DNA of 64,000 nucleotides from Thiocapsa bogorovii (lineage in GTDB: Bacteria > Pseudomonadota > Gammaproteobacteria > Chromatiales > Chromatiaceae). Of this stretch, positions 1-64,000 are shown piece after piece; position 1 is the first letter of the stretch; each line of letters begins with the position of its first letter. The notes under the pieces are model-generated. The model had not been told where the DNA came from, did no database searches, and saw only the letters and a list, made by a program, of their open reading frames with translations. The DNA is taken from NCBI RefSeq assembly GCF_021228795.1, contig NZ_CP089309.1, positions 1,488,001 to 1,552,000 of the forward strand, read 5' to 3'. The position numbers were made by a program, and so were the translations under genes.

Positions 1-52
1 CTTCCTCGTCCACGGCGTATTGCTTGCCCTCGACTTCGATCGTGTCTGACAT
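1..52 (-). CDS. dsrC: DsrC, N-terminal 17 residues only (runs off the window)
   Basis: Only the first 17 codons are present; they read MSDTIEVEGKQYAVDEE, matching the start of DsrC, the small sulfur-carrier protein that takes sulfur from DsrEFH and delivers a trisulfide to the Dsr pathway. It lies 28 bases downstream of dsrH on the same strand, as expected for the conserved dsrABEFHC order of purple sulfur bacteria. The C-terminal arm with the two redox cysteines is outside the window, so activity cannot be judged here. Confidence 0.9.
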   Translation of the reverse strand, partial: MSDTIEVEGKQYAVDEE

Positions 53-80
53 CTCGATGCTCCTATCGGTTTCTGAAAAA

Positions 81-389
81 CTACAACCAGGCCTGAACTT
101 TCCCGTTTTCCGCGGCAAGATCCACGAATCCGGCATAGTCCACGACGCTGATACCCTCGATGATGCGCTCCGCGGAGAAGCCGCGGGCCTGAAGGTCCGG
201 GCCTAGGACATAGACCTTCAGACGGCCGAGCGCATCGCTCACATGGGGCTCGACGGCGGTCCCCTTAAGGGCAGCATAAACGCCGTCTTCGAACAGCAAC
301 AAGGCCGAGCCGTCGGTGGCGAACTTCAGACAGGACTCAAGCGCATTACGCTCGAACGGCGACTTGTTGACGGTGTGCAGAATACTCAT
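81..389 (-). CDS. dsrH: DsrH, sulfur-relay protein
   Basis: 102-residue DsrH/TusB-family protein. Cys20, the family's conserved cysteine, is present in the motif RNALESCLKF. DsrH forms the cytoplasmic DsrE2F2H2 hexamer that passes sulfane sulfur to DsrC during oxidation of stored sulfur globules. The gene follows dsrF by 9 bases and precedes dsrC, so all are probably one transcript. Start chosen at the ATG read from 389, which gives the usual family length. Confidence 0.95.
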   Translation of the reverse strand: MSILHTVNKSPFERNALESCLKFATDGSALLLFEDGVYAALKGTAVEPHVSDALGRLKVYVLGPDLQARGFSAERIIEGISVVDYAGFVDLAAENGKVQAWL

Positions 390-398
390 GACGTCCCT

Positions 399-809
399 CT
401 AGAAGCTAAAGATCGCATCGGATTCGTTCATCAGCTCGCCGACGCGGGCCGAGTCGATCACTTCGACGATGTTCTCGATCTCTTCTTCGGTCTCGAAGTC
501 CTCCCAGGCGATCTCGACAAGATCCTCTTGGGTCAGACCGCGGGCCTCCAGCGAGGCACGGTCCACGTAAATCTTTTTGACCTCGTAGTCGCCCAGGGTC
601 CGGAATGTCGGCGAGAAGTTCTTCATGCCGATTGCTTTGGTGTCTTGGCCCTTGGTGAGCTGGTAGACCCCGTCGTCGAGGAACATCACGCTGACGTCTT
701 GATCGAAGGCGGCTCCGATCAGCACCACCTCCAGCGCCTCCCAGGCATAGATGGTCCCGTAAGGCGCCTTGCGGTTGAGGTACATGAATTTCTTCACGAC
801 TTCCGACAT
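399..809 (-). CDS. dsrF: DsrF, sulfur-relay protein
   Basis: 136-residue DsrF/TusC-family protein, beginning MSEVVKKFMYLNRKAPYG, typical of the family. It is the structural subunit of the DsrEFH sulfurtransferase complex; unlike DsrE it has no catalytic cysteine, and no cysteine is seen in this copy. It sits 12 bases after dsrE and 9 bases before dsrH, indicating co-translation within the dsr operon. Confidence 0.95.
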   Translation of the reverse strand: MSEVVKKFMYLNRKAPYGTIYAWEALEVVLIGAAFDQDVSVMFLDDGVYQLTKGQDTKAIGMKNFSPTFRTLGDYEVKKIYVDRASLEARGLTQEDLVEIAWEDFETEEEIENIVEVIDSARVGELMNESDAIFSF

Positions 810-821
810 CTCAACTCTCCT

Positions 822-1214
822 TTAGTCGCCGAAGACGACGAGACGGTCGGCTTGGATGGCCGCCTCGACCAGCTGCCCGAGTCCGGAGATACGGAACTTG
901 GGATGAATGTTGGTGGCATCCTTGCCGTTGCGGCTCGCTTCGCCCTCGTCGACGATGCCGCGGCGCTGAGCCGCGGCCACGCAGACGACCAGATCGAGAT
1001 TGTGCTGCTCGGCCAACTCCGCCCAACGGTTGACGATATGGCGGTCGTCCTGCGGCGGCGTCGTCAGACGCGTCGAGTTGTTGACCCCGTCATGATAGAA
1101 GAAGACCCGAAAGATCTCGTGCCCCTTCTCCAGTGCCGCCTTGGCAAAGTGATATGCCGAGTCGGATGACTGATGCTGATAGGGTCCCTCGTTGATCTGA
1201 AGTGCGAACTTCAT
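822..1214 (-). CDS. dsrE: DsrE, catalytic sulfurtransferase subunit
   Basis: 130-residue DsrE/TusD-family protein. The catalytic cysteine is Cys78 in LDLVVCVAAAQRRG, which carries persulfide and exchanges it with DsrC in the DsrEFH complex. A longer frame runs upstream to 1412, but the start MKFALQINEG at 1214 gives the family length and has a GAGAGG ribosome site a few bases before it. The gene follows dsrB by 53 bases. Confidence 0.95.
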   Translation of the reverse strand: MKFALQINEGPYQHQSSDSAYHFAKAALEKGHEIFRVFFYHDGVNNSTRLTTPPQDDRHIVNRWAELAEQHNLDLVVCVAAAQRRGIVDEGEASRNGKDATNIHPKFRISGLGQLVEAAIQADRLVVFGD

Positions 1215-1267
1215 GCCGACCTCTCGACTGATTGCGATAGCTCTTGAACCGATCCCGCAGCCCGCCT

Positions 1268-2338
1268 TTAGAAGCGGATGTAGGAGGAGCTGTTGAAGCT
1301 GGCCCGTGCGCCGCGCCAGGTATCGATATGATACTTGGTGAAGGGCAGCTCGACTTCTTCGAAGAAGCGGGGCCAGCCGATGCGCTCGATCCACTCGTTG
1401 ACCCGCTCCCAATCGCGCGCGCCCTCTTTATACGCCTTGAGAATACGCTTGACGATGGCGGTTGCCTCGGGCCAGCGCGGCGGGTTATTCGGGATGCCGG
1501 CCGCGACCAGTTTCTGGAAGGTTGGCTTACCGCGGGCGTTGGAGTGGTTGCCACCGACCCAGATCGCCAACTTGGAATGCTCGGCGTCGTTGATCTGCAT
1601 GGGCGGACAGGGCGGATAGCAGGCACCACAGCAGATGCACTTGCGCTCGTCGACTTCCAGCGAAGGCTTACCGTTGACCATGGCCGGGCGAATCGCTGCG
1701 ACCGGGCAACGCGCAACGACCGACGGACGCTCGCAGACGTTCGCAACCAGATCGTGATTGATCTTCGGTGGCTTGGTGTGCTGGATGTTGATCGCGATGT
1801 CGCCCTGACCGCCGCAGTTGATCTGGCAGCAGGACGTCGTGATGTGGACGCGATTGGGCATATTGGCGTTGCGGAACTCGTCGATGAGTTCGTCCATCAT
1901 GGACTTCACGACGCCCGATGCGTCGGTACCGGGGATGTCGCAGTGCAACCAACCCTGCGTGTGCGAGATCATCGCCACCGAGTTCTGGGTCCCGCCGACG
2001 ACGAAGCCGGCACCTTCCAACGTATCGATCAGGGGCTGTACTTTCGCCTCGTCCGTCACCATGTATTCGATGTTGGAACGCAGCGTGAAGTGCACATAGC
2101 CCTCGGCGAACTCATCGCCGATGTCGCACAGCTTGCGCAGGGTAAAGACATCGAGAATGCGCTGCGTTCCCGCCTTCACCGTCCAGATCTTGTCGCCGCT
2201 GTAGGCAACGTGGAGCAGGACTCCCGGACGAGGATGGTCGTGGTATTTCCACTGGCCGAAATTCTTGCGCATCATCGGATGCATATATTGCCAGGGATCA
2301 GGGCATCCGGATTCGATCGGCTCACGCATGTCTGCCAT
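1268..2338 (-). CDS. dsrB: Reverse dissimilatory sulfite reductase, beta subunit
   Basis: 356-residue beta subunit of the cytoplasmic sirohaem sulfite reductase, which in phototrophic sulfur oxidisers runs in the oxidative direction to make sulfite. Cys170/Cys171 and Cys175 lie in the sirohaem-[4Fe-4S] region, followed by a ferredoxin-like insert with the cluster CICCGACYPPCPP near residues 234-246. The start ATG at 2338 gives the expected length. It follows dsrA by 114 bases and is the partner of the DsrA chain in the alpha2beta2 enzyme. Confidence 0.97.
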   Translation of the reverse strand: MADMREPIESGCPDPWQYMHPMMRKNFGQWKYHDHPRPGVLLHVAYSGDKIWTVKAGTQRILDVFTLRKLCDIGDEFAEGYVHFTLRSNIEYMVTDEAKVQPLIDTLEGAGFVVGGTQNSVAMISHTQGWLHCDIPGTDASGVVKSMMDELIDEFRNANMPNRVHITTSCCQINCGGQGDIAINIQHTKPPKINHDLVANVCERPSVVARCPVAAIRPAMVNGKPSLEVDERKCICCGACYPPCPPMQINDAEHSKLAIWVGGNHSNARGKPTFQKLVAAGIPNNPPRWPEATAIVKRILKAYKEGARDWERVNEWIERIGWPRFFEEVELPFTKYHIDTWRGARASFNSSSYIRF

Positions 2339-2452
2339 CGCCTTAACTCCAATATTTCAGTCTGATGGTAAGTCAGTCGGCGGCACCCGTCAGTGCCTGC
2401 ACGTCGGGATCTCGCAGATCCGACGTGCGGCACTTGGGGCGTCGCTGCGGGT

Positions 2453-3706
2453 TTACTTGCCGGCTTCGGCTTGACGCTCGAACCACGACTCGGCCGCCTC
2501 GTCCCATCCGTCCAGCCGAACGTAGGAGCTTTGACGGGGATGGCTCAGCATGTTCGGATCCGGCTCGATGCCGATGCCGTCGAGGAAGTTGGCCAAGCCA
2601 ATCCGCTCGATCATCTCGCCGCAACGCTCATGCTCTAGACCGTTCTCAGCCCAGAAGTCAATGATCGTCTCGGCGAGCTCGACCATGGACTCGTAGTCCT
2701 CTTCGGTCTCGAGCTTCTTGAAGGGAACGACAACCGTACCCATCAGGTCGCCGATCTTGAGGGTACGCTTTCCGCCGATCAGGATGGTGACACCCTTGTC
2801 GTCTCCCGGATGCAGCGCCTTCGGCATCACGTTGAGGCAATGCATACAGCGCACGCAATCGCGATTATTGACCACCAACGTGTTGTCGTCGGTGAGGCTG
2901 AGCGCCTGAGTCGGGCAACGCGTGATGACATTGTCGATATAGTACTGACGGCCTTTATCGGCGATGTAGTTCTTGACCTCGGCTTGGTCGACCTTCATGT
3001 CGTCTCGCCAAGTGCCGAGCACGGCGAAATCCGAGCGCTCGATGGCGTTCTGGCAGTCGTTCGCGCAGCCGGAGACCTTGAACTTGAACTTGTACGGGAG
3101 GGCCGGGCGATGGACGTCGTCGACGAAGTTGTTGACCAGCGCTCGGTGTGCCTTGAGCTCGTTCGTGCAGGACATCTCGCAGCGAGCAGCACCGACGCAG
3201 GACATCGCCGTGCGGACACAAGGTCCGGCACCGCCGAGATCCCAGCCGTACTCGTTGATCTCGTCGAAGAAGTGCTGCGTATTCTGGGTGTCGGTGCCGA
3301 TGAACATGATGTTCCCGGTTTGACCGTGGAAGGTCACGAGGCCCGAGCCCCACTTCTCCCAACTGTCGGCCAATTGACGCAGCATGCCGGTTGAATAATG
3401 GTTACCCGCCGGCGGCTGAACGCGCAGCGTATGGAATTCTTTGGACTTCGGGAAGGCCTTGCCGACCTCGGAGAAGCGCGGAATGATCCCGCCGCCGTAC
3501 CCGAATACCGAAACGGTGCCGCCCTTCCAATAGCCCTTGCGGGTTTCGTATGAGTGCTCGAGCTGACCTAGCAGATCATTGGTCATCTCATTGATACGGG
3601 CGTCCGGATGCTCGTCGCGGAGACGCTTAATGCCCGAAATGAAACTCGGCCAGGGGCCGGTTTCGAGCTGATCAAGCATCGGGGTCGTGTGCTTCTCGAT
3701 AGCCAT
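2453..3706 (-). CDS. dsrA: Reverse dissimilatory sulfite reductase, alpha subunit
   Basis: 417-residue alpha subunit, first gene of the operon. The sirohaem-[4Fe-4S] ligands are visible as Cys170-X5-Cys176 and Cys214-X3-Cys218, and a ferredoxin domain with CVRCMHCLNVMP follows near residue 280. The sulfur-oxidiser type is inferred from the company of dsrEFH, which sulfate reducers lack, and from the puc genes in the same window. Start ATG at 3706 (MAIEKHTTPM); the operon promoter must lie in the roughly 400 bases to its right. Confidence 0.97.
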   Translation of the reverse strand: MAIEKHTTPMLDQLETGPWPSFISGIKRLRDEHPDARINEMTNDLLGQLEHSYETRKGYWKGGTVSVFGYGGGIIPRFSEVGKAFPKSKEFHTLRVQPPAGNHYSTGMLRQLADSWEKWGSGLVTFHGQTGNIMFIGTDTQNTQHFFDEINEYGWDLGGAGPCVRTAMSCVGAARCEMSCTNELKAHRALVNNFVDDVHRPALPYKFKFKVSGCANDCQNAIERSDFAVLGTWRDDMKVDQAEVKNYIADKGRQYYIDNVITRCPTQALSLTDDNTLVVNNRDCVRCMHCLNVMPKALHPGDDKGVTILIGGKRTLKIGDLMGTVVVPFKKLETEEDYESMVELAETIIDFWAENGLEHERCGEMIERIGLANFLDGIGIEPDPNMLSHPRQSSYVRLDGWDEAAESWFERQAEAGK

Positions 3707-3952
3707 GGCGCTGTCTCTCCGAATCAGAATGAAGCAGGAAGGGATCGGGATGTCGATAAAACCGAATCGGACATGTGTCGCTACGCAACCGATTCACCGA
3801 GTGTCTGGCCATGGCACGGGCTGGTTGGCGTACCTGCACAGCCGGCGCGCATCGGGCCCGAAGTCTTACCGAGACCCCATCGGCATTCGCTAAATTACCG
3901 GCTCTCGGGGCCGACGCCCATTCCACGATTGGGAGGGCCATCACCCCACGGA

Positions 3953-3970
3953 CTATCCCATTCGGGATAG
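3953..3970. promoter_or_regulatory. Palindrome in the dsrA / oxygenase divergent region
   Basis: A perfect inverted repeat, CTATCCC-ATTC-GGGATAG, lies about 250 bases before dsrA and 150 bases before the divergent oxygenase gene. It could be an operator for either transcript. No convincing -35/-10 pair was found for dsrA. The rest of 3707-4118 holds no gene that I can support. Confidence 0.35.
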
Positions 3971-4118
3971 AGGCATCAAGAGCGCCGCGGCGGGTGTCCT
4001 CCCGGTCGTTTTTGGCGGCGAACATGCTTGAGCAAATTGACAGGAGATGCTACATCCGGATGACTGCTAAGTCAACATTCACTAATATTCGAGTTTGCTC
4101 ATTCAGGGGGTGGACGCC

Positions 4119-5090
4119 GTGGACGACCCTTTCGATCTCTCGCAGACCAACGCTTATTCGAAGTGGAGGGCTCGGAAGCTGCGGGCTTACCCGGCCGAAA
4201 ACGCCGACCTGCGCGTTCCCGTCGGACGGCTCGATCAACCCACGCCGGAAGAGCGCGACGCGCTGAAGACCCGGATCGATACCTTCAATATGGCCCTGGT
4301 CGCGGTCGATCCCGCCGAGATCCAGACCGAAACTCTTCTGGCATTCACGCGGGCGCTCGGACTGCGGAGGGCGGATGCCAATCTGTTCGCCGACGCCTCT
4401 GCGGTGAGCCACATCGCCGCTTCACGAACTCACCCCGGTCGACCTCACTCCGGTCGAACCCACTCCGCTGGACCCAACCCCGGCGACGAGACGCGCGTGG
4501 ACACAGACCTCGAGCCTCCCGGCGGCACCACTCTCGGCGAATTCATCCCCTACACCGACAAGCCGCTGAGCTGGCATACCGACGGGTACTACAACACCAC
4601 GGACGAACAGGTCGGTGCCTGGTGCCTGTTCTGCGTCCGCGCCGCGCGTCACGGCGGGGAGAATGGCCTGATCGATCACGAGATGGCCTATCTGCAACTG
4701 CGCGATGAATCACCGCAGCACATCGCGGCACTCTCTCACCCGCAAGCCCTGACCATCCCGGCGCATGTTCAAGACGGGCGCACACGTCGGGCGGAAAGTG
4801 TCGGGCCGGTTTTCTCGGTGCGAAACGGACATCTGCACATGCGTTATTCGGCACGCGCACGCCATGTCCTCTGGCGCGACACGCCTGACACGCATGCGGC
4901 GCGAGCCGCGCTGGATCGGTTGTTTTCCCGCCCGGATGTCTTCACGTTCAGGTACAAGCTAAGGCCAGGTGAAGCGCTGGTGTCGAACAACGTCCTGCAC
5001 TGTCGCTCTGGCTTCGACGATGACGAGGATCCCGCGAAGGCGCGACTGCTCTATCGAATCCGTTTCCTGGATCGAATCGACCTCGACTGA
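4119..5090 (+). CDS. TauD/TfdA-family Fe(II)/2-oxoglutarate dioxygenase-like protein
   Basis: 323 residues from the GTG at 4119, chosen because GGGGGTGG lies about 6 bases before it; a TTG at 4095 and a GTG at 4110 are in frame upstream. Iron ligands of the TauD/gamma-butyrobetaine hydroxylase fold are visible: His153 and Asp155 in SWHTDGYYN and a distal His294 in NNVLHCRSGF, followed by an Arg-rich end (RLLYRIRFLD). Substrate unknown. A low-complexity insert made by a 15-bp repeat lies near residues 104-123. It is the first of five same-strand genes ending with a DsrC-like gene. It diverges from dsrA, so a sulfur link is possible but is inference. Confidence 0.85.
   Translation: MDDPFDLSQTNAYSKWRARKLRAYPAENADLRVPVGRLDQPTPEERDALKTRIDTFNMALVAVDPAEIQTETLLAFTRALGLRRADANLFADASAVSHIAASRTHPGRPHSGRTHSAGPNPGDETRVDTDLEPPGGTTLGEFIPYTDKPLSWHTDGYYNTTDEQVGAWCLFCVRAARHGGENGLIDHEMAYLQLRDESPQHIAALSHPQALTIPAHVQDGRTRRAESVGPVFSVRNGHLHMRYSARARHVLWRDTPDTHAARAALDRLFSRPDVFTFRYKLRPGEALVSNNVLHCRSGFDDDEDPAKARLLYRIRFLDRIDLD
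4429..4488 (+). repeat. Imperfect 15-bp tandem repeat inside the oxygenase gene
   Basis: Four consecutive 15-bp units (CTCACCCCGGTCGAC, CTCACTCCGGTCGAA, CCCACTCCGCTGGAC, CCAACCCCGGCGACG) keep the reading frame and encode the run HPGRP-HSGRT-HSAGP-NPGDE, a likely disordered insert before the catalytic core. Confidence 0.7.
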
Positions 5091-5246
5091 GGTTCGATCC
5101 CAAGCGACGCGCGTGCGCGGCCTTCGGTGTCGTCCTACCGCCAGACACCACGAAAACAACGAGGCAACGACTCGTGGCCGCAAGAACGCCGGCCGGGCGA
5201 AGGTCTCAACATCAACCCAACGACAAGGGAGCAGTAGCAGCGATCC

Positions 5247-5438
5247 ATGCTCAAGCTCAGCGAAATACTGGTTTCGAACCAAGACATCGAATCGTTCGAC
5301 GAGCTCGTCCCCGTCATCCAGGCGGTTGCGCGCTCTGGCGAGCGTTTTTTCAGGATGGACGTCAAGCCACCCTACCCGGATACCCCGGAAAACTGGGAGG
5401 ACCGCCTCGAGGCGGCCTTCAGCGGGCTCGTACGATGA
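5247..5438 (+). CDS. Small conserved-looking protein of unknown function
   Basis: 63 residues, MLKLSEILVSNQDIES..., acidic, without membrane segment, cysteine or signal. It does not match a family I recognise. An AGGGAG ribosome site lies about 16 bases before the ATG, longer than usual. It lies between the oxygenase (156 bases upstream) and the 239-residue protein (49 bases downstream), all on one strand, so it is probably part of the same transcript. Confidence 0.6.
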   Translation: MLKLSEILVSNQDIESFDELVPVIQAVARSGERFFRMDVKPPYPDTPENWEDRLEAAFSGLVR

Positions 5439-5487
5439 TCCCAGAGCCCAGATCCGAGCATCGCCCCGAACACGGGAAGGCGGCATC

Positions 5488-6207
5488 ATGAAACAGTTCG
5501 ACCTTCTGGCAACGCAGATCTCCGATACGGCGGCCGATTCGATCATCAATCGCAGCGCCGAGAACGCATCTCTCGAGTCGCACTTGAAGGTGCAGCAGGA
5601 TCAGCTGCAAAACCTGATTCGGATCCATGCGCCGGCGCACGCGGTCGCAGACGCCCGGCTGCAGGTCGCACGTACACTGGTGAGCCTGGAGCGGGGAGAG
5701 GAGGCTTGGCCGCTCGGGCGCGCGGCCTTCGACCATTTCATTGCGCACGACTCCTTCGAGCTTGCCGCAGACGCCTGCGATGTCTTGTTTCAGGCTGGCC
5801 AAGAGGAATCTCTTGTTGCGCTCGGCCAAGGAATCTGGCTGGCAGTGACATGCCCAATCGATCCGGAGCTGACGATCGAGCTTCTGAGCCACGTGATCGA
5901 CGATACGCCCGACGACGCCGACGGCGCCGCAGTGGCCGCGACCACTGCGCTATTCATCGCCGACGTGCGTGCCCGAGACCGTCAACGCGACGATCTGATG
6001 TTCTTCGCGACACAAATGCTCGGCATGGTTGCTCGGCGACACAGCGGCGTCGATACGCCCGAGCAGCTCGAGCACTGGATGGAGCGCCTCGAGCTCAAGG
6101 AGCCGGAGAAGTTCTTGGTCCGCTTGCGTAACGTCGTTGATGTTCTGGTTCAAGATGACTGGTGGTTCGACCGCCGAGCACTGCAGGATCGTCTCCCGTT
6201 CGCATAA
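5488..6207 (+). CDS. Helical repeat-like protein of unknown function
   Basis: 239 residues from ATG 5488, preceded by GGAAGG. The sequence is rich in alternating helices (HAVADARLQVARTLVSLE; DSFELAADACDVLFQAG), reminiscent of a TPR-like solenoid, but no canonical TPR consensus is seen, so this is only a fold guess. No signal peptide or membrane segment. It lies 59 bases before the Cas6/Cmx6-like gene and probably shares its transcript. Confidence 0.7.
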   Translation: MKQFDLLATQISDTAADSIINRSAENASLESHLKVQQDQLQNLIRIHAPAHAVADARLQVARTLVSLERGEEAWPLGRAAFDHFIAHDSFELAADACDVLFQAGQEESLVALGQGIWLAVTCPIDPELTIELLSHVIDDTPDDADGAAVAATTALFIADVRARDRQRDDLMFFATQMLGMVARRHSGVDTPEQLEHWMERLELKEPEKFLVRLRNVVDVLVQDDWWFDRRALQDRLPFA

Positions 6208-6266
6208 CCGGATGCCCGCCTGATCAGGCCCTGAACCACACCCAAGCGCACCCACGGACAACGACG

Positions 6267-6968
6267 ATGTTTTGGAATGACGACGACAGCAACGACCGGA
6301 TTCGCGTGCCCGACGACATTGTCGATCTCCTCTTCGGGATCGACTGCAAATGCATCCCGGTGGACCACGCCTACCTACTCGCCGAGGCGCTGCGACAAAC
6401 GCTGCCCTGGATTGCCGAGGAGCCCGGTGTCGCCGTGCACTCGGTGCACGTTGCCGGTTCACAGAACGGATGGGAGCGACCCGAGCACGGGACTGACTCC
6501 TATCTCGCCGTCTCCCGGCGGACCAAGCTGACTCTGCGGGTTCCCCGACACCGCGTCCCAGAGCTGCTGCGCGATCTTCCCGGGGCCAAGCTCGATCTCG
6601 GCGGAGAGACACTCGTCGTCGGCGCGGGCAAGGCCAAGCCGTTGAGCACCGAGACCACCCTGTTCTCTCGATATGTTGCGCTCGATCTCGCCGACCGGGC
6701 GGGCGAAGACGAGAGTGTCTTTCTCGAGACCGCCGCGCGCGCCCTCGCCGAGATGGACATCCGCGTGCGCAAGGCCGTCTGCGGCAGGACCAACCGGCTC
6801 GCCACGCCCGAGGGCTCCATCCCGACACGCAGCCTGATGCTCGCCGGACTCACGCCCGACGAATCCATCCGGCTTCAGCAACGGGGACTCGGTCGCCACC
6901 GCCTCCTCGGTTGCGGCATCTTCATCCCCCATAAGGGCGTCGACTCGGTCAAACAGAGCCAGGGCTGA
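6267..6968 (+). CDS. Stand-alone Cas6/Cmx6-like (type I-MYXAN family) protein
   Basis: 233 residues. The C-terminus has a glycine-rich loop ending in a conserved-looking tail, GLGRHRLLGCGIFIPHK (residues 207-223), which I recognise as typical of the Cmx6 branch of the Cas6 endoribonucleases. The N-terminus has PVDHAYLL with His34, a possible active-site histidine. Cas6 proteins normally cut CRISPR precursor RNA, but no CRISPR array and no other cas gene is present in these 64 kb; the neighbours are an oxygenase, two unknowns and a DsrC-like protein. The name therefore reflects family resemblance, and the substrate may be unrelated to CRISPR. Confidence 0.7.
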   Translation: MFWNDDDSNDRIRVPDDIVDLLFGIDCKCIPVDHAYLLAEALRQTLPWIAEEPGVAVHSVHVAGSQNGWERPEHGTDSYLAVSRRTKLTLRVPRHRVPELLRDLPGAKLDLGGETLVVGAGKAKPLSTETTLFSRYVALDLADRAGEDESVFLETAARALAEMDIRVRKAVCGRTNRLATPEGSIPTRSLMLAGLTPDESIRLQQRGLGRHRLLGCGIFIPHKGVDSVKQSQG

Positions 6969-7164
6969 GCGCGACTCGCCGCCGGTCTTATCCGAAAAGA
7001 CACGCTTGCCCCGAGCGCGCTGCGGCGTCGCACCGTAGCCGCCGAACACCCTCCGCTCCAGGCACCTCGGGTGCCCGCCTCCCCAGACTCGGACCACCGC
7101 AGCCGCAGACTCGAAAAACGACGGCGCGCAAAAAAATGTGACGAGTGCATCACAAAATCATAAG

Positions 7165-7191
7165 ATTAGGAAGTTTGAATCAAACCCTAAT
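7165..7191. promoter_or_regulatory. Nested palindrome upstream of the DsrC-like gene
   Basis: A 27-bp two-armed palindrome: ATTAGG, two bases, GTTTGA, one base, TCAAAC, CCTAAT. It lies 61 bases before the ATG of the DsrC-like gene in an AT-rich island (about 7120-7200) that stands out from the GC-rich surroundings. The position and symmetry suggest an operator for a dimeric regulator. No Rho-independent T-tract follows, so it is less likely to be a terminator. Confidence 0.6.
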
Positions 7192-7252
7192 GACGGGTAC
7201 ATCGTCACGCGTATTGACTGTACCCCGCCGAACAAAGACGAGAGGAGCAACC

Positions 7253-7591
7253 ATGGCCATCGAAGTCAATGGCAAGACCGTCGAGACGACCCCAAGCGGC
7301 TACCTTCAGGATCTCGCAGACTGGAGCGAAGATGTCGCGCTTAAGCTCGCCGAAATCGAGGGCATCACCTTGACCGACAAGCACTGGGACGTTATCAACT
7401 ATCTGAGGGAAGAGTACTACGACAACGCCCAAAACCAACCCATGGAGCGCGTGGTTCTAAAAGAGATGGCCAAGAAGTGGGGGTCCAAACCCACGAGCAA
7501 GGACCTCTACACCCTCTTCCCCCTTGCGCCGACCAAACAAGGCACCAAGATCGCGGGCTTGCCCGAGGTGCTGCGCAAGGGCGGTTACTGA
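7253..7591 (+). CDS. DsrC-family protein lacking both C-terminal cysteines (RspA-type)
   Basis: 112 residues from ATG 7253, which has GAGGAG just upstream; a longer frame to 7145 crosses the palindrome and is less likely. The DsrC/TusE fold is clear: SGYLQDLADWSEDVALKLAEIEG, TDKHWDVINYLREEY and LYTLFPLAPTKQG. The C-terminus reads IAGLPEVLRKGGY, so the penultimate cysteine and the one ten residues before it are both missing (Thr/Gly and Gly there). Such cysteine-free members have been called RspA and are thought to be regulatory rather than sulfur carriers. It has its own palindromic upstream site, and the dsr operon lies about 3.5 kb away. Confidence 0.88.
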   Translation: MAIEVNGKTVETTPSGYLQDLADWSEDVALKLAEIEGITLTDKHWDVINYLREEYYDNAQNQPMERVVLKEMAKKWGSKPTSKDLYTLFPLAPTKQGTKIAGLPEVLRKGGY

Positions 7592-8004
7592 CGCGACCGG
7601 CATTGCCCGCCGGACGATCCACGGACGGATCGAACACCTCCCCGGGGTCACCGGGGACAAGCCTTCGCAACAGCTACAATCGACCCGGATCCCGGCCGCG
7701 CAAGACCCCTTCTTCCATCCCGCGCCCCCTTCCGATTCTCGCGGATCCGACGCAAGGAACCTCACGAGCCCCTCCCGACGATTTCGCGCACGCCGTCCGA
7801 CACTGACCGCGACACGAATGACAACGACTCGATCCTCCGCGACCTCCACCTGAGCATGCTCGCGCCACGCGCCCTGCGTTTGCGCGTGATTCGTCGATGA
7901 TCCGGGCCACCCCCCAACCGGTGTCCGCTTCGCGTGATCGAGATCCATGTTCCAGGGTTCGCCGGAGAAAGATTCGCCTTTACTCCAAGATCGATGCCAT
8001 ATAT
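7592..8004. other. Gene-free stretch before the porin
   Basis: No supportable gene. Short frames here lack ribosome sites and resemble no family. The last part is the porin promoter region: TTTACT at 7979-7984, a 17-base spacer and TATAAA at 8002-8007. Confidence 0.5.
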
Positions 8005-8026
8005 AAATGCGAACGATTCCTATTTG
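8005..8026 (+). promoter_or_regulatory. Fur-like box before the porin gene
   Basis: AAATGCGAACGATTCCTATTTG, overlapping the proposed -10 element (TATAAA, 8002-8007) 28 bases before the porin ATG. It matches 18 of 21 bases of the box before hemP (15306-15326) and most of the box before bfd (22888-22910). Two of these three targets are iron genes, so control by the iron regulator Fur is inferred. Confidence 0.6.
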
Positions 8027-8053
8027 TTTTCGTATCGGCATGGAGTTTCGGAT

Positions 8054-9262
8054 ATGTATCCCATCGAATACCCGACTCGCCGAGGGCTCGCATTGGCCGC
8101 GCTCGCCTCGGGTCTGTTGGCTACCTTCGCCTCGCCGAGTCGGGCCTACGAGCTGAACGACCGCGTCTCGCTCGGCGCAGTCTTGGCTGCGGCGGGGCAG
8201 TGCCAGGAGGGTCTCGGCGGCTCGGTCGATGCCGACGGCCAGGAGCGCGCCGAGAACAGCTGCCGCGGCGGCATGCCGTTCCAGCTCGCGCTCGACGTTC
8301 GCCCGAGCGCCCGCGACGAACTCTACGTCCTGCTAGGCTTCGCCGTCGAAGACGGCCTGAACGCGATCTCGCCCTTCGTGCTCGCCCCCTGGGCGGTCGA
8401 TCTCGAGGACGATCTTCAGGACATCAACGGGCGCGGGCGCGACCACCTGCTGCAGGTCTGGTACAAACACACCTTCACCCTGGGCGAGGACGCCACCCTC
8501 GGCACCACCTTCGGCATCATCGACTCCACCGCCTATCTGGACGAGAACGCCTACGCCAACGACGAGTTCACCCAGTTCATGAACGAGGCGTTCGTGAACT
8601 CCGGCGGCTTCAATCTGCCCTCCTACGACGCCGGCGCGGCGCTCGAGCTCGCGCTGGGAGACTGGGAGATCAAGGTCGCGGCGCTGAACATCGGCGAGAA
8701 CGACGACGGCAACAACTACAACTTCTGGGGCGCGCAGCTCGGCTATCGGCTCGCCACCGCACTCGGGGAGGGCCAATACCGCGCCGTGATGACCGGAACC
8801 TCAACGGCTTTCTTCGAGCCGCGCCCGGAGCGCGGCGAGGAGACGGACGGGCCCGAGAACGCAGGGCCGCTCGCTGCCGAGGACACCCCTGAAAAGACCG
8901 ACCTGATGGGCTACGGCCTGTCCTTCGACCAGGCCCTCGGTGATCGTGTCGGTGCCTTCCTGCGCCTGGCCTGGACCGACCACCAGGGCATCCTGGACTA
9001 CCGCGGACTCTACACCGGCGGTCTGCAGCTCGGCGGCGGCCTCTGGGGCCGCGAGGCCGATACCGTCGGCATTGCCTACGGCTATCTCGACGGCGCCGAT
9101 ACCGGGATCACCAACACGAACGTCGCCGAACTCTATTACCGCTTCGCCGCCAACGACGTGCTCGCCCTCACCGCCGACATCCAGTACATGGCCGACGCCT
9201 ACGACAGTGGCGAGGACATCGATGGCTGGATCTTCGGTATGCGCCTGGTCGCGGAGCTTTGA
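8054..9262 (+). CDS. OprB-like outer-membrane porin
   Basis: 402 residues from ATG 8054 (MYPIEYPTRRGLALAALA), chosen because a signal peptide with cleavage near SRAYELN follows; an in-frame ATG at 7934 would put 40 extra residues before it and include the promoter. The mature part alternates short beta strands and aromatic-ended segments and ends in a C-terminal strand, DGWIFGMRLVAEL, as in porins of the OprB/carbohydrate-porin group. Transport specificity is unknown; the Fur-like box at the start suggests an iron-linked role. A damaged relative of the same protein lies at 16297-16460. The gene is followed by a copy of the 83-bp repeat. Confidence 0.75.
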   Translation: MYPIEYPTRRGLALAALASGLLATFASPSRAYELNDRVSLGAVLAAAGQCQEGLGGSVDADGQERAENSCRGGMPFQLALDVRPSARDELYVLLGFAVEDGLNAISPFVLAPWAVDLEDDLQDINGRGRDHLLQVWYKHTFTLGEDATLGTTFGIIDSTAYLDENAYANDEFTQFMNEAFVNSGGFNLPSYDAGAALELALGDWEIKVAALNIGENDDGNNYNFWGAQLGYRLATALGEGQYRAVMTGTSTAFFEPRPERGEETDGPENAGPLAAEDTPEKTDLMGYGLSFDQALGDRVGAFLRLAWTDHQGILDYRGLYTGGLQLGGGLWGREADTVGIAYGYLDGADTGITNTNVAELYYRFAANDVLALTADIQYMADAYDSGEDIDGWIFGMRLVAEL

Positions 9263-9275
9263 TGAAACCGCGATG

Positions 9276-9359
9276 AAACCGCGTCCGGTGCGTCATGCCT
9301 TGTTGCCGGGATCGTTCGCCTCGCGGCGACCAAAGAACCGCTGGAGCCGACGCGGTTTC
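9276..9359. repeat. 83/84-bp inverted-repeat element, copy A
   Basis: Starts AAACCGCGTC and ends GACGCGGTTT, a perfect 10-bp terminal inverted repeat, 13 bases after the porin stop. It shares its inner left end (CCGGTGCG.. ATGC) and right end (AGC.GACGCGGT) with copy B at 45653-45735, and its terminal arms with copy C at 51298-51380. All three are 83-84 bp and follow genes directly. Confidence 0.65.
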
Positions 9360-9540
9360 ATGATCTTAAAAACGATCTCCTGAACCGCGTCGCGCCGAGG
9401 CTGCTCTCGGGCTAGAGGGCCGAAAACACCTCGGAGCGCACGTCTCGCGGGGCACGCGGTTCAGTTGCGGTTCAGTTGCGAATTGCCGGGATGGCCGCAT
9501 GCATACTGTAACGACTCCCAGACGACAGCAGACCAGCCGC

Positions 9541-11028
9541 ATGACTCAGCAGGCCATTCGCTTCCCGTTCGACAACAGTTATCGACGTCTCCCGGATCAT
9601 TTTCACGCCCGCATCCACCCCACGCCCGTTACGGCGCCCGGCTTGATCAAGCTGAACGGGGCGCTGTTCGAAGAGCTCGGCCTGGATCCATCGGCGGCGG
9701 AGCCGGAAGTGGCTGCGCTGCTTTTCGCCGGCAATCTCCTGCCGGACGGCGGCGAGCCGATCGCGATGGCGTACGCGGGCCATCAGTTCGGCAACTTCGT
9801 CCCGCAGCTCGGCGACGGCAGGGCGATCCTGATCGGCGAGGTGGTCGACCGAGCCGGGAAGCGTCGCGACATCCAACTGAAGGGCTCCGGACAGACGCCC
9901 TTCTCACGCAGCGGCGACGGGCGCGCGGCGCTCGGACCTGTCCTGCGCGAATATATCCTTGCCGAGGCGATGCACGCGCTCGGGGTTCCAACCACCCGTG
10001 CGCTCGCCGCCGTCACGACGGGCGAGCCGGTCTATCGCGAGACGATCCTACCCGGCGCCATCCTGACACGCGTCGCGAGCAGCCATATTCGCGTCGGGAC
10101 CTTCCAGTATTTCGCCTCGCGCGGCGACACCCGGGCCGTGCGGCATCTCGCCGATCACGTCATCGCTCGCCATTTCCCGGAAGCCGCCCTGGCCGACTCG
10201 CCCTATCTCGCGCTGATCGAAGCCGTCTTGGAGCGACAAGCCGCCCTGGTCGCCGCCTGGATGCACGTGGGTTTCATCCACGGCGTCATGAACACCGACA
10301 ACATGGCGATCTCGGGCGAGACGATCGATTACGGGCCCTGCGCCTTCATGGACGCCTATGACCCGGCCACCGTCTTCAGCTCGATCGACCGCGGCGGCCG
10401 GTACGCGTACGGCAATCAGCCGGGAATTGCCCAGTGGAACCTCGCACGCTTCGCCGAGACCCTGCTGCCCCTGATCGACGGGGCATCTGACGCCGCAATC
10501 CAACAGGCGACCGACTTGATCCGCAGCTTCTTCGGCCGCTACGAAGAGCACTGGACCGCCGGCATGCGACGCAAGCTCGGCCTCGCCTCCAGCGAGCCGG
10601 ACGATGTCGATCTCATCCATGGGCTCTTGGACGTCATGAAGGCATCGGGGGCCGATTTCACACTGACCTTCCGCCGCCTCTGCGACGCGGCCGCGGATCC
10701 ACGGGCAGACAGCGGCGTCAGGGATCTGTTCGTCGACCCGCAAGCCTATGACGCCTGGTCCGCGCAGTGGCGCGCGCGTCTCGAACGGGATCCGCAAACC
10801 CCCGCCGAGCGTGCCGAGCGGATGCGCCAAACCAATCCGGCGGTCATTCCGCGCAACCATCGCGTCGAGCAGGCGCTGAATGCGGCCGTCGAGCAGAATG
10901 ACTTCGGACCATTCGAAACCATCCTGCACGTCCTCGCGCGCCCCTACGAGGATCGGCCCGAGCTCGCCGGCTACACCGAGCCGCCGCAGGAGAAGGAGCG
11001 TGTCTTGAGGACCTTCTGCGGGACCTGA
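9541..11028 (+). CDS. selO: Protein adenylyltransferase SelO (YdiU family)
   Basis: 495 residues from ATG 9541 (MTQQAIRFPFDNSYRRLP), the usual family start; an ATG at 9499 is also in frame. SelO is a pseudokinase-fold enzyme that transfers AMP from ATP to protein hydroxyl groups in redox-stress responses. Hallmarks seen: AYAGHQFGNFVPQLGDGRA, the Lys in IQLKGSGQTPFSRSGDGRA, the catalytic-loop region HGVMNTDNMAISGETIDYGPCAF and the conserved end RTFCGT with its cysteine. A 12-bp direct repeat (TTCAGTTGCGGT region, 9458-9481) precedes it. No operon partner is evident. Confidence 0.93.
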   Translation: MTQQAIRFPFDNSYRRLPDHFHARIHPTPVTAPGLIKLNGALFEELGLDPSAAEPEVAALLFAGNLLPDGGEPIAMAYAGHQFGNFVPQLGDGRAILIGEVVDRAGKRRDIQLKGSGQTPFSRSGDGRAALGPVLREYILAEAMHALGVPTTRALAAVTTGEPVYRETILPGAILTRVASSHIRVGTFQYFASRGDTRAVRHLADHVIARHFPEAALADSPYLALIEAVLERQAALVAAWMHVGFIHGVMNTDNMAISGETIDYGPCAFMDAYDPATVFSSIDRGGRYAYGNQPGIAQWNLARFAETLLPLIDGASDAAIQQATDLIRSFFGRYEEHWTAGMRRKLGLASSEPDDVDLIHGLLDVMKASGADFTLTFRRLCDAAADPRADSGVRDLFVDPQAYDAWSAQWRARLERDPQTPAERAERMRQTNPAVIPRNHRVEQALNAAVEQNDFGPFETILHVLARPYEDRPELAGYTEPPQEKERVLRTFCGT

Positions 11029-11134
11029 GCCAACACTGTCGGAGAAGACCGATCATCATCCATTCGGAAGTAGCGCTTCCTTTTTGGAAGCATATCTTCA
11101 AAATAACAACACATTGTTTTTAATTTGGTTATTT

Positions 11135-11169
11135 CGGATTTCACCCAAATCGACGACGAACCCAAATCC
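11135..11169 (+). promoter_or_regulatory. Candidate activator-binding repeats upstream of a sigma-54 promoter
   Basis: CCCAAATC occurs twice in direct orientation (11144-11151 and 11161-11168, 17 bases apart), and GGATTT at 11136-11142 pairs with AAATCC at 11164-11169. The cluster is 45-75 bases upstream of the sigma-54 promoter at 11211, a sensible place for an enhancer site of the activator encoded at 12314. Confidence 0.4.
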
Positions 11170-11210
11170 AACCACTACACTAAGCTATTGATGATGATCG
11201 TATCCCACCC

Positions 11211-11226
11211 TGGCGCAATCTTTGCC
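11211..11226 (+). promoter_or_regulatory. Sigma-54 (-24/-12) promoter
   Basis: TGGCGCA-ATCT-TTGCC matches the sigma-54 consensus TGGCACG-N4-TTGCW, with GG and GC ten bases apart. Transcription would start near 11237, giving a leader of about 50 bases before ATG 11285. A sigma-54 activator gene lies three genes downstream in the same direction. Confidence 0.75.
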
Positions 11227-11284
11227 GCGCTCCGGTTGCCGTTCTCGGCCAACCAGAACACCAACTGAGGGTGGGAGAAACGCG

Positions 11285-11938
11285 ATGAGCTATCTGAAAG
11301 ACGAGATCAACGCACGTGTCGATGCCTATGACCATTGGGCGACGCGCCGCCGCTACGGTCCGGACGGCCCCAACAATCGCAGACTCTGGGTATTGGCCTG
11401 TATGGACGAACGCCTGCCGGTCGATGAAGCGCTCGGGATTCGGGTCGATAGCCCGGTCGGCGGCGGCGATGCCCATTGCTTCCGAAACGCCGGCGGGATC
11501 GTCACGGACGACGCGATCCGATCGGCGATGCTCACCTGCAATTTCTTCGGAACACAGGAGATCGTTATCGTCCAACATACCCAATGCGGGATGTTGTCTG
11601 CGAACGCCAAGGACCTGGAAGCGGCCCTCCGGGCCAAAGGCGTCGACATCGACGCGCTGGCTCTGGATCCGACCTTGCCCGAGTTGAAGCTCGATCCGGG
11701 CGGCTTCGCGAAATGGATCGGGATGATGGACGATGTGGACGTGACCTGCATGAAGACGGTGGAGACCTTCCGAAATCACCCGCTGATTCCGAAGGACGTG
11801 GTCGTCAGCGGCTGGGTCTGGGAGGTGGAGACCCGGCGCTTGCGCCCGCCGGTACTCGATGACGAGAAGCGTGCCCGCACGGATGTCACCTCCGCGCAGT
11901 TCGGCGTCACGACGCCGCAACCCAACCGCTGGCGTTGA
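11285..11938 (+). CDS. Beta-carbonic-anhydrase family enzyme, possible carbonyl sulfide hydrolase
   Basis: 217 residues. Zinc ligands and dyad of beta-carbonic anhydrases are present: Cys39-X-Asp41-X-Arg43 in VLACMDERLP, His98 and Cys101 in VQHTQCGM, plus HCFRNAGG near residue 64. The small size, the insert ALEAALRAKGVDIDAL and the lack of the usual long N-terminal helix place it in the divergent group that includes the COS hydrolases of Thiobacillus; the choice between CO2, COS and CS2 as substrate is inference. It stands first behind a sigma-54 promoter, with a zinc-ribbon protein and a sigma-54 activator following. GGTGGGAG before the ATG is a good ribosome site. Confidence 0.8.
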   Translation: MSYLKDEINARVDAYDHWATRRRYGPDGPNNRRLWVLACMDERLPVDEALGIRVDSPVGGGDAHCFRNAGGIVTDDAIRSAMLTCNFFGTQEIVIVQHTQCGMLSANAKDLEAALRAKGVDIDALALDPTLPELKLDPGGFAKWIGMMDDVDVTCMKTVETFRNHPLIPKDVVVSGWVWEVETRRLRPPVLDDEKRARTDVTSAQFGVTTPQPNRWR

Positions 11939-12027
11939 TCGAAACGGCGCCCGGCTCGGGCGCCGATTTCCCTCGCCGCACGAGCCTTGCTCGACGACGA
12001 GCGTTGAAATCAAAAGGGAGTCATCCG

Positions 12028-12270
12028 ATGCCGCTCTACGACTACCAGTGCACCTGCTGCCAAGCCTCCTTCGAGACCTCGCGGGCCATGACCGCCGAGC
12101 CGCCGCCCTGTCCCGCCTGCGGGGGCGTAACGGCTCGGGTCTTTCTCTCCGCCCCGGCAGTACACGGCCGCATGGCCCAGGGGCGCGATCAGGCCGTTCG
12201 CTCGCTGCAGCCTGCCGACACGCCGCAGACGCACAGACACGGCCCCGGATGCGGGTGCGGGCACGCGTGA
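12028..12270 (+). CDS. FmdB-family zinc-ribbon protein
   Basis: 80 residues. MPLYDYQCTCCQASFE begins the FmdB/CxxC zinc ribbon, with the second pair in PPCPACGG; a His/Cys-rich tail, HRHGPGCGCGHA, follows and may bind metal. FmdB proteins are small putative regulators often found beside amide and small-sulfur-compound genes. AAAGGGAG lies 7 bases before the ATG. It follows the carbonic-anhydrase-like gene by 89 bases and precedes the activator by 43, so all three probably form one unit. Confidence 0.85.
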   Translation: MPLYDYQCTCCQASFETSRAMTAEPPPCPACGGVTARVFLSAPAVHGRMAQGRDQAVRSLQPADTPQTHRHGPGCGCGHA

Positions 12271-12313
12271 TGGCCGTTTCTTTTTTCGACCGAGAACGTT
12301 GACGGCATCGAAC

Positions 12314-13882
12314 ATGCCCGAAACGACCGATTCACCGTCACGCGCGGTCGCTTTTCTCCAATCCTTCGTGTCCGAGATCGCCAAGGCGATGGATCGGGCC
12401 GAATGTCCCAATTGTGCCGCTCACCTCGAGCACATCGAGCAGATCGGCTTGACGGCCGGTGTTTGCCTCGAGGAAAAGGCGCGCGAGGTTCTCGGCTCTT
12501 CGCAGCCGATGGACCGGGACCAATACGCTGACCTGATCGTCGAGATCAAGAATCAGATCGGCGGGCGATTTTCCCGCGCCTCCGGCGAGGCCGGGATGGT
12601 TCGGGTCGTCAACAGCCGCTGCCCCTTCGGCGAGCAGGTCAGACATGCACCCTCGCTCTGCCGGATGACGTCGAGCGTCTTCGGCGGAATCGCCGCGCGC
12701 CACTTCGGCTATGCGAAGGTGGAGTTGCGACAGACGATCGCGGGCGGGGATGGCTCCTGCGATGTCTGCATCTATCTGGATCCGCAGCTTGCCGCACGCA
12801 ACGAGGGGACCGAGTACCGGGCGGACGGCGAGCGCCTGACCTCGGGAAACCTCACGACACTCATGACACCCAAGGTTCGGCGGCGACTGCGCGAGAACTG
12901 GTGCCCGCCGCCGGTCGGAATCGGCAGCCCCGATGCAGCCCTGCAGCCGATCGTCGCGGAGTCGGCGGCCATGCGCGATGCCCTGCGGGCCGTCCGGATC
13001 GTGGCCCCCACGGACGTGACCGTCATGATCACCGGCGAAACCGGCTGCGGGAAAGAGTTGGTCGCACGCGCACTGCATGGGCTCAGCGCCCGTCGCGACA
13101 AGCCGATGGTCACGGTCAACTGCGGGGCCATCCCCGAGAACCTGGTCGAAACGGCCCTCTTCGGACATGAGAAAGGTGCCTTCACGGGCGCCTACGAGGT
13201 CCACCATGGTTACTTCGAACGGGCCGAAAAAGGGACGCTTTTCCTCGACGAGATCGACTCGCTCCCGCTTTCGGCACAGGCCAAGTTGTTGCGTGTCATC
13301 CAGGAAGGCGAGTACGAACGCGTCGGCGGCAAGCGCTCTCTGCGTTCGGACGTCCGGATCATCGCCGCATCCAACCGTGAGATCGTGGCGCTGGTCGACG
13401 CCGGACATTTTCGCCGCGACCTCTTCTATCGACTCAACGTGGTACCGATCGCGATCCCGCCCTTGCGCGAGCGCACCGAGGACATCGACGCCCTGATCAG
13501 GCACATCCTCCGCAAGCTCGCCCAACGCTACGCCACGACCGAAAAGACATTGGTTCAAGCCGCTCGCCTGAAAGCCTTCTCCTACCCCTGGCCGGGCAAC
13601 ATTCGGGAGATGGAAAACGTCCTCGAGCGTGCCTTCATCTTCGCCGCCGATGCTCGGATTACAGACATCGACGTCCCGGTGACTGTGCCGAGCGAACCCG
13701 TCCCGGCATGGCGCGCGCGCAAACAGCAAGCCGCCAAGCAGGCCGAGGTCGACACGCTCGTCCGGGCCTTGGAGGTCAGTCACGGCAATGTCGATCAAAT
13801 CGCGACTCAGATGGGGATCACGCCGCGAGCGGTCCGCATGAAGCTCAAGGCGCAAGGACTCAGGGCTGCGGACTACAGGTAG
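12314..13882 (+). CDS. Sigma-54-dependent transcriptional activator with cysteine-rich sensor
   Basis: 522 residues from ATG 12314 (a TTG at 12299 is also in frame). The N-terminal third is a cysteine-rich sensor, with CPNC, CPFGEQVRHAPSLC and CDVCIYL, resembling the MetOD1/V4R-type input domain. The central AAA+ domain has Walker A GETGCGKE, the sigma-54 contact motif GAFTGA, Walker B GTLFLDEID and the arginine-finger region FRRDLFYRLNV. A Fis-type helix-turn-helix ends the protein (GNVDQIATQMGITPRAVRMKLK). Expected to act at the sigma-54 promoter 1.1 kb upstream. Ligand unknown; a metal or a small sulfur compound fits the cysteines and the neighbours. Confidence 0.9.
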   Translation: MPETTDSPSRAVAFLQSFVSEIAKAMDRAECPNCAAHLEHIEQIGLTAGVCLEEKAREVLGSSQPMDRDQYADLIVEIKNQIGGRFSRASGEAGMVRVVNSRCPFGEQVRHAPSLCRMTSSVFGGIAARHFGYAKVELRQTIAGGDGSCDVCIYLDPQLAARNEGTEYRADGERLTSGNLTTLMTPKVRRRLRENWCPPPVGIGSPDAALQPIVAESAAMRDALRAVRIVAPTDVTVMITGETGCGKELVARALHGLSARRDKPMVTVNCGAIPENLVETALFGHEKGAFTGAYEVHHGYFERAEKGTLFLDEIDSLPLSAQAKLLRVIQEGEYERVGGKRSLRSDVRIIAASNREIVALVDAGHFRRDLFYRLNVVPIAIPPLRERTEDIDALIRHILRKLAQRYATTEKTLVQAARLKAFSYPWPGNIREMENVLERAFIFAADARITDIDVPVTVPSEPVPAWRARKQQAAKQAEVDTLVRALEVSHGNVDQIATQMGITPRAVRMKLKAQGLRAADYR

Positions 13883-13908
13883 AGTCGCGACGGCTGCGCC
13901 GTCGCTCG

Positions 13909-14331
13909 TCAAAGACACCCCGCCTCCAGAAAACTGAAATAGGCCGTGCGGTTGAAGATGATGTGATCGGGCAACCCGATGTCCAGCAGCTCCCCTGCGG
14001 CCTTGAGCTCACGGGTCACATCGAGATCCGCCGGGGACGGCTCCAGACTCCCGGCGGGATGGTTGTGGGAAACGATCACGGCCGAGGCCCGGACGGTCAA
14101 GGCGTCGGCGAACGCCTCGCGCGGATGAACGTGCGTTCGGTCGACCAGCCCGATGAACACGGCCCGGATGTTGATGATCTCGTTCGCCCCGTCGATGCCG
14201 GCGCAGAGGAAATGCTCTTGCCCGCGGTCGGCACAATGGCGCACATGCGGCAACAAGTCGGCTTGCATCTCGATCCTTACCCAGTCGGGCTTGATGCGGC
14301 GACGCGCAAACTCCAGGGCCGCCATCACCAA
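13909..14331 (-). pseudogene. RadC/JAB-domain gene fragment, 5' part lost
   Basis: From about codon MAALEFARRR at 14325 down to the stop at 13909 the frame is an intact JAB metal-binding domain of the RadC type, with SHNHPAGSLEPSPADLD and VHPREAFADAL. The N-terminal helix-hairpin-helix half of RadC is missing: upstream the same frame turns to nonsense, because the DNA continues as a DUF1016 gene in another frame. The domain might still be made from a cryptic start, but it looks like a deletion product. Confidence 0.7.
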
Positions 14332-14941
14332 TGTCGATGAAATACTCCTTCTCGCCGAGAACGAGACGGTATTGGCGACCCACGAAACAGAAGCCGTAGC
14401 CCAGCTCAAAGAGGAAATCACGCAGTCGCTGGATCAGCCGGTCCTTGACCGCTTGACGCAGGCCGAGAAATTCGGGGTTGTAGGCGTTCTCGAGCATCTC
14501 GTCCGCCTGGTCGGAGAGATGCTCCGGCAGGGCGAGGTCGAATTTGTGGGTCTTGTTCTCCAACCTGGCCCGCTCGTAGGACCCGGCCTTGATCTGATTG
14601 AGCAGGACATTGCGCGACCAGCCGAGTCGGGCGGTCGCCTGAAGGTCGTATAAACGGGCGGCCGGGTCGTTCAGCTTTGCCAGTGCGTTGGCATGATGTC
14701 CCCAGGGAACGGCCGCGACCAGATCTCTCACGCACTGTGAGAGAGTTTCCGTTTGTTCGCGAATCAGCTCGTCTTTCGGACCAAGGGTGACGGTCCGCGT
14801 CGTCTCGGTTCCGCCGATCGTCAGACGTACGCGAAACGTCAGCTCGCTGTCGTAGAACTCTTGCTCCTTCTTGAGGTTTGCCGCCGTGAACGCCTTCTCG
14901 CACGGCTCGGTGACGGTGGCAGGCCGGTCGTTTTCGTCCAA
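14331..14941 (-). pseudogene. DUF1016 (YhcG-type nuclease) fragment, chimeric at both ends
   Basis: About codons 60-203 of the frame starting at 14941 match DUF1016: LVAAVPWGHHANALAKL, LGWSRNVLLNQIKAGSYER and FLFELGYGFCFVGRQY, ending at EYFID. The nuclease core that should follow (FYH..L.. V.IELK) is absent, because the DNA switches at about 14331 to the RadC fragment. The first 60 codons do not look like DUF1016, and the same frame continues upstream past a stop at 14981 (LFDEQVKCFRR-stop-DFAYHKVGVVFWQLDEN), so a third, unidentified gene fragment is joined there. Confidence 0.65.
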
Positions 14942-15275
14942 CTGCCAAAAGACGACGCCGACCTTGTGATAGGCAAAGTCTTAGCGCCGGAAACACTTGA
15001 CCTGCTCGTCGAACAGTGGACCAGAGGACAGGGTGCCGATGTTCAGGCCCGTCCACCGAAGATGCCCTGGATTCTGCCAGGTTTCACCAAGTATCGGGGA
15101 ATGCGATGGAGAACGTGCTGTGCGTCCTGTCGTCGGAACCTGCGAGAGCCAGCCAGGCCGAGGTCAATTCCGCGCAGGCATTCGATCACTGCGCAGATCC
15201 AACTCGACGGATTCGGCCGCGACGAAGGCCGACGGAGATCACCGGAATGATCGCAAAGATGATCGCGGGGGCGAC

Positions 15276-15326
15276 TTGACAGGGAGCGGATGGCGACATA
15301 ACCTTAATGCCAACGATTCGCATTTG
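15276..15326 (+). promoter_or_regulatory. hemP promoter with Fur-like box
   Basis: TTGACA at 15276-15281, a 17-base spacer and TAACCT at 15299-15304 form a plausible sigma-70 promoter. The box AATGCCAACGATTCGCATTT begins at 15306 and closely matches the boxes before the porin and bfd. This is the expected iron control for haemin uptake. Confidence 0.65.
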
Positions 15327-15353
15327 TATAACGACTCGCCCGGAGTGACGGCC

Positions 15354-15542
15354 ATGCCGAGAGAATCCCTATCCGAAAGCCCAAGTCAACGTGCACAGTC
15401 AGCCACCGCCATGCAGGCGGAACTGCCGCGGATCGACAGCAACGCGCTGCTGCGCGGCAACAACCTGCTTCTGATCGATCATGCGGGCGATCGCTACGTC
15501 CTGAGGATGACGCGAAACAACAAACTGATCTTGACGAAATAG
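15354..15542 (+). CDS. hemP: HemP/HmuP-family haemin uptake protein
   Basis: 62 residues. The C-terminal half, LLRGNNLLLIDHAGDRYVLR followed by MTRNNKLILTK, is the HemP signature. HemP proteins are small cytoplasmic proteins that help expression of haem/iron uptake genes. The frame is open 357 bases further upstream, but that would cross the promoter and Fur-like box; ATG 15354 gives the family length. The neighbouring receptor or iron genes normally expected are missing: DNA downstream is a broken DUF4198 gene and a porin remnant. Confidence 0.88.
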   Translation: MPRESLSESPSQRAQSATAMQAELPRIDSNALLRGNNLLLIDHAGDRYVLRMTRNNKLILTK

Positions 15543-15591
15543 CCGAGCAGACGCGTCCTCGCCGAGCCGTCGCCCGTATCCACAACCCTCA

Positions 15592-16217
15592 TCAGCGCAT
15601 CTCTCGGGTCTGGATCCAGATCAGTGCACCCTGCTCGACCGAAACCTCTTCGCCGTGGGGATTCTTCATCGGCTCGTCACCCTCGAGCAGCGCTGCGAAC
15701 CCCCACCAACCCGCTCGGGGCATTGCATAACTGAAGACTCCGTTCGCATCGGTCTTGATGACCTGCGTGATGTAGGGATCCGCGGGCGGCGTGATCGAAC
15801 CGTCGTTGCGCTACTCGACCTCGACCTCGGCCTCGGCAAAGGGGACCGGCTTTCCGTCTCGTTTGACGATCCCCTGAAAGAGATTGCCGGTCCAGAGTCC
15901 GTAGGGACGAACCTATAGTCAAGACGGTAGGTGAGTTTGCCGTCGATCTCCTGCGCCTGAAGTCTCGACTTAAGGTCTTCCCGACCGCCCGAACTCAGCA
16001 CTCCCAACCGCACGGGCTCTCCCATGACCATCAGCGGACCACCCTACATCGGATGGGTGAAACGCATCTCCAGCGTCAGGGCGTTGCCGGTCTCGGCGTT
16101 GACGATATCCGTGGACGGGATGAGCTCTTGGAAATGGGCATCGGCATGGGCCGCGCTCATAAGCGCAATAGCGAGAGAGATCCGGATCGGGCGAGATTGG
16201 ATGGACAAAGGCGTCAT
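15592..16217 (-). pseudogene. DUF4198 (NikL/CbiK-type periplasmic) protein, broken by a stop and frameshifts
   Basis: Reading from ATG 16217, a signal-peptide-like start (MTPLSIQSRPIRISLAIALM) leads into AHFQELIPSTDIVNAETGNA and TLEMRFTHPM, then a TAG stop near 16045. The same frame goes on as GEPVRLGVLSSGG and KLTYRLDYRFVPT, and after frame changes near 15900 and 15810 the end is recovered as YITQVIKTDANGVFSYAMPR, GWWGFAALLEGDEPMKNPHG and GALIWIQTREMR, stop at 15592. This matches DUF4198 proteins, periplasmic partners of metal uptake. At least three lesions make it non-functional. Confidence 0.75.
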
Positions 16218-16296
16218 GATGGGCACCAACGACGGTTTGCGGATCGAGTGCGGGCTGAACCGCGTTTCCCGCCGACCTTGTTGGCCCCGCGGACTC

Positions 16297-16460
16297 AAAA
16301 GCTGCCGCCGATGTTTAGCGCCGCGACGATGATCTCCCAGTACCCGATCGCCGGCTCTAGCGCCCCGCCGGCGTCGCAGGAAGAGACACTGAAACGGCCG
16401 GAGTGCACGAACGCCTCGGTCATAAACCGCGTGAGCTCGTCGTTGGCGTAGGCGGGTTAC
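16297..16460 (-). pseudogene. Remnant of a second OprB-like porin
   Basis: The minus strand reads AYANDELTRFMTEAFVHSGR, then FSVSSCDAGGALEPAIGYWE and IIVAALNIGGSF-stop. This aligns without gaps to AYANDEFTQFMNEAFVNSGG and onward in the intact porin at 8054 (about 35 of 50 residues the same by eye). The match starts and ends abruptly; neither the signal peptide nor the C-terminal barrel is found. It is a decayed paralogue left beside the broken DUF4198 gene. Confidence 0.75.
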
Positions 16461-16809
16461 GCGGGCGCCGCCGGATTCGGCAAACCGAGGCCGGCGTTTA
16501 GACCTCTCGATCCTGGATCGGCAGGGCGCTGCCCAGTTGGATCTCGGCTGCGACAAGGGCCGTCGAGGGGCTGCCTTGAACATCCCGACTCGATGCCGTG
16601 CCCTCTACCGGACCGATTCCTGGTCCGAACCGACTCCGAAGCGCAAAGGGAACGCGGGTGAAATCAACGGCGATCCGCTTCTCAAATTGGCGCCGGAGCT
16701 TGGCGACTCGGTCACCGTCGTCGTTCTCGCGGAAGCGACGGCGAAAGCGAGCTTCGAGCGTGGACTCCTCGCCGACCGCCGTGAAAGGCAGCGCGGCGAG
16801 GGCAATACC

Positions 16810-18240
16810 TCAGGGCATATGGTCGAGACCAATCTTGGATCCAGCGCGGGTGTTGGCATCTCCGGGGCGAAGAACCAACGGGAGGATCACGATGAGAGTT
16901 CCGACGAGGAGCAGGATCTCAAGTGCGTAGACGACATCGTACCCGACCCCCGGCCAAGCGAGATGCTCTCCGAAGACACCTCGATTCGCCATCCCCATGA
17001 CGACATCCCGCAAAATACCTCCGGCGGCGAAGGCAAGACCCATCGCGGTCGCCTGAACAGCCCCCCATGCGCCGAGCGCCAATCCGCTGAACCCGCCCTC
17101 GGCGAGCGCCATTGCAGCGGTCAAGGTTGCCACCATAAATAGCCCGCCCCCAAAACCGATCAGCCCGGCACCGGCCCGATACAGCCAAACCGCATCAAGT
17201 GGGGCGGACAGGATGACCGCGGCGAACGCGAGTATTCCGATCAGAGCGCCGACCGCCGCAATACGGTAGGGCTCGCTACCACGCCCCATCAGCCGTGCGG
17301 CAAGCACAAAGGCGAGTAACGATCCGGCGGCCCAGATCGCGTTGAGCGCGGTCGTCTGAGAGACACTGAGTCCGAGGATCTGACCGCCGTAAGGCTCCAG
17401 TAGGATGTCCTGCATCGTGAATCCGAAGGTCCCTAGCCCAACCACCACCAGTAACCGGCTGGCTCGCCCGCCGCGGGTAAAGTTGCGCCACGTCTCCATA
17501 AACGGCGGGCGCGGTGGCGGATTGGCCGCTCGCTGCTGGTCGATCGCCTCCTGCTTCCAGAGGGCAACAACGTTCAGAACAATCGTCGCCAAGGCAACAC
17601 CCTGGATGACCTGAATCAGCAGCTCGTTGCTGAAGTTCGTGAGCAGTTGCCCGAACAGGAGGGAGCTTGCCGCCCAAGCAGCCAGGAGGGTGACGTAGAG
17701 CAACGCCACGACGCGCGGACGCTTCTCCGGCGGCGAAAGATCGGTGGCAAGCGCCAAGCCCGCGGTTTGCGTCGTATGGAGCCCGGCGCCGACCAACAGG
17801 AAGGCAAGCGCAGCGCCCATCTGCCCGAGAACGTTGAACTGGTTATTGACATCGGCAAGGAGCAGCAGTGCGAACGGCATCATCGCGAATCCGCCGAACT
17901 GCATCATGCTTCCGAGCCAGATAAAGGGAATGCGGCGCAGGCCGAATGCAGAGTGGTGGTAATCCGAGCGATGGCCGATCAGCGCTCGCAGCGGCGCGAA
18001 AATCAGCGGAAGCGCCAGCATGAGCCCGACGAGCGACGCGGGCACGGCAAGCTCGACGACCATCACTCGATTCAGGGTTCCTTGCAGCAGCACCATCGCC
18101 ATGCCGACCGAGACCTGAAACAGCGACAAGCGCAGGATCTTGCGCAGCGGAAAATCAGCCGACGAGACATCGGAAAAAGGCAGTATCCGAGGCAGCAGCT
18201 CGCGCCAGGCTTGCGCCCAGGGATCGTCGTTACGACTCAT
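16810..18240 (-). CDS. pucC: PucC-type bacteriochlorophyll delivery/LH assembly protein (BCD-family MFS)
   Basis: 476 residues from ATG 18240 (MSRNDDPWAQAWRELLP), preceded by GGAG; the frame is open to 18336 but those codons lack a ribosome site. About twelve hydrophobic segments with the PucC/LhaA signatures FGLRRIPFIWLGS and GAGLHTTQTAGLALATDL. PucC-family proteins sit in the inner membrane and help insert LH2 pigments and subunits. It lies directly downstream of the first pucBABA block on the same strand, with about 370 bases between, and may be partly cotranscribed by read-through of the hairpin there. Confidence 0.93.
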   Translation of the reverse strand: MSRNDDPWAQAWRELLPRILPFSDVSSADFPLRKILRLSLFQVSVGMAMVLLQGTLNRVMVVELAVPASLVGLMLALPLIFAPLRALIGHRSDYHHSAFGLRRIPFIWLGSMMQFGGFAMMPFALLLLADVNNQFNVLGQMGAALAFLLVGAGLHTTQTAGLALATDLSPPEKRPRVVALLYVTLLAAWAASSLLFGQLLTNFSNELLIQVIQGVALATIVLNVVALWKQEAIDQQRAANPPPRPPFMETWRNFTRGGRASRLLVVVGLGTFGFTMQDILLEPYGGQILGLSVSQTTALNAIWAAGSLLAFVLAARLMGRGSEPYRIAAVGALIGILAFAAVILSAPLDAVWLYRAGAGLIGFGGGLFMVATLTAAMALAEGGFSGLALGAWGAVQATAMGLAFAAGGILRDVVMGMANRGVFGEHLAWPGVGYDVVYALEILLLVGTLIVILPLVLRPGDANTRAGSKIGLDHMP

Positions 18241-18578
18241 GCCGTGATCAGCTCCACATGTGAACGAGGCTGGGAAACAAGAGCGATGTCTTGAAGGACG
18301 GGGATTATCGCACTCGGTGCAGCAATGATCCACCATGCCCGGAACAGGACCGAAAGGCTGTAGGCCCGATCACGCGGGGCACGGCCAGGCATCGGACTCG
18401 CAGTCCTGAGGAGGGGTTGATTGCTCGACGGACGAGCGCCTTCGGGAGGGACGTCGGTTTCGGTCGGGGTCTGTGGATCGGCGATCATCGGTGTTTCGAA
18501 GGACGGGGTTGCCAGGTAGGACCATCCCCGCCCTTCGGGCACGATGGGCGCGCCGTGCGGCGCCGGCCCATCATCCTC
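18241..18578. other. Leader between pucA and pucC
   Basis: No gene that I can support. GATGGGC/GCCCATC at 18543-18572 can pair as a second stem beside the hairpin at 18579. Possible pucC promoter, not identified. Confidence 0.4.
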
Positions 18579-18600
18579 GGGGCTACGCGGCGGCAGCCCC
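18579..18600 (-). terminator. Hairpin after pucBABA block 1
   Basis: GGGGCT-N10-AGCCCC, 15 bases beyond the last pucA stop. No clear T-tract, so it may be a transcript-stabilising or attenuating hairpin rather than a strict terminator; such hairpins commonly protect puc mRNA. Confidence 0.5.
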
Positions 18601-18614
18601 GTCACGCGTAGGCA

Positions 18615-18773
18615 TCAAGCCCAGCCGAATCCCATCTGGAACACGACGGCATGCAGCACCAGCGCGATGATCAGCAACATGAAGAAGATCGGCATCAGCC
18701 AAGTTGCGGGGTTCAGAACCAACCACACCTTCCAATCGTCTTCCGGGTTTTTCGGTTTTGCGATTTCGCTCAT
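18615..18773 (-). CDS. pucA: LH2 antenna alpha polypeptide, block 1, second pair
   Basis: 52 residues. One membrane helix with the bacteriochlorophyll-binding His in LVLHAVVFQ, preceded by the alpha hallmark VWLVLNPATWLMP. The protein has a short C-terminus (QMGFGWA), unlike the Pro/Ala-rich tail of the other alpha type in this region. It lies 28 bases after its beta partner. Identical to the copy at 20076. Confidence 0.95.
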   Translation of the reverse strand: MSEIAKPKNPEDDWKVWLVLNPATWLMPIFFMLLIIALVLHAVVFQMGFGWA

Positions 18774-18801
18774 GATCTTGTTCTCGTCGAGGTCGGGTTA
18801 A

Positions 18802-18942
18802 TTAGAACCAAGGATTGGCAGCGATAATGAACAGATGCACCAATGCGGCAAGGCCGACATACGCGGTGTAGGTGATCTTGAACTGCTCGTGGAATTCCTT
18901 CGCTTGTTGTTCGGTCAAACCCGACAAGGATTGCTCGGCCAT
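18802..18942 (-). CDS. pucB: LH2 antenna beta polypeptide, block 1, second pair
   Basis: 46 residues, MAEQSLSGLTEQQAKEFHEQ leading into a single helix; the B850-type His is in LAALVHLFIIAANPWF, and His18 near the membrane face is the expected second conserved histidine. Ends NPWF like all four betas here. Shorter by one residue than the beta at 20673. Too short for most gene finders but certain by family signature. Confidence 0.95.
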   Translation of the reverse strand: MAEQSLSGLTEQQAKEFHEQFKITYTAYVGLAALVHLFIIAANPWF

Positions 18943-19004
18943 CGATGTATCTCCGATAGAGAGGTGTATGAGGGCGCCGCGTCAGAAATCGGCAGCCAAG
19001 TGTC

Positions 19005-19199
19005 TTATTGAGCAGGCGCTTCCACGGCGACCGGGGCAGCCGGCGTCCAGGCATTGCCCGGCAGCGAGAAGGCGTAGACGTGAACGGCAAGGGCGATGAC
19101 CAGCAGCGCGGCAAACATCGGGATCAGCCAAGTTGCGGGGTTCAGCACCAGCCAAATCCGATAGTCCTGTTCAAGAGGCTTATAATTCATGACGTTCAT
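19005..19199 (-). CDS. pucA: LH2 antenna alpha polypeptide, block 1, first pair
   Basis: 64 residues. MNVMNYKPLEQDYRIWLVLN starts an alpha chain; the ligand His is in ALAVHVYAF. A Pro/Ala-rich tail (PAAPVAVEAPAQ) distinguishes it from the 52-residue alpha downstream. The start has GAGAGG just upstream. Its copy at 20466 differs only at the start (VMNYK here, VFDYK there). Confidence 0.95.
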   Translation of the reverse strand: MNVMNYKPLEQDYRIWLVLNPATWLIPMFAALLVIALAVHVYAFSLPGNAWTPAAPVAVEAPAQ

Positions 19200-19213
19200 T
19201 TAGGCCTCTCCTC

Positions 19214-19348
19214 TCAGAACCAGGGGTTGGCTGCAATGATGAACAGATGCACCAGCGCGGCAAGGCCGACATACGCGGTGTAGGTGATCTTGAACTGCTC
19301 GTGAAACTCTTTCGCCTGCTGTTCGGTGAGACCCGAAGGATTTGCCAT
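19214..19348 (-). CDS. pucB: LH2 antenna beta polypeptide, block 1, first pair
   Basis: 44 residues, MANPSGLTEQQAKEFHEQ then the same helix and NPWF end as the other betas. First gene after the promoter at 19496-19523. The frame continues upstream to 19420 without support; ATG 19348 gives the family start. It stops with TGA, whereas the other three betas end with TAA. Confidence 0.95.
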   Translation of the reverse strand: MANPSGLTEQQAKEFHEQFKITYTAYVGLAALVHLFIIAANPWF

Positions 19349-19491
19349 GAGTTGAACTCCTTGATATGAGCTGCTGATACCGCCGCTTCGTTGGAAACGG
19401 TCGGTGACACGTGGGTGCATTGACCGCCACCCGATTCTCTGTGCCCGATCGCGCCAGGCTTGAAAACGTCGTAATGACCAGAGATCTTGTG

Positions 19492-19523
19492 TGTCATCTT
19501 AGCTTTACATTCGACAATGTCAA
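19492..19523 (-). promoter_or_regulatory. puc block 1 promoter with PpsR/CrtJ-type site
   Basis: On the minus strand TTGACA (19523-19518), a 16-base spacer and TAAGAT (19501-19496). The site TGT-N12-ACA at 19492-19509 matches the PpsR/CrtJ consensus and covers the -10 element, which suits repression by oxygen and light. The leader to the first beta gene is about 145 bases. Confidence 0.75.
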
Positions 19524-20010
19524 GGCAATTGGACAAATAACTTTGCCGATGTGGCGAAAAAGCGCACATCTAAATAGATTTCAATATGTTGGAAAGTCAG
19601 GACCGGCATCCCGAGCAAAGGATCGGGCGCGGCAGCCCTGGTCCCGGGGATTTCACATCGGGCTTGGCCTAGGGGGAACCGCGCCAAAAGGGCGCGCGCA
19701 CGCACGTCGGCAAAGGATTAGGACTACAGACGACCGGCACACCAGGGGAGTGCGAAGACAACGCAAGGCAGGTTGAGGTGGCCGCGGAGACCGAGCGTAG
19801 CGGGCGCAGCGAGCAGGTTCCACCGCAGCACAAGCGGCGATATCGGAGGCAAAAAGCGGAGGAGATGGGGGCGAGCCCGAACGAGTTCCGAGCAATTGAC
19901 CGGAGGTCAAAACGTCGATCGTCTTGGCCTGGAAATTGAGGACTCAAAAACAAGATGCGGCGGGTGTGAGCGGCAGATCTGTCGCTCACTACCCGCCGTC
20001 GACGACAGGC
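19524..20010. other. Gene-free spacer between the two puc blocks
   Basis: About 490 bases with no recognisable gene on either strand. Frames here are short, lack ribosome sites and have no family resemblance. Confidence 0.5.
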
Positions 20011-20039
20011 GCGCCGTGCGGCGCCGGCCCATCGTCCTC

Positions 20040-20061
20040 GGGGCTACGCGGCGGCAGCCCC
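20040..20061 (-). terminator. Hairpin after pucBABA block 2
   Basis: GGGGCT-N10-AGCCCC, 15 bases beyond the last alpha stop; identical to the hairpin at 18579. No strong T-tract. Confidence 0.5.
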
Positions 20062-20075
20062 GTCACGCGTAGGCA

Positions 20076-20234
20076 TCAAGCCCAGCCGAATCCCATCTGG
20101 AACACGACGGCATGCAGCACCAGCGCGATGATCAGCAACATGAAGAAGATCGGCATCAGCCAAGTTGCGGGGTTCAGAACCAACCACACCTTCCAATCGT
20201 CTTCCGGGTTTTTCGGTTTTGCGATTTCGCTCAT
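20076..20234 (-). CDS. pucA: LH2 antenna alpha polypeptide, block 2, second pair
   Basis: 52 residues, identical in protein to the copy at 18615, with LVLNPATWLMP and the pigment-binding His in LVLHAVVFQ. Last gene of the second block; 28 bases after its beta partner. Confidence 0.95.
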   Translation of the reverse strand: MSEIAKPKNPEDDWKVWLVLNPATWLMPIFFMLLIIALVLHAVVFQMGFGWA

Positions 20235-20262
20235 GATCTTGTTCTCGTCGAGGTCGGGTTAA

Positions 20263-20403
20263 TTAGAACCAAGGATTGGCAGCGATAATGAACAGATGCA
20301 CCAATGCGGCAAGGCCGACATACGCGGTGTAGGTGATCTTGAACTGCTCGTGAAATTCCTTCGCTTGTTGTTCGGTCAAACCCGACAAGGATTGCTCGGC
20401 CAT
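20263..20403 (-). CDS. pucB: LH2 antenna beta polypeptide, block 2, second pair
   Basis: 46 residues, the same protein as at 18802 apart from at most silent changes (a GGAATT/GAAATT difference near 20350). Helix with His in LAALVHLFII, NPWF end. Stop is TAA at 20263. Confidence 0.95.
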   Translation of the reverse strand: MAEQSLSGLTEQQAKEFHEQFKITYTAYVGLAALVHLFIIAANPWF

Positions 20404-20465
20404 CGATGTATCTCCGATAGAGAGGTGTATGAGGGCGCCGCGTCAGAAATCGGCAGCCAAGTGTC

Positions 20466-20660
20466 TTATTGAGCAGGTGCTTCCACGGCGACCGGGGCAG
20501 CCGGCGTCCAGGCATTGCCCGGCAGCGAGAAGGCGTAGACGTGAACGGCAAGGGCGATGACCAGCAGCGCGGCAAACATCGGGATCAGCCAAGTTGCGGG
20601 GTTCAGCACCAGCCAAATCCGATAGTCCTGCTCAAGAGGTTTGTAGTCGAATACGTTCAT
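20466..20660 (-). CDS. pucA: LH2 antenna alpha polypeptide, block 2, first pair
   Basis: 64 residues, MNVFDYKPLEQDYRIWLVLN, with the His in ALAVHVYAF and the PAAPVAVEAPAQ tail. Differs from the block 1 copy at two N-terminal residues. GAGAGAT lies just before the start. Confidence 0.95.
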   Translation of the reverse strand: MNVFDYKPLEQDYRIWLVLNPATWLIPMFAALLVIALAVHVYAFSLPGNAWTPAAPVAVEAPAQ

Positions 20661-20672
20661 GGATCTCTCCTC

Positions 20673-20816
20673 TTAGAACCAGGGGTTGGCTGCAATGATG
20701 AACAGATGCACCAGCGCGGCAAGGCCGACATACGCGGTGTAGGTGATCTTGAACTGCTCGTGAAACTCTTTCGCCTGCTGCTCGGTTAAACCCGAAAGGC
20801 TTGCTTGCTCAGCCAT
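20673..20816 (-). CDS. pucB: LH2 antenna beta polypeptide, block 2, first pair
   Basis: 47 residues, MAEQASLSGLTEQQAKEFHE followed by the shared helix and NPWF. First gene behind the second puc promoter. Its N-terminus differs from that of the corresponding block 1 gene, marking the end of the duplicated block. Confidence 0.95.
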   Translation of the reverse strand: MAEQASLSGLTEQQAKEFHEQFKITYTAYVGLAALVHLFIIAANPWF

Positions 20817-20958
20817 GGTTTAAGCTCCGTCGTGAGAATGTGTAATTGCGCCGCCGATATCGATCGGGGGGCAGACCTCCGTGGCACCGACTACCTCCAC
20901 GAAACACGCTTGCGTTCCTTATCTCCCGGAACGTTCGGACTGACTTGCTGTCCTTGTG

Positions 20959-20990
20959 TGTCATCTTAGCTTGACAGCTTTAGATGTCAA
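20959..20990 (-). promoter_or_regulatory. puc block 2 promoter with PpsR/CrtJ-type site
   Basis: On the minus strand TTGACA (20990-20985), 16-base spacer, TAAGAT (20968-20963). TGT-N12-ACA at 20959-20976 covers the -10. The -10 and the bases downstream are the same as in block 1, while the spacer differs, so the regulatory core has been conserved although the surrounding leader has diverged. Confidence 0.75.
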
Positions 20991-21168
20991 GTTCCTTTTA
21001 CATAAAAAAAGAAGGGAAAGATCGGAACGTCGGCAGGGCTCGATTCAGCGAACGCGGGCGCAGCCCGCACGCGGCATCGGGCCGCATGCGTCCGAGGTTT
21101 CGGCTCACGGGGCGAAGAGGGGACGGCGGGCGGGGCGGTGGGCGAAAATCCGCCCACGCGAGATCGAC

Positions 21169-21618
21169 TCAGAGAACGGACCGCAAATAGCGAAACAGCA
21201 ATCCGAGGGCATAGATTGCAGCGAAGGCCACCACAGCGACCTTCAGCATGTAGAGAACCATCGTTTTGAACGGACGCAGGCTGTCGAGCGGCGTGGCCAC
21301 GAGCTCAGTGCCCCCGTCCTCCACATCGCGGCCGGTAGCCTCCGCGGACGACTCTCGCGGGGACTCTTGGATCGACGCGCCGCCCCCACCGGCCCGCGGC
21401 TCCGCCTGCACGAGCTGGTACGGCGAGGTATTGGCAATCTTGAAGAACTGGATCTCGGCATCCTCGCCTTCGCGTTCGATCACGACCAGCTCGGTCCCTA
21501 GGCCGAGTCCCTGGTCGGACGCGAATTCCAGAGCGAACGCCTCGGCCGTTTCCGCCTCCCCCTTGGCCTCCCATGACTTGGGCTTATCCGGCCAGGTTCT
21601 CTTTGCAGCGTATTTCAC
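21169..21618 (-). CDS. Membrane-anchored protein of unknown function
   Basis: 149 residues from a GTG at 21618, which has GGGAG nine bases before it; the frame is open to 21786 but without a better start. Acidic, soluble N-terminal part (KYAAKRTWPDKPKSWEAK.. ELVVIEREGEDAEIQFFKI), a Gly/Ser-rich linker near residue 85 and one C-terminal membrane helix, MVLYMLKVAVVAFAAIYALG, ending RYLRSVL. Looks like a tail-anchored inner-membrane protein. Between puc block 2 and bacterioferritin on the same strand; no family recognised. Confidence 0.65.
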   Translation of the reverse strand: MKYAAKRTWPDKPKSWEAKGEAETAEAFALEFASDQGLGLGTELVVIEREGEDAEIQFFKIANTSPYQLVQAEPRAGGGGASIQESPRESSAEATGRDVEDGGTELVATPLDSLRPFKTMVLYMLKVAVVAFAAIYALGLLFRYLRSVL

Positions 21619-21856
21619 AGATGTCTTCTCCCGACAGACCGACGTTGAAGCCGGGAGGCGCCTCGGATGGGCGTCTCCCCAAAGACTGCGGGGAATTGTA
21701 TGGCTGGACCCTACGCTTGTCACCGACCCGCCCGGCGGCTCGGCAGTTTCCTTGTCAATCCCGGTCCTCGCAGAGGACCGAAACATCGGGGCATGACCGG
21801 GGACAGGTTGTCCTTTCTTGATCCTCCCCGATCGTCGGCGGAGGATCAGATCTGGC

Positions 21857-22342
21857 TTAGGCCGAACCGGACGGAGTCATCTGCGACTGGAGGTAGTTCT
21901 CGAGACCCACCCGCTCGATCAAGCCCAATTGTTGCTCGAGCCAGTCGGCATGGTCCTCTTCGGTGTCTTTGAGCAGCTGCAGCAGAACGGTACGGGTCTG
22001 GAAATCCTTGTGCTGCTCACAACAGACGATGGCATCCTTCAGCGCTGCAGCGACCTCGTACTCGACCTGAAGATCGTTGGCCAACATCTCCGGCACGTTC
22101 GCGCCGACGCGCAGGCCGTCGCGCTGGCTCAGATCGGGCGTAGCCTCCAGAAACAGCATGCGCCGGATCAACAGCGTGGCGTGCTCCTTCTCCTCCGTAG
22201 CCTCATGCTCGATGCGCGCGAACAGCTTGGCGAAACCCCAGTCCTCGTACATGAGCGAGTGGATAAAGTACTGATCGATCGCAGCCAACTCGTTGGAGAG
22301 TAGGCGCTGGAGGTGGGCGATGACTTCGGGGTGACCTTTCAT
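21857..22342 (-). CDS. bfr: Bacterioferritin, ferroxidase-type subunit without haem ligand
   Basis: 161 residues. The di-iron ferroxidase ligands are all there: Glu in LLSNELAAIDQYF, the E..H pair in EEKEHATLL, Glu in DLQVEYE and the E..H pair in DTEEDHADW. The haem-binding Met52 of E. coli Bfr is replaced by Lys (EEKEH against EMKH). So this chain should oxidise iron but not bind haem. It follows the second bfr gene by 25 bases and complements it. Confidence 0.93.
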   Translation of the reverse strand: MKGHPEVIAHLQRLLSNELAAIDQYFIHSLMYEDWGFAKLFARIEHEATEEKEHATLLIRRMLFLEATPDLSQRDGLRVGANVPEMLANDLQVEYEVAAALKDAIVCCEQHKDFQTRTVLLQLLKDTEEDHADWLEQQLGLIERVGLENYLQSQMTPSGSA

Positions 22343-22367
22343 GTTTGGATCTCCGGGGCTGCGGTGG

Positions 22368-22832
22368 TCAGATGGCCGACTCAAGATAGTTCGGCAACCC
22401 GACGCTCGCGATCAGTGAAAGTTGGGTCTCGATCCAGTCGATTCGCTCTTCGCTCGATTCCTGAATCTCTTCGAGGTGATGCCGGCTTACGAAATCCCCC
22501 TGCTGCTCGCAGTGTGCGATGGCGCTGGCCAGGGCCTCGCGGTAGCGCAGCTCCATCGTAAGATTGCCGTGCAGGATCTCGGGAACGTTCTCGCCGATCA
22601 GCAGCTTGCCGAGGTCCTGGAGGTTCGGCAACCCTTCCAGAAAGAGGACCCGCTCGACGATCGTGTCGGCCTCCTTCATGGTCTCGATCGAGGCATGGTA
22701 GACCCGTTTCTCCAGCGTCTTAAAGCCCCAGTTGCCGAGCATCCGCGCGTGCAGGAAATACTGATTGATCGCGGTCAGCGCTTCCTTGAGCACCGCGTTG
22801 TGATGCTGATTGATGGAGGGTTGGGATTTCAT
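22368..22832 (-). CDS. bfr: Bacterioferritin, haem-binding subunit with lost ferroxidase site
   Basis: 154 residues. Met is kept at the haem position ([18 protein letters not shown]), but the ferroxidase ligands next to it are changed: Glu51 to Thr, His54 to Glu, and the last E..H pair to Ser..Arg (SSEERIDW). This is the reverse of the downstream chain, as in known two-subunit bacterioferritins. Start ATG 22832 ([11 protein letters not shown]) with AGGTCGAG upstream. Divergent from bfd, 110 bases apart. Confidence 0.93.
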
Positions 22833-22880
22833 CTGGACTCGACCTTTGGAAATTGACTGAAGAGGCAACACAAAACTATC

Positions 22881-22910
22881 TTGACACAAATACGAATCAT
22901 TCCTATCATT
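22881..22910 (+). promoter_or_regulatory. bfd promoter with Fur-like box
   Basis: TTGACA at 22881-22886, an exact 17-base spacer and TATCAT at 22904-22909. The spacer and -10 are covered by a Fur-like box (AAATACGAATCATTCCTATC from 22888), related to those before the porin and hemP. Repression under iron plenty is expected. It may also affect the divergent bfr genes. Confidence 0.75.
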
Positions 22911-22942
22911 TTCTCAACACGCACGAGTTTCGAGGAAGTCTC

Positions 22943-23146
22943 ATGTACGTATGCGTTTGCAGAGCCGTCACCGAGCGCCAGATCATCGCGGCGGCGGAGC
23001 GAGGTGCAGAACGACTCTCCGACCTGAGGAAGGAATTAGGCGTGCCCGGCGATTGCGGTCGCTGCGGGAGTTGCGCAAACGCGTTGTTGCGGCAGGTGCT
23101 CGAGAACCGCCGCTCCGAACCCGCAATGGCCGCCGCTGCCTTTTAG
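22943..23146 (+). CDS. bfd: Bacterioferritin-associated ferredoxin
   Basis: 67 residues. [2Fe-2S] ligands Cys4 and Cys6 (MYVCVCRAVTERQI) and Cys38 and Cys41 (GDCGRCGSC). Bfd reduces the haem of bacterioferritin to release stored iron, so divergence from the two bfr genes and the Fur-like promoter fit. GAGGAAG lies 8 bases before the ATG. Confidence 0.95.
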   Translation: MYVCVCRAVTERQIIAAAERGAERLSDLRKELGVPGDCGRCGSCANALLRQVLENRRSEPAMAAAAF

Positions 23147-23436
23147 TCACCTCACGGCTCCTAACTCGGTTCAGCGCGATTCTTATGGAGCGGTTTCTTC
23201 GGTGGGATCCAGAGCGGCAAATCATCGAGACGCGACCGTCCACGAAGGAGGTGACGTCGAAACGCGTCGCTTCAAGTGCCCAACGGCGACACCGGAGATT
23301 CACGACGCTCCGAGGACCGTAAACGGACCGACGCCAAGAAAGCCTGCAACACCTGCGCAGACTTCGCTGTGTCGCGTTGATCGACGTGCGATGCCGACGC
23401 AGGCCGCGCGGCACCGGAATTGTCGCTTGATTCAAT
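23147..23436. other. Gene-free stretch after bfd
   Basis: About 290 bases without a recognisable gene. Overlapping short frames on both strands lack starts with ribosome sites. Confidence 0.5.
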
Positions 23437-23462
23437 GACGGCGACGCGATCGCGTCGCCGTC
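23437..23462 (-). terminator. Perfect 26-bp palindrome after the peroxidase gene
   Basis: GACGGCGACGCGA followed by its exact reverse complement, 20 bases past the stop of the cytochrome c peroxidase gene. Very stable stem; no clear T-run. It may serve both the peroxidase gene and bfd, which converge here. Confidence 0.55.
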
Positions 23463-23481
23463 CGTCAACAAGCCCCGCCCT

Positions 23482-24546
23482 CTAGTTCGAAACGGGTAAC
23501 GCCGAAAGGTCGGGGCGCGGCGTCTCGGCCGTCTCCACCGGCAGGATCGGATACTCGATCCTCGGCTGTTCTCCGGTCAGCGAATGCAGGAAGGCGACGA
23601 TCTGCGCCGCCTCCTCGTCGGAGATCTCGGTCCCGAGCTGAGCGGTTCCCATCAGAGCGACGGCCGCACCCAAATCCCAGACCGCACCTGAATGGAAATA
23701 AGGCGCCGTCAAGGCGATGTTGCGGAGGGGCCCGGCGCGGAAGACGTACTCGTCAGACACCGTTTTGGTCACCTCGAAGCGGCCCTTGTCGCCAGGGGGA
23801 AGGATATCGGCACCCGGCTTGGTGATGAGACCGAACGGGAAGTAGTCCTGCCCTCCGAGGTTGACGCCGGAGTGGCAGGCACTGCAGCCCTTTTCGATGT
23901 AAAGATCAAGACCCTGCTTCTGCTCGTGCGTCATGGCCGCATCGTTGCCTTCGATCCAATCATCGAAGGGCGAGCCCGGCGTGACCAAGGTCACTTCGAA
24001 GGCCTCGATGGCCTTGGCCATATTGTCGAAGGTGACCGGATCCGGCTCGTTCGGAAACGCCTTGGTAAAGCGCTCGACATACTCGGGGATGCTCTTGAGC
24101 GTGACGACAACGTTTCCCGGCTTGTTCGCCATCTCCACTCCGGCCTGGACCGGCCCCTTGGCCTGCTCCTTGAGATCCTCGGCCCGGCCGTCCCAAAATT
24201 GCGCCGCGTTGAATACGGCATTCAGCACGGTCGGTGAATTCCTGGGCCCCGTCTGCCAACCGTGGCCGACGGATGTCGGGAGGTTGTCGTCACCGCCCAT
24301 GCCGAGGTTGTGGCAGGTGTTGCAGCTGATGACCCCGCTTGCCGACAGACGCGGATCCATGAACAACATGCGTCCGAGATCGACTTTTTCCCGCGTGACG
24401 GGATTGCCTGCAACCTCGGGCACGCCGGCGGGGATCGGAAGCAGTCCCGCGGATTTCGCCTTCTCGCGCAGAGCCGAATCGTCCGCCGCCGCCTGGGTCG
24501 CAACGAACCCGATCGAGACGGCCAAGGCGATTATTGTCTTCGTCAT
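23482..24546 (-). CDS. Dihaem cytochrome c peroxidase (MauG/CcpA superfamily)
   Basis: 354 residues from ATG 24546; a signal peptide (MTKTIIALAVSIGFVATQAA) directs it to the periplasm. Two haem-c motifs, CNTCH at residues 75-79 and CSACH at 221-225. LGRMLFMDPRLS, NSPTVLNAVF, FWDGRAEDLKEQAKGPV and FRAGPLRNIALTAPYFHSG are standard peroxidase signatures. It reduces H2O2 with electrons from small c-type cytochromes. GAAGAGGA precedes the start. Stands alone. Confidence 0.93.
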   Translation of the reverse strand: MTKTIIALAVSIGFVATQAAADDSALREKAKSAGLLPIPAGVPEVAGNPVTREKVDLGRMLFMDPRLSASGVISCNTCHNLGMGGDDNLPTSVGHGWQTGPRNSPTVLNAVFNAAQFWDGRAEDLKEQAKGPVQAGVEMANKPGNVVVTLKSIPEYVERFTKAFPNEPDPVTFDNMAKAIEAFEVTLVTPGSPFDDWIEGNDAAMTHEQKQGLDLYIEKGCSACHSGVNLGGQDYFPFGLITKPGADILPPGDKGRFEVTKTVSDEYVFRAGPLRNIALTAPYFHSGAVWDLGAAVALMGTAQLGTEISDEEAAQIVAFLHSLTGEQPRIEYPILPVETAETPRPDLSALPVSN

Positions 24547-25094
24547 CGTAGAGATCCTCTTCAGGTTTTCGAGCCCCCATGGCGCAAGTCGCCATCGCAG
24601 GGCTCTTGGGATTTGCCGCATTGGATCGTGGGGTCGCGGACAAGGGCGGCTTGACCCGACTCGGCTGGCGTGCCGGACCCTTGTCGTAGCGCCGTTGCCG
24701 ATCGCCTTTCGGAGCTTGGCACGGCACCCATCGGGTCCGGCACCGAGACCGCGATCGCACGCCGAACGGGAGACGCGACCTCAACGTCACCCCGGTCGCT
24801 CCGCATCTCGGCCGATTGTAACCGCACTGCGGAAGACCACGAAGAAGCCACTGGGACCGACATCGTACCCAACCTCCCCATCATCCCATCACGAAATCGC
24901 GTTATTATCCCGCTGCTGCACGCCGAGTCGTCGAACCCTCGACCCTCGCTTGCGAACGATGCCCAGGCGCGGTCTCGATCTCGAACAGTGCGTCTTCACG
25001 GCGCTGGCTCGCACCGCCTCTTATCATCAAATCCCGGCCGCATGCAGAGCCTCTGCGGCAGCGGTCGACCCGGCCATAACGTCCGACGAGCCAC
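24547..25094. other. Gene-free divergent region
   Basis: About 550 bases between the divergent peroxidase and glucan-synthase genes. No convincing gene or promoter pair; frames on both strands are short and without family resemblance. Confidence 0.45.
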
Positions 25095-27737
25095 GTGAGA
25101 TATTCGAGCAACATCCTCATCCCCGTGCTGATCGCCCTCTTGACGGTTGCGGCGTGGGCCCTGCTCAACCGGCCGGCGGAGGAGCCACCTTGGCCCAATC
25201 GGATCCAGGGCTTCTCGTTCGCACCCATGCGAGCACACAACGATCCGGCGAACAAGAATTTCCCGACCGTCGAGGAGATCGACGAAGACCTGGCGCTCCT
25301 ACAGGGAACCGTCCATGCCGTGCGCACCTACACCGTGGAGAGCACGCTCGCGGCGATTCCGCGCTTGGCCGCGGCACGCGGCCTGAACGTGACGCTCGGC
25401 GCCTGGATCGGGTCGGACCTCGAGGCCAATGAAATCGAGCTCGCACGCTTCGGCGAGATACTGAGCAAGGGGTATCGAAACCTGGTTCGAGTGATGGTCG
25501 GCAACGAGGCGATCCTCCGCGAGGACGTTTCGGTCAGCGAGTTGACCGCCTATCTGGACCGAGCCCGCAAGATGACCTGGCTGCCCGTGAGCACTGCGGA
25601 GCCATGGCATATCTGGCTGAAACACCCGGAGCTCGCGGAGCATGTGGATTTCATCACCGTCCACCTGCTGCCCTACTGGGAGGGCGTTCCCATCGACGAG
25701 GCCGTAGCCTATGCCGTCAGCCGCTACAACGAGGTCAAAAAAGCCTTTCCGAACAAAGATGTCATCATCGGCGAGGTCGGTTGGCCGAGCAACGGCAGGC
25801 GCAATCGCGGCGCCGAGGCATCGCTGACGAATCAGGCGCGATTTCTGCGCAGATTTCTCGCGCACGCCGAGCAGGCAGGCTACGTCTACTATGTCATGGA
25901 AGCCTTCGATCAAACCTGGAAGGCCAGGATCGAAGGAGCGACCGGAGCCTACTGGGGCGTCTACAACACCGACCGCGAGCCCAAGTTCGTCTTCACCCAA
26001 CCAGTGGTACGCATCCCGCACTGGCAAGAGCTTGCAGGCCTTTCCGTGGTCATGGCCATTCTGCTCCTGGTCTTTCTCTATCGGGACAGCTCAAGCCTCT
26101 CCAGCAAAGGCAAGGGTTTTCTCGCGCTCGTGATGTACGGGATCTCGACCGCTGCGGTGTGGATCGTCTACGACTACACGCGGCTGTACATGACGCCGGC
26201 CACCACCATCGTCGGCATCCTGCTTCTCGTCGGCGGGGTCGGCGTCATCGTGCTGATCATGGCCGAGACCCACGAATGGGCGGAGGCCTTGTGGCTGCGG
26301 CGTTGGCGCCGACCGTTCCCTTTGCGCTCGGTGCCCGAGGAGGAGCTGCCGTTCGTCTCCATCCACGTACCCGCCTACAACGAGCCACCCGAGCTCCTGA
26401 CCGAGACGTTGGACGCCTTGGCGGCATTGGACTATCCGGGCTACGAAGTCTTGGTTATCGACAACAACACCAAGGACCCCGCTGTCTGGCAGCCGGTCGA
26501 GGCGCATTGCCGGCATCTCAATGCCGTGGTCGGCGAACGCTTCCGATTCTTCCACGTGGATCCGCTTTCAGGCTACAAGGCCGGCGCGCTCAACTATGCG
26601 TTACGCGAGACCGATCCGAGGGCCAAGGTCATTGCCGTCATCGACGCGGACTATATCGTGCAGCCGCTTTGGTTGAGACACCTGGTACCCGCCTTCCAAG
26701 ACCCCGAAGTCGCCATCGTTCAGGCCCCGCAGGACTATCGCGACGCCGATCAGAACGCCTTCAAAGCCATGTGTATGGCCGAGTATCGCGGCTTCTTCCA
26801 CATCGGTATGGTCACCCGCAACGAGCGCAACGCCATCATCCAGCACGGCACCATGACCATGATCCGGCGCCCGACACTCGACACTGTCGGCGGCTGGGCG
26901 GAGTGGTGCATCACCGAGGACGCCGAGCTGGGGCTGCGACTCTTCGAAGCGGGCCACAAGGCACTCTACATCCCTTGCACCTACGGGCGTGGACTCATTC
27001 CCGATACCTTTGCCGACTTCAAGAAGCAACGTTATCGCTGGGCCTACGGCGCGGTGCGCACCCTCAAGCATCATCGCCGCGAGCTGTTGGGGATCCGCAA
27101 GACCACCCTCTCGGCAGGCCAGCGCTATCACTTCGTCGCCGGATGGCTACCTTGGTTCGCAGACGGCTTCAACCTCCTGTTCAACTTTGCGGCGCTCGCG
27201 TGGTCCGTGGCCATGGTCATGTTTCCGCTCCAGGTGACGCCGCCCTACATGACCGTAGCCTTGGTTCCCTTGGTGTTGTTCGGGTTTAAGATGTCGAAGA
27301 GTTTCCTGCTCTATCGGCGCCGCGTGACGGCGACCCTGCGTCAAAGCTTCGCCGCCGGCGTGGCCGGGCTGGCCCTCTCGCACACGATCGCTCGCGCCAT
27401 GTTCGGCGGTTTTATCTCGGGAGGCCTAGGCTTCTTCAGAACACCCAAGCTCGCACAGGCCCCGGCCTTCATACGCGCCCTGGCCGATGCACGCGAAGAA
27501 GGTCTTTTCGTCATCGCCTTCTGGCTCGCGGCCGGCCTGATCATGCTCCGCGACGACGCCTTCATGCTGGATGTCCGAGTCTGGATCGCTGTCCTGATCG
27601 TCCAGTCCATCCCGTATTTGGCAGCCATCGTCGTGTCTTTGATCAGCGCGGCCGAGACCTTGCCGGCAAGCCTGGTCGGTCCAATGCCCGAAATGACGGG
27701 CACAGGATCGACAGCCGAGATCGAGCACGGACGATAA
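25095..27737 (+). CDS. NdvB-like beta-glucan synthase: GH17-like domain fused to GT2 glycosyltransferase
   Basis: 880 residues from a GTG. An N-terminal membrane helix (residues 7-24) leads to a GH17-type domain with likely catalytic Glu138 (MVGNEAIL) and Glu227 (IIGEVGWPSNG). Two or three membrane helices follow, then a processive GT2 domain: HVPAYNEP, the DxD-type motif AVIDADY, TEDAELGLRLFEAGH and QRYRWAYG. The C-terminus is membrane-embedded. The arrangement is that of Pseudomonas NdvB, which makes cyclic beta-glucans, so a periplasmic or exported beta-1,3-glucan is the likely product. No ribosome site is obvious before the GTG. Confidence 0.85.
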   Translation: MRYSSNILIPVLIALLTVAAWALLNRPAEEPPWPNRIQGFSFAPMRAHNDPANKNFPTVEEIDEDLALLQGTVHAVRTYTVESTLAAIPRLAAARGLNVTLGAWIGSDLEANEIELARFGEILSKGYRNLVRVMVGNEAILREDVSVSELTAYLDRARKMTWLPVSTAEPWHIWLKHPELAEHVDFITVHLLPYWEGVPIDEAVAYAVSRYNEVKKAFPNKDVIIGEVGWPSNGRRNRGAEASLTNQARFLRRFLAHAEQAGYVYYVMEAFDQTWKARIEGATGAYWGVYNTDREPKFVFTQPVVRIPHWQELAGLSVVMAILLLVFLYRDSSSLSSKGKGFLALVMYGISTAAVWIVYDYTRLYMTPATTIVGILLLVGGVGVIVLIMAETHEWAEALWLRRWRRPFPLRSVPEEELPFVSIHVPAYNEPPELLTETLDALAALDYPGYEVLVIDNNTKDPAVWQPVEAHCRHLNAVVGERFRFFHVDPLSGYKAGALNYALRETDPRAKVIAVIDADYIVQPLWLRHLVPAFQDPEVAIVQAPQDYRDADQNAFKAMCMAEYRGFFHIGMVTRNERNAIIQHGTMTMIRRPTLDTVGGWAEWCITEDAELGLRLFEAGHKALYIPCTYGRGLIPDTFADFKKQRYRWAYGAVRTLKHHRRELLGIRKTTLSAGQRYHFVAGWLPWFADGFNLLFNFAALAWSVAMVMFPLQVTPPYMTVALVPLVLFGFKMSKSFLLYRRRVTATLRQSFAAGVAGLALSHTIARAMFGGFISGGLGFFRTPKLAQAPAFIRALADAREEGLFVIAFWLAAGLIMLRDDAFMLDVRVWIAVLIVQSIPYLAAIVVSLISAAETLPASLVGPMPEMTGTGSTAEIEHGR

Positions 27738-28014
27738 GGCAAGCGTTCGACGCGCCGTGCGTCGAGCGTCGCGGGTTTTCTGCTGCCTGCCGTCTGCCGT
27801 CTGCCTTTAACCCTCACCACTCCGAACTCAGCGGTTCACGCTCGTCCCCATTCGAGCGTTCCGCGTCCTGCCGTACCGGAGACATCGGCTCGATTGCCGA
27901 CGGCGTGTGAAGGCCCGCGATGGGTGATGGCTGCGTCCGCTCCGCCCTTTCCTTCCTCGACCATCAACAGACCGGGATCGGCCAGCGATACGGGCAAACC
28001 CCTTTATATTAGGG
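27738..28014. other. Gene-free stretch before the RlpA-like gene
   Basis: No gene. Near its end AACCC (27997-28001) pairs with GGGTT (28012-28016), overlapping the promoter described next. Confidence 0.45.
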
Positions 28015-28043
28015 TTTACCCTATTGGTGATTTCCCCTATACT
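28015..28043 (+). promoter_or_regulatory. Promoter of the RlpA-like gene with overlapping palindromes
   Basis: TTTACC at 28015-28020, 17-base spacer, TATACT at 28038-28043. AGGGTTTACCCT at 28011-28022 is a palindrome lying on the -35, and the wider AACCC/GGGTT repeat overlaps it, so an operator is likely. Confidence 0.5.
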
Positions 28044-28111
28044 CGCGTCCAGGTTATCAACTGACCGGTATCAAGTGCGCCATCAACCTGCGCTAGCCGG
28101 CCGTTTCAAAG

Positions 28112-28519
28112 ATGGTTTTCCTTATGAACAAAACGCTGATCTTCGCCTCGCTCGGGGTCTTTCTTCTTGTCTCGGGCCCGAATGCCGAGGCACGCGTCAA
28201 GCCCGGATTTGAGCAGAAGGGCATCGCTTCCTACTACCACGACAGCCTGCATGGTCGGAAGACCGCTAGCGGTGCCATCTACAACAAGAACATCCCCAGC
28301 GCAGCACACAAGACTCTTCCCCTCGGCAGCAAGGTCCGTGTGACCGACACCAAGACCGGCAAAAGCATCGTCGTCAAGGTCAATGACCGCGGCCCATTCG
28401 TGAAAGGGCGCATCATCGATCTTTCCCGCAGTGCCGCACGAGAACTGGGGATGATCAAGAAAGGTTTAGCGCGAGTCGAGGTCGAGGTCTTGAGCGTGCC
28501 GAGGACAAACGGCTCCTGA
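28112..28519 (+). CDS. RlpA-like double-psi beta-barrel secreted protein
   Basis: 135 residues; ATG 28124 (MNKTLIFASLGVFLLVSG) is an equally good start. After the signal peptide comes a complete RlpA/DPBB domain: GIASYYHDSLHGRKTASGA, HKTLPLGSKVRVTDTKTGK and VNDRGPFVKGRIIDLSRSAA. RlpA-family proteins are peptidoglycan lytic transglycosylases or wall-binding proteins. There is no SPOR domain and no lipobox cysteine, so it is a short soluble periplasmic version. Convergent with the ABC permease gene. Confidence 0.85.
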   Translation: MVFLMNKTLIFASLGVFLLVSGPNAEARVKPGFEQKGIASYYHDSLHGRKTASGAIYNKNIPSAAHKTLPLGSKVRVTDTKTGKSIVVKVNDRGPFVKGRIIDLSRSAARELGMIKKGLARVEVEVLSVPRTNGS

Positions 28520-28538
28520 TCCGATCTCGCCCGCCACA

Positions 28539-29561
28539 TCACTCCCAACGAAACAGCCAAGCCGCCAAGGTCAAGAAGAGCATGGCGAGGCCGGCCAACA
28601 GGCCGATCTGCGGGAGAACCTGCATCACACCGGCGCCGTCGATCATGACGGCCCGCGCAGCGTCGACGATATGGGTCAGCGGCAGAAAACCGGATAGAAT
28701 TCGGGCGGCGCCGCTGGCCCCCTCCATCGAGAACCACACCCCCGAGAGCAGCAGCATCGGCCAGGAGATGAGGTTGAGCAAACCGTCGGCGACCTCCTCC
28801 GTGCGCAAGCGTGACGAGACGATGAGTCCGAGGCTGATCAGGCAGAGCGCACCCGCCACATAGACCAGAAGCAACGCAAGGTAGGAGCCGCGCATCGGGA
28901 AGTCGAGCAAGAGACGAGCCCCGGTATAGACGACCAGGCTCGCCCCCAGAACCACCAGCAGCCGCGAGAGCACCTGCGCGGTGAGAAACTCCCACGGACT
29001 CAACGGCGTTGCCTTTAAGCGACGCAGCACGCCGTTCTTGCGATACCGCACGATCACCCAGCCGACACCCCAGAGACTGGAGAACATGATGTTCATCGCC
29101 AGCACGCCGGGCAGCACCCAATCGACATAGCGCAAGGCGGCACCGCTCACGGTCACCCGCTGCGGGGTCGTCCGCGAGGAGCCGCCATGGTCGCCAAGCA
29201 AGAGACGCTCGACGAGATAGCCGTTGGCCGACTCCGAATTGACCCAGTAACGCGGTGTCTCGCTCGGATCCACCAGTAGATCCAGCTGATGGCGCTCCAC
29301 CTTCGCGATTGCCGCCGCCGTGTCGGTCACCGGGATGAACCGGACATGACGGGTCTTCAGGAAGGGGAAGCTCGCGACCGGTAATTCGGCGCCGTCCGCG
29401 ATCACGCCGACCTTGAAGACGTCTCGCGACGCATCGGTGAAGATGAAGGCAAAGGCCAGCACCATCATGATCGGCATCAGGATGTTCCACGACAGCCCGG
29501 CCCGATCGCGATAAAACTCGCGGTTACGCGCGATGAGGATGGTCAGGATACGGCGCCACAT
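28539..29561 (-). CDS. ABC-2 type transporter permease
   Basis: 340 residues from ATG 29561 (MWRRILTILIARNREFYRDR). One N-terminal membrane helix, a large outside domain (residues about 50-160), then five hydrophobic segments, with the ABC-2 signature RYRKNGVLRRLKATPLSPWE. Partner of the ATPase gene 89 bases upstream. Exporter of unknown substrate (drug, lipid or polysaccharide). Confidence 0.9.
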   Translation of the reverse strand: MWRRILTILIARNREFYRDRAGLSWNILMPIMMVLAFAFIFTDASRDVFKVGVIADGAELPVASFPFLKTRHVRFIPVTDTAAAIAKVERHQLDLLVDPSETPRYWVNSESANGYLVERLLLGDHGGSSRTTPQRVTVSGAALRYVDWVLPGVLAMNIMFSSLWGVGWVIVRYRKNGVLRRLKATPLSPWEFLTAQVLSRLLVVLGASLVVYTGARLLLDFPMRGSYLALLLVYVAGALCLISLGLIVSSRLRTEEVADGLLNLISWPMLLLSGVWFSMEGASGAARILSGFLPLTHIVDAARAVMIDGAGVMQVLPQIGLLAGLAMLFLTLAAWLFRWE

Positions 29562-29650
29562 GAGATGTTCCGGGTGTTTGGACGACAATCCGGACAATCG
29601 AGGCCGGATGATCAAGGCCGGGGGATCGAGGGGGCCCGAGCCGCACGGGC

Positions 29651-30532
29651 TCAAGAGCGTAGATCATGTCCGGTCAGTTTCAGAAAGAGATCTTCCAGAT
29701 TGGGCGTCGCGACCCGCAGATCCGTCAGGTCGGCTCCGACGCGCTCGATCTCGGCCAACATCGGAGGGACCTCCTCGGCATAGATCTCGATGCGGCCGTC
29801 GCGCCGATCCGCACCCGCCGGGAGCGCGACACCCCTCGGCCATGCCGTTTCGGGCAAGCGAATCACGGTCGCGGGAAAGTGATCCCGAACCAGACGCGCA
29901 GGCTGACCCTCGGCGATGATCCGTCCATGGTCGACGATCGCGATGCGTTCGCAGAGCCGCTCGGCCTCTTCCATATAATGTGTGGTCAGGACGATGGTCT
30001 TGCCGCGCCGGCGTACGGTCTCGATCAGCCCCCAGAAGTTGCGCCTCGACTGTGGATCCAGACCGGTCGTCGGCTCGTCGAGAAACACCAGGTCCGGATC
30101 GTTGACCAAGGCGATGGCCAACAACAGGCGTTGGCGTTGGCCGCCCGAGAGCATGCGTGTGTCCCGATCCAGGATCTCCGCGAGATTGCAGAGCCGCACG
30201 AGCTCGTCTCGATCCGCGGTGCGCCGGTAAAGGGTCGCGAACATGTCGAGCGACTCGCGCACCGTCTGAAAATCCTGCAGCGCGGTCGCCTGAAACTGGA
30301 TGCCGACCGATTCGCGATAGGTGCGATCAAGCGATCGCCCCCGATAAAGAACAGTGCCCGAGGTCGGGGTCTGGATTCCCTCCAGCATCTCCAAGGTCGT
30401 CGTCTTCCCGGCCCCGTTCGGCCCGAGGAGCCCGAAACACTGACCGGCTTCGACCCGGAAACCGATACCATCCACGGCGCGCACACCAGGGTAGAGCCGG
30501 ACGAGATCATGGGCTTCGAGCAGACTGTTCAC
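29651..30532 (-). CDS. ABC transporter ATP-binding protein
   Basis: About 293 residues from the GTG at 30532; another GTG at 30565 is in frame and neither has a strong ribosome site. Walker A GPNGAGKTT, signature LSGGQRQRLLLA, Walker B LVFLDEPTTGLD and the switch His in VLTTHYMEEAE. A C-terminal DUF4162-like extension (residues about 215-290) is typical for ATPases that pair with ABC-2 permeases. Its start region overlaps the divergent hydrolase gene. Confidence 0.93.
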   Translation of the reverse strand: MNSLLEAHDLVRLYPGVRAVDGIGFRVEAGQCFGLLGPNGAGKTTTLEMLEGIQTPTSGTVLYRGRSLDRTYRESVGIQFQATALQDFQTVRESLDMFATLYRRTADRDELVRLCNLAEILDRDTRMLSGGQRQRLLLAIALVNDPDLVFLDEPTTGLDPQSRRNFWGLIETVRRRGKTIVLTTHYMEEAERLCERIAIVDHGRIIAEGQPARLVRDHFPATVIRLPETAWPRGVALPAGADRRDGRIEIYAEEVPPMLAEIERVGADLTDLRVATPNLEDLFLKLTGHDLRS

Positions 30533-31651
30533 AGGCGCGCAGTATACGCGCTTCGCACCGGACACGGCGGGCCGAACCCGGACGGAGTCCTAGACTTCGC
30601 CCGGCCGATTCCACTGCCGACAGCCATCGCCGTCTCGCTCTGGACCCATGCCCTCGCCGCCCTGACCTTTGTGCTCATGCTGACTTCCTGCGCCTCTCCT
30701 GACATCGTGGAATCTCCCGACACCATCGCAAGGTCCCCCGCCCTCGGCATCGACCACGCGCAGATGGACGACGGCTATCGCCTGCCCCTGCGCGTCTGGG
30801 CCGGTGCCGAGCAGCCGCCGATCGTCGTACTCGGGCTACACGGCTTCAACGACTACGCGAACGCCTTCGCGCCCTTGGGCCACGAGCTTGCCGCCGCGGG
30901 CATCACCACCTACGCGGTCGACCAGCGCGGCTTCGGAGCCGCCGCCTTCCCCGGTCGCTGGCACGGCAGCGACCGTCTCGCCGCGGATCTGCGCAACCTG
31001 ATCGATCTGTTGCGTGCTCGCCATCCCGATGCCCGTCTTTATGTCGCCGGCGAGAGCATGGGCGGCGCCGTCGTCCTGACCGCGACAGCGCAGGAGCCGC
31101 TGCCGGTCGACGGACTCATCCTGATCGCGCCCGCGGTCTGGTCGCGCGACACCATGCCCTGGTATCAACGCCTCGCCCTGGAAGGTGCCGTGCGCACCCT
31201 GCCCTGGTTGAAGTTGACCGGCGAGGGCATCCGCATCAGCCCGTCCGACCACATCGAGATGTTGCAGGCGATGGGCGCGGACCCGCTCGTCATCAAGGCG
31301 ACCCGGGTCGATGCGCTCTGGGGAATCACCGACCTGATGGACCGCGCGCAGGCGGCGGCCCCCCACCTTCAAACCCCTGCCCTGCTGCTCTACGGCGAGC
31401 AGGACGAGATCATCCCCAAGAACGCCTTTTGCCGATTCCTGGCGAAACTACCCGGCACGGGTTCGGGTCTCACGTTCGTGCTCTACGAGCACGGTTGGCA
31501 CATGCTCCCGCGCGACCGCCAGGGCGCACGGGTACGCGCCGACATCGCCGCCTGGCTCAAGGACCCCGATGCCCCGCTGCCGTCGGGCGAAACCACATCG
31601 CCGCGCGGCCCGCGGGCGCGCACATTTTGCGGCGACCCCGGCATACTCTGA
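30509..31651 (+). CDS. Alpha/beta hydrolase lipoprotein (monoacylglycerol-lipase-like)
   Basis: The domain part (from about 30760) has the nucleophile motif AGESMGGAV, a catalytic Asp in LYGEQDEII and His in YEHGWHMLP. A hydrophobic stretch ends in a lipobox, LTSC-ASP near 30677-30690, so it is probably lipid-anchored. The start is unsettled: the only ATG in frame before the lipobox is at 30509, overlapping the divergent ABC ATPase gene by 24 bases. A rare start codon nearer to the hydrophobic stretch is also possible. Related proteins split monoacylglycerols or lysophospholipids. Confidence 0.8.
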   Translation: MGFEQTVHRRAVYALRTGHGGPNPDGVLDFARPIPLPTAIAVSLWTHALAALTFVLMLTSCASPDIVESPDTIARSPALGIDHAQMDDGYRLPLRVWAGAEQPPIVVLGLHGFNDYANAFAPLGHELAAAGITTYAVDQRGFGAAAFPGRWHGSDRLAADLRNLIDLLRARHPDARLYVAGESMGGAVVLTATAQEPLPVDGLILIAPAVWSRDTMPWYQRLALEGAVRTLPWLKLTGEGIRISPSDHIEMLQAMGADPLVIKATRVDALWGITDLMDRAQAAAPHLQTPALLLYGEQDEIIPKNAFCRFLAKLPGTGSGLTFVLYEHGWHMLPRDRQGARVRADIAAWLKDPDAPLPSGETTSPRGPRARTFCGDPGIL

Positions 31652-31874
31652 AGATCGGACGCCCGAGACCCCGACGCATTAAGCGCTCCTCGGCGATCGG
31701 GATCGCAACATCCGCCGCCGACATGGAGAAGTTGTGCCTCGCTGTGCTCGGCACAACCTACGGCGAGACGCAGACTTGTACTGACACAAGCCGTGCCGGA
31801 ACCTATCATCACCGGCTGAATTCAGACCGATAAGATCGCATCACCACCTCACTCATCCCGACCGGAGATCCAAC

Positions 31875-32531
31875 ATGGCCTTCACCCGTCGTCGCTTCAC
31901 TCAAACCATGATCGGCGCACTCGGCGTCGCAATGCTGCCGCTGCGCCCTGCCGCCGCCAATCTGGTCGAGGGCCGCGATTGGCGCGCCGTCTCGCCGCCG
32001 CAGCCTGGATCGGCCCCCGACAAGATCGAGGTTCTCGAATTCTTCTCCTACGGCTGCCCCCACTGCATGGACCTCAACCCGATCATCAAGCCTTGGGCCG
32101 CCAAGCTGCCGGACGACGTCACCTTCCGGCAGGTCCCGGTGACCTTCGGTCGGGCCGCCTGGGCCAATCTCGCGCGACTCTTCTATGCGCTCGAATACAG
32201 TGGCGACCTGGATCGACTCAACCAAGAGGTCTTCAACGCGCTGCATCGCGACCGGACCAAGCTCTTCACCGAGAAAGACGTCTTCGCATGGGTCGCAAGC
32301 AAGGGCGTGGATGTCGCGACCTTCGAGCCCCTGTTCAATTCATTCGCGGTCGAGACTCAGATCAAGCGCGGCGACACCCTGGTCGAGCGTTATCGCGTCG
32401 ATGCGGTCCCCATGATCACCGTTGGCGGTCGCTATGTGGTCGTCGGTCAACAGGCCAAGGGGTTCCCCGAAATGCTCGCGATCGCCGATGACCTGATCCT
32501 GATGGCACGCGAGCAAACGGCCGCGAGTTGA
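31875..32531 (+). CDS. DsbA-family thiol:disulfide oxidoreductase
   Basis: 218 residues. Twin-arginine-like start (TRRRFTQTMIGALGVAML) and an Ala-rich cleavage region, so export by Tat is possible. The thioredoxin-fold active site is CPHC in FFSYGCPHCMDLNP, and the cis-Pro is in DAVPMITVGG. It introduces disulfides in periplasmic proteins. The stop overlaps the TTG start of the next gene, so the two are probably translated together. Confidence 0.92.
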   Translation: MAFTRRRFTQTMIGALGVAMLPLRPAAANLVEGRDWRAVSPPQPGSAPDKIEVLEFFSYGCPHCMDLNPIIKPWAAKLPDDVTFRQVPVTFGRAAWANLARLFYALEYSGDLDRLNQEVFNALHRDRTKLFTEKDVFAWVASKGVDVATFEPLFNSFAVETQIKRGDTLVERYRVDAVPMITVGGRYVVVGQQAKGFPEMLAIADDLILMAREQTAAS

Positions 32532-35215
32532 CCGGGCGCGCAGCCGCGGCCGGACAGGGTGGCGAGGCCGAATCGGCGCCCCCGTCGGCCGAGGTCGCGC
32601 CGATCCCGGACAGCCTCGAGACCGCCGGTGCCGAGCGCGTCTCCACCGGACTTGCCGGACTGGATCACGTCCTCGACGGTCTGCGCACCGGCGACAACGT
32701 CGTCTGGCGGGTCGACGACATCGAGGACTATCGCGGGTTCGTCGAGCCCTTCGTCGCCCGGGCGATCGCGGACGGACGCGCCATCGTCTATCTGCGCTTC
32801 GGCCGCCATCCACCTTTGGTCGCGCCGGGACCCGGCATCAAGATCGTCTCGATCGACGCCCTGCGTGGCTTCGAGGCCTTCATCCGCCGTGTCTATCAGT
32901 TGATCACGGATCACGGCCGCGGCGCCTTTTACGTCTTCGACTGCCTCTCCGATCTGCTCTCGGCTTGGGCCACCGACCTCATGGTCGGCAACCTCTTCCA
33001 GGTCATCTGTCCCTACCTCTATCGACGCGACACCGTCGCCTATTTCGGACTCCTCTCGGGGGATCACTGTCACGCGACCATGGCGCGCATCCGCGAAACC
33101 ACGCGAGTGCTGATCGATGTGCGGCGCGGCGACAACGCCTGCTACGTGCAACCGGTCAAGGTCTGCCAGCGTCAGTCACCGACCATGTTCCTCCCGCACG
33201 CGCACGAGGGCGGTGCCTTCCGACCGGTCATCGACAGCAGTGCGGCAACCCGCGTCTACGCCGACCTCGCGCGCCGGCACAACCGGACCGCGCACAGGCA
33301 ACTCGACACTTGGGATCACCTCTTTCTGGACGCCGCACAAGCCTTGAACCGGACGGACGACGCGGAGCACTGCAGCGAGGTGCGCGAACGGCTCTATTCG
33401 GTCTTGATCAGCCGCGATGCACGTGTCATCGCCCTCGCCCGCCGCTACCTCGACATCCCGGACCTCCTCGAGATCCGCGCCCGAATGATCGGCAGCGGCT
33501 ATATCGGCGGCAAAGCGGTCGGGATGCTGCTCGCCCGGAAGGTCCTGCTGCAGGACGACCCCGAACGTTGGGGGCGACATCTCGAGCCGCATGACTCCTT
33601 TTTCGTTGGCTCCGACGTCTACTACTCCTACCTGGTGCACAACGGCTGGTGGCCCAGGGTCATGCGCCAGCGCACCGAGGCGGGCTATTTCAGCGAGGCC
33701 CGGTCGCTACGGGAGGACATGCGCGGCGGCCGACTCCCCGACGAGGTCCGCGCGCAGCTGGAACGCATGCTCGACGACTTCGGGCAGTATCCGATCCTGG
33801 TGCGCTCGAGCAGCCTGCTCGAAGACGGCTTCGGCAACGCCTTTGCCGGCAAGTACGAAAGCCTCTTTCTGGTCAACCAAGGCTCGCCCGAACAACGGCT
33901 CGCCCAACTCGAGGAAGCGATCTGCCGCGTCTTCGCCAGCACGATGAGCGAGGACGCCCTCACCTACAGGCGCCAACGCGGGCTGGCCGACCTCGAAGAG
34001 CCGATGGCCTTGCTTCTGCAGCGCGTCTGCGGGCGCTATCACGGGCGCTGGTACTTCCCGGACGCCGCCGGCGTGGGCGTATCGCGCAACACCTTCGTCT
34101 GGGAGGAGTCCATGGAGCCGAGCGCCGGCATGGTCCGCCTGGTGATGGGGCTCGGCACGCGCGCGGTCGATCGCATCGACGGCGACCACGCCTGCGTGGT
34201 GGCCCTGGACCAACCCCACAAACGCCCCTTCCGGGACCGCGACGATGCCGCGCGCTTCTCGCAGCACGACGTCGACGTGCTCGACATCTCCGACAACCGC
34301 CCGCGCACGCTCGCGTTGCGCCATCTGACCGACGCGGCGGAGCTACCGCTGCGGTGGTGCGGCGAGATCGACCGGGAAGCCATGCAGCGCGCGCGCGCCG
34401 GCTCCCCCTCGGTCTGGCGTCTCACCTTCACGCCCCTGCTGCGCGAGACCGCCTTCGTGCCCCTGATGCAGCAACTGCTCCGGACCCTCGAAACCGCCTA
34501 CGCCTATCCGGTCGACGTCGAATTCACCCTGCATCTGACCAACGACGGCACACCCTCCTTCAGTCTGGTCCAGTGCCGCCCGCTGCAAACGCTCGGCCTG
34601 AGCCCGCGTGTCGAGCTGCCGCGCAAGGTGCCGAGTCGGCGACTCTTCTTCGCCACCGACGGGCACTTCATGGGCGGCAATATCGACCAACCCCTAGCCC
34701 GCGTCATCCACGTCGACGGCCCGCGTTACAGCGCCCTGACGAGCGTCCAGAAGTTTGCGGTCGCCCGCCTGGTCGGCCATCTCAACCGTCGGATCAGCGA
34801 TCGTGATACGTGCCCCACGCTACTGATCGGACCCGGCCGCTGGGGCAGCAGCACCCCCGAACTGGGCGTACCAATCCGCTTCGCGGACATCAGCCGGGTC
34901 GCCGTCATCGCCGAGGTTGCCGATCTCGGCGACGGCATGGTGCCGGACCTCTCCTTTGGTTCCCACTTCTTCCAGGACCTCGTCGAGTCGCGGATCGCCT
35001 ATGTTGCGCTCTTTCCGACCGGCAACGGAGCGCGCTACAACCCCGGTTGGCTGAGCGCCCTCCCGGCGTCGAGTCGCATCCCCCTCGACCTCGACGACCC
35101 GCCGGACAACGCCGTCGCGCAGGCCCTCACGGTCTACGACGTGCACGATACCGGCCTACGCGTCGTCGCGGATGTCTTACGCCAGCGGTTGGTGTGTTAT
35201 CAAGCGCAAGGGTGA
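32528..35215 (+). CDS. KaiC-like / PEP-synthase ATP-grasp fusion protein
   Basis: 895 residues from a TTG overlapping the dsbA stop. Residues about 35-240 resemble a KaiC/RecA-like domain (RVSTGLAGLDHVLDGLRTGD), but the P-loop that should follow is replaced by RVDDIEDYRG, so it probably does not bind ATP there. Residues about 330-690 form a PEP/pyruvate-binding domain like that of PEP synthase: GGKAVGMLLARKVL, ILVRSSSLLEDGFGNAFAGK and FVWEESMEPSAGMVRLV. No phosphohistidine or PEP-utilising domain is visible. It may phosphorylate an unknown substrate. Role unknown. Confidence 0.75.
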   Translation: MTGRAAAAGQGGEAESAPPSAEVAPIPDSLETAGAERVSTGLAGLDHVLDGLRTGDNVVWRVDDIEDYRGFVEPFVARAIADGRAIVYLRFGRHPPLVAPGPGIKIVSIDALRGFEAFIRRVYQLITDHGRGAFYVFDCLSDLLSAWATDLMVGNLFQVICPYLYRRDTVAYFGLLSGDHCHATMARIRETTRVLIDVRRGDNACYVQPVKVCQRQSPTMFLPHAHEGGAFRPVIDSSAATRVYADLARRHNRTAHRQLDTWDHLFLDAAQALNRTDDAEHCSEVRERLYSVLISRDARVIALARRYLDIPDLLEIRARMIGSGYIGGKAVGMLLARKVLLQDDPERWGRHLEPHDSFFVGSDVYYSYLVHNGWWPRVMRQRTEAGYFSEARSLREDMRGGRLPDEVRAQLERMLDDFGQYPILVRSSSLLEDGFGNAFAGKYESLFLVNQGSPEQRLAQLEEAICRVFASTMSEDALTYRRQRGLADLEEPMALLLQRVCGRYHGRWYFPDAAGVGVSRNTFVWEESMEPSAGMVRLVMGLGTRAVDRIDGDHACVVALDQPHKRPFRDRDDAARFSQHDVDVLDISDNRPRTLALRHLTDAAELPLRWCGEIDREAMQRARAGSPSVWRLTFTPLLRETAFVPLMQQLLRTLETAYAYPVDVEFTLHLTNDGTPSFSLVQCRPLQTLGLSPRVELPRKVPSRRLFFATDGHFMGGNIDQPLARVIHVDGPRYSALTSVQKFAVARLVGHLNRRISDRDTCPTLLIGPGRWGSSTPELGVPIRFADISRVAVIAEVADLGDGMVPDLSFGSHFFQDLVESRIAYVALFPTGNGARYNPGWLSALPASSRIPLDLDDPPDNAVAQALTVYDVHDTGLRVVADVLRQRLVCYQAQG

Positions 35216-35257
35216 AGCCGCCGCGCGCGGAACGCGGATTGCTCGGGAGGCGACGGC

Positions 35258-36661
<1,404 letters not shown>

Positions 36662-36801
36662 TCATCGTTGCGGGACCTTGACCCGGAGAAGGCGTGCGCG
36701 TGCGAAGACTCCGGAGCCAGGCGAAAGACCTTGTGGTTGCCCGAGAGCGGCTTCTCGGGCAAGGCGTGCCGAGGATGGCACAGGGTTTCTTGGCAGTGCA
36801 T

Positions 36802-36889
36802 CGTAGGGTGCGGTAAGCGACAGCAAACCGCCGCGTGCCTCGCCCGCATCCGCAGCATCGGTGCGGTTCCTTCGTCACCGCACCCTACG
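36802..36889. repeat. 88-bp inverted-repeat (REP/MITE-like) element
   Basis: CGTAGGGTGCGGT at 36802-36814 is repeated in inverted form, ACCGCACCCTACG, at 36877-36889. The intergenic region 36608-37037 holds nothing else recognisable. Similar GTAGGGTGCGGT-type ends are common in short dispersed elements of this bacterial group. Confidence 0.6.
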
Positions 36890-37037
36890 GACTGCTGCCG
36901 TGCAGTCGCGCGGAGGTCGACCGCCGGAAGCATTCGCTCGATCGCGTGCTCGGACGCGCCGATCGAGAAGAACACGTCATCCATGGGAGGCCCGGAGCAC
37001 GGGGGCATCTTGTCGCGACTCGCGCGGAGCACGGATG

Positions 37038-38357
37038 TCACAGCGTCAACTCGATCCCGGACACCAGCACACCGGGAAGCAGCATGCTGTCTGTGGAGCG
37101 CCCGTCGTAGGTCTCGGCTGAGAGCAGTAGCTCGCGCTCGCGTGTCAGGTTCTCGAGGCGATCGCCCAGCAGGTGATAGAGGCTGTCGTCGAAGCGCATG
37201 ACCTTCACGGGCGCCACGATCTCGCCGTTTTCGACCCAGTAGGTGCCGAAGCGGGTCATGCCGGTGACGCGGCAGTCGTTGGGATCCGACCAATTGCAGT
37301 ACCAGAGGTTGCCGATCCACAAACCTGTATCGAGCTGACCCGGGACCTCGGATGCGTCCAAGGTGCCGGCATCCAGCCCGAGCGATCCGGGCCCATCGCT
37401 CGCGGCGTTGACCGGCTCGCCGTATTCCTTGCCGGAGCGTGCGTCGACCAGGCATCCCGCGAAACGACCGCCTTCGACCAGAGTCACCCGCGGCGGCATC
37501 GGGAAGCCCTCGGGCGTGAAGCGGGCCGCGAGGCCGCGATCGTGCTCTTCGTGGATCCTGATGCGCGGGTCGAAGCTGCGCTCGCCGCGTGCCATCTTGA
37601 GCAGCGGCGTCTGATGAGTACGGTGGCTCTTGAGATCGAAACCGCCCCACGCGAGCATGCCCATCAGCTCGCCGACGGCGCTCGGAGCAAGATAGGCCCG
37701 GTAACGCCCGGGCTCCAGGATACGTGTCGGGCGGGACATGACGTGCAGCCCCTCGCGCATCGCCTCGAGCTTGCCGCGCAGGATCGCCGGATCCCAGCCG
37801 AACCCGCTGTAAGCGGATTTGACCGCCTTGTCCGCCTCCAGATAACAGCTCCAGTCCAGGTTGAAACTGGTGCTCGCATGCCAGTGGCGATGCCCGATCG
37901 AGCTAGCGAGCCCCTCGGCAATGTCGCCGCTCGCCCAGATTCCGACCAGGTCCATTCCGTCTGCAGCCTCGATCAGCTCGCCGATCGCCTCGGCGATTGG
38001 CGGGAGTCGTGCGTCGCCGCAATGGTCGCTCTCGGACGGCTCGACTGAGTAGCTGAGGTAGGGATCGTCCGGCACGTGGGCCAAACGCTCGCGCAGCCGG
38101 GCAAGCAGACCACGTGCACGAGCCTGATCCTCCTTCGGATCGCCGCTCAAATCGCAGCCGCCCCCGACCTGTCGTGAATCCTCGATCAGGGTCAAGTCCA
38201 AGGTGGTCGAGCGGACATGACCGGCCTGACGGATCCGGTTGCGGTTGAGTCGCACGAAGTCCGACGATTCGCTGGAGAGGTTGCAAAAGAGGATCTCGCT
38301 GCCGTGCAGCTCGGCATTCAGATGATCGCTCAAGGCAAAAAAGGCATCGGCGTTCAT
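37038..38357 (-). CDS. TldD/PmbA-family metalloprotease-like protein (PmbA-like partner)
   Basis: 439 residues from ATG 38357, overlapping the stop of the upstream gene (ATGA), so the two are translated together. It resembles the PmbA/TldE half of the pair: no HExxxH motif, but the C-terminal GLWIGNLWYCNWSDPNDCRV and GMTRFGTYWVENGE segments. TldD/TldE proteins form a heterodimeric protease that trims peptides. The partner upstream carries the zinc motif. Confidence 0.85.
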   Translation of the reverse strand: MNADAFFALSDHLNAELHGSEILFCNLSSESSDFVRLNRNRIRQAGHVRSTTLDLTLIEDSRQVGGGCDLSGDPKEDQARARGLLARLRERLAHVPDDPYLSYSVEPSESDHCGDARLPPIAEAIGELIEAADGMDLVGIWASGDIAEGLASSIGHRHWHASTSFNLDWSCYLEADKAVKSAYSGFGWDPAILRGKLEAMREGLHVMSRPTRILEPGRYRAYLAPSAVGELMGMLAWGGFDLKSHRTHQTPLLKMARGERSFDPRIRIHEEHDRGLAARFTPEGFPMPPRVTLVEGGRFAGCLVDARSGKEYGEPVNAASDGPGSLGLDAGTLDASEVPGQLDTGLWIGNLWYCNWSDPNDCRVTGMTRFGTYWVENGEIVAPVKVMRFDDSLYHLLGDRLENLTRERELLLSAETYDGRSTDSMLLPGVLVSGIELTL

Positions 38358-39796
38358 TCGCCACCTCCGAAGACCGCGACGTCGCGAAACAGACAGGGCG
38401 GCGTGGCATGACCGACGTAGACCGATTGATTCGGCTCGCCCTTGCCGCAATTGCGCACCCCGCGGATCTCGAGGCTCTCCGGACCGCCGACGCCGTCGAG
38501 GCTGCGCCAGAAGCTCGCGGAGATGCCGCGATAGCCCGGGTTGCGCACCAGCCCCGTGAGCTCGCCGTCCTCGATCAGCCGACCCAGCTCACAGCCGAAC
38601 TGGAACTTGTTGCGGCTATCGTCGATCGACCAGGAGCGATTGGTGTCCATCAGAACACCCCGTTCCACCTGCGCGATCAGGTCGGCGAGACTGCCCTCCC
38701 CCGGCTCCAGATTGATGTTGCCCATGCGATCGATCGGCGGACGATCCCAGCTGCTCGCGCGCGTATTGGCGGTGCCGGGCAGACCGGCGCGGGCCTGCGA
38801 CAAAGGCCCGCCGAGCGGACGCTCCAGGATGCCGCGTCGTATGAGATATTCACGCCCTGCGGGCGCACCCTCATCGTCGGCCACGCCCGAAACCAGCTCC
38901 ATCGGCACGGTCGGATCGAAGGTGACGTTCAGCAGCTCAGAGCCGTAGCGGTAGCGGCCGAACATCCCGGGCGTGACGAAGCTGGTGCCGGCATAGTTGC
39001 GCTCGTCGCCAAGGATGCGGTCAAGCTCCAACGGATGGCCGATGCTTTCATGGATCTGAAGCACCATCTGACTCGGCAGTAGGACGAGATCACGAGTGTC
39101 CTGAGGACATTCCGGGGCATCCAGAAGGGCAAGCGCCTCCCCGGCCACGCGCGGGGCGTCCTCGAGCAGACGCACGGCGACGATCCGCTCCAGTCCGCCC
39201 TGCTGAGAGCCGTCCGAGCCACCGCCACGTCTGCGTTGAGTCTGGCTCCCTTCATTGGCGACCGCGACCAGGCCCGGATGCACATAGTCCAGGATCTGCG
39301 AGACCCGCCCCCCGTCGCTCGTGATCAGGAGCTGCGATACCCGACGGCGCGTCAGCCAGGCCGACCAGTCGACGATGCGATCGTCGATGGCCAAGGCGTC
39401 GTTGGCGGCCTGCAGGATGTCGAGCTTCTCGGCGATCGGCAGAGTCGACCACGGCTCCTCGACCGGCGTGCGATAGTCCGCACGCGTGCTGCTGCGCGGA
39501 TAGATACCGGCCTCGAAGAGTCCGAGCCGGGCATGTACTTGCGCCCATCCGGCCGCCCGCTCGGTGGCGATGCGCAGGCCGGAGACGCTGAGATCACTGG
39601 TCGCGCCGTAGCCGATGCCGCCGTCCTTGACGAGGGTCACCATCGCGCCCGAGCTGTATGTCAGCCGACTCGGCTCGACCACGCCTTGGCGGACCTCGAG
39701 ATGATCGTGCTCCTCCTCGACCAGACGCAATGTCCAGTAATCACAGGCCGGCGCCCTGCTCAGAAAGAGATCGGCGATGTCGCAAAGGTGCTGCAT
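38354..39796 (-). CDS. TldD-family zinc metalloprotease
   Basis: 480 residues from ATG 39796 (MQHLCDIADLFLS); the frame is open to 40030 without support. The metal motif HESIGHPLELD (HExxxH) is present, with SSGAMVTLVKDGGIGYGAT near residue 50 and GIRNCGKGE-type sequence near the end. Forms a two-gene unit with the PmbA-like gene, likely acting as a heterodimeric cytosolic protease. Target unknown; it need not be the canonical TldD of the genome. Confidence 0.88.
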   Translation of the reverse strand: MQHLCDIADLFLSRAPACDYWTLRLVEEEHDHLEVRQGVVEPSRLTYSSGAMVTLVKDGGIGYGATSDLSVSGLRIATERAAGWAQVHARLGLFEAGIYPRSSTRADYRTPVEEPWSTLPIAEKLDILQAANDALAIDDRIVDWSAWLTRRRVSQLLITSDGGRVSQILDYVHPGLVAVANEGSQTQRRRGGGSDGSQQGGLERIVAVRLLEDAPRVAGEALALLDAPECPQDTRDLVLLPSQMVLQIHESIGHPLELDRILGDERNYAGTSFVTPGMFGRYRYGSELLNVTFDPTVPMELVSGVADDEGAPAGREYLIRRGILERPLGGPLSQARAGLPGTANTRASSWDRPPIDRMGNINLEPGEGSLADLIAQVERGVLMDTNRSWSIDDSRNKFQFGCELGRLIEDGELTGLVRNPGYRGISASFWRSLDGVGGPESLEIRGVRNCGKGEPNQSVYVGHATPPCLFRDVAVFGGGE

Positions 39797-40134
39797 ACGG
39801 GGATCCTGCCATTTCAGAATCGAATAACGGCACTCTGGTCGAGCGGCGCTCCCGCTGTCAACCGTACGACGAGCACTTTCCGCATGCGTCACCACCCGTC
39901 GCGGCAGACGCGCCTCGGCTCTGGTCGACAGCACTGCAATGCACCCCGATCCGATGGTGATAACATCCGCTCGGCAGCACAATGAAACGCCGGGATGCGA
40001 CGAAAGGGTCGGGGGGCTTCCGCCGGCCAAAACGTGCAGGGAACACCCGTTCGGGCGGAGCCCATGTCACGGACGTCTGTCTCGTACCTTGCGGGCAGAC
40101 CGTCCGGTTTTCCAAGTCAACTGCCCTGTCGAGG

Positions 40135-42486
40135 ATGATGACTCAGCGCAATCGTCGGCGATACGATCAAGGCTCTACCGACCCGAAGAAGGATCCGTCT
40201 CGGCGTCTCGGTGCTCGGCTCGGTGCCCGGGGACTCGCCCTGATCGGCGTCGCGACGCTGACGAGCGTCGGCGTCCTCTTGTGGGACGTAAACGCGCAGC
40301 TGCGAGCCCTGGGTTCGAATCCGGAGCTCTGGTCCGAGTTCGTTCGATCGGGCCTACCAACGCAGTCTGCGCTCCTGTTCGGCACAGTCGCCATCTCCGT
40401 CGTGGGCTCGATTCTTTGGTGGATCCTGAGCAGTCGAGCAACCGGACGCGAGATCGCGTTTTTGACGGAAAGCCGGGCGCGCAACCGGGCGATCGTCGAC
40501 AACATGGCCGACGGCGCCATTCATATCGACGAGGCCGGCCGGCTTGTCGCCATGAACCGGGTCGCTGAACGCATATTCGGATACGGGACCTCCGAGATCC
40601 GCGACAAGCCCATGTCGATCCTTTTCGCCGAGCCCTATCGACGAGAGTACGAAGAGCGGATGCGCAACGCGCACACGCTCGGAGACGCGGACGCCCTGAC
40701 CGAGATCCGCGAGCTTGACGGGCTTCGCAAGGACGCGACGATCTTCCCGCTCTACCTGGCGATGAGCCGGGTCGATGTCGGCACCAGCCGCGTCTTTACC
40801 GCAGTCGTGCGCGATCTCACCGAGACCCGCCGTCAGATGGACGCGCTGGCCCGTGCGCGTGACGAGGCCATGTCCGCGGACCGGGCCAAAAGCGAGTTTC
40901 TGGCGATGATGAGCCATGAGATCCGCACCCCGATGAACGGCCTGCTGGGCATGCTCGAGCTGCTGCGCGACAGCCAACTCAGTCGCCAACAACAGGACTT
41001 CATCGCCACCGCCGAAAAGTCGGGGGGGCTGCTGCTCACGGTCATCAACGACATCCTGGATTTCTCCAAGATCGAAGCCGGCAAGCTCGATCTGCAGGAG
41101 GTCGAGCTGGATCTGCGCAACACCGTCGAGGAGATCACCGGATTGGTCGCCTCGAGCGTGCGTGCGCGACCGATCGAGGTCGCGAGCTTCGTTCATCCGG
41201 ACGTGCCCCGGCTGCTGTCGGGCGATCCCTATCGCATCCGACAGATTCTCATGAACCTGATGGGGAATGCCGTGAAGTTCACCGACCGCGGCGAGGTGGT
41301 GGTGCGCGTGGGTTTGGATCGAAAGACCGCGGAGAACTGTGTGGTCCGATTCGAGGTCTCGGACACCGGGATCGGGATCGATCCGCAGACCATCGAAACC
41401 CTGTTTCGTCCCTTCACGCAAGCGGATGCGTCCACGACTCGCCGATTCGGAGGTACCGGGCTGGGTCTCGTCATCTCCAAACGCCTTGCCGTGCTGATGG
41501 GCGGCGAGATCGGCGTGGAAAGCACGCCGGGCGTCGGGTCGCGCTTCTGGTTCACGCTGAGCTTGAAAACCACAACCTCGACCCCCGTCTGCGATGAAAC
41601 GGATCTCAACGGGATCCGCACGCTCATCGTCGACGATAACGCCACCAACCGCCTGATCCTGGAGAATCATCTCGCGCGCTGGGGCGCAAGAACCGAATGT
41701 GCGGAAGACGGACCACAGGCATTGGAAGCACTGCAGCGCGGACTCGAGCAGGATCGGCCGTTCGACCTGGCGATCCTCGACATGCAAATGCCCGGCATGG
41801 ACGGGATCGAGCTGGCGCATCGGATCAAGGGCGACGAGGCATTGAGTGCGACACGGCTGATCATGCTCAGCTCGCTCGGCTATCCGGGACCCGAGGCGCG
41901 TCGGGTCGGAATCGAGGTCGCCCTTCTCAAACCGGTTCGCGAGATCCTGCTGCACGATGCGGCCGCCAAGGTCTTGGGGATGTCGCGACCGGATGCCGGC
42001 ATCGTACCCGTCCCAGCGAAACGCCCCACACGGCGGTTCGATGCACGCGTCCTGGTTGCGGAGGACAACGCCGTCAATCAGAAGGTCGTGACCATGATGT
42101 TGCGTCGTTTCGGCATCGAGCCCGGAATCGCACCCGACGGTCAGGCGGCCATCGAGGCCGTTGCGCAAGAGCGGTTCGATCTCATCCTCATGGATATTCA
42201 GATGCCGAAACTCAGCGGACACGAGGCGACGCGTCATATCCGAGCGACCGAGCAGGCTCGCGGCGACGGAGAACATACCCCTATCGTCGCCATGACCGCC
42301 GGCGTCTCCGAGCGCGATCGCGAAGACTGTTCCGCCGCGGGCATGGACGACTTCATCTCCAAGCCTGCGCAGATCGCCGAGCTCGAGGCCGTCCTGCTGC
42401 GCTGGCTACCGGGTCACGTGATCGGACCGATCAGTCATCTCCCCGCTGCGGGTGCAGCTCGCTCGGTGCGGGATCAGCACGGGTAG
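40135..42486 (+). CDS. Hybrid histidine kinase (PAS, HisKA, HATPase, two receivers)
   Basis: 783 residues if ATG 40135 is used (40138 is equal; the frame is open to 39982). Two membrane helices near residues 28-46 and 76-98, a PAS domain near 110-230, HisKA with the phospho-His in [15 protein letters not shown], HATPase with [20 protein letters not shown] and [13 protein letters not shown]. Two receiver domains follow, with phospho-Asp in [13 protein letters not shown] and [13 protein letters not shown]. No HPt domain and no response regulator is adjacent, so the phosphorelay partner is elsewhere. Confidence 0.93.
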
Positions 42487-42901
42487 ACGCCCTGTCGATA
42501 TAGGCCAGCAGCGGCTCCGCGTCCTTACGCTTCTCCGGATCGATCCGGATCGCTTCATCCAGAGCGGCCCGAGCGAGGTCGTAACGCGCGCTGTGCAGAT
42601 AGGCCACGGACATCCCGACGAAGGCGTTCGCGCTGTTCGGGTCAAGTCTCACGGTCTCGCGAAATTGCTCGATGGCACCTGAATAGTCCTGCTTCATCAG
42701 GAGCGCCCCGCCGAGACGCAGCCTGGCCAAGGCGGAGCCCGGATCGGTTGCGACGGCCTCGCGCAGGACGGCGACGGCGGCATCAAGCTCGCCGGCCTGC
42801 ATCTTGGCCTCACCGTCTAGGATCAAAACATCGACATCGGCGGCGAATGTCGCCGACGAGGCCAGCAACAGGACAAGGAAGACGATCGGAATCGTGCGCA
42901 T
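42431..42901 (-). CDS. Small periplasmic TPR protein
   Basis: 156 residues. Signal peptide ([20 protein letters not shown]) followed by about three TPRs: [40 protein letters not shown] and [20 protein letters not shown]. Ends with a charged tail. Its 3' end overlaps the convergent histidine-kinase gene by 56 bases. A scaffold for protein contacts; partner unknown. Confidence 0.85.
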
Positions 42902-43049
42902 GGACGGCTCTCGGCTGCTGGGCGCTCCGGAGACAGGGGAGCGGAGGTTTAGTGACGATTCAGAAACGAAAGAGAAGACCTTGATTCACGGGTAGGCCGG
43001 GGCGAGCTTGCGAAGCCCGGCATCCCCGGCTCAGTCATGTCAGAACGTT

Positions 43050-43100
43050 GCCGTTGCCGTTCTCGTTGTCGGCGTCGGCGTAATCGAGAACGACAACGAC
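43050..43100. repeat. GTTGTCGTT-type hairpin between genes
   Basis: Left arm GCCGTTGCCGTTCTCG (43050-43065) pairs with CGAGAACGACAACGAC (43085-43100) at 14 of 16 positions. It lies between the divergent-facing 3' end of the haem protein gene and the 5' end of the TPR gene. The arms resemble the 17-bp stem at 61720-61773. Confidence 0.55.
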
Positions 43101-43184
43101 GGCCGTCAATGGGCATCTCGACAGCGCCGCGTGCAGGTCATAAGGGGCGACTTCAGTCGCCCCTCCAGCCGAGCGATCGGCGCC

Positions 43185-44705
43185 TTACTTGAGCGAACCC
43201 TCCCCGTAGCGCGCCTCGAAGCCCTTGCGCACCACCTCGAGCTGCTCCTTGCTCATGCCGTTGAAGTACCAGTCATGCCCATCGATAGGCTGGAAGTATT
43301 CCTCCAGCAGGGCGACCGCGAACGCGTCGTTGCCGTCCTTTTTGATCACCACCTCGTTCAGCTCCGGAATCCATTTGAAGTAGGTGTGCTGGGCGACCTC
43401 GTACATGCCGTGCCACCAGGTGTAGTCCGGCCCGCTCATGGATGCGCCGTGACGGGCGCGACGTCCCTCGTGGTGCCAGATTTCCCACCAGGTCCACTCG
43501 ATCTTCTCGTCGAACGGAGCCGGCGTGATATAGCCGCCTTCCTTGAGTCGCTCCATCATGGCCGCGATGGGTATGGCAAACTTGTCGTTGTAGAGGTCGA
43601 CCACATCATCGAACTGCTTGTAGTGGCCCGTGATCACGCTCTCGGCATGACAGCCGAAGCAGACCTTTTCCATCTTGGCGCGCCGATCCTTCCAGGTCAG
43701 CACCTCGACAACCGTAGACCCTTTGGCCTCGTCTCCGACCGCGGGGATCTCTTGACCCTCGGGCACATCGAACTCTTGGCCGTTCTCGAGCTTGACCAGA
43801 TTGATCTTGGTCGAGATCGGCGGACGCAGCGTCCAGGAGATGCGCTCGCCGACGTTGTGCGTCGCCCCGATCCCCGGTCCGGCACTCATGTGGCAGGTCG
43901 CGCAGGTGGGTGCGGCCGAGTAATCGACACCGGCGACCCACTTGCGTGAATCCAGATTCATCTCGTCGACCTTGGCGCGGTAGATAATGCCGTGTTTGGA
44001 TTCGTTGTAAACCTCGATCTGAGGATGATCCGGTCCGACATGGCATTTGCCGCAGGTATCGGGCGTGCGGGCTTGCGCACGCGAGAAACGATGCCGTCCA
44101 TGACAGGCCGTGCAGGACCCGAGGCTGCCGTCCGGGTTGATCCGGCCGATACCCGTGTTGGGCCAGGTACCGGGTGTCGGCCGGCCCTTGTTCTTGCCTT
44201 CGGTGTAGAACGCCAACTCGCCGCCGTGACATTGTTTGCAGCCGGCGTTGACGGCGGCAGGACCGCCGATGACTTCGCCGAGCAGGTTGTCCAGGGACCC
44301 CAGGATCTGACCGGCCTTGGCGTGATGGGAGCCGTCCATCTCCTCGAACTCGGTTTGATGGCAGGTCGAGCAATTCTTCGGCGTCACCACGATGGAGATG
44401 AACTGCCCCTCGTGCTTGAAGGCATCGACCGCGCCCTCTTCACGCTGATGGCAATCCAGACAGTTCACGCCGGCCTGGCCGTGCGCACTGTGGTTCCACT
44501 CCCAGTAGAGGCCCGGGTTCTCGGTCATATGACAATCCACGCACTCTTCACCGCGTGGGTCGCCCCAATCGACCCCTGCCTCTCCGCTTGGACGTGCGGC
44601 ATCGACGGTCGTTGCCAGGGCAAGAAGCCCGATGGCGAGACCGAATCGGGTGAGATCGACCCGACCCGGACCCGCGGGACTCGGTCCGCGAGGATGTTGC
44701 TTCAT
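43185..44705 (-). CDS. Octahaem cytochrome c, hydroxylamine-oxidoreductase-like
   Basis: 506 residues from ATG 44705, with GGAG before it and a signal peptide. Eight haem-c motifs: CVDCH, CLDCH, CSTCH, CKQCH, CTACH, CGKCH, CATCH and CFGCH. The order and the region HHEGRRARHGASM and DYTWWHGMYEVAQHTYFKW match the octahaem HAO family, most like the epsilonproteobacterial HAO branch, which may reduce nitrite or hydroxylamine or oxidise hydroxylamine. I could not decide by eye whether the cross-linking tyrosine of true HAO is present. No HaoB or cytochrome c554 gene is adjacent. An FNR-type box lies 209 bases upstream. Confidence 0.88.
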   Translation of the reverse strand: MKQHPRGPSPAGPGRVDLTRFGLAIGLLALATTVDAARPSGEAGVDWGDPRGEECVDCHMTENPGLYWEWNHSAHGQAGVNCLDCHQREEGAVDAFKHEGQFISIVVTPKNCSTCHQTEFEEMDGSHHAKAGQILGSLDNLLGEVIGGPAAVNAGCKQCHGGELAFYTEGKNKGRPTPGTWPNTGIGRINPDGSLGSCTACHGRHRFSRAQARTPDTCGKCHVGPDHPQIEVYNESKHGIIYRAKVDEMNLDSRKWVAGVDYSAAPTCATCHMSAGPGIGATHNVGERISWTLRPPISTKINLVKLENGQEFDVPEGQEIPAVGDEAKGSTVVEVLTWKDRRAKMEKVCFGCHAESVITGHYKQFDDVVDLYNDKFAIPIAAMMERLKEGGYITPAPFDEKIEWTWWEIWHHEGRRARHGASMSGPDYTWWHGMYEVAQHTYFKWIPELNEVVIKKDGNDAFAVALLEEYFQPIDGHDWYFNGMSKEQLEVVRKGFEARYGEGSLK

Positions 44706-44913
44706 AGTGCACTCCGGATTCTTTGTTATGGACCCCGTCCCTGGGCCAGTCGGCGAGCTCTCGCGCTGACGACCCTCGCCTGATCGACCGACATGCCGAG
44801 AAAACACAGGTGCTCATCGGTCTTGGCGATCATCCCTATCGCCTTGGACGATGCCGAGGGGACCTCCGGGCGGCCTTGATGTAAGTCAAATTTCGCCGGC
44901 GGTTGATGGATGA

Positions 44914-44927
44914 TTGATCTTTGTCAA
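44914..44927. promoter_or_regulatory. FNR/DNR-type box between the octahaem gene and a divergent gene
   Basis: TTGAT-CTTT-GTCAA fits the FNR/CRP-family anaerobic consensus (TTGAT-N4-ATCAA), with the Dnr-like GTCAA half. It is 91 bases from ATG 45018 and 209 from ATG 44705. Anaerobic or nitric-oxide-responsive control of one or both genes is inferred. Nothing else was recognised in 44706-45017. Confidence 0.6.
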
Positions 44928-45017
44928 TGTCCCTGTCTTTGATCTGACTTTCCCTGGAGAGACCGCCACCGCGCGGCCGATTTCACCTGAGCGATTCGAA
45001 AGATACGGGGAAACACC

Positions 45018-45611
45018 ATGCCTTCAGCACGACCAACCTTTTCGACACGCCGTCTTGCCCTGTTCGGCTTGATCGGACTTGCGCTGGTCGGGGCGTCGCG
45101 GGCGGCGAATGTCCAACCGAGCGCTCAGCCGGACGTTGATCCGGCGGCCGGACAACAGATCGACGCGTCGCGTCTTCAAGCGCTGGAGCAGCGTGTGGAG
45201 GATCTGGTGCGGCGTCTGGAACGCCTGGAATCCGCGCCGAGCTCGGGGGCGTCGACGCCGGCAACATCCAAGACCGGAGATATCCACTGGACCTTCGATG
45301 CCGCACTGAGCCGAAGTCCGTTCAACGTGACGCACCAGAGCTTCGATCGAGGGTCCGGGCGGTTCGACATCCTGCTCAAGATCGTCGACCCGCTTCCGGA
45401 TCCGCTACCCTGGCAGATAGCGATCGGTGCAGAGGTACCCGTCGTCGCCCGAATCGGACTCGCGGACGGCACCGCAAGCGAGGGCCTCGTGTTCCGCTTG
45501 GCCCGGGGACCGCGGCTCGACCCGGGCGCCATCCTGCACCTCGAGGCGTACGTCCCGATCGAGCAGGCCGGGGCGATCAGCGGCCTGTCGGTCGAAATGG
45601 GTCGGGAGTGA
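45018..45611 (+). CDS. Secreted coiled-coil protein of unknown function
   Basis: 197 residues. Signal peptide with RRLALFGLIGLALVGASRAA, a coiled coil near residues 50-72 (LQALEQRVEDLVRRLERLE), a Ser/Thr/Ala linker, and a beta-rich C-terminal domain (DIHWTFDAALSRSPFNVTHQ, RFDILLKIVDPLP). No cysteine pairs or haem motifs. It diverges from the octahaem gene and shares the FNR-type box, so a common function is possible. Confidence 0.75.
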   Translation: MPSARPTFSTRRLALFGLIGLALVGASRAANVQPSAQPDVDPAAGQQIDASRLQALEQRVEDLVRRLERLESAPSSGASTPATSKTGDIHWTFDAALSRSPFNVTHQSFDRGSGRFDILLKIVDPLPDPLPWQIAIGAEVPVVARIGLADGTASEGLVFRLARGPRLDPGAILHLEAYVPIEQAGAISGLSVEMGRE

Positions 45612-45652
45612 GCAAGTCCGGGATCCGGACGACGTCGCGCGGCGACCGGCCT

Positions 45653-45735
45653 AAACCGAGCCCGGTGCGGTATGCGTCGTTTGTTGGTTGGCCTGGCCGC
45701 GCCAGGACCGACAACTGTCGAAGCTGACGCGGTCT
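45653..45735. repeat. 83-bp inverted-repeat element, copy B
   Basis: Starts AAACCGAGCC and ends GACGCGGTCT; the ends pair at 7 of 10 positions. The internal CCGGTGCG..ATGC and the right end AGCTGACGCGGT resemble copy A at 9276-9359. It lies 42 bases after the preceding stop and overlaps the stop of the gene at 45734. Confidence 0.6.
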
Positions 45736-46069
45736 AATGCGTGCCGAGACGACGCGTTTTGACCAGATCGCCGCGATAGTCGACGAAGTCCATCATGTGC
45801 GCCCCGAGACGCGCGGCGTAGTCCTGGGGTGACGGCGTAGCGTGTGGGTCGATCTGGCGGTCGTGGGCCAGATCCGGCTCGACCATCTCGACGGTGACAT
45901 AGGCAAGCAGCCCCTCGGCGATCAGATTGGCGGCCTCGCATTGCCACTGAGGGCGCTCTCGGTCTAAGAGCACCTGCTGATCCTCGCCGAGGGTACCGGC
46001 GCGCAACGCCGTCCAGCTGTCGATCAAGAGCCGGATCAGATCGTCTTCGTTTGATTCAATGTCGTTCAT
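45734..46069 (-). CDS. Small acidic protein of unknown function
   Basis: 111 residues from ATG 46069 (MNDIESNEDDLIRLLIDSWT), with GGAG before it; the frame is open to 46294 without support. Mostly helical, acidic, one cysteine, no signal or membrane segment. Its end overlaps repeat copy B. Not recognised. Confidence 0.6.
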   Translation of the reverse strand: MNDIESNEDDLIRLLIDSWTALRAGTLGEDQQVLLDRERPQWQCEAANLIAEGLLAYVTVEMVEPDLAHDRQIDPHATPSPQDYAARLGAHMMDFVDYRGDLVKTRRLGTH

Positions 46070-46197
46070 CGTGCTCCGAGGTGTGAGCTGTTCGAGGCCG
46101 CCCCCTCTCGCTCGAATCCGCAAAGCGGCCTGAGACGGCCACATCGGTTTCGATCGTCTTTCGAAGGCAGCTGCTTCAAAACGACCTTGAGTGCGCG

Positions 46198-46674
46198 TCA
46201 GGCTCCCGCACCGACCAAGGCCGGTCCGGCTGCGGCGATGACGACGGTCGCCAACCCAAGGCCCAGATTGACGGCCATCAAGCCGCGGATCCACCCGAAT
46301 GCAGACGCGGCCTTCGTCCAGTCGGCCGCGGCAACGCTACCCTGCATTCGGCGGAACGGCATGAAATAGATCACGGCAAAGATCAGCGTCATGATCAGGG
46401 CGATGCCCATCATGGCGTGGACATAGAGACCGGCCTTTGCGCCCATCACACCGAGGAACACCCAGAGTCCGCTCAACCAAAGGACCGCGATCGAGCCCCA
46501 GACCCAAGGAAAAAAGCGCTGAAAGACGCCAAGTGCGACGCGCAGGCGGGGCTGAGGATCCAATGCCTCTTTGAGCGTCGGGCGCAGGGCGAAGTGGGCG
46601 AAGAACATCCCGCCGACCCAGACAAGGCCGGCGGCTTGGTGCAGAGCGATCGGGATCGCGATTTGGAGATCCAT
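46198..46674 (-). CDS. CopD-family-like membrane protein
   Basis: 158 residues from ATG 46674, which has AGGA eight bases before it. Four hydrophobic segments: LQIAIPIALHQAAGLVWVGG, FFPWVWGSIAVLWLSGLWVF, VHAMMGIALIMTLIFAVIYF and GLMAVNLGLGLATVVIAAAG. His12 and the WVGGMFFAHFALRP motif match CopD/YqjE-like inner-membrane proteins, which may handle copper or haem. No copper genes are adjacent. Confidence 0.75.
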   Translation of the reverse strand: MDLQIAIPIALHQAAGLVWVGGMFFAHFALRPTLKEALDPQPRLRVALGVFQRFFPWVWGSIAVLWLSGLWVFLGVMGAKAGLYVHAMMGIALIMTLIFAVIYFMPFRRMQGSVAAADWTKAASAFGWIRGLMAVNLGLGLATVVIAAAGPALVGAGA

Positions 46675-46816
46675 GAGCATGATCCTGGTGGTCAATGGGC
46701 CTGGTCGTTGTTGAAACCCGGCAAGCGACGAAGGCGACACCCCGCCGCGGGGCGGGACGCGTTCGATCGGCGCAAGGCGGCGATCGAGGGTCCTCAGAAA
46801 CGCGCGACCCTCCGAG

Positions 46817-47503
46817 TCAGTCTCCCGCAGCATCCGGGTCCATCAGGACGTCTGTCCTGCCCAGTCCCGCAACCCGAGCGACCGGCAGATCCGCACCGCA
46901 ACGCCATGCCGCAAGTGCATCGCGTTTGCCGACGCCGGTCACCAGGATCAAACGCTCCGGGGCGGCCGCAAGGGACAAGGGGGTCAGGGTCACTCGATCC
47001 GGCGGCGGTTTTGGGGCCCCGTGCACCGGGGCCGCGCGCACAGTCGCCGGGGTCGCATGACCGGGGAAGAGGCTCGCGGTGTGACCGTCCTCGCCCATGC
47101 CCAACAGGATCAGATCGAAGGGCATCCAATCGGCGATCAGCGCGTTGTAGCGGTCCGCCGCCGACTCTGCCCCCGACTCCGCGGAAATCCAATGCAGATT
47201 CTCCGACGGAAGGGCAACACGCTCCGTCAGGGCCAAAGCGATCGCGCGACTGTTGCGCTCCGGGTCCTCGGTCGGAAGACAGCGCTCGTCGCCGAGAAAG
47301 AGATGCCAATGCGCCCAGTTCTCGGGCCGGTGGACCAAACGCTCGTAAGCGGCCAGGGGCGTGCGCCCGCCGGCCAAAACGCACAGAAATCGCCCGCGCG
47401 CGTGGATTGCACGGCGCGCCGCGTCGCTGATTCGGCGTGCCGCTTCCTCGGCCACGGCATCCGCCGATTCGAGACGAATGAAGTGGATCATCTGCTCGCC
47501 CAT
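46817..47503 (-). CDS. pgl: 6-Phosphogluconolactonase
   Basis: 228 residues from ATG 47503, preceded by GAGGGGG. Signatures FLCVLAGGRTPLAAYERL, WHLFLGDERCLPTEDPERNS and ILLGMGEDGHTASLFPG identify the DevB-type lactonase of the oxidative pentose-phosphate pathway. zwf and gnd are not in the window. Divergent from the response regulator gene, 73 bases apart. Confidence 0.94.
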   Translation of the reverse strand: MGEQMIHFIRLESADAVAEEAARRISDAARRAIHARGRFLCVLAGGRTPLAAYERLVHRPENWAHWHLFLGDERCLPTEDPERNSRAIALALTERVALPSENLHWISAESGAESAADRYNALIADWMPFDLILLGMGEDGHTASLFPGHATPATVRAAPVHGAPKPPPDRVTLTPLSLAAAPERLILVTGVGKRDALAAWRCGADLPVARVAGLGRTDVLMDPDAAGD

Positions 47504-47576
47504 GGCACTTTGCCCCCTCCGACCGGTAAACTGGCGGCGTTCTCTCAACTCGACCGATGCCGCCCGTCACGACCCC

Positions 47577-48536
47577 ATGAAGATCCTCCTGATCGACGAC
47601 TCCAGAGTCACGCGATACGCCTTGCGCATCGAGCTGAAGAATCGCGGTATCGACGTCGATACGGCCGACTCCGCGGAGGCGGCCTTGGAGATACTCAAGA
47701 GCCGCGTCCCGGACGCCATTTTCATGGATCATATCATGCCGGGTTTGAACGGCTTGGAGGCCCTGGAGATCATCCGCGCGGACCCGGACACGGCCCATGT
47801 GCCGATCGTGCTCTGCACCTCGCAAGAGGACAGCGACTTCGCCGCGGCGGCCCGAAAAAAGGGCGTGCTCACCGTCCTGCCCAAATCGCTCGCCGCCGAA
47901 CGGCTCCCCGAGGTCCTCGAATGCGTGCGCGCGGCGGTCGAGAACGAGACGCCGGCCCCGCGCGATCAGGTTCCGCAGTCCGCCAACTCCATCCCGGCCC
48001 CACCCTCCCCGCTCGAACCGCCGAGCCAAGCCGAGCTGATCGCATTGATCGACGAACGCATGGAGGCCGGCCTGAACAAGCGCCTGACGAACCTGGTGGA
48101 ATCTCTGCGACGCGACCTCACCGAGATCTTGATCGCCGAGACACGGCATCTCGTCGACGAGCGCCTCGGCGAGACGCTCGCGGCACGCGCTGCTGTGCCA
48201 CCCTCGGCAACCCCGCAGGATCTTCGCGATCTCGAGACGCGCCTGATCCGCGAGATCCTTCCGGACTTGATCGGGGATCGTGTCTCCGCGGCGCTTGCAC
48301 ACCAACACCCCGAGATCCTCGAGGGGTCGAGGCAATCGCTTCCCGACGCGGCGCAACAGCCGACAGCGGGGAGCGACGGGGTCGGATTCGGCGAGCGTGC
48401 ACCTTCACGACCGCAGGCCGGGCGCCGCAGCAGCGCCTCCGACATGGAGGTCGCCGATGCAGCAAACCGTCTGCGCGACATGGCCACGACCGCCCTACAA
48501 TCGTTGCGCGCGGCCATCAAGCGTCACGACCGCTGA
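47577..48536 (+). CDS. Response regulator with receiver and helical output part
   Basis: 319 residues. Receiver domain residues 1-120 with phospho-Asp in IFMDHIMPGLNGLE, the Asp pair in LLIDDSR and the Lys in VLPKSLAAE. A Pro-rich linker near 130-150 is followed by long charged helices (QAELIALIDERMEAGLNKRL..) with repeated E/R heptads, and no DNA-binding or enzyme domain. It may act by protein contact. No cognate kinase is adjacent. Confidence 0.88.
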   Translation: MKILLIDDSRVTRYALRIELKNRGIDVDTADSAEAALEILKSRVPDAIFMDHIMPGLNGLEALEIIRADPDTAHVPIVLCTSQEDSDFAAAARKKGVLTVLPKSLAAERLPEVLECVRAAVENETPAPRDQVPQSANSIPAPPSPLEPPSQAELIALIDERMEAGLNKRLTNLVESLRRDLTEILIAETRHLVDERLGETLAARAAVPPSATPQDLRDLETRLIREILPDLIGDRVSAALAHQHPEILEGSRQSLPDAAQQPTAGSDGVGFGERAPSRPQAGRRSSASDMEVADAANRLRDMATTALQSLRAAIKRHDR

Positions 48537-48575
48537 TTTTGTCCTCCTCGACCCGCGCCCCAGCCGACGGACGGG

Positions 48576-48740
48576 TCAGCTGCGCGGATCCTCGTCGTTT
48601 TCTCCTGTAGCCTCGTCCGAGGGGTCATCGTCCGGGCGACGCCGATCCCGTCGGGCGGCGATAAATTGGGAGTAGACCAACCAGGCGGCGAGTGCCATGA
48701 AGCCGTAGAACTCGATCGCCTTCAGTGCATGTCCGTCCAT
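48576..48740 (-). CDS. Small single-helix membrane protein
   Basis: 54 residues, [20 protein letters not shown] then [15 protein letters not shown] and a strongly acidic end ([18 protein letters not shown]). GGGGGA lies before the ATG. One membrane helix with the basic side in the cytoplasm. Resembles the small subunits of the CcoQ/YbgT kind in size and topology only. Divergent from phosphoketolase. Could be a chance frame, but the ribosome site and topology argue for a gene. Confidence 0.5.
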
Positions 48741-48902
48741 TCGATGTCCCCCGCTCAGGATGGCCCAGGTTCGTTGAAGGCTGCAGGAAACGAACCGCTG
48801 CAAGCCCGTTGTCGCCGCCGCAGGGGCGCTCAGCGGCACCTCGCGTTCATCCGAGTCTTTTACTATGCTGGCACGACCGACGACGGACACACGGAGAACC
48901 CC

Positions 48903-51299
48903 ATGACGACAAGCAACCTCTCCACGACCGAAATCGACGCCAAGCCGCTGCCCCCCGACGTTGTGACCAAGATCGATGCTTACTGGCGCGCCTGCAACTA
49001 TTTGGCCGCCGGCATGATCTATCTGCAGGATAACCCGCTGCTGCGCGAACCGCTCGCCGAGGGCCATCTCAAGAAACGCCTGCTCGGTCATTGGGGCTCG
49101 AGTCCCGGCCTTTCCTTCATGTATGTGCACCTCAACCGCATCATCCGGGAACATGCACAGGAGGCGATCTTCCTCGCCGGCCCGGGCCACGGCGCGCCGG
49201 GCGTCCTTGCTCCAGTCTACTTGGAGGGCACCTACTCCGAGATCTACCCCAACAAGAGCGAGGATGAAGAAGGCATGCGCGCCTTCTTCAAACAGTTCTC
49301 CTTCCCGGGCGGCATCGGCTCGCACTGCACACCGGAGACGCCGGGTTCCATCCACGAGGGTGGCGAGCTGGGCTACTCGATCTCGCACGCCTTCGGTGCC
49401 GCCTTCGACAATCCGAACCTCTTGGTCGCGGTCGCCGTAGGCGACGGCGAGGCCGAGACGGGACCGCTCGCGACGTCGTGGCATTCAAGCAAGTTTCTCA
49501 ATCCCATCCGCGACGGCGCGGTGCTGCCGATCCTCCATCTGAACGGATACAAGATCAACAACCCGACTCTGCTCGCACGCATCCCTCGCGAGGAGCTTGC
49601 CGAGTTGATGCGCGGCTACGGCTGGACGCCGTACTTTGTCGAGGGCGACGACCCGATGGTGCTGCATCAAACGATGGCGGCAACGCTGGATGCCTGCCTC
49701 GCGCAAATCCGCTCCCTTCAGCAAGAGGCCCGCGCGAGCGGCAAGGCGACGCGCTGCCATTGGCCCATGATCGTACTGCGCACGCCGAAGGGCTGGACCG
49801 GCCCCGCCGAGGTCGACGGCAAGAAGGTCGAGGGCTTCTGGCGTGCGCATCAAGTGCCGCTGTCGGGCATGCACAACAACCCTGCGCATCTCAAGCAGCT
49901 CGAAGGTTGGATGCGCAGCTACAAACCGGAAGAGTTGTTCGACAGCACCGGCAAACTGATCCCGGAGCTCCGCGCGCTTGCACCCGAGGGGACCCTGCGT
50001 ATGAGCGCCAACCCGCACGCGAACGGCGGTTTGCTGCGCAGGCCCTTGCGAATGCCCGACTTCCGCGAGTACGCCCTGGATGTCGCCGAGCCGGGTAAGA
50101 TCCGCGCGATGAATACCAAGCCGACGGGCGCCCTGCTGCGCGACGTGATGGCGAAGAACATGGATAATTTCAGGGTCTTCGGCCCGGACGAGAATACCTC
50201 GAACAAGCTCGACGCCGTCTACGAGGTCTCCAAAAAGCTCTGGCTCTGCGACTACAAACCCGAGGATGCCGACGGCGGCGAGCTCTCGCCGGACGGGCGC
50301 GTGCTCGAGATGCTCTCCGAGCACACCTTGGAGGGCTGGTACGAAGGCTATGTCCTGACCGGTCGACACGGCTTTTTCGCAACCTACGAGGCCTTCGTCC
50401 ATGTCATCGACAGCATGTACAACCAGCACGCCAAGTGGCTGGCGATCTGCGAGGAGATCCCCTGGCGGGCACGTATTTCCTCTCTAAACCTCTTGATCAC
50501 CTCGACAGTCTGGCGCCAGGACCACAACGGCTTCACCCATCAGGATCCGGGTTTCCTGGATGTCGTCGTGAACAAGAATCCGCAGGTGACCCGCATCTAT
50601 CTACCCCCGGACGTCAACACACTGCTCTCGACGGTCGACCACTGCCTGCAGAGCCGCGACGACATCAACGTGATCGTGGCCGATAAACAGAACCATCTCC
50701 AGTATCTGGACATGGACGCCGCCATCAAGCATTGCACCAAAGGCATCGGCATTTGGGATTGGGCCAGCAACGATCAGGGCGTGGAGCCGGACGCGGTGAT
50801 GGTCGGCTGCGGGGACATCCCGACCAAGGAGGCACTGGCCGCCACTGCTCTGCTTCGCGAGCACTTCGCCGACATACGACTGCGGTTCATCAACGTCGTG
50901 GACCTCTTCCGCATGCAACCCGCGGGGGAGCATCCGCACGGGCTCAACGATCAAGACTTCGACAGCCTCTTCACCAAAGACCGCCCGATCATCTTCAGCT
51001 TCCACGGCTATCCTTGGTTGATCCATCGCCTCGCCTATCGCCGCACCAACCATAAGAACCTGCACGTGCGCGGCTACAAGGAAAAGGGCAATATCAACAC
51101 GCCGCTGGAGCTCGCGATCGAGAACGAAATCGACCGCTTCAGTCTCGCGATCGACGTCATCAAGCGGGTCCCCCGCCTGCAGATCACGGGTGCGCATGTG
51201 AAGGAAAAGCTGCGCGACATGCAGATCGACTGCAGAAATTACGCACATGAGCATGGAATCGACAAGCCCGACGTCGATGACTGGATTTGGCCCTTTTAA
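48903..51299 (+). CDS. xfp: Phosphoketolase (xylulose-5-phosphate/fructose-6-phosphate)
   Basis: 798 residues. Thiamine-diphosphate signatures: [60 protein letters not shown] and [19 protein letters not shown]. It cleaves xylulose 5-phosphate or fructose 6-phosphate with phosphate to acetyl phosphate. Next to glycogen phosphorylase, suggesting a role in turning stored glycogen into acetyl units. Its TAA stop lies within repeat copy C. Confidence 0.97.
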
Positions 51300-51380
51300 A
51301 CCGCGCCAGCTCCAGCAGACGTCAAGTCTGCCGGGGCCGATCCCATCCAAACACATCGCATGCCGCGCTGGGCGCGGTTT
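51298..51380. repeat. 83-bp inverted-repeat element, copy C
   Basis: AAACCGCGCC at 51298-51307 and GGCGCGGTTT at 51371-51380, a perfect 10-bp terminal inverted repeat; the left end overlaps the phosphoketolase stop codon. Same length and similar termini as copies A and B, but the interior differs. Confidence 0.6.
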
Positions 51381-51416
51381 AAGCCCCAAACGCTGCCCTG
51401 CCGACGAGACGCCGCC

Positions 51417-53933
51417 ATGAACACCGCAGTCGCCCCCGAAACCGAGACCCCAACCGAGGTCCCGGCCGCAACCCCCGAGCACACCCGCACCGGTATGTCG
51501 AAGGCGTCTCTGAAGCAGGCCTACATCGACAATCTCTTCTATATCCAAGGGCGCTTCCGCGAAGTCGCCACGCCGCACGACCTCTACATGGCCGCCGCCT
51601 ATACGGTGCGCGATCGCATGCTGGACCGCTGGGTGAAGTCGGCTCAGATCTACAAGACATCCCATGCGCGCACCGTCTGTTATCTCTCGGCGGAGTATCT
51701 GCTCGGGCCGCAACTGGCCAACAATCTCGTGAATCTCGGGATCTCGGAGATCGCCCAGCGTGCGGGCGAGGAGCTGGACCTCGATTTCGAAGCCATCCTG
51801 GAGGAGGAGGAGGAGCCGGGTCTGGGCAACGGCGGGCTCGGTCGGTTGGCCGCCTGCTATATGGATTCACTGGCGACGGTCCAGATTCCCGCAATCGGCT
51901 ACGGCATTCGCTACGAGTTCGGCATCTTCGACCAGGTGATCGAAGACGGCTGGCAGGTCGAATGCAGCGACACCTGGCTTCGCAACGGCAACCCCTGGGA
52001 GATCCCGCGACCCAAGATCAGCTTCCCGGTGATGTACGGCGGTCACACCGAGCACTATCGCGATCACGCGCAACGCACGCGTGTGCGCTGGGTTCCGGAC
52101 ATGGTCATCAGCGGCGTCGCCTTCGACACACCCGTTCTGGGTTACGGGGCCGGCAATGTGAATCTGCTGCGTCTCTGGAAAGCGGAGGCACCCGAATCGT
52201 TCGACTTCCAAGTCTTCAATGTCGGGGACTACTACGGCGCGGTCCGCGCCAAGATCGAGGCGGAAACCATCTCGAAGGTGCTCTATCCGAACGACGAGCC
52301 CGAGGTCGGGAAGGAGCTGCGCCTGAAGCAACAGTATTTCTTCGTGTCCTGCTCGATTCAGGACATGATCCGGCTGCATCTGAACACGGTCGGCCCGCTC
52401 GACACCTTCCACGAAAAGTTCGTCGCCCAGCTCAACGACACCCATCCGGCAATCGCCGTCGCCGAGCTGATGCGCCTGCTCATGGACGATCACGAGATGC
52501 CCTGGGATGCCGCTTGGAGCATCACCCGCGAGACCTTCTGCTACACCAACCATACCCTGCTGCCCGAAGCACTCGAGACCTGGTCCGTCGCCCTCTTCGA
52601 GCGCCTCCTACCCCGCCATCTGGAGATCATCTACGAGATCAACCGGCGCTTTCTCGACGAGGTACGCATGCGCTATCTCGGCGACGAAGAACGCGTCGCG
52701 CGGATGTCTTTGATCGACGAGTCGGATGGACGGCGGATCCGGATGGCGCACCTTGCCGTGGTCGGCAGCCGCGCAGTCAACGGGGTTGCCGCGCTGCATT
52801 CGGAGCTCATCAAGACGACGATCCTCAAGGATTTCTACGAGATGTCTCCGGAGCGCTTCTACAACGTCACCAACGGTGTGACGCCGCGTCGCTTCATCGT
52901 GGTCAGCAATCCCCGTCTGGCCAGCCTGATCACCGAGATGTGCGGGAATGACCGCTGGATCCGGGATCTCGGCTGCCTACGCGACCTGGAGGCTCACGCC
53001 GACGACTCCGGGCTCCAGGCACGTTGGCGCGAGGTCAAGACCGCCGCCAAGCGCGACTTGGCGCTCTGGCTGAAACGCCATGCCGGCGTGCTCCTCGATC
53101 CGCAGACCATGATGTTCGACATCCAGGCCAAGCGCATGCACGAGTACAAGCGTCAGCACCTGAACGTCCTGCACATCATCCGCGTCTATCAGCGCCTGAA
53201 GCAGAGCCCGAATCTCGGCATGGTGCCGCGTGCCTTCATCTTCGGCGGCAAGGCAGCCCCCGGCTATTACATGGCGAAACTGATGATCAAGCTCATCAAC
53301 GCGGTCGCCGAGGTCATCAACAACGACCCGCAGGTCAACGGATTTATCCGCGTCGCCTTCATGCCGGACTTCAACGTCAAAAACGGGCAACGGCTCTACC
53401 CGGCCGCGGATCTCTCCGAGCAGATCTCGCTCGCCGGCAAGGAGGCATCCGGAACCGGAAACATGAAATTCTCGATGAACGGTGCGCTCACGGTCGGCAC
53501 GCTCGACGGTGCCAATATCGAGATCCGCGAAGAGGTCGGCGCCGAGAACTTCTTCCTGTTCGGCATGACCGCCGAGGAGGTCCGTCACAGGCAGGCCGAG
53601 GGCTACCGGCCTTGGGATTATTATCACGGCGACGACGAGCTGAAATCGGACATCGACCTCATCGCCTCGGGACTCTTCTCGCACGGCGACACCAATCTCT
53701 TCCGCCCATTGACGGAGCACCTGATCAATCAGGATCCTTTCATGGTCTTGGCCGACTACCGCGCCTATCTGGACTGCCAGGACAAGATCAGCGAGGTCTA
53801 TGCCCGGCCCGCCGATTGGGATCGTATGTCGATCCTCAACGTCGCGCGGATGGGGAAATTCTCCTCGGATCGGTCGATTCGCGACTATGCGCAGCGGATT
53901 TGGAGGATCGAGCCGATGCCCATCGGGAGCTGA
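51417..53933 (+). CDS. glgP: Glycogen/alpha-glucan phosphorylase
   Basis: 838 residues from ATG 51417; the frame is open to 51360 inside the repeat, which is unlikely as start. GLGNGGLGRLAACYMDS near residue 140, LNDTHPAIAVAELMR, MSLIDESDGRRIRMAHLAVV and the PLP-lysine motif KEASGTGNMKFSMNGALTVG are diagnostic. It releases glucose 1-phosphate from storage glucan. Follows phosphoketolase by 117 bases, possibly on one transcript. Confidence 0.97.
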   Translation: MNTAVAPETETPTEVPAATPEHTRTGMSKASLKQAYIDNLFYIQGRFREVATPHDLYMAAAYTVRDRMLDRWVKSAQIYKTSHARTVCYLSAEYLLGPQLANNLVNLGISEIAQRAGEELDLDFEAILEEEEEPGLGNGGLGRLAACYMDSLATVQIPAIGYGIRYEFGIFDQVIEDGWQVECSDTWLRNGNPWEIPRPKISFPVMYGGHTEHYRDHAQRTRVRWVPDMVISGVAFDTPVLGYGAGNVNLLRLWKAEAPESFDFQVFNVGDYYGAVRAKIEAETISKVLYPNDEPEVGKELRLKQQYFFVSCSIQDMIRLHLNTVGPLDTFHEKFVAQLNDTHPAIAVAELMRLLMDDHEMPWDAAWSITRETFCYTNHTLLPEALETWSVALFERLLPRHLEIIYEINRRFLDEVRMRYLGDEERVARMSLIDESDGRRIRMAHLAVVGSRAVNGVAALHSELIKTTILKDFYEMSPERFYNVTNGVTPRRFIVVSNPRLASLITEMCGNDRWIRDLGCLRDLEAHADDSGLQARWREVKTAAKRDLALWLKRHAGVLLDPQTMMFDIQAKRMHEYKRQHLNVLHIIRVYQRLKQSPNLGMVPRAFIFGGKAAPGYYMAKLMIKLINAVAEVINNDPQVNGFIRVAFMPDFNVKNGQRLYPAADLSEQISLAGKEASGTGNMKFSMNGALTVGTLDGANIEIREEVGAENFFLFGMTAEEVRHRQAEGYRPWDYYHGDDELKSDIDLIASGLFSHGDTNLFRPLTEHLINQDPFMVLADYRAYLDCQDKISEVYARPADWDRMSILNVARMGKFSSDRSIRDYAQRIWRIEPMPIGS

Positions 53934-54542
53934 TCACTCTCCTTCACGCTGAAATGAGGCACCTCGGCGTCGAAGCAGTCTGTTTCGGTCTCTCATTGAT
54001 CCAGGACAAAAAAACTCGGAACAGCCCAACTCGCCGATAGCCATAGCTCGGACCCCTCTGCATACTGACGCGAACACGCACACCCCAAAACAAGACGACG
54101 AGCATGGATCATGGATAGGCTCAACAAGGTCGCCGACGTCGCGCATGGATCGCTTCTCTGCACACCAGACGCCTCCACGCACCGGCGCAGGGCATTGCGT
54201 TCGACACCTTTATTCATGGGGCCGTCTTCCTCGGATCGGGCTCGGTTGCGCGGAACTGTCGCCGACGTTTCGGCGCGGCGGAGATCGCGCGATACCCGAC
54301 TGTCGAACAACGCAGCCGGCGCCCGAAGGCACATCCTCGATCACCCCTCTTCTTCCCGACTCGCGGCCACTTCCGAACACACTGCAGCGCACCCGATTCC
54401 CCGAGCCGACGTTTGCTCGCCGACGTCCCGGCGGCCGCACCGGATATCGCCGCGCAGTGGGCAGTCTCGCATGCCGCCCGTCGAGGGCGGATGATTCGCG
54501 CACCCAAGGATTTAAACCACCAACCAAGCAAGGAGCAAGGCG
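53934..54542. other. Gene-free stretch before the PIN gene
   Basis: About 600 bases. Several overlapping frames on both strands are arginine- and proline-rich, have no ribosome site and resemble nothing. No antitoxin-like gene was found. A ribosome site AAGGAG lies at its end for the PIN gene. Confidence 0.5.
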
Positions 54543-54974
54543 ATGACTGCAAAACCCAAGACACTCGTCGATATCACGGTCTTGATGGACGCACTCAACA
54601 ACGACCAGGAAACGGGAAACGCATCGAGCGCTATCCTCGCGCTCGCCGCGAAAAGACGGATTCAAGGCTTTGTCTGCGCCTCGGCCATCGATCCGCTGCA
54701 CACCGAGCTTGCCCGCAGTCAGGGCGCAGACTACGCGCGATCGACCATCCAGCGCATCTGCGCAATCCTGGCGGTCGCCCCGGTCGATGCCGGGGTGATC
54801 GACGCCGCAATCGGGCTCGGCTGGCGGCATCTCGATGATGCCCTCACCTTCGAGAGCGCACGCCGGATGGGACTCGACTACCTCGTCACGTTCAACGGTC
54901 CCGATTTCGACGATCCGTCGGTCACCGTTCAGGCACCCGAGGAGTTTATGCAATCCCTCGAACAAAGACCCTAA
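54543..54974 (+). CDS. PIN-domain protein without a visible antitoxin
   Basis: 143 residues, AAGGAGC eight bases before the ATG. LVDITVLMDALNN near the start gives the first acidic residues of a PIN fold, and DDALTFESARRMGLDYLVTF with NGPDFDD the later ones (as in PIN_3-type VapC proteins). PIN proteins are metal-dependent RNases, usually toxins. No antitoxin frame is found upstream or downstream, so it may be an orphan with another role. Confidence 0.75.
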   Translation: MTAKPKTLVDITVLMDALNNDQETGNASSAILALAAKRRIQGFVCASAIDPLHTELARSQGADYARSTIQRICAILAVAPVDAGVIDAAIGLGWRHLDDALTFESARRMGLDYLVTFNGPDFDDPSVTVQAPEEFMQSLEQRP

Positions 54975-55047
54975 GATCCGAAAGGGTTGGCGAACCGCAA
55001 CGGTACAACCCGATCCGGATCCACGCAGCCGAGGGGCCGGAGTGCCC

Positions 55048-55836
55048 TCACTCCGAGCAGTCGCTGACCGCCAACTCGCAGTCCGCGGATCCGGTCTCGC
55101 AGAAGTCCAAGCAGGTGAACAACCGTCCTTCGAAGGCCGCATCGACCGCGACATGTCCGGATTCTGCACGCACTTCGAATCCGGGCTGCGTGGGCGGTTG
55201 GTGTTGCACGAGGGCGAGCCGATCGGCCGGGTAAGACACATCCAACACGACCTGCATGGGGTAGTAGCCGTCGAGAAAGCGGCGCATGTAGGGACCGTTG
55301 CGCAGCCGGTAACGCCCGTCGCCGAGCGCGAACAGGGCCCGACTTTCAGCGCGGATGCAGAGCGTCGCCTCAGGCGCGATATCCGTGAGCTGGACCGAGT
55401 GACCTTCCACCCAGGCACGCCCGATCCCCTGCGCACTGACCACCTCCAGACCGCGGATCCGCTCGGCGCTGAAGAGGATCTGTGCTGCGCGGACCGCGTC
55501 GAGGTTCTCGTGGCATTGGCTCAGCTCGATCCAACCCTCGCGCAGACTCTCCGGTCCGATGCGGATCCGATTGACGTGCCGATGCGTCTCGGCGGCACGC
55601 TCGTGACCGACAAACCGAAGCTCGCCGTCACTGACCGCAGCGATACGGGCCTCGAGGTCCATCTCCGGCCATTCCGCTTCATCCGGGAACGCGGTCTCGG
55701 CGAGCGCATCTTCGGCAAACGAGGGTCCCGGCGCCAGCCCCCACGACAAGATTGCGAAGAAGCAACTCAGCGGCGCGAACGAACGCGCGCGCGCGCGGAG
55801 CCGTAATTCGGTGGTCGGGTTCATGCGTCGCAACAT
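55048..55836 (-). CDS. Secreted protein of unknown function, cysteine-rich end
   Basis: 262 residues; ATG 55824 is an alternative start. Signal peptide near residues 20-40 (LSCFFAILSWGLAPGPSFAE). No family recognised. The C-terminus has TCLDFCETGSADCELAVSDC, likely two disulfides. It begins 9 bases after the VanX-type gene, so the two form a transcription unit and it may work at the cell wall. Confidence 0.7.
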   Translation of the reverse strand: MLRRMNPTTELRLRARARSFAPLSCFFAILSWGLAPGPSFAEDALAETAFPDEAEWPEMDLEARIAAVSDGELRFVGHERAAETHRHVNRIRIGPESLREGWIELSQCHENLDAVRAAQILFSAERIRGLEVVSAQGIGRAWVEGHSVQLTDIAPEATLCIRAESRALFALGDGRYRLRNGPYMRRFLDGYYPMQVVLDVSYPADRLALVQHQPPTQPGFEVRAESGHVAVDAAFEGRLFTCLDFCETGSADCELAVSDCSE

Positions 55837-55845
55837 GCTCGCTCC

Positions 55846-56625
55846 TCAGCGTACGGGGATGTCGAAATAGGTCTCGGGATAGGGCTCGTCGACCAACGTG
55901 TAGTGCCACCATTCCTCGGCGAGGTTGCGGAAGCCCTCCTCGCTCATGGAGGATTTCAGCAACAGGCGATTCGCCATTGCCTCGCCCGTGATGGACGGGT
56001 TCAATGTATGTGAGAGCGGACTGAAGCAATCGAAACCCGTGCCCATGTCGACACTGTTGTCCGCGAAACGCTCCGAAGCCGGGTTTTCGCACGAACGCAG
56101 AGGTGCAGCGGGATCGAACTCCGGTTGATCGGGTGTGGGCACGGGAACGATGGTCAGATCGACCGTACTGCCGCGTGAATGTCCCGAGCGGGCCGCAATA
56201 TAGCCGTCGCCGAACAGCGCAGCCTTTTCGACATGCGGATAAAATTCGGCCTTCATGCGTTGGTCGTCGAGATCCTCGGCCCAGGCGACGAACTGGTCGA
56301 CGGCACGCTGCGGGCGGTAACAATCGTAGAGCTTGAGCGACATATCTTGACGGCGTAGCTTCCTCTGCACCCCGGCCAGGGCAGCTGCGGCCCGATGGGT
56401 CAATAGACAGGTGGGGGTCTCGTAGCCGTCGATCGGGCGACCGATGAAATTGTGCGCCGTGGCATAGCGGATATCGAGCACCACATCCGGAATCACATCG
56501 CGGATGTCGACCAGATCGGGCTCGACGAGTACGGATGACTCGGCAAACACCGAGATCGAGGCCGACGTCAAGACCGACGTCGCCAGCAACGCACTGGCCA
56601 GCCTCTGAAAAAAAGCCTTTCGCAT
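55846..56625 (-). CDS. D-alanyl-D-alanine dipeptidase (VanX/DdpX family)
   Basis: 259 residues with a signal peptide (QRLASALLATSVLTSASIS). Zinc-site motifs SGHSRGSTVDLT (SxHxxGxxxD) and EEWWHYT (ExxWH) are intact, as are YDCYRPQRAV and NFIGRPIDGYETPTCLL. Periplasmic forms of this enzyme recycle D-Ala-D-Ala from the wall. There is no vanH/vanA beside it, so vancomycin resistance is not indicated. Confidence 0.93.
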   Translation of the reverse strand: MRKAFFQRLASALLATSVLTSASISVFAESSVLVEPDLVDIRDVIPDVVLDIRYATAHNFIGRPIDGYETPTCLLTHRAAAALAGVQRKLRRQDMSLKLYDCYRPQRAVDQFVAWAEDLDDQRMKAEFYPHVEKAALFGDGYIAARSGHSRGSTVDLTIVPVPTPDQPEFDPAAPLRSCENPASERFADNSVDMGTGFDCFSPLSHTLNPSITGEAMANRLLLKSSMSEEGFRNLAEEWWHYTLVDEPYPETYFDIPVR

Positions 56626-56813
56626 TCCCTAACCCTCCACCGCTTTGTAAAATGCGCCGGCGTGCCGGGCGGCCAAGCCCGATCGCGACGCCCGCGCGTC
56701 CGCGTTACCCCTCATCCGGCCCGTTCAGCTTGACCCGTCCAGGCCGGCCGGACGATTCGGTATTCGATCACTATACTGCTCAAACATGCCCGACCGACAT
56801 TCGGCGAAGGACG

Positions 56814-57014
56814 ATGCACCGTACGACATTGCTGCGGCAACGCCTGCTTCTCCTCTTTCTAGCCGGAATGCTGTTCCTGTTCTCGCCGCTCGTGCTGCAG
56901 TTCGAAACGCTCGGGCGCTGGCTCGGGGTCCCCGCCCTCTTCGTCTATCTCTTCCTGACTTGGGCAGCTTTGATCGGCGCCGCGGCCTGGATCGTCTCGC
57001 GGACACGCGATTGA
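56814..57014 (+). CDS. Small two-helix membrane protein upstream of the transporter-kinase
   Basis: 66 residues, MHRTTLLRQRLLLLFLAGML then FLFSPLVLQFETLGRW and a second helix LFVYLFLTWAALIGAAAWIV, basic end RTRD. It ends 19 bases before the transporter-kinase gene. The place and topology recall the small DUF4212/DUF3311-type partners of SSS-family transporters. Confidence 0.75.
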   Translation: MHRTTLLRQRLLLLFLAGMLFLFSPLVLQFETLGRWLGVPALFVYLFLTWAALIGAAAWIVSRTRD

Positions 57015-57033
57015 GCCGCGCGGCAACCGACCC

Positions 57034-59811
57034 ATGATCAACGGCCCCCTGATCATCGGCATCTCGTTCGCGTACCTGGGTTTGCTCTTCGCGGTCGCTT
57101 ATTGGGCCGACCGGCGCGCCGAGCAGGGCCGCTCCGTCATTGCCCATCCAACAGTCTATGCCCTCTCGCTTGCCGTCTATTGCACCGCTTGGACCTTTTA
57201 CGGCAGCGTCGGGCGCGCCACCCAGAACGGCTTGGGTTTTCTCCCGATCTATCTCGGACCGACCCTGATCGCGCTGCTTTGGGGTTCGCTCCTGCTCAAG
57301 ATGGTGCGGGTCAGCAAGGCCGAGCGCATCACCTCCATCGCCGACTTCATCGCCTCGCGTTACGGCAAGAGTCAACTCCTCGGCGGCCTCGTGACCATCA
57401 TCGCCGTGATCGGCGTGGTTCCCTACATCGCGTTGCAGCTCAAGGCGATCGCCTGGAGCTTCACCATCCTGTCGCATTATCCGGATGTCCGAATGCCGGT
57501 GCACGGCGACGGACCCTTTTGGCGCGACACCGCCTTCGTGGTCGCGCTGCTGCTGGCCGCATTCACCATCCTGTTCGGCACCCGTCATCTGGATGCGAGC
57601 GAGCGCCACGAAGGACTCGTCGCGGCCATCGCGCTGGAGTCCATCGTGAAGCTCGTCGCCTTTCTCGCGGTGGGCCTCTTCATCACCTTTGGCCTGCTCG
57701 GGCTCGGCGGGCCGGCACTCCCGCCGATTCGAGGCGACGTTCAGCTGAAACCCTTGCTCGAGCCGAGCATTGCACCCTTCGCAGACTGGTTCGCGATCTC
57801 CGTGCTGGCCGGTCTGGCGGTCATGCTGCTGCCGCGGCAGTTCCAGGTCGCGGTCGTGGAGAACAGCGACGAGCGCCATTTGCGCCGCGCGATCTGGCTC
57901 TTCCCCCTCTACCTGCTGCTCATCAACCTCTTCGTGGTGCCGATCGCCATCGCGGGGCTCCTGACCTTCCCGGACGGGACGGTCAACGCCGATACCTTCA
58001 TGCTGACTTTGCCGATCGCCTTCGACCGGCCCTGGCTCGCGCTCCTGGTCTACATCGGCGGGCTCTCGGCCGCCACCGGCATGGTCATCGTCGAAACCAT
58101 CGCACTCTCGACCATGGTCAGCAACGACCTGGTCCTGCCGGCACTGCTGCACCGCTGGCGTCGACGACCGCCCGCCGCGGACCTCGGGCGGCTGCTGCTG
58201 AGGATCCGGCGCGGCGCGATCGTCGTGATCCTGCTGCTCGGCTTTCTCTACTACTGGCTCGCGGGCGAGGCCTACGCCCTGGTGGGAATCGGCCTGATCA
58301 GCTTCGTCGCCGTCGCACAGTTCGCTCCGGCCGTCATCGGGGCACTCTATTGGCGAGGCGGGACGCGCGAGGGCGCGCTTGCGGGCTTGTCCGCGGGCTT
58401 TCTGGTCTGGATCTACACCCTGCTCCTGCCGTCGTTCGTCAAGTCCGGCTGGCTCCCGCCCGCGTTCATGGAGTCGGGCCTCGCCGGGCTCGACATCCTA
58501 GCCCCGACGGCGCTGTTCGGCCTGAGCGACTGGAACGAGATTACGCACGGTCTCTTCTGGAGCCTGACCGCGAATATCGGCGCCTTTCTATTCGTCTCCT
58601 CGCTGCGCGCGCCCAACGCCGCGGAGGCGTCCCAGGCCGGGATCTTCGTCGATGCCTCTCGGCGCACCGCACTCGCAAGCGCTCCCTTATGGCGCGGGAG
58701 CGCCGAGATCCCGGAGTTGATGAGGCTAGCCGAGCGCTTCCTCGGATCGGTGCGTACCCGCGCGGCCTTCCGGCAATACGCGCATCTGCGCGGGCTGGAC
58801 TCGCCGGACGCACTCCCGGCCGATGCGGAGACCGTGTATTTCGCCGAGACGCTCCTCTCCGGGGCGATCGGCGGCGCCTCCGCCCGGGTGATGGTCGCCT
58901 CGGTGACCGAAGAGGAGCCGCTCGGGCTCGACGAGGTCCTGAACATCCTCGACGAGGCATCCCAGATCCGCGCCTACAGCCGCCAGCTCGAGCAGAAGTC
59001 GCAAGCCTTGGAGACGGCGACCGAGGAGCTGCGTGCGGCCAACATCCGACTTCAGGAACTGGACCGCATGAAGGACGATTTCATCTCTTCGGTCACCCAC
59101 GAGCTGCGCACGCCGCTCTCCTCCATCCGCGCCTTTTCCGAGATCCTGTTCGACGACCCCGACATCGATTTCGAGCAACGCCGCCGCTTCCTCGGCATCC
59201 TGGTCAGCGAGACCGAGCGGCTCTCGCGCCTGGTCAACCAGGTGCTCGACCTCGCCAAGATCGAATCCGGCCATGCCGATTGGCGCTCCGAGGTGGTGGA
59301 GCTTCAGACGGTCATTCACCAAGCCGTGTCGGCCACCGAGCAGTATGTCGAGGAACGCGGCTGCCGCGTCCGTCTCGAGCTACCCGACGAGTCGGCCCTG
59401 GTCTGGGGCGACCGCGACCGCATCGTGCAGGTGCTGGTGAACCTCTTGTCCAACGCCGCCAAGTTCGCCCCGACTGGATCCGGCGAGGTCTGGATCCGTC
59501 TCACGTCCGACAGCGCCGGTTGGCGGGTCTGTGTCGAGGACAATGGCGACGGCATCCCCGCGAGCGACTTGGAGCTGATCTTCGAGAAGTTCCATCAGAC
59601 CGCGCGCGGCGGCATCAAGCCGGGCGGCACCGGACTGGGTTTGCCCATCAGCCGTCGCATCATCGAGAATCTAGGCGGTCGCATCTGGGCGGAAAGCGCG
59701 CCCGGAAAAGGTGCTACCCTTTGCTTCGAGCTGCCCGCCCATTCGGGGACCCCAACGGACCGAAGGCCTGATCATGAGCCCAACCATGAAAAAGCGGATC
59801 CTGATCGTTGA
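57034..59811 (+). CDS. CrbS/CbrA-like sensor kinase: SLC5 symporter domain fused to histidine kinase
   Basis: 925 residues. About 13 membrane helices of a sodium/solute symporter fold fill residues 1-490 (WTFYGSVGRATQNGLGF, GLAVMLLPRQFQVAVVENSD). A STAC-like linker and coiled coil (LEQKSQALETATEELRAANI) lead to HisKA with the phospho-His in SVTHELRTPLSSIRAF and HATPase with LLSNAAKFAPTGSG, DNGDGIP and GGTGLGLPISRR. Known relatives sense or take up acetate or histidine-type solutes. Its end overlaps the receiver gene by 38 bases. Confidence 0.93.
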   Translation: MINGPLIIGISFAYLGLLFAVAYWADRRAEQGRSVIAHPTVYALSLAVYCTAWTFYGSVGRATQNGLGFLPIYLGPTLIALLWGSLLLKMVRVSKAERITSIADFIASRYGKSQLLGGLVTIIAVIGVVPYIALQLKAIAWSFTILSHYPDVRMPVHGDGPFWRDTAFVVALLLAAFTILFGTRHLDASERHEGLVAAIALESIVKLVAFLAVGLFITFGLLGLGGPALPPIRGDVQLKPLLEPSIAPFADWFAISVLAGLAVMLLPRQFQVAVVENSDERHLRRAIWLFPLYLLLINLFVVPIAIAGLLTFPDGTVNADTFMLTLPIAFDRPWLALLVYIGGLSAATGMVIVETIALSTMVSNDLVLPALLHRWRRRPPAADLGRLLLRIRRGAIVVILLLGFLYYWLAGEAYALVGIGLISFVAVAQFAPAVIGALYWRGGTREGALAGLSAGFLVWIYTLLLPSFVKSGWLPPAFMESGLAGLDILAPTALFGLSDWNEITHGLFWSLTANIGAFLFVSSLRAPNAAEASQAGIFVDASRRTALASAPLWRGSAEIPELMRLAERFLGSVRTRAAFRQYAHLRGLDSPDALPADAETVYFAETLLSGAIGGASARVMVASVTEEEPLGLDEVLNILDEASQIRAYSRQLEQKSQALETATEELRAANIRLQELDRMKDDFISSVTHELRTPLSSIRAFSEILFDDPDIDFEQRRRFLGILVSETERLSRLVNQVLDLAKIESGHADWRSEVVELQTVIHQAVSATEQYVEERGCRVRLELPDESALVWGDRDRIVQVLVNLLSNAAKFAPTGSGEVWIRLTSDSAGWRVCVEDNGDGIPASDLELIFEKFHQTARGGIKPGGTGLGLPISRRIIENLGGRIWAESAPGKGATLCFELPAHSGTPTDRRPDHEPNHEKADPDR

Positions 59812-60157
59812 CGACGAGCCCAACATCGTCATCTCGCTTGAATTTCTGATGATGCGCGAGGGTCACGAGGTGCGCGTGGCGCGCGACGGCGAGGCCGGCC
59901 TGGCCGCCGTGCGGACCCATCGTCCGGACCTCGTGGTGCTCGACGTCATGATGCCGAAGCTCGACGGCTTCGCCGTCCTCGAGGCGGTGCGCTCCGATCC
60001 CGGGCTCGCCGGGACACGCATCCTGATGCTGACCGCGAAGGGACGCGAGTCCGAGCAGAACAAGGGGCTCGCCCTCGGAGCGGACGCCTATATGTCCAAG
60101 CCCTTCTCGACCCGCGACCTGGTCGACAAGGTCAAGGAACTGCTCGATCGCACCTGA
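59774..60157 (+). CDS. Single-domain response regulator
   Basis: 127 residues from ATG 59774 (ATG 59786 is possible). Receiver only: ILIVDDEPN, phospho-Asp in LVVLDVMMPKLDG, Thr in LMLTAKG and Lys in AYMSKPFSTRDLV. There is no DNA-binding domain, so unlike CrbR/CbrB it must pass its signal through a protein partner. Overlap with the kinase gene makes it the cognate partner. Confidence 0.92.
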   Translation: MSPTMKKRILIVDDEPNIVISLEFLMMREGHEVRVARDGEAGLAAVRTHRPDLVVLDVMMPKLDGFAVLEAVRSDPGLAGTRILMLTAKGRESEQNKGLALGADAYMSKPFSTRDLVDKVKELLDRT

Positions 60158-60175
60158 CGAGAACGGAGCAACAGC

Positions 60176-61648
60176 ATGCCCGAGACCGATCATCCGGTGA
60201 GCGAAACGTCGGATCTCATGGCCGCGGGGGGGACCGGCCAGGGTCTTCTGCGCAGTTTGGAGCGGCGAGAGCCCTTGATCGTCGGCCCCGAGACCAGCCT
60301 GCGCGAGACCCTCTACCATTTCAGTCAGGATCATCTGGACGCCGCCGTCGTCTGCGATCCCGCGAGCGGCCTGCCGCTCGGTCTGATCCGGCTGCGTGAC
60401 ATGCTGCATGTCATCGGCTTCGAGGGCGGCGGGCTCGACGACCCTGTCGCCGTCCACATGATCGGCGCACCACTCACACTCACCGCCGATGCACCCGCAC
60501 ATCGCGCACGGGTCATGATGGCCAAGCGCGGTGTCGAGCACCTGCTCCTCACCGAGCACGACGGACGCCTCTTCGGTCTGGTCAGCCAGGCCGACCTGCT
60601 CGGACTGCGGGCCGGCGGTGCGGAGGTTTTGATTGCGGGCATCAAGGCCGCTCGCGACGTCGAGGCCATGGCGCTGGCCGCAGATCGGGTGCGGCGGCGC
60701 GGCGCGGAGCTCTTCCATTCAGGCATGGGCGTGGAGACACTCTGCTACTGGATGTCCGGCCTCAACGACCTGATCTCGATGCGGGTCATCGAGCTGATCG
60801 AGGACGAGTTCGATCTCCCCGCCGTGCCCTGGTGCTGGATGGCCTTCGGCTCGGAAGGTCGATTGGAGCAGACCTTCTCGACCGATCAGGACAACGGCTT
60901 ACTCTTCGTGCCGCCGGACCCGGACAGCACCGAGCCGGTCCGTCGGGCTTTCCTGCCCTTCGCCCAAGCCGTCAATCAAGCCCTGCATTTCTGCGGCTTC
61001 GAGCGCTGCCGCGGCAACATCATGGCCGGCAACCCCAACTGGTGCCTGAGTGCGGACGAGTGGCGCAGACACTTCCAGAGCTGGCTGCATGTACCCGAAC
61101 CGGAGGCACTGCTCAATGCCGTCATTTTTTTTGACTTCCGCCCCCTCTACGGCAGCGACGAACCGGTCGACCGTCTGCGCGACTGGCTGAGCCGAACTGC
61201 ACCCGAGCAGACCCGGTTCTTCCACTGTCTCGCGGAGCAGGCGCTCGGTGTCGCACCGCCGCTCGGCTGGGCCGGACAATTCGCGTTCGATCGCAACCGT
61301 GACTTCCCGCATACCATCGATCTCAAGCTCCAGGGCGCGCGCTTCTTCATGGACGCCGGCCGCCTTTGGGCACTTAGGCACGGCATCTGGGCGACCAGCA
61401 CCGCCGAGCGTTTGCGCCTGGCCGGTGCGGCAAGACAGCGCGACCCGGAAGAGGTCACCGCCGAGATCGAGTCCTTCCACTTGATCCAGCGGTTCCGCAT
61501 CCACCAGCAACTCACGACCAAGGACTCGGAGGCCGTCAACCGTATCGACCCCGACGACCTCAACGAGCTGCACCGATTGATGCTCAAAGAAGCGTTCAAG
61601 CAGGCCAAAAAGCTCCAGACGCGCATCAAACAGGAGTTCGCCCCGTAA
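60176..61648 (+). CDS. CBS-pair and DUF294 putative nucleotidyltransferase
   Basis: 490 residues. Residues about 30-155 hold two CBS motifs (SLRETLYHFSQDHLDAAVVC; RARVMMAKRGVEHLLLTEHD). Then a DUF294-type nucleotidyltransferase core with GSEGRLEQTFSTDQDNGLLF (the GSxxRxE..D.D pattern) and a C-terminal helical domain. Such proteins commonly accompany SLC5-type transporters and kinases. It follows the receiver gene by 18 bases, completing a three-gene sensing unit; probably binds adenine nucleotides. Confidence 0.9.
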   Translation: MPETDHPVSETSDLMAAGGTGQGLLRSLERREPLIVGPETSLRETLYHFSQDHLDAAVVCDPASGLPLGLIRLRDMLHVIGFEGGGLDDPVAVHMIGAPLTLTADAPAHRARVMMAKRGVEHLLLTEHDGRLFGLVSQADLLGLRAGGAEVLIAGIKAARDVEAMALAADRVRRRGAELFHSGMGVETLCYWMSGLNDLISMRVIELIEDEFDLPAVPWCWMAFGSEGRLEQTFSTDQDNGLLFVPPDPDSTEPVRRAFLPFAQAVNQALHFCGFERCRGNIMAGNPNWCLSADEWRRHFQSWLHVPEPEALLNAVIFFDFRPLYGSDEPVDRLRDWLSRTAPEQTRFFHCLAEQALGVAPPLGWAGQFAFDRNRDFPHTIDLKLQGARFFMDAGRLWALRHGIWATSTAERLRLAGAARQRDPEEVTAEIESFHLIQRFRIHQQLTTKDSEAVNRIDPDDLNELHRLMLKEAFKQAKKLQTRIKQEFAP

Positions 61649-61719
61649 GGTGCGCCGACGCTAGGTCACGGTTCAGAAACAACGGTTGTCAGTTCAGCGC
61701 GGCAGAAGTATCGAGACCA

Positions 61720-61773
61720 TTCGTTGTCGTTGTCGTCATCGACCATCGATACGAGCACGACAACGACAACGAA
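61720..61773. terminator. Perfect 17-bp stem between convergent genes
   Basis: TTCGTTGTCGTTGTCGT pairs exactly with ACGACAACGACAACGAA across a 20-base loop. It lies 72 bases after the DUF294 stop and 44 bases after the cobS stop, fitting a shared terminator. The stem motif GTTGTCGTT recurs in the hairpin at 43050-43100. Confidence 0.6.
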
Positions 61774-61816
61774 AATGATCTCCGGCGGTCTCGGACTCTC
61801 TGCACGATACCGCCGA

Positions 61817-62584
61817 CTACGGGGCAAAGACTGCTGCGAGGATCACAACAACGAGCAGGATCGCCGTTTCGGTGATCTCGACGAGCGCACCGGCGGTATC
61901 TCCGGTAAACCCGGCGATACGGTTCATCATGGTCCGGCGGGATAGACCAAAGACCAGAAGCGTCATGACGCAAAGCACGAACCCGCTCCAGCCGGCGAGC
62001 GAGACGCTGACGATCCCCGCAATCAGGGTGACCGCCCAAGCCGCGCGACGCGGCAGCTGCGCCACCTGCTCGGAGGCCATCCCATGGGCCCGGGCATAGG
62101 GTGTGGTCAGCATCAGGAGCGGCAACTGCGCACGCGCCAACAGCGGAACCAGGATCAGGAGCCAAACCGAACCGCCGGCCATGAGGGCCTGGAGCGCGGC
62201 CCATTTCGCAATCAAGACGAGCCCGATCGCGGTCACCGCGGCCGGTCCGCTGCGCGGGTCTTTCATGATCTCCAGGGTCCGCTCGCGGCTCGCGATCCCG
62301 CCGACCCAGGCGTCCGCGCTGTCGGCCAGACCATCCAGATGCAGCGCACCGGTGGACCAGACCCAGAGGATCAGGATCAAGGCCGCCGCGACGCCCGGAT
62401 CCACGGGCACGAGCGCGCCCCCGCCAAGCGCCAGCAAACAGCCCAGCAACGCCCCGATGAGCGGATACCAAGGTACCGACAGACCCGCATGCAGACCCGC
62501 AAGTCCGGGTTCGATCTCACGGGGCTCTGGAAACGGCAGCCGCGTTAGGAGACGTCCGGCAAGCCAAAGCGGACGCAGGTCCAC
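61817..62584 (-). CDS. cobS: Adenosylcobinamide-GDP ribazoletransferase
   Basis: 255 residues from a GTG at 62584, directly abutting the phosphatase gene. Membrane protein with FPEPREIEPGLAGLHAGLSV, WYPLIGALLGCLLAL, the catalytic-type motif LHLDGLADSADAWVGG and EIMKDPRSGPAAV. It joins adenosyl-GDP-cobinamide to alpha-ribazole in the last part of B12 synthesis. B12 is needed in phototrophs for bacteriochlorophyll synthesis enzymes, among others. Confidence 0.95.
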   Translation of the reverse strand: MDLRPLWLAGRLLTRLPFPEPREIEPGLAGLHAGLSVPWYPLIGALLGCLLALGGGALVPVDPGVAAALILILWVWSTGALHLDGLADSADAWVGGIASRERTLEIMKDPRSGPAAVTAIGLVLIAKWAALQALMAGGSVWLLILVPLLARAQLPLLMLTTPYARAHGMASEQVAQLPRRAAWAVTLIAGIVSVSLAGWSGFVLCVMTLLVFGLSRRTMMNRIAGFTGDTAGALVEITETAILLVVVILAAVFAP

Positions 62585-63166
62585 TCAGGGAGGTCCGTGG
62601 CGCATGAGACTGGGTCGCCCAGGAGACTCCGGAATCCGCAGTCGGGACAGAGAAGCCGGGGGGACTTCGATCAGGAGCGATGCCTCGGGCGGCATCCGCA
62701 GCACCTCGGCGAGGACGACCCGAATCACGCCGCCGTGGGTGACGGCCAGTGTGAAGTCCTCGCCCTCCTCGCACACCTGACCCCAAGTCGCCATGACCCG
62801 CTCGCGAAAGACGTCGAAAGGTTCCCCGCCGGGCGGCGCGTAGCCGACCGGATCATCCCAAAACCGGGTGAGCTCCTCGGACGGGATCTGATGCGCGGCC
62901 AGTCCTTCCCAGGCACCGAATCCGCGCTCGCGCAGCCCGGACAGGCTGGATACGGGAAGTTTGCAGCGCTCGGCAAGGCGCTGTGCGAACGCGCTGCAAC
63001 GCAGCGACGGCGAGCAGACAATCCGCGTCCAATCCGGATTCTCGGCGGTCGCGCGCGTCATTTGCTCCCAGCCTTCTGCACTCAGGGGATCGTCATGTCC
63101 GCCCCGAAAACGCGCGCCACCCTGTGCCTCGCCATGGCGCAGCAGATCCACGAAGCGATCCTGCAT
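62585..63166 (-). CDS. Histidine phosphatase, CobC-like (alpha-ribazole phosphatase)
   Basis: 193 residues from ATG 63166, which overlaps the cobT stop (TGATG). RHG signature LLRHGEAQGGARFRG at the start and the distal His in LAVTHGGVIRV. Placed between cobT and cobS, it probably dephosphorylates alpha-ribazole 5'-phosphate or adenosylcobalamin 5'-phosphate. Confidence 0.88.
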   Translation of the reverse strand: MQDRFVDLLRHGEAQGGARFRGGHDDPLSAEGWEQMTRATAENPDWTRIVCSPSLRCSAFAQRLAERCKLPVSSLSGLRERGFGAWEGLAAHQIPSEELTRFWDDPVGYAPPGGEPFDVFRERVMATWGQVCEEGEDFTLAVTHGGVIRVVLAEVLRMPPEASLLIEVPPASLSRLRIPESPGRPSLMRHGPP

Positions 63167-64000
63167 CAGGCCTCGCTCACGCCGGCCTCGCCGAAGGTCG
63201 CCATCTGCTGGTGCAGTGTGCAGGCCAGCCGCAGCAGGGGCACGGCGACGGCCGCGCCGCTCGCTTCGCCGAGTCGCAGTCCCAGATCGAGCAGCGGGTC
63301 GGCATCCAGCGCGTTCAGGATGCGACGATGCCCGGGTTCTGCCGAGCTGTGTGAAAACAACAGCCAATCGCGAACCTCCGGCTGCAGGCGCACGGCCGCA
63401 AGCGCAGATGCACTTACGATGAAGCCGTCGACCAACACCGGGAGTCCGCGCTGTGCGGCCGTGATGAAGGCACCGACCATGGCGGCAAGCTCGAAGCCGG
63501 AGAGACGGGCCAGAAGCTCCGACGTCGTTCGACCCGAGGTGGCGTGCAGCACAAGCGCCCTGGTGATGACCTCGGACTTATGCAGAACCCCGGGCTCATC
63601 GAGCCCAGTGCCGGGCCCGACGATCGCAGTGGCCGGCAACTCCAGCAGCGCACAGGCCAAGGCCGTGGCCGCGGTGGTGTTGGCGATCCCCATCTCGCCG
63701 CAGATCAACAAACGCGCCCCGCTGTCCACCGCACGCTCGGTCGCGGCGCGACCGGCATTCATGGCTGCGGCGAGTTGCTCGTCGGTCATCGCCGGCTCGC
63801 GCACGATGTTTCCGGATCCCGGGCCGATGCGCTCGGAGCGTACGTTCGCGATCGGCCCGGGATCCTCGACCGTCCCGAGATCCGTGATCTCCATGCGCGC
63901 ATCCAGTGCACGGGCGAGCACCGAGATCGCGGCGCCGCCCCCGGCGATGTTGCGAACCATCTGGTTGGTCACGGCCTGGGGGAAGGCCGAGACCCCCTCG
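63166..64000 (-). CDS. cobT: Nicotinate-nucleotide-dimethylbenzimidazole phosphoribosyltransferase, 5' end outside
   Basis: The frame runs past the window edge ([20 protein letters not shown] at the edge), so roughly the first 70-80 residues are missing. CobT motifs present: [55 protein letters not shown] and [14 protein letters not shown]. It makes alpha-ribazole 5'-phosphate for B12. Followed directly by the phosphatase and cobS. Confidence 0.95.

Follow-up and report, generated by a model that had tools for sequence, protein, structure and literature searches.

The five genes that diverge from dsrA in the analysed window (the whole stretch of 64,000 nucleotides; Table 1) may form an accessory module of reverse-Dsr (rDsr) sulfur oxidation, probably regulatory, that is arranged around an exapted Cas6-fold protein. 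We hold this reading tentatively as a whole. A function of the module in sulfur oxidation is highly probable, a regulatory rather than a catalytic role is somewhat favoured, and continued RNA binding by the Cas6-like protein is a possibility to which we give slightly less than even weight. On our best reading, a module with a Cas6-fold protein has so far gone undescribed, and the protein was either recruited from CRISPR biology or has a common ancestor with CRISPR Cas6. We know of no description of any of the five genes among the dsr genes. Within the open-access literature, which leaves subscription journals aside, no description of a Cas6 in a dsr locus was found, and the accessible text of the papers checked mentions Cas6 in ordinary CRISPR contexts only.

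Table 1. Features of the dsr region in the window
Feature	Position	Strand	Evidence
dsrH (presumed name)	81-389	-	ORF downstream of dsrB
dsrF (presumed name)	399-809	-	ORF downstream of dsrB
dsrE (presumed name)	ORF inside 822-1412	-	ORF downstream of dsrB
dsrB	1268-2338	-	PF01077/PF03460
dsrA, reverse-Dsr sulfite reductase alpha, divergent partner of the row	2453-3706	-	TIGR02064, 668 bits
Palindromic probable DNA operator CTATCCC-ATTC-GGGATAG between dsrA and the TauD gene	3953-3970	.	Motif conservation
TauD/TfdA-family Fe(II)/2-oxoglutarate oxygenase	4119-5090	+	PF02668, E=1.2e-18
p63, acidic 63-aa protein	5247-5438	+	Without Pfam match; conserved across loci
p239, very acidic 239-aa all-helical protein, TPR-like solenoid	5488-6207	+	AF2 model
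Stand-alone Cas6-fold protein (Cmx6-like) with S-x-N-G-W-x-R-P insertion	6267-6968	+	PF09559, TIGR02807, AF2, Foldseek
Cysteine-free DsrC paralogue, C-terminus RKGGY	7253-7591	+	PF04358, E=2.9e-34

The row was proposed in a sequence-only reading of the window, and the ORFs, with profile matches for the TauD, Cas6-like and DsrC-like genes, place all five genes on one strand, divergent from dsrA, as that reading had it. The names dsrE, dsrF and dsrH are our assumption from position and the usual dsr gene order.

A Cas6-fold protein apart from CRISPR

The Cas6-like protein matches PF09559 (E=2e-64) and TIGR02807 (124.4 bits, cut-off 98.85), and its AF2 model (pLDDT 90.8, pTM 0.87) has the tandem ferredoxin-like fold of Cas6. 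The top Foldseek matches of the model are Cas6 structures, the best PDB match being a solved relative, the Cas6 of a type I-B CAST (8fcj_B, TM 0.74/0.80, E 4.2e-16), which confirms the Cas6 fold first proposed from the letters. With CRISPR Cas6/Cmx6 proteins (PF09559, TIGR02807) it shares the fold, the G-rich C-terminal loop and the D-H pair opening helix 1, which is common to all seven CRISPR controls. It differs from them in that it has no CRISPR locus, belongs to a separate clade, carries an insertion, is acidic instead of basic and has dsrA as a near-constant companion. The isoelectric points of the Cas6-like proteins are acidic to neutral (median 6.1, range 4.8-9.2, n=80), whereas those of CRISPR Cas6 are basic (9.3-10.3, n=7). 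Trp69 of the S-x-N-G-W-x-R-P insertion is found in 164 of 168 Cas6-like sequences, and the insertion is missing from the CRISPR homologue L122.

As for a catalytic histidine, the candidate His34 is retained in 166 of 168 aligned copies and in 7/7 CRISPR Cas6 controls, with Asn at the same place in 8fcj_B; we infer that it is the catalytic residue. It is lost in L057 and in L121, a locus adjoining dsrAB whose protein is without both conserved histidines (His34 and His58). An alignment of 169 sequences shows almost no variation at H34, R85, R91 and K169 or in the G-rich C-terminal loop.

The family names in Pfam, NCBIfam and PADLOC would suggest that the protein is left over from a CRISPR system or works as a solo Cas6 for a distant array, but we give this explanation next to no weight. 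The neighbours of the gene are dsr genes, not cas genes, no direct-repeat array (at least 20 bases) was found in positions 1-20000 of the window, and the genome has a single, weak cas1-like match, about 360 kb from the row. In the tree the 7 CRISPR Cas6 and 41 other rows separate at 100/99 (100% of 200 bootstraps), although a sister genome bears a second Cas6, L122, which is a true type I-MYXAN protein beside cas3 and Cmx8 (cas genes confirmed by family search) and falls with CRISPR Cas6, apart from the Cas6-like clade. With dsr neighbours, a separate clade, no array in that part of the window and a distant cas1-like match, a CRISPR or immune role of the row was rejected. The earlier statement that array and cas genes are absent nearby thus holds, and its suggestion of a role other than immunity is strongly supported by the co-occurrence with DsrA, the position beside dsrAB and the separate clade.

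Association with dsrAB

Among 370 Gammaproteobacteria, PF09559 and DsrA are found together in 118 genomes, Cas6 without DsrA in 6, DsrA without Cas6 in 5 and neither in 241 (Fisher 5e-82). For eight of the 11 mismatches the contig stops short of where the partner would normally lie. Contig ends do not account for G315 and G363, and the module is missing from the roughly 9 kb upstream of dsrA in G233. The class's six DsrA-positive genomes in a second draw were its six Cas6-positive genomes. When the neighbours of the Cas6-like gene outside CRISPR loci were tabulated, it mostly stood divergently beside dsrAB: a divergent dsrA is next to it in 61/72 and 57/64 loci with enough flank (two sets). 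Co-occurrence and position together lend strong support to the link with sulfur metabolism that had been suggested from the window.

The usual members of the module are p63 and a DsrC paralogue ending in KGGY (KGGY-DsrC), often with the TauD oxygenase or the TPR-like helical protein. The neighbourhood is kept far beyond chance, but its composition varies, and the exact set of five genes is one of several forms. Two outcomes had been named as speaking against the sequence-only reading, an unconserved gene order and a missing Cas6 fold, and neither was found. Compared with the rDsr cluster dsrABEFHC of purple sulfur bacteria, the module mostly adjoins divergently, with a conserved palindrome between.

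Linkage by itself cannot show function, and the association ends at the class border; the row genes might accompany dsr simply by being inherited vertically or transferred with it, without a shared function. We consider this very improbable: in a genus-level draw (upstream flank at least 4.5 kb) 11/11 Cas6-like copies away from dsrA are still in DsrA-positive genomes, and purifying selection is strong in Thiocapsa-group genomes (median dN/dS 0.17 for the Cas6-like protein, 0.066 for the DsrC-like protein and 0.020 for the very strongly conserved p63). Beyond that border, six loci of rDsr type from another class (L231-L236), by inference Alphaproteobacterial-type, resemble the module in having p63 divergent from dsrA (5/6) and TauD (4/6), but differ in that DUF6967 stands next to p63 where Cas6 would be and KGGY-DsrC is absent. 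As these loci have no Cas6 and PF09559 was found in 0/34 DsrA-positive genomes outside Gammaproteobacteria, the rDsr pathway can run without the Cas6-like protein, which counts against the module reading.

Of 141 dsrA upstream regions, 126 carry the palindrome CTATCCC-N4-GGGATAG with 11 or more of its 14 stem positions matched (11 of 141 after shuffling), and the copy in the window is the sole exact one in its genome. Its presence at 12-13 of 14 positions upstream of four of six unlinked second dsrAB copies (L241, L243, L245 and L246) points to a trans-acting factor. Between the Cas6-like and DsrC-like genes it is hardly present (at least 12/14 in 4 of 132, none in shuffled sequences). The palindrome was also considered as an RNA hairpin target of Cas6 and rejected: the loop is found in both orientations, and at sites scoring at least 11, read in the Cas6 sense, the non-Watson-Crick positions are A-C in 45 cases, G-U in 31 and others in 93 (many at the outermost pair). 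Since both features are expected of a DNA palindrome, we re-read it as a probable DNA operator.

The companion proteins

The HxD...H metal-site motifs of the TauD-family protein are visible in its translation as WHTD and VLHCR. The start codon of its gene is uncertain, and the ORF opens at 4095. Neither p63 nor p239 matched a family in Pfam. The AF2 model of p239 (pLDDT 91.3) is all-helical, in agreement with the helical protein predicted earlier, and its fold matches are weak (KLC TPR structures, TM about 0.5, none with E below 0.001). An NCBIfam choline-sulfatase match of p239 (E 0.012, 14.5 bits, cut-off 433) was dismissed as noise.

The DsrC-like protein is a DsrC family sequence that passes TIGR03342 (105.7 bits, cut-off 53.5). 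Its likeness to the DsrC/TusE sulfur-relay proteins (PF04358, TIGR03342) extends over the whole length and includes the C-terminal arm, but the arm ends in KGGY and not in GCV/GCI, and both redox Cys positions are replaced (KQGTKIAGLPEVLRKGGY in the window protein, KQACRFAGLPKPTGCV in the true DsrC of the same genome). The window protein has no Cys at all, as had been noted. The KGGY end is found in only one of the seven DsrC homologues of the genome. In the two sets of loci a DsrC-like gene lies downstream of the Cas6-like gene in 61/79 and 55/67, and 60/61 and 55/55 of these proteins end in KGGY, as do those of the four divergent loci L118-L121; in this ending the penultimate carrier cysteine is replaced. 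At least one Cys occurs somewhere in 11 of 116 downstream DsrC-like ORFs, and the L120 protein retains a Cys at the first redox position. The accessible part of PMC5944118 reports that A. vinosum DsrC binds DNA upstream of dsr; it lists the DsrC-like THSYN_22565, with a tag close to that of the dsr cluster, and does not list the rest of the module.

TusE is in the DsrC family and Cas6 is an RNA-binding fold, so that one might imagine a TusE/MnmA-like route of RNA sulfuration in which the Cas6-like protein binds tRNA and the DsrC-like protein delivers sulfur. Both sulfur-carrying Cys positions of the window's DsrC-like protein are lost, however, and it scores 92 where the TusE equivalog cut-off is 191; we regard such a route as scarcely probable.

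A possible role in Dsr control

RNA-linked regulation by the row, as suggested earlier, is possible. The Cas6 fold and the retained candidate histidine count for it; the acidic isoelectric point, the loss of both conserved histidines in L121 and the lack of a common RNA hairpin substrate count against it. No recurrent substrate was found when the hairpins of the dsr operon were compared. The Cas6-like protein might instead process the polycistronic dsr mRNA as an RNase, cutting at the intercistronic hairpins and so setting subunit ratios. This would agree with hairpins of dG < -10 at dsrA|dsrB (93/129 loci) and after dsrC (116/123), which are followed by a T-run in just 7/93 and 16/116 cases, with mean folding z of -1.75 and -2.47 (0.17 and -0.24 in coding controls), and with a similar hairpin after the DsrC-like gene (88/133). 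However, the stems are not common to the sites of one genome (score 5.66 within and 5.43 between genomes) and Cas6-free loci also have hairpins (dsrA|dsrB z < -2 in 3/6), so that the hairpins at dsrA|dsrB and after dsrC, considered as substrates, give no support to a Cas6 link. As the protein is also acidic, we think a processing RNase quite improbable.

A Cas6 fold that has lost its RNA function could serve as a scaffold or assembly factor, e.g. in the maturation of DsrAB or of a DsrC-partner complex, in which p239 would be the TPR adaptor and KGGY-DsrC a placeholder. The acidic isoelectric points of the Cas6-like protein, p239, p63 and the DsrC-like protein, the TPR-like nature of p239, the histidine losses in L121 beside dsrAB, and the extra insertion that L122 does not have would all fit. 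The near invariance of H34, R85, R91, K169 and the G-rich loop nevertheless exceeds the need of a bare scaffold, and we find this explanation rather doubtful.

Under the preferred reading, an accessory and probably regulatory module, the row would tune Dsr instead of doing Dsr chemistry. KGGY-DsrC can keep the docking surface of DsrC and can hardly carry sulfur, and so would act as a non-reactive mimic that occupies the DsrC partners (DsrAB, DsrEFH, DsrMK) or dsr DNA. The Cas6-like protein, p63 and, where present, p239 may form a complex with KGGY-DsrC, in which the Cas6-like protein would bind or cleave RNA in a restricted way, with dsr mRNA or its own as the most likely target. More speculatively, nearly all Gammaproteobacteria with rDsr might use a domesticated CRISPR-type RNA endonuclease fold at the core of their control of sulfur oxidation, with the Cas6-like protein and KGGY-DsrC combined into a single switch. 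The switch would sense the state of the Dsr sulfur relay and act either on dsr RNA or, via the CTATCCC palindrome, on dsr DNA; we consider this unlikely.

Purple sulfur bacteria, along with many chemosynthetic symbionts, use reverse-Dsr sulfur oxidation, a pathway whose genes are usually held to be largely known. In Gammaproteobacteria a family filed as CRISPR Cas6 accompanies this pathway almost universally, so that both automatic annotations and counts of Cas6 give a misleading picture of these genomes, and current models may miss a step in which Dsr is controlled or assembled or RNA is handled. A DsrC copy that lacks the carrier cysteines offers a direct handle on that step.

The dsr-type gene row and its variants

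The five same-strand genes proposed by the sequence-only reading are all present on the + strand, divergent from dsrA and dsrB, in a single-contig genome of 5.65 Mb whose closest named relatives, judged by Cas6, are Thiocapsa species, which makes a Thiocapsa host very probable. The absence of CRISPR nearby also holds: no direct-repeat array was found at positions 1-20000 of the window, and the sole cas1-like match of the genome is weak and lies about 360 kb from the row.

Features of the dsr-type module and its divergent neighbour in the window
Feature	Position	Strand	Basis or remark
dsrA	2453-3706		divergent from the five + strand genes, as is dsrB
Palindrome CTATCCC-ATTC-GGGATAG	3953-3970		dsrA/TauD divergent region
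TauD-family oxygenase	4119-5090	+	gene calls and family searches
p63	5247-5438	+	gene call; no known family
p239	5488-6207	+	gene call
Cas6-like protein	6267-6968	+	gene call and family search
DsrC-like protein, cysteine-free	7253-7591	+	gene call and family search

The neighbourhood was tabulated in two sets of 80 loci that share four genomes: a genus-level set (L038-L117) and a named set (L132-L211), the latter comprising the best 80 out of 537 confirmed relatives and hence biased to Chromatiaceae and their kin. Counting only loci with enough flanking sequence, a divergent dsrA was found in 61 of 72 genus-level and 57 of 64 named loci, upstream p63 in 59/72 and 62/64, p239 in 27/72 and 51/64, TauD in 52/72 and 33/64 (counts that may be too low, the window protein alone being the query), and a downstream DsrC-like gene in 61/79 and 55/67. 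The proposed row thus recurs across genomes, but the exact five-gene set occurs in 19/71 and 20/54 loci and is therefore one form of a module whose gene content varies; the trio of p63, Cas6 and DsrC-like genes is found in 51/71 and 43/54.

Eleven genus-level copies lie away from dsrA (L041, L045, L050, L057, L070, L074, L091, L093, L101, L107 and L111), and each of these 11 genomes has DsrA elsewhere. Seven named copies with enough flank likewise do not adjoin dsrA. Divergent copies in four loci (L118-L121), perhaps betaproteobacterial, adjoin dsrAB and have DsrC-like and TauD genes downstream. In two Candidatus Thiosymbion loci (L145, L149) the Cas6-like gene has at least 9 kb of upstream sequence and no adjacent dsrA, TauD, p63 or p239, so the module is broken up in some symbionts; L149 retains the DsrC-like gene. 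Two other families recur among 81 loci: one about 2 kb downstream of Cas6 in 40 (e.g. L094:9451-10743), with a further Fe(II)/2OG oxygenase (PF13640) as its representative, and one about 4 kb downstream in 34 (e.g. L058:8591-10402), whose representative matches DUF6866.

Co-occurrence with DsrA

With the window Cas6 as query, matches were found in 37 of 56 genomes (its own and relatives), almost always as a single copy. In a first draw of 370 evenly sampled Gammaproteobacteria genomes (completeness at least 85%), PF09559 was present in 124 and DsrA, called by TIGR02064 above cut-off or by fragments with E <1e-50, in 123. Both occurred in 118 genomes, Cas6 only in 6, DsrA only in 5 and neither in 241. 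It is this table that is the evidence, rather than the Fisher p of 5e-82, which overstates the association because related genomes are not independent.

Where the two genes adjoin, their starts are a median of 1.8 kb apart (10-90% range 1.4-2.6 kb, n=140), and in 8 of the 11 mismatches the contig ends short of the partner's usual place: on the dsr side of Cas6 in five Cas6-only genomes (G098, G121, G153, G301, G331) and on the Cas6 side of dsrA in three DsrA-only genomes (G136, G149, G229), G149 retaining p63 and TauD. Contig ends leave three unexplained. For G315, checked genus-mates need not hold Cas6 adjacent to dsrA (cf. L057); in G363 the score of the lone strong DsrA resembles that of an unlinked second dsrA copy in the genus-mate G172; and G233 has no module in about 9 kb upstream of dsrA. 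In a second draw of 397 genomes of the phylum, Cas6 was present in 6 and strong DsrA in 40; within the class the two positive sets were the same 6 genomes, and PF09559 was absent from all 34 genomes with DsrA that belong to other classes.

Ten of these 34 were inspected (L231-L240). In L231-L236, probably Alphaproteobacteria, p63 is divergent from dsrA in 5/6 and TauD is present in 4/6, while Cas6 and the KGGY-ending DsrC paralogue occur in 0/6, the upstream sequence of L235 being just about 1.1 kb. TauD and p63 therefore seem to be older companions of reverse-Dsr sulfur oxidation, and Cas6, p239 and KGGY-DsrC look like a Gammaproteobacterial extension of this neighbourhood. L237-L240, whose DsrAB is taken for sulfate-reducer-like, lack the module; L237 has one 54-bit p239-like match several kb from dsrA. 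A DUF6967 protein (PF22295) adjoins p63 in L231-L234 and L236, and Cas6 in L118-L121, L042, L046 and L058; we found no mention of this recurrent neighbour in the open-access literature.

A Cas6 fold apart from CRISPR

The suggested Cas6 fold was confirmed: the AF2 model (pLDDT 90.8, pTM 0.87) has two ferredoxin-like halves, and its top solved-structure match is the type I-B CAST Cas6 8fcj_B (TM 0.74/0.80), also the only sequence-profile match with E <0.001, followed by P. furiosus and other Cas6 structures. Since the protein passes the TIGR02807 cut-off (124.4 against 98.85), annotation pipelines will label it as CRISPR. The same-genus genome G002 offers a natural control pair, as it holds a dsr-type copy together with a second Cas6 of the same Pfam family (L122, TIGR02807 score 189.8). 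The latter adjoins cas3 (TIGR01587 and TIGR01596, both above cut-offs) and Cmx8 (TIGR04413, 423 bits against a cut-off of 150), and its locus is a true type I-MYXAN. In the tree, seven CRISPR controls (L122 plus six Cas6 from cyanobacterial plasmids, annotated next to cas3) group apart from 41 dsr-type rows with support 100/99. The controls have a pI of 9.3-10.3, the dsr-type proteins a median of 6.1.

In 169 aligned copies (168 and L122, four genomes counted twice), the candidate His, whose retention had been proposed as a check, is conserved as His34 in 167, Arg85 in 168 and Arg91 in all; neither His34 nor His58 remains in L121, and L057 has Asn at position 34. Trp69 of an S-x-N-G-W-x-R-P insertion is found in 164, missing only from L118-L122. 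Strong hairpins, mostly without T-runs, recur in many loci at set positions of the dsr and Cas6 operons: the dsrA-dsrB gap and the first 120 nt downstream of dsrC and of the DsrC-like gene. They are found in Cas6-free loci too, i.e. they are not tied to Cas6, and might stabilise mRNA, terminate transcription or serve as processing sites. A Cas6 nuclease of the classical kind is made less likely by the acidic charge and by the lack of a shared RNA substrate; the retained His and Arg residues would favour a continued involvement of RNA.

Partner proteins, a putative operator and a possible regulatory role

The DsrC homologue had been described as cysteine-free, and indeed the two Cys found in the true DsrC of this genome (KQAC...GCV) are both replaced in it. 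Counted over the aligned part and everything C-terminal to it, Cys is absent from 105 of 116 downstream copies; the other 11 have at least one, some outside the redox positions, and L120 retains Cys at the first of these. The C-terminus is RKGGY or TKGGY in 60/61 genus-level copies, the remaining one being cut short, RKGGY in 55/55 named copies and GKGGY in L118-L121. Among the seven DsrC homologues of the window genome only the window copy ends in KGGY; the C-termini of these loci (L001-L007) are varied (GCV twice, KGGY, TKGEH, CHSC and others). The p239 model is all-helical (pLDDT 91.3) and resembles a TPR solenoid, with no structure match at E <0.001. Median dN/dS in Thiocapsa-group genomes is 0.017 for DsrA, 0.020 for p63, 0.066 for DsrC-like, 0.071 for p239, 0.171 for Cas6, 0.186 for TauD and 0.319 for a neighbouring porin.

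The exact palindrome has no other copy in the window genome. Of 141 dsrA upstream regions (four genomes included twice), 126 match at least 11 of the 14 stem positions, as against 11/141 shuffled regions, and 84 match at least 13, as against none. Upstream of unlinked second dsrAB copies the score is 12-13 (L241, L243, L245, L246), 11 (L242) and 10 (L244). The palindrome is absent from L231-L240 (8-10/14), and L118-L121 (9-11/14) show no clear excess over background. Judged from these sequences, CTATCCC-N4-GGGATAG fits a probable DNA operator of a trans-acting regulator in Gammaproteobacteria. Binding of A. vinosum DsrC to DNA upstream of dsr is reported in PMC5944118; candidates for this regulator are thus DsrC and its KGGY paralogue.

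No description of Cas6 in dsr loci was found in the open-access literature. The module lacks some of the tested defining features of both CRISPR Cas6 and DsrC/TusE, and we know of no system that joins these two families; we therefore call the combination new, even though the separate folds are already known. The data show association, linkage, fold and residue changes. As to mechanism, KGGY-DsrC, which keeps the fold and the arm and has lost the carrier cysteine, is best understood as mimicking or regulating the partners of DsrC. Taken with the Cas6-fold protein, the TPR-like protein and the conserved operator, it is most economically read, we infer, as part of a complex that would regulate the expression or flux of Dsr.
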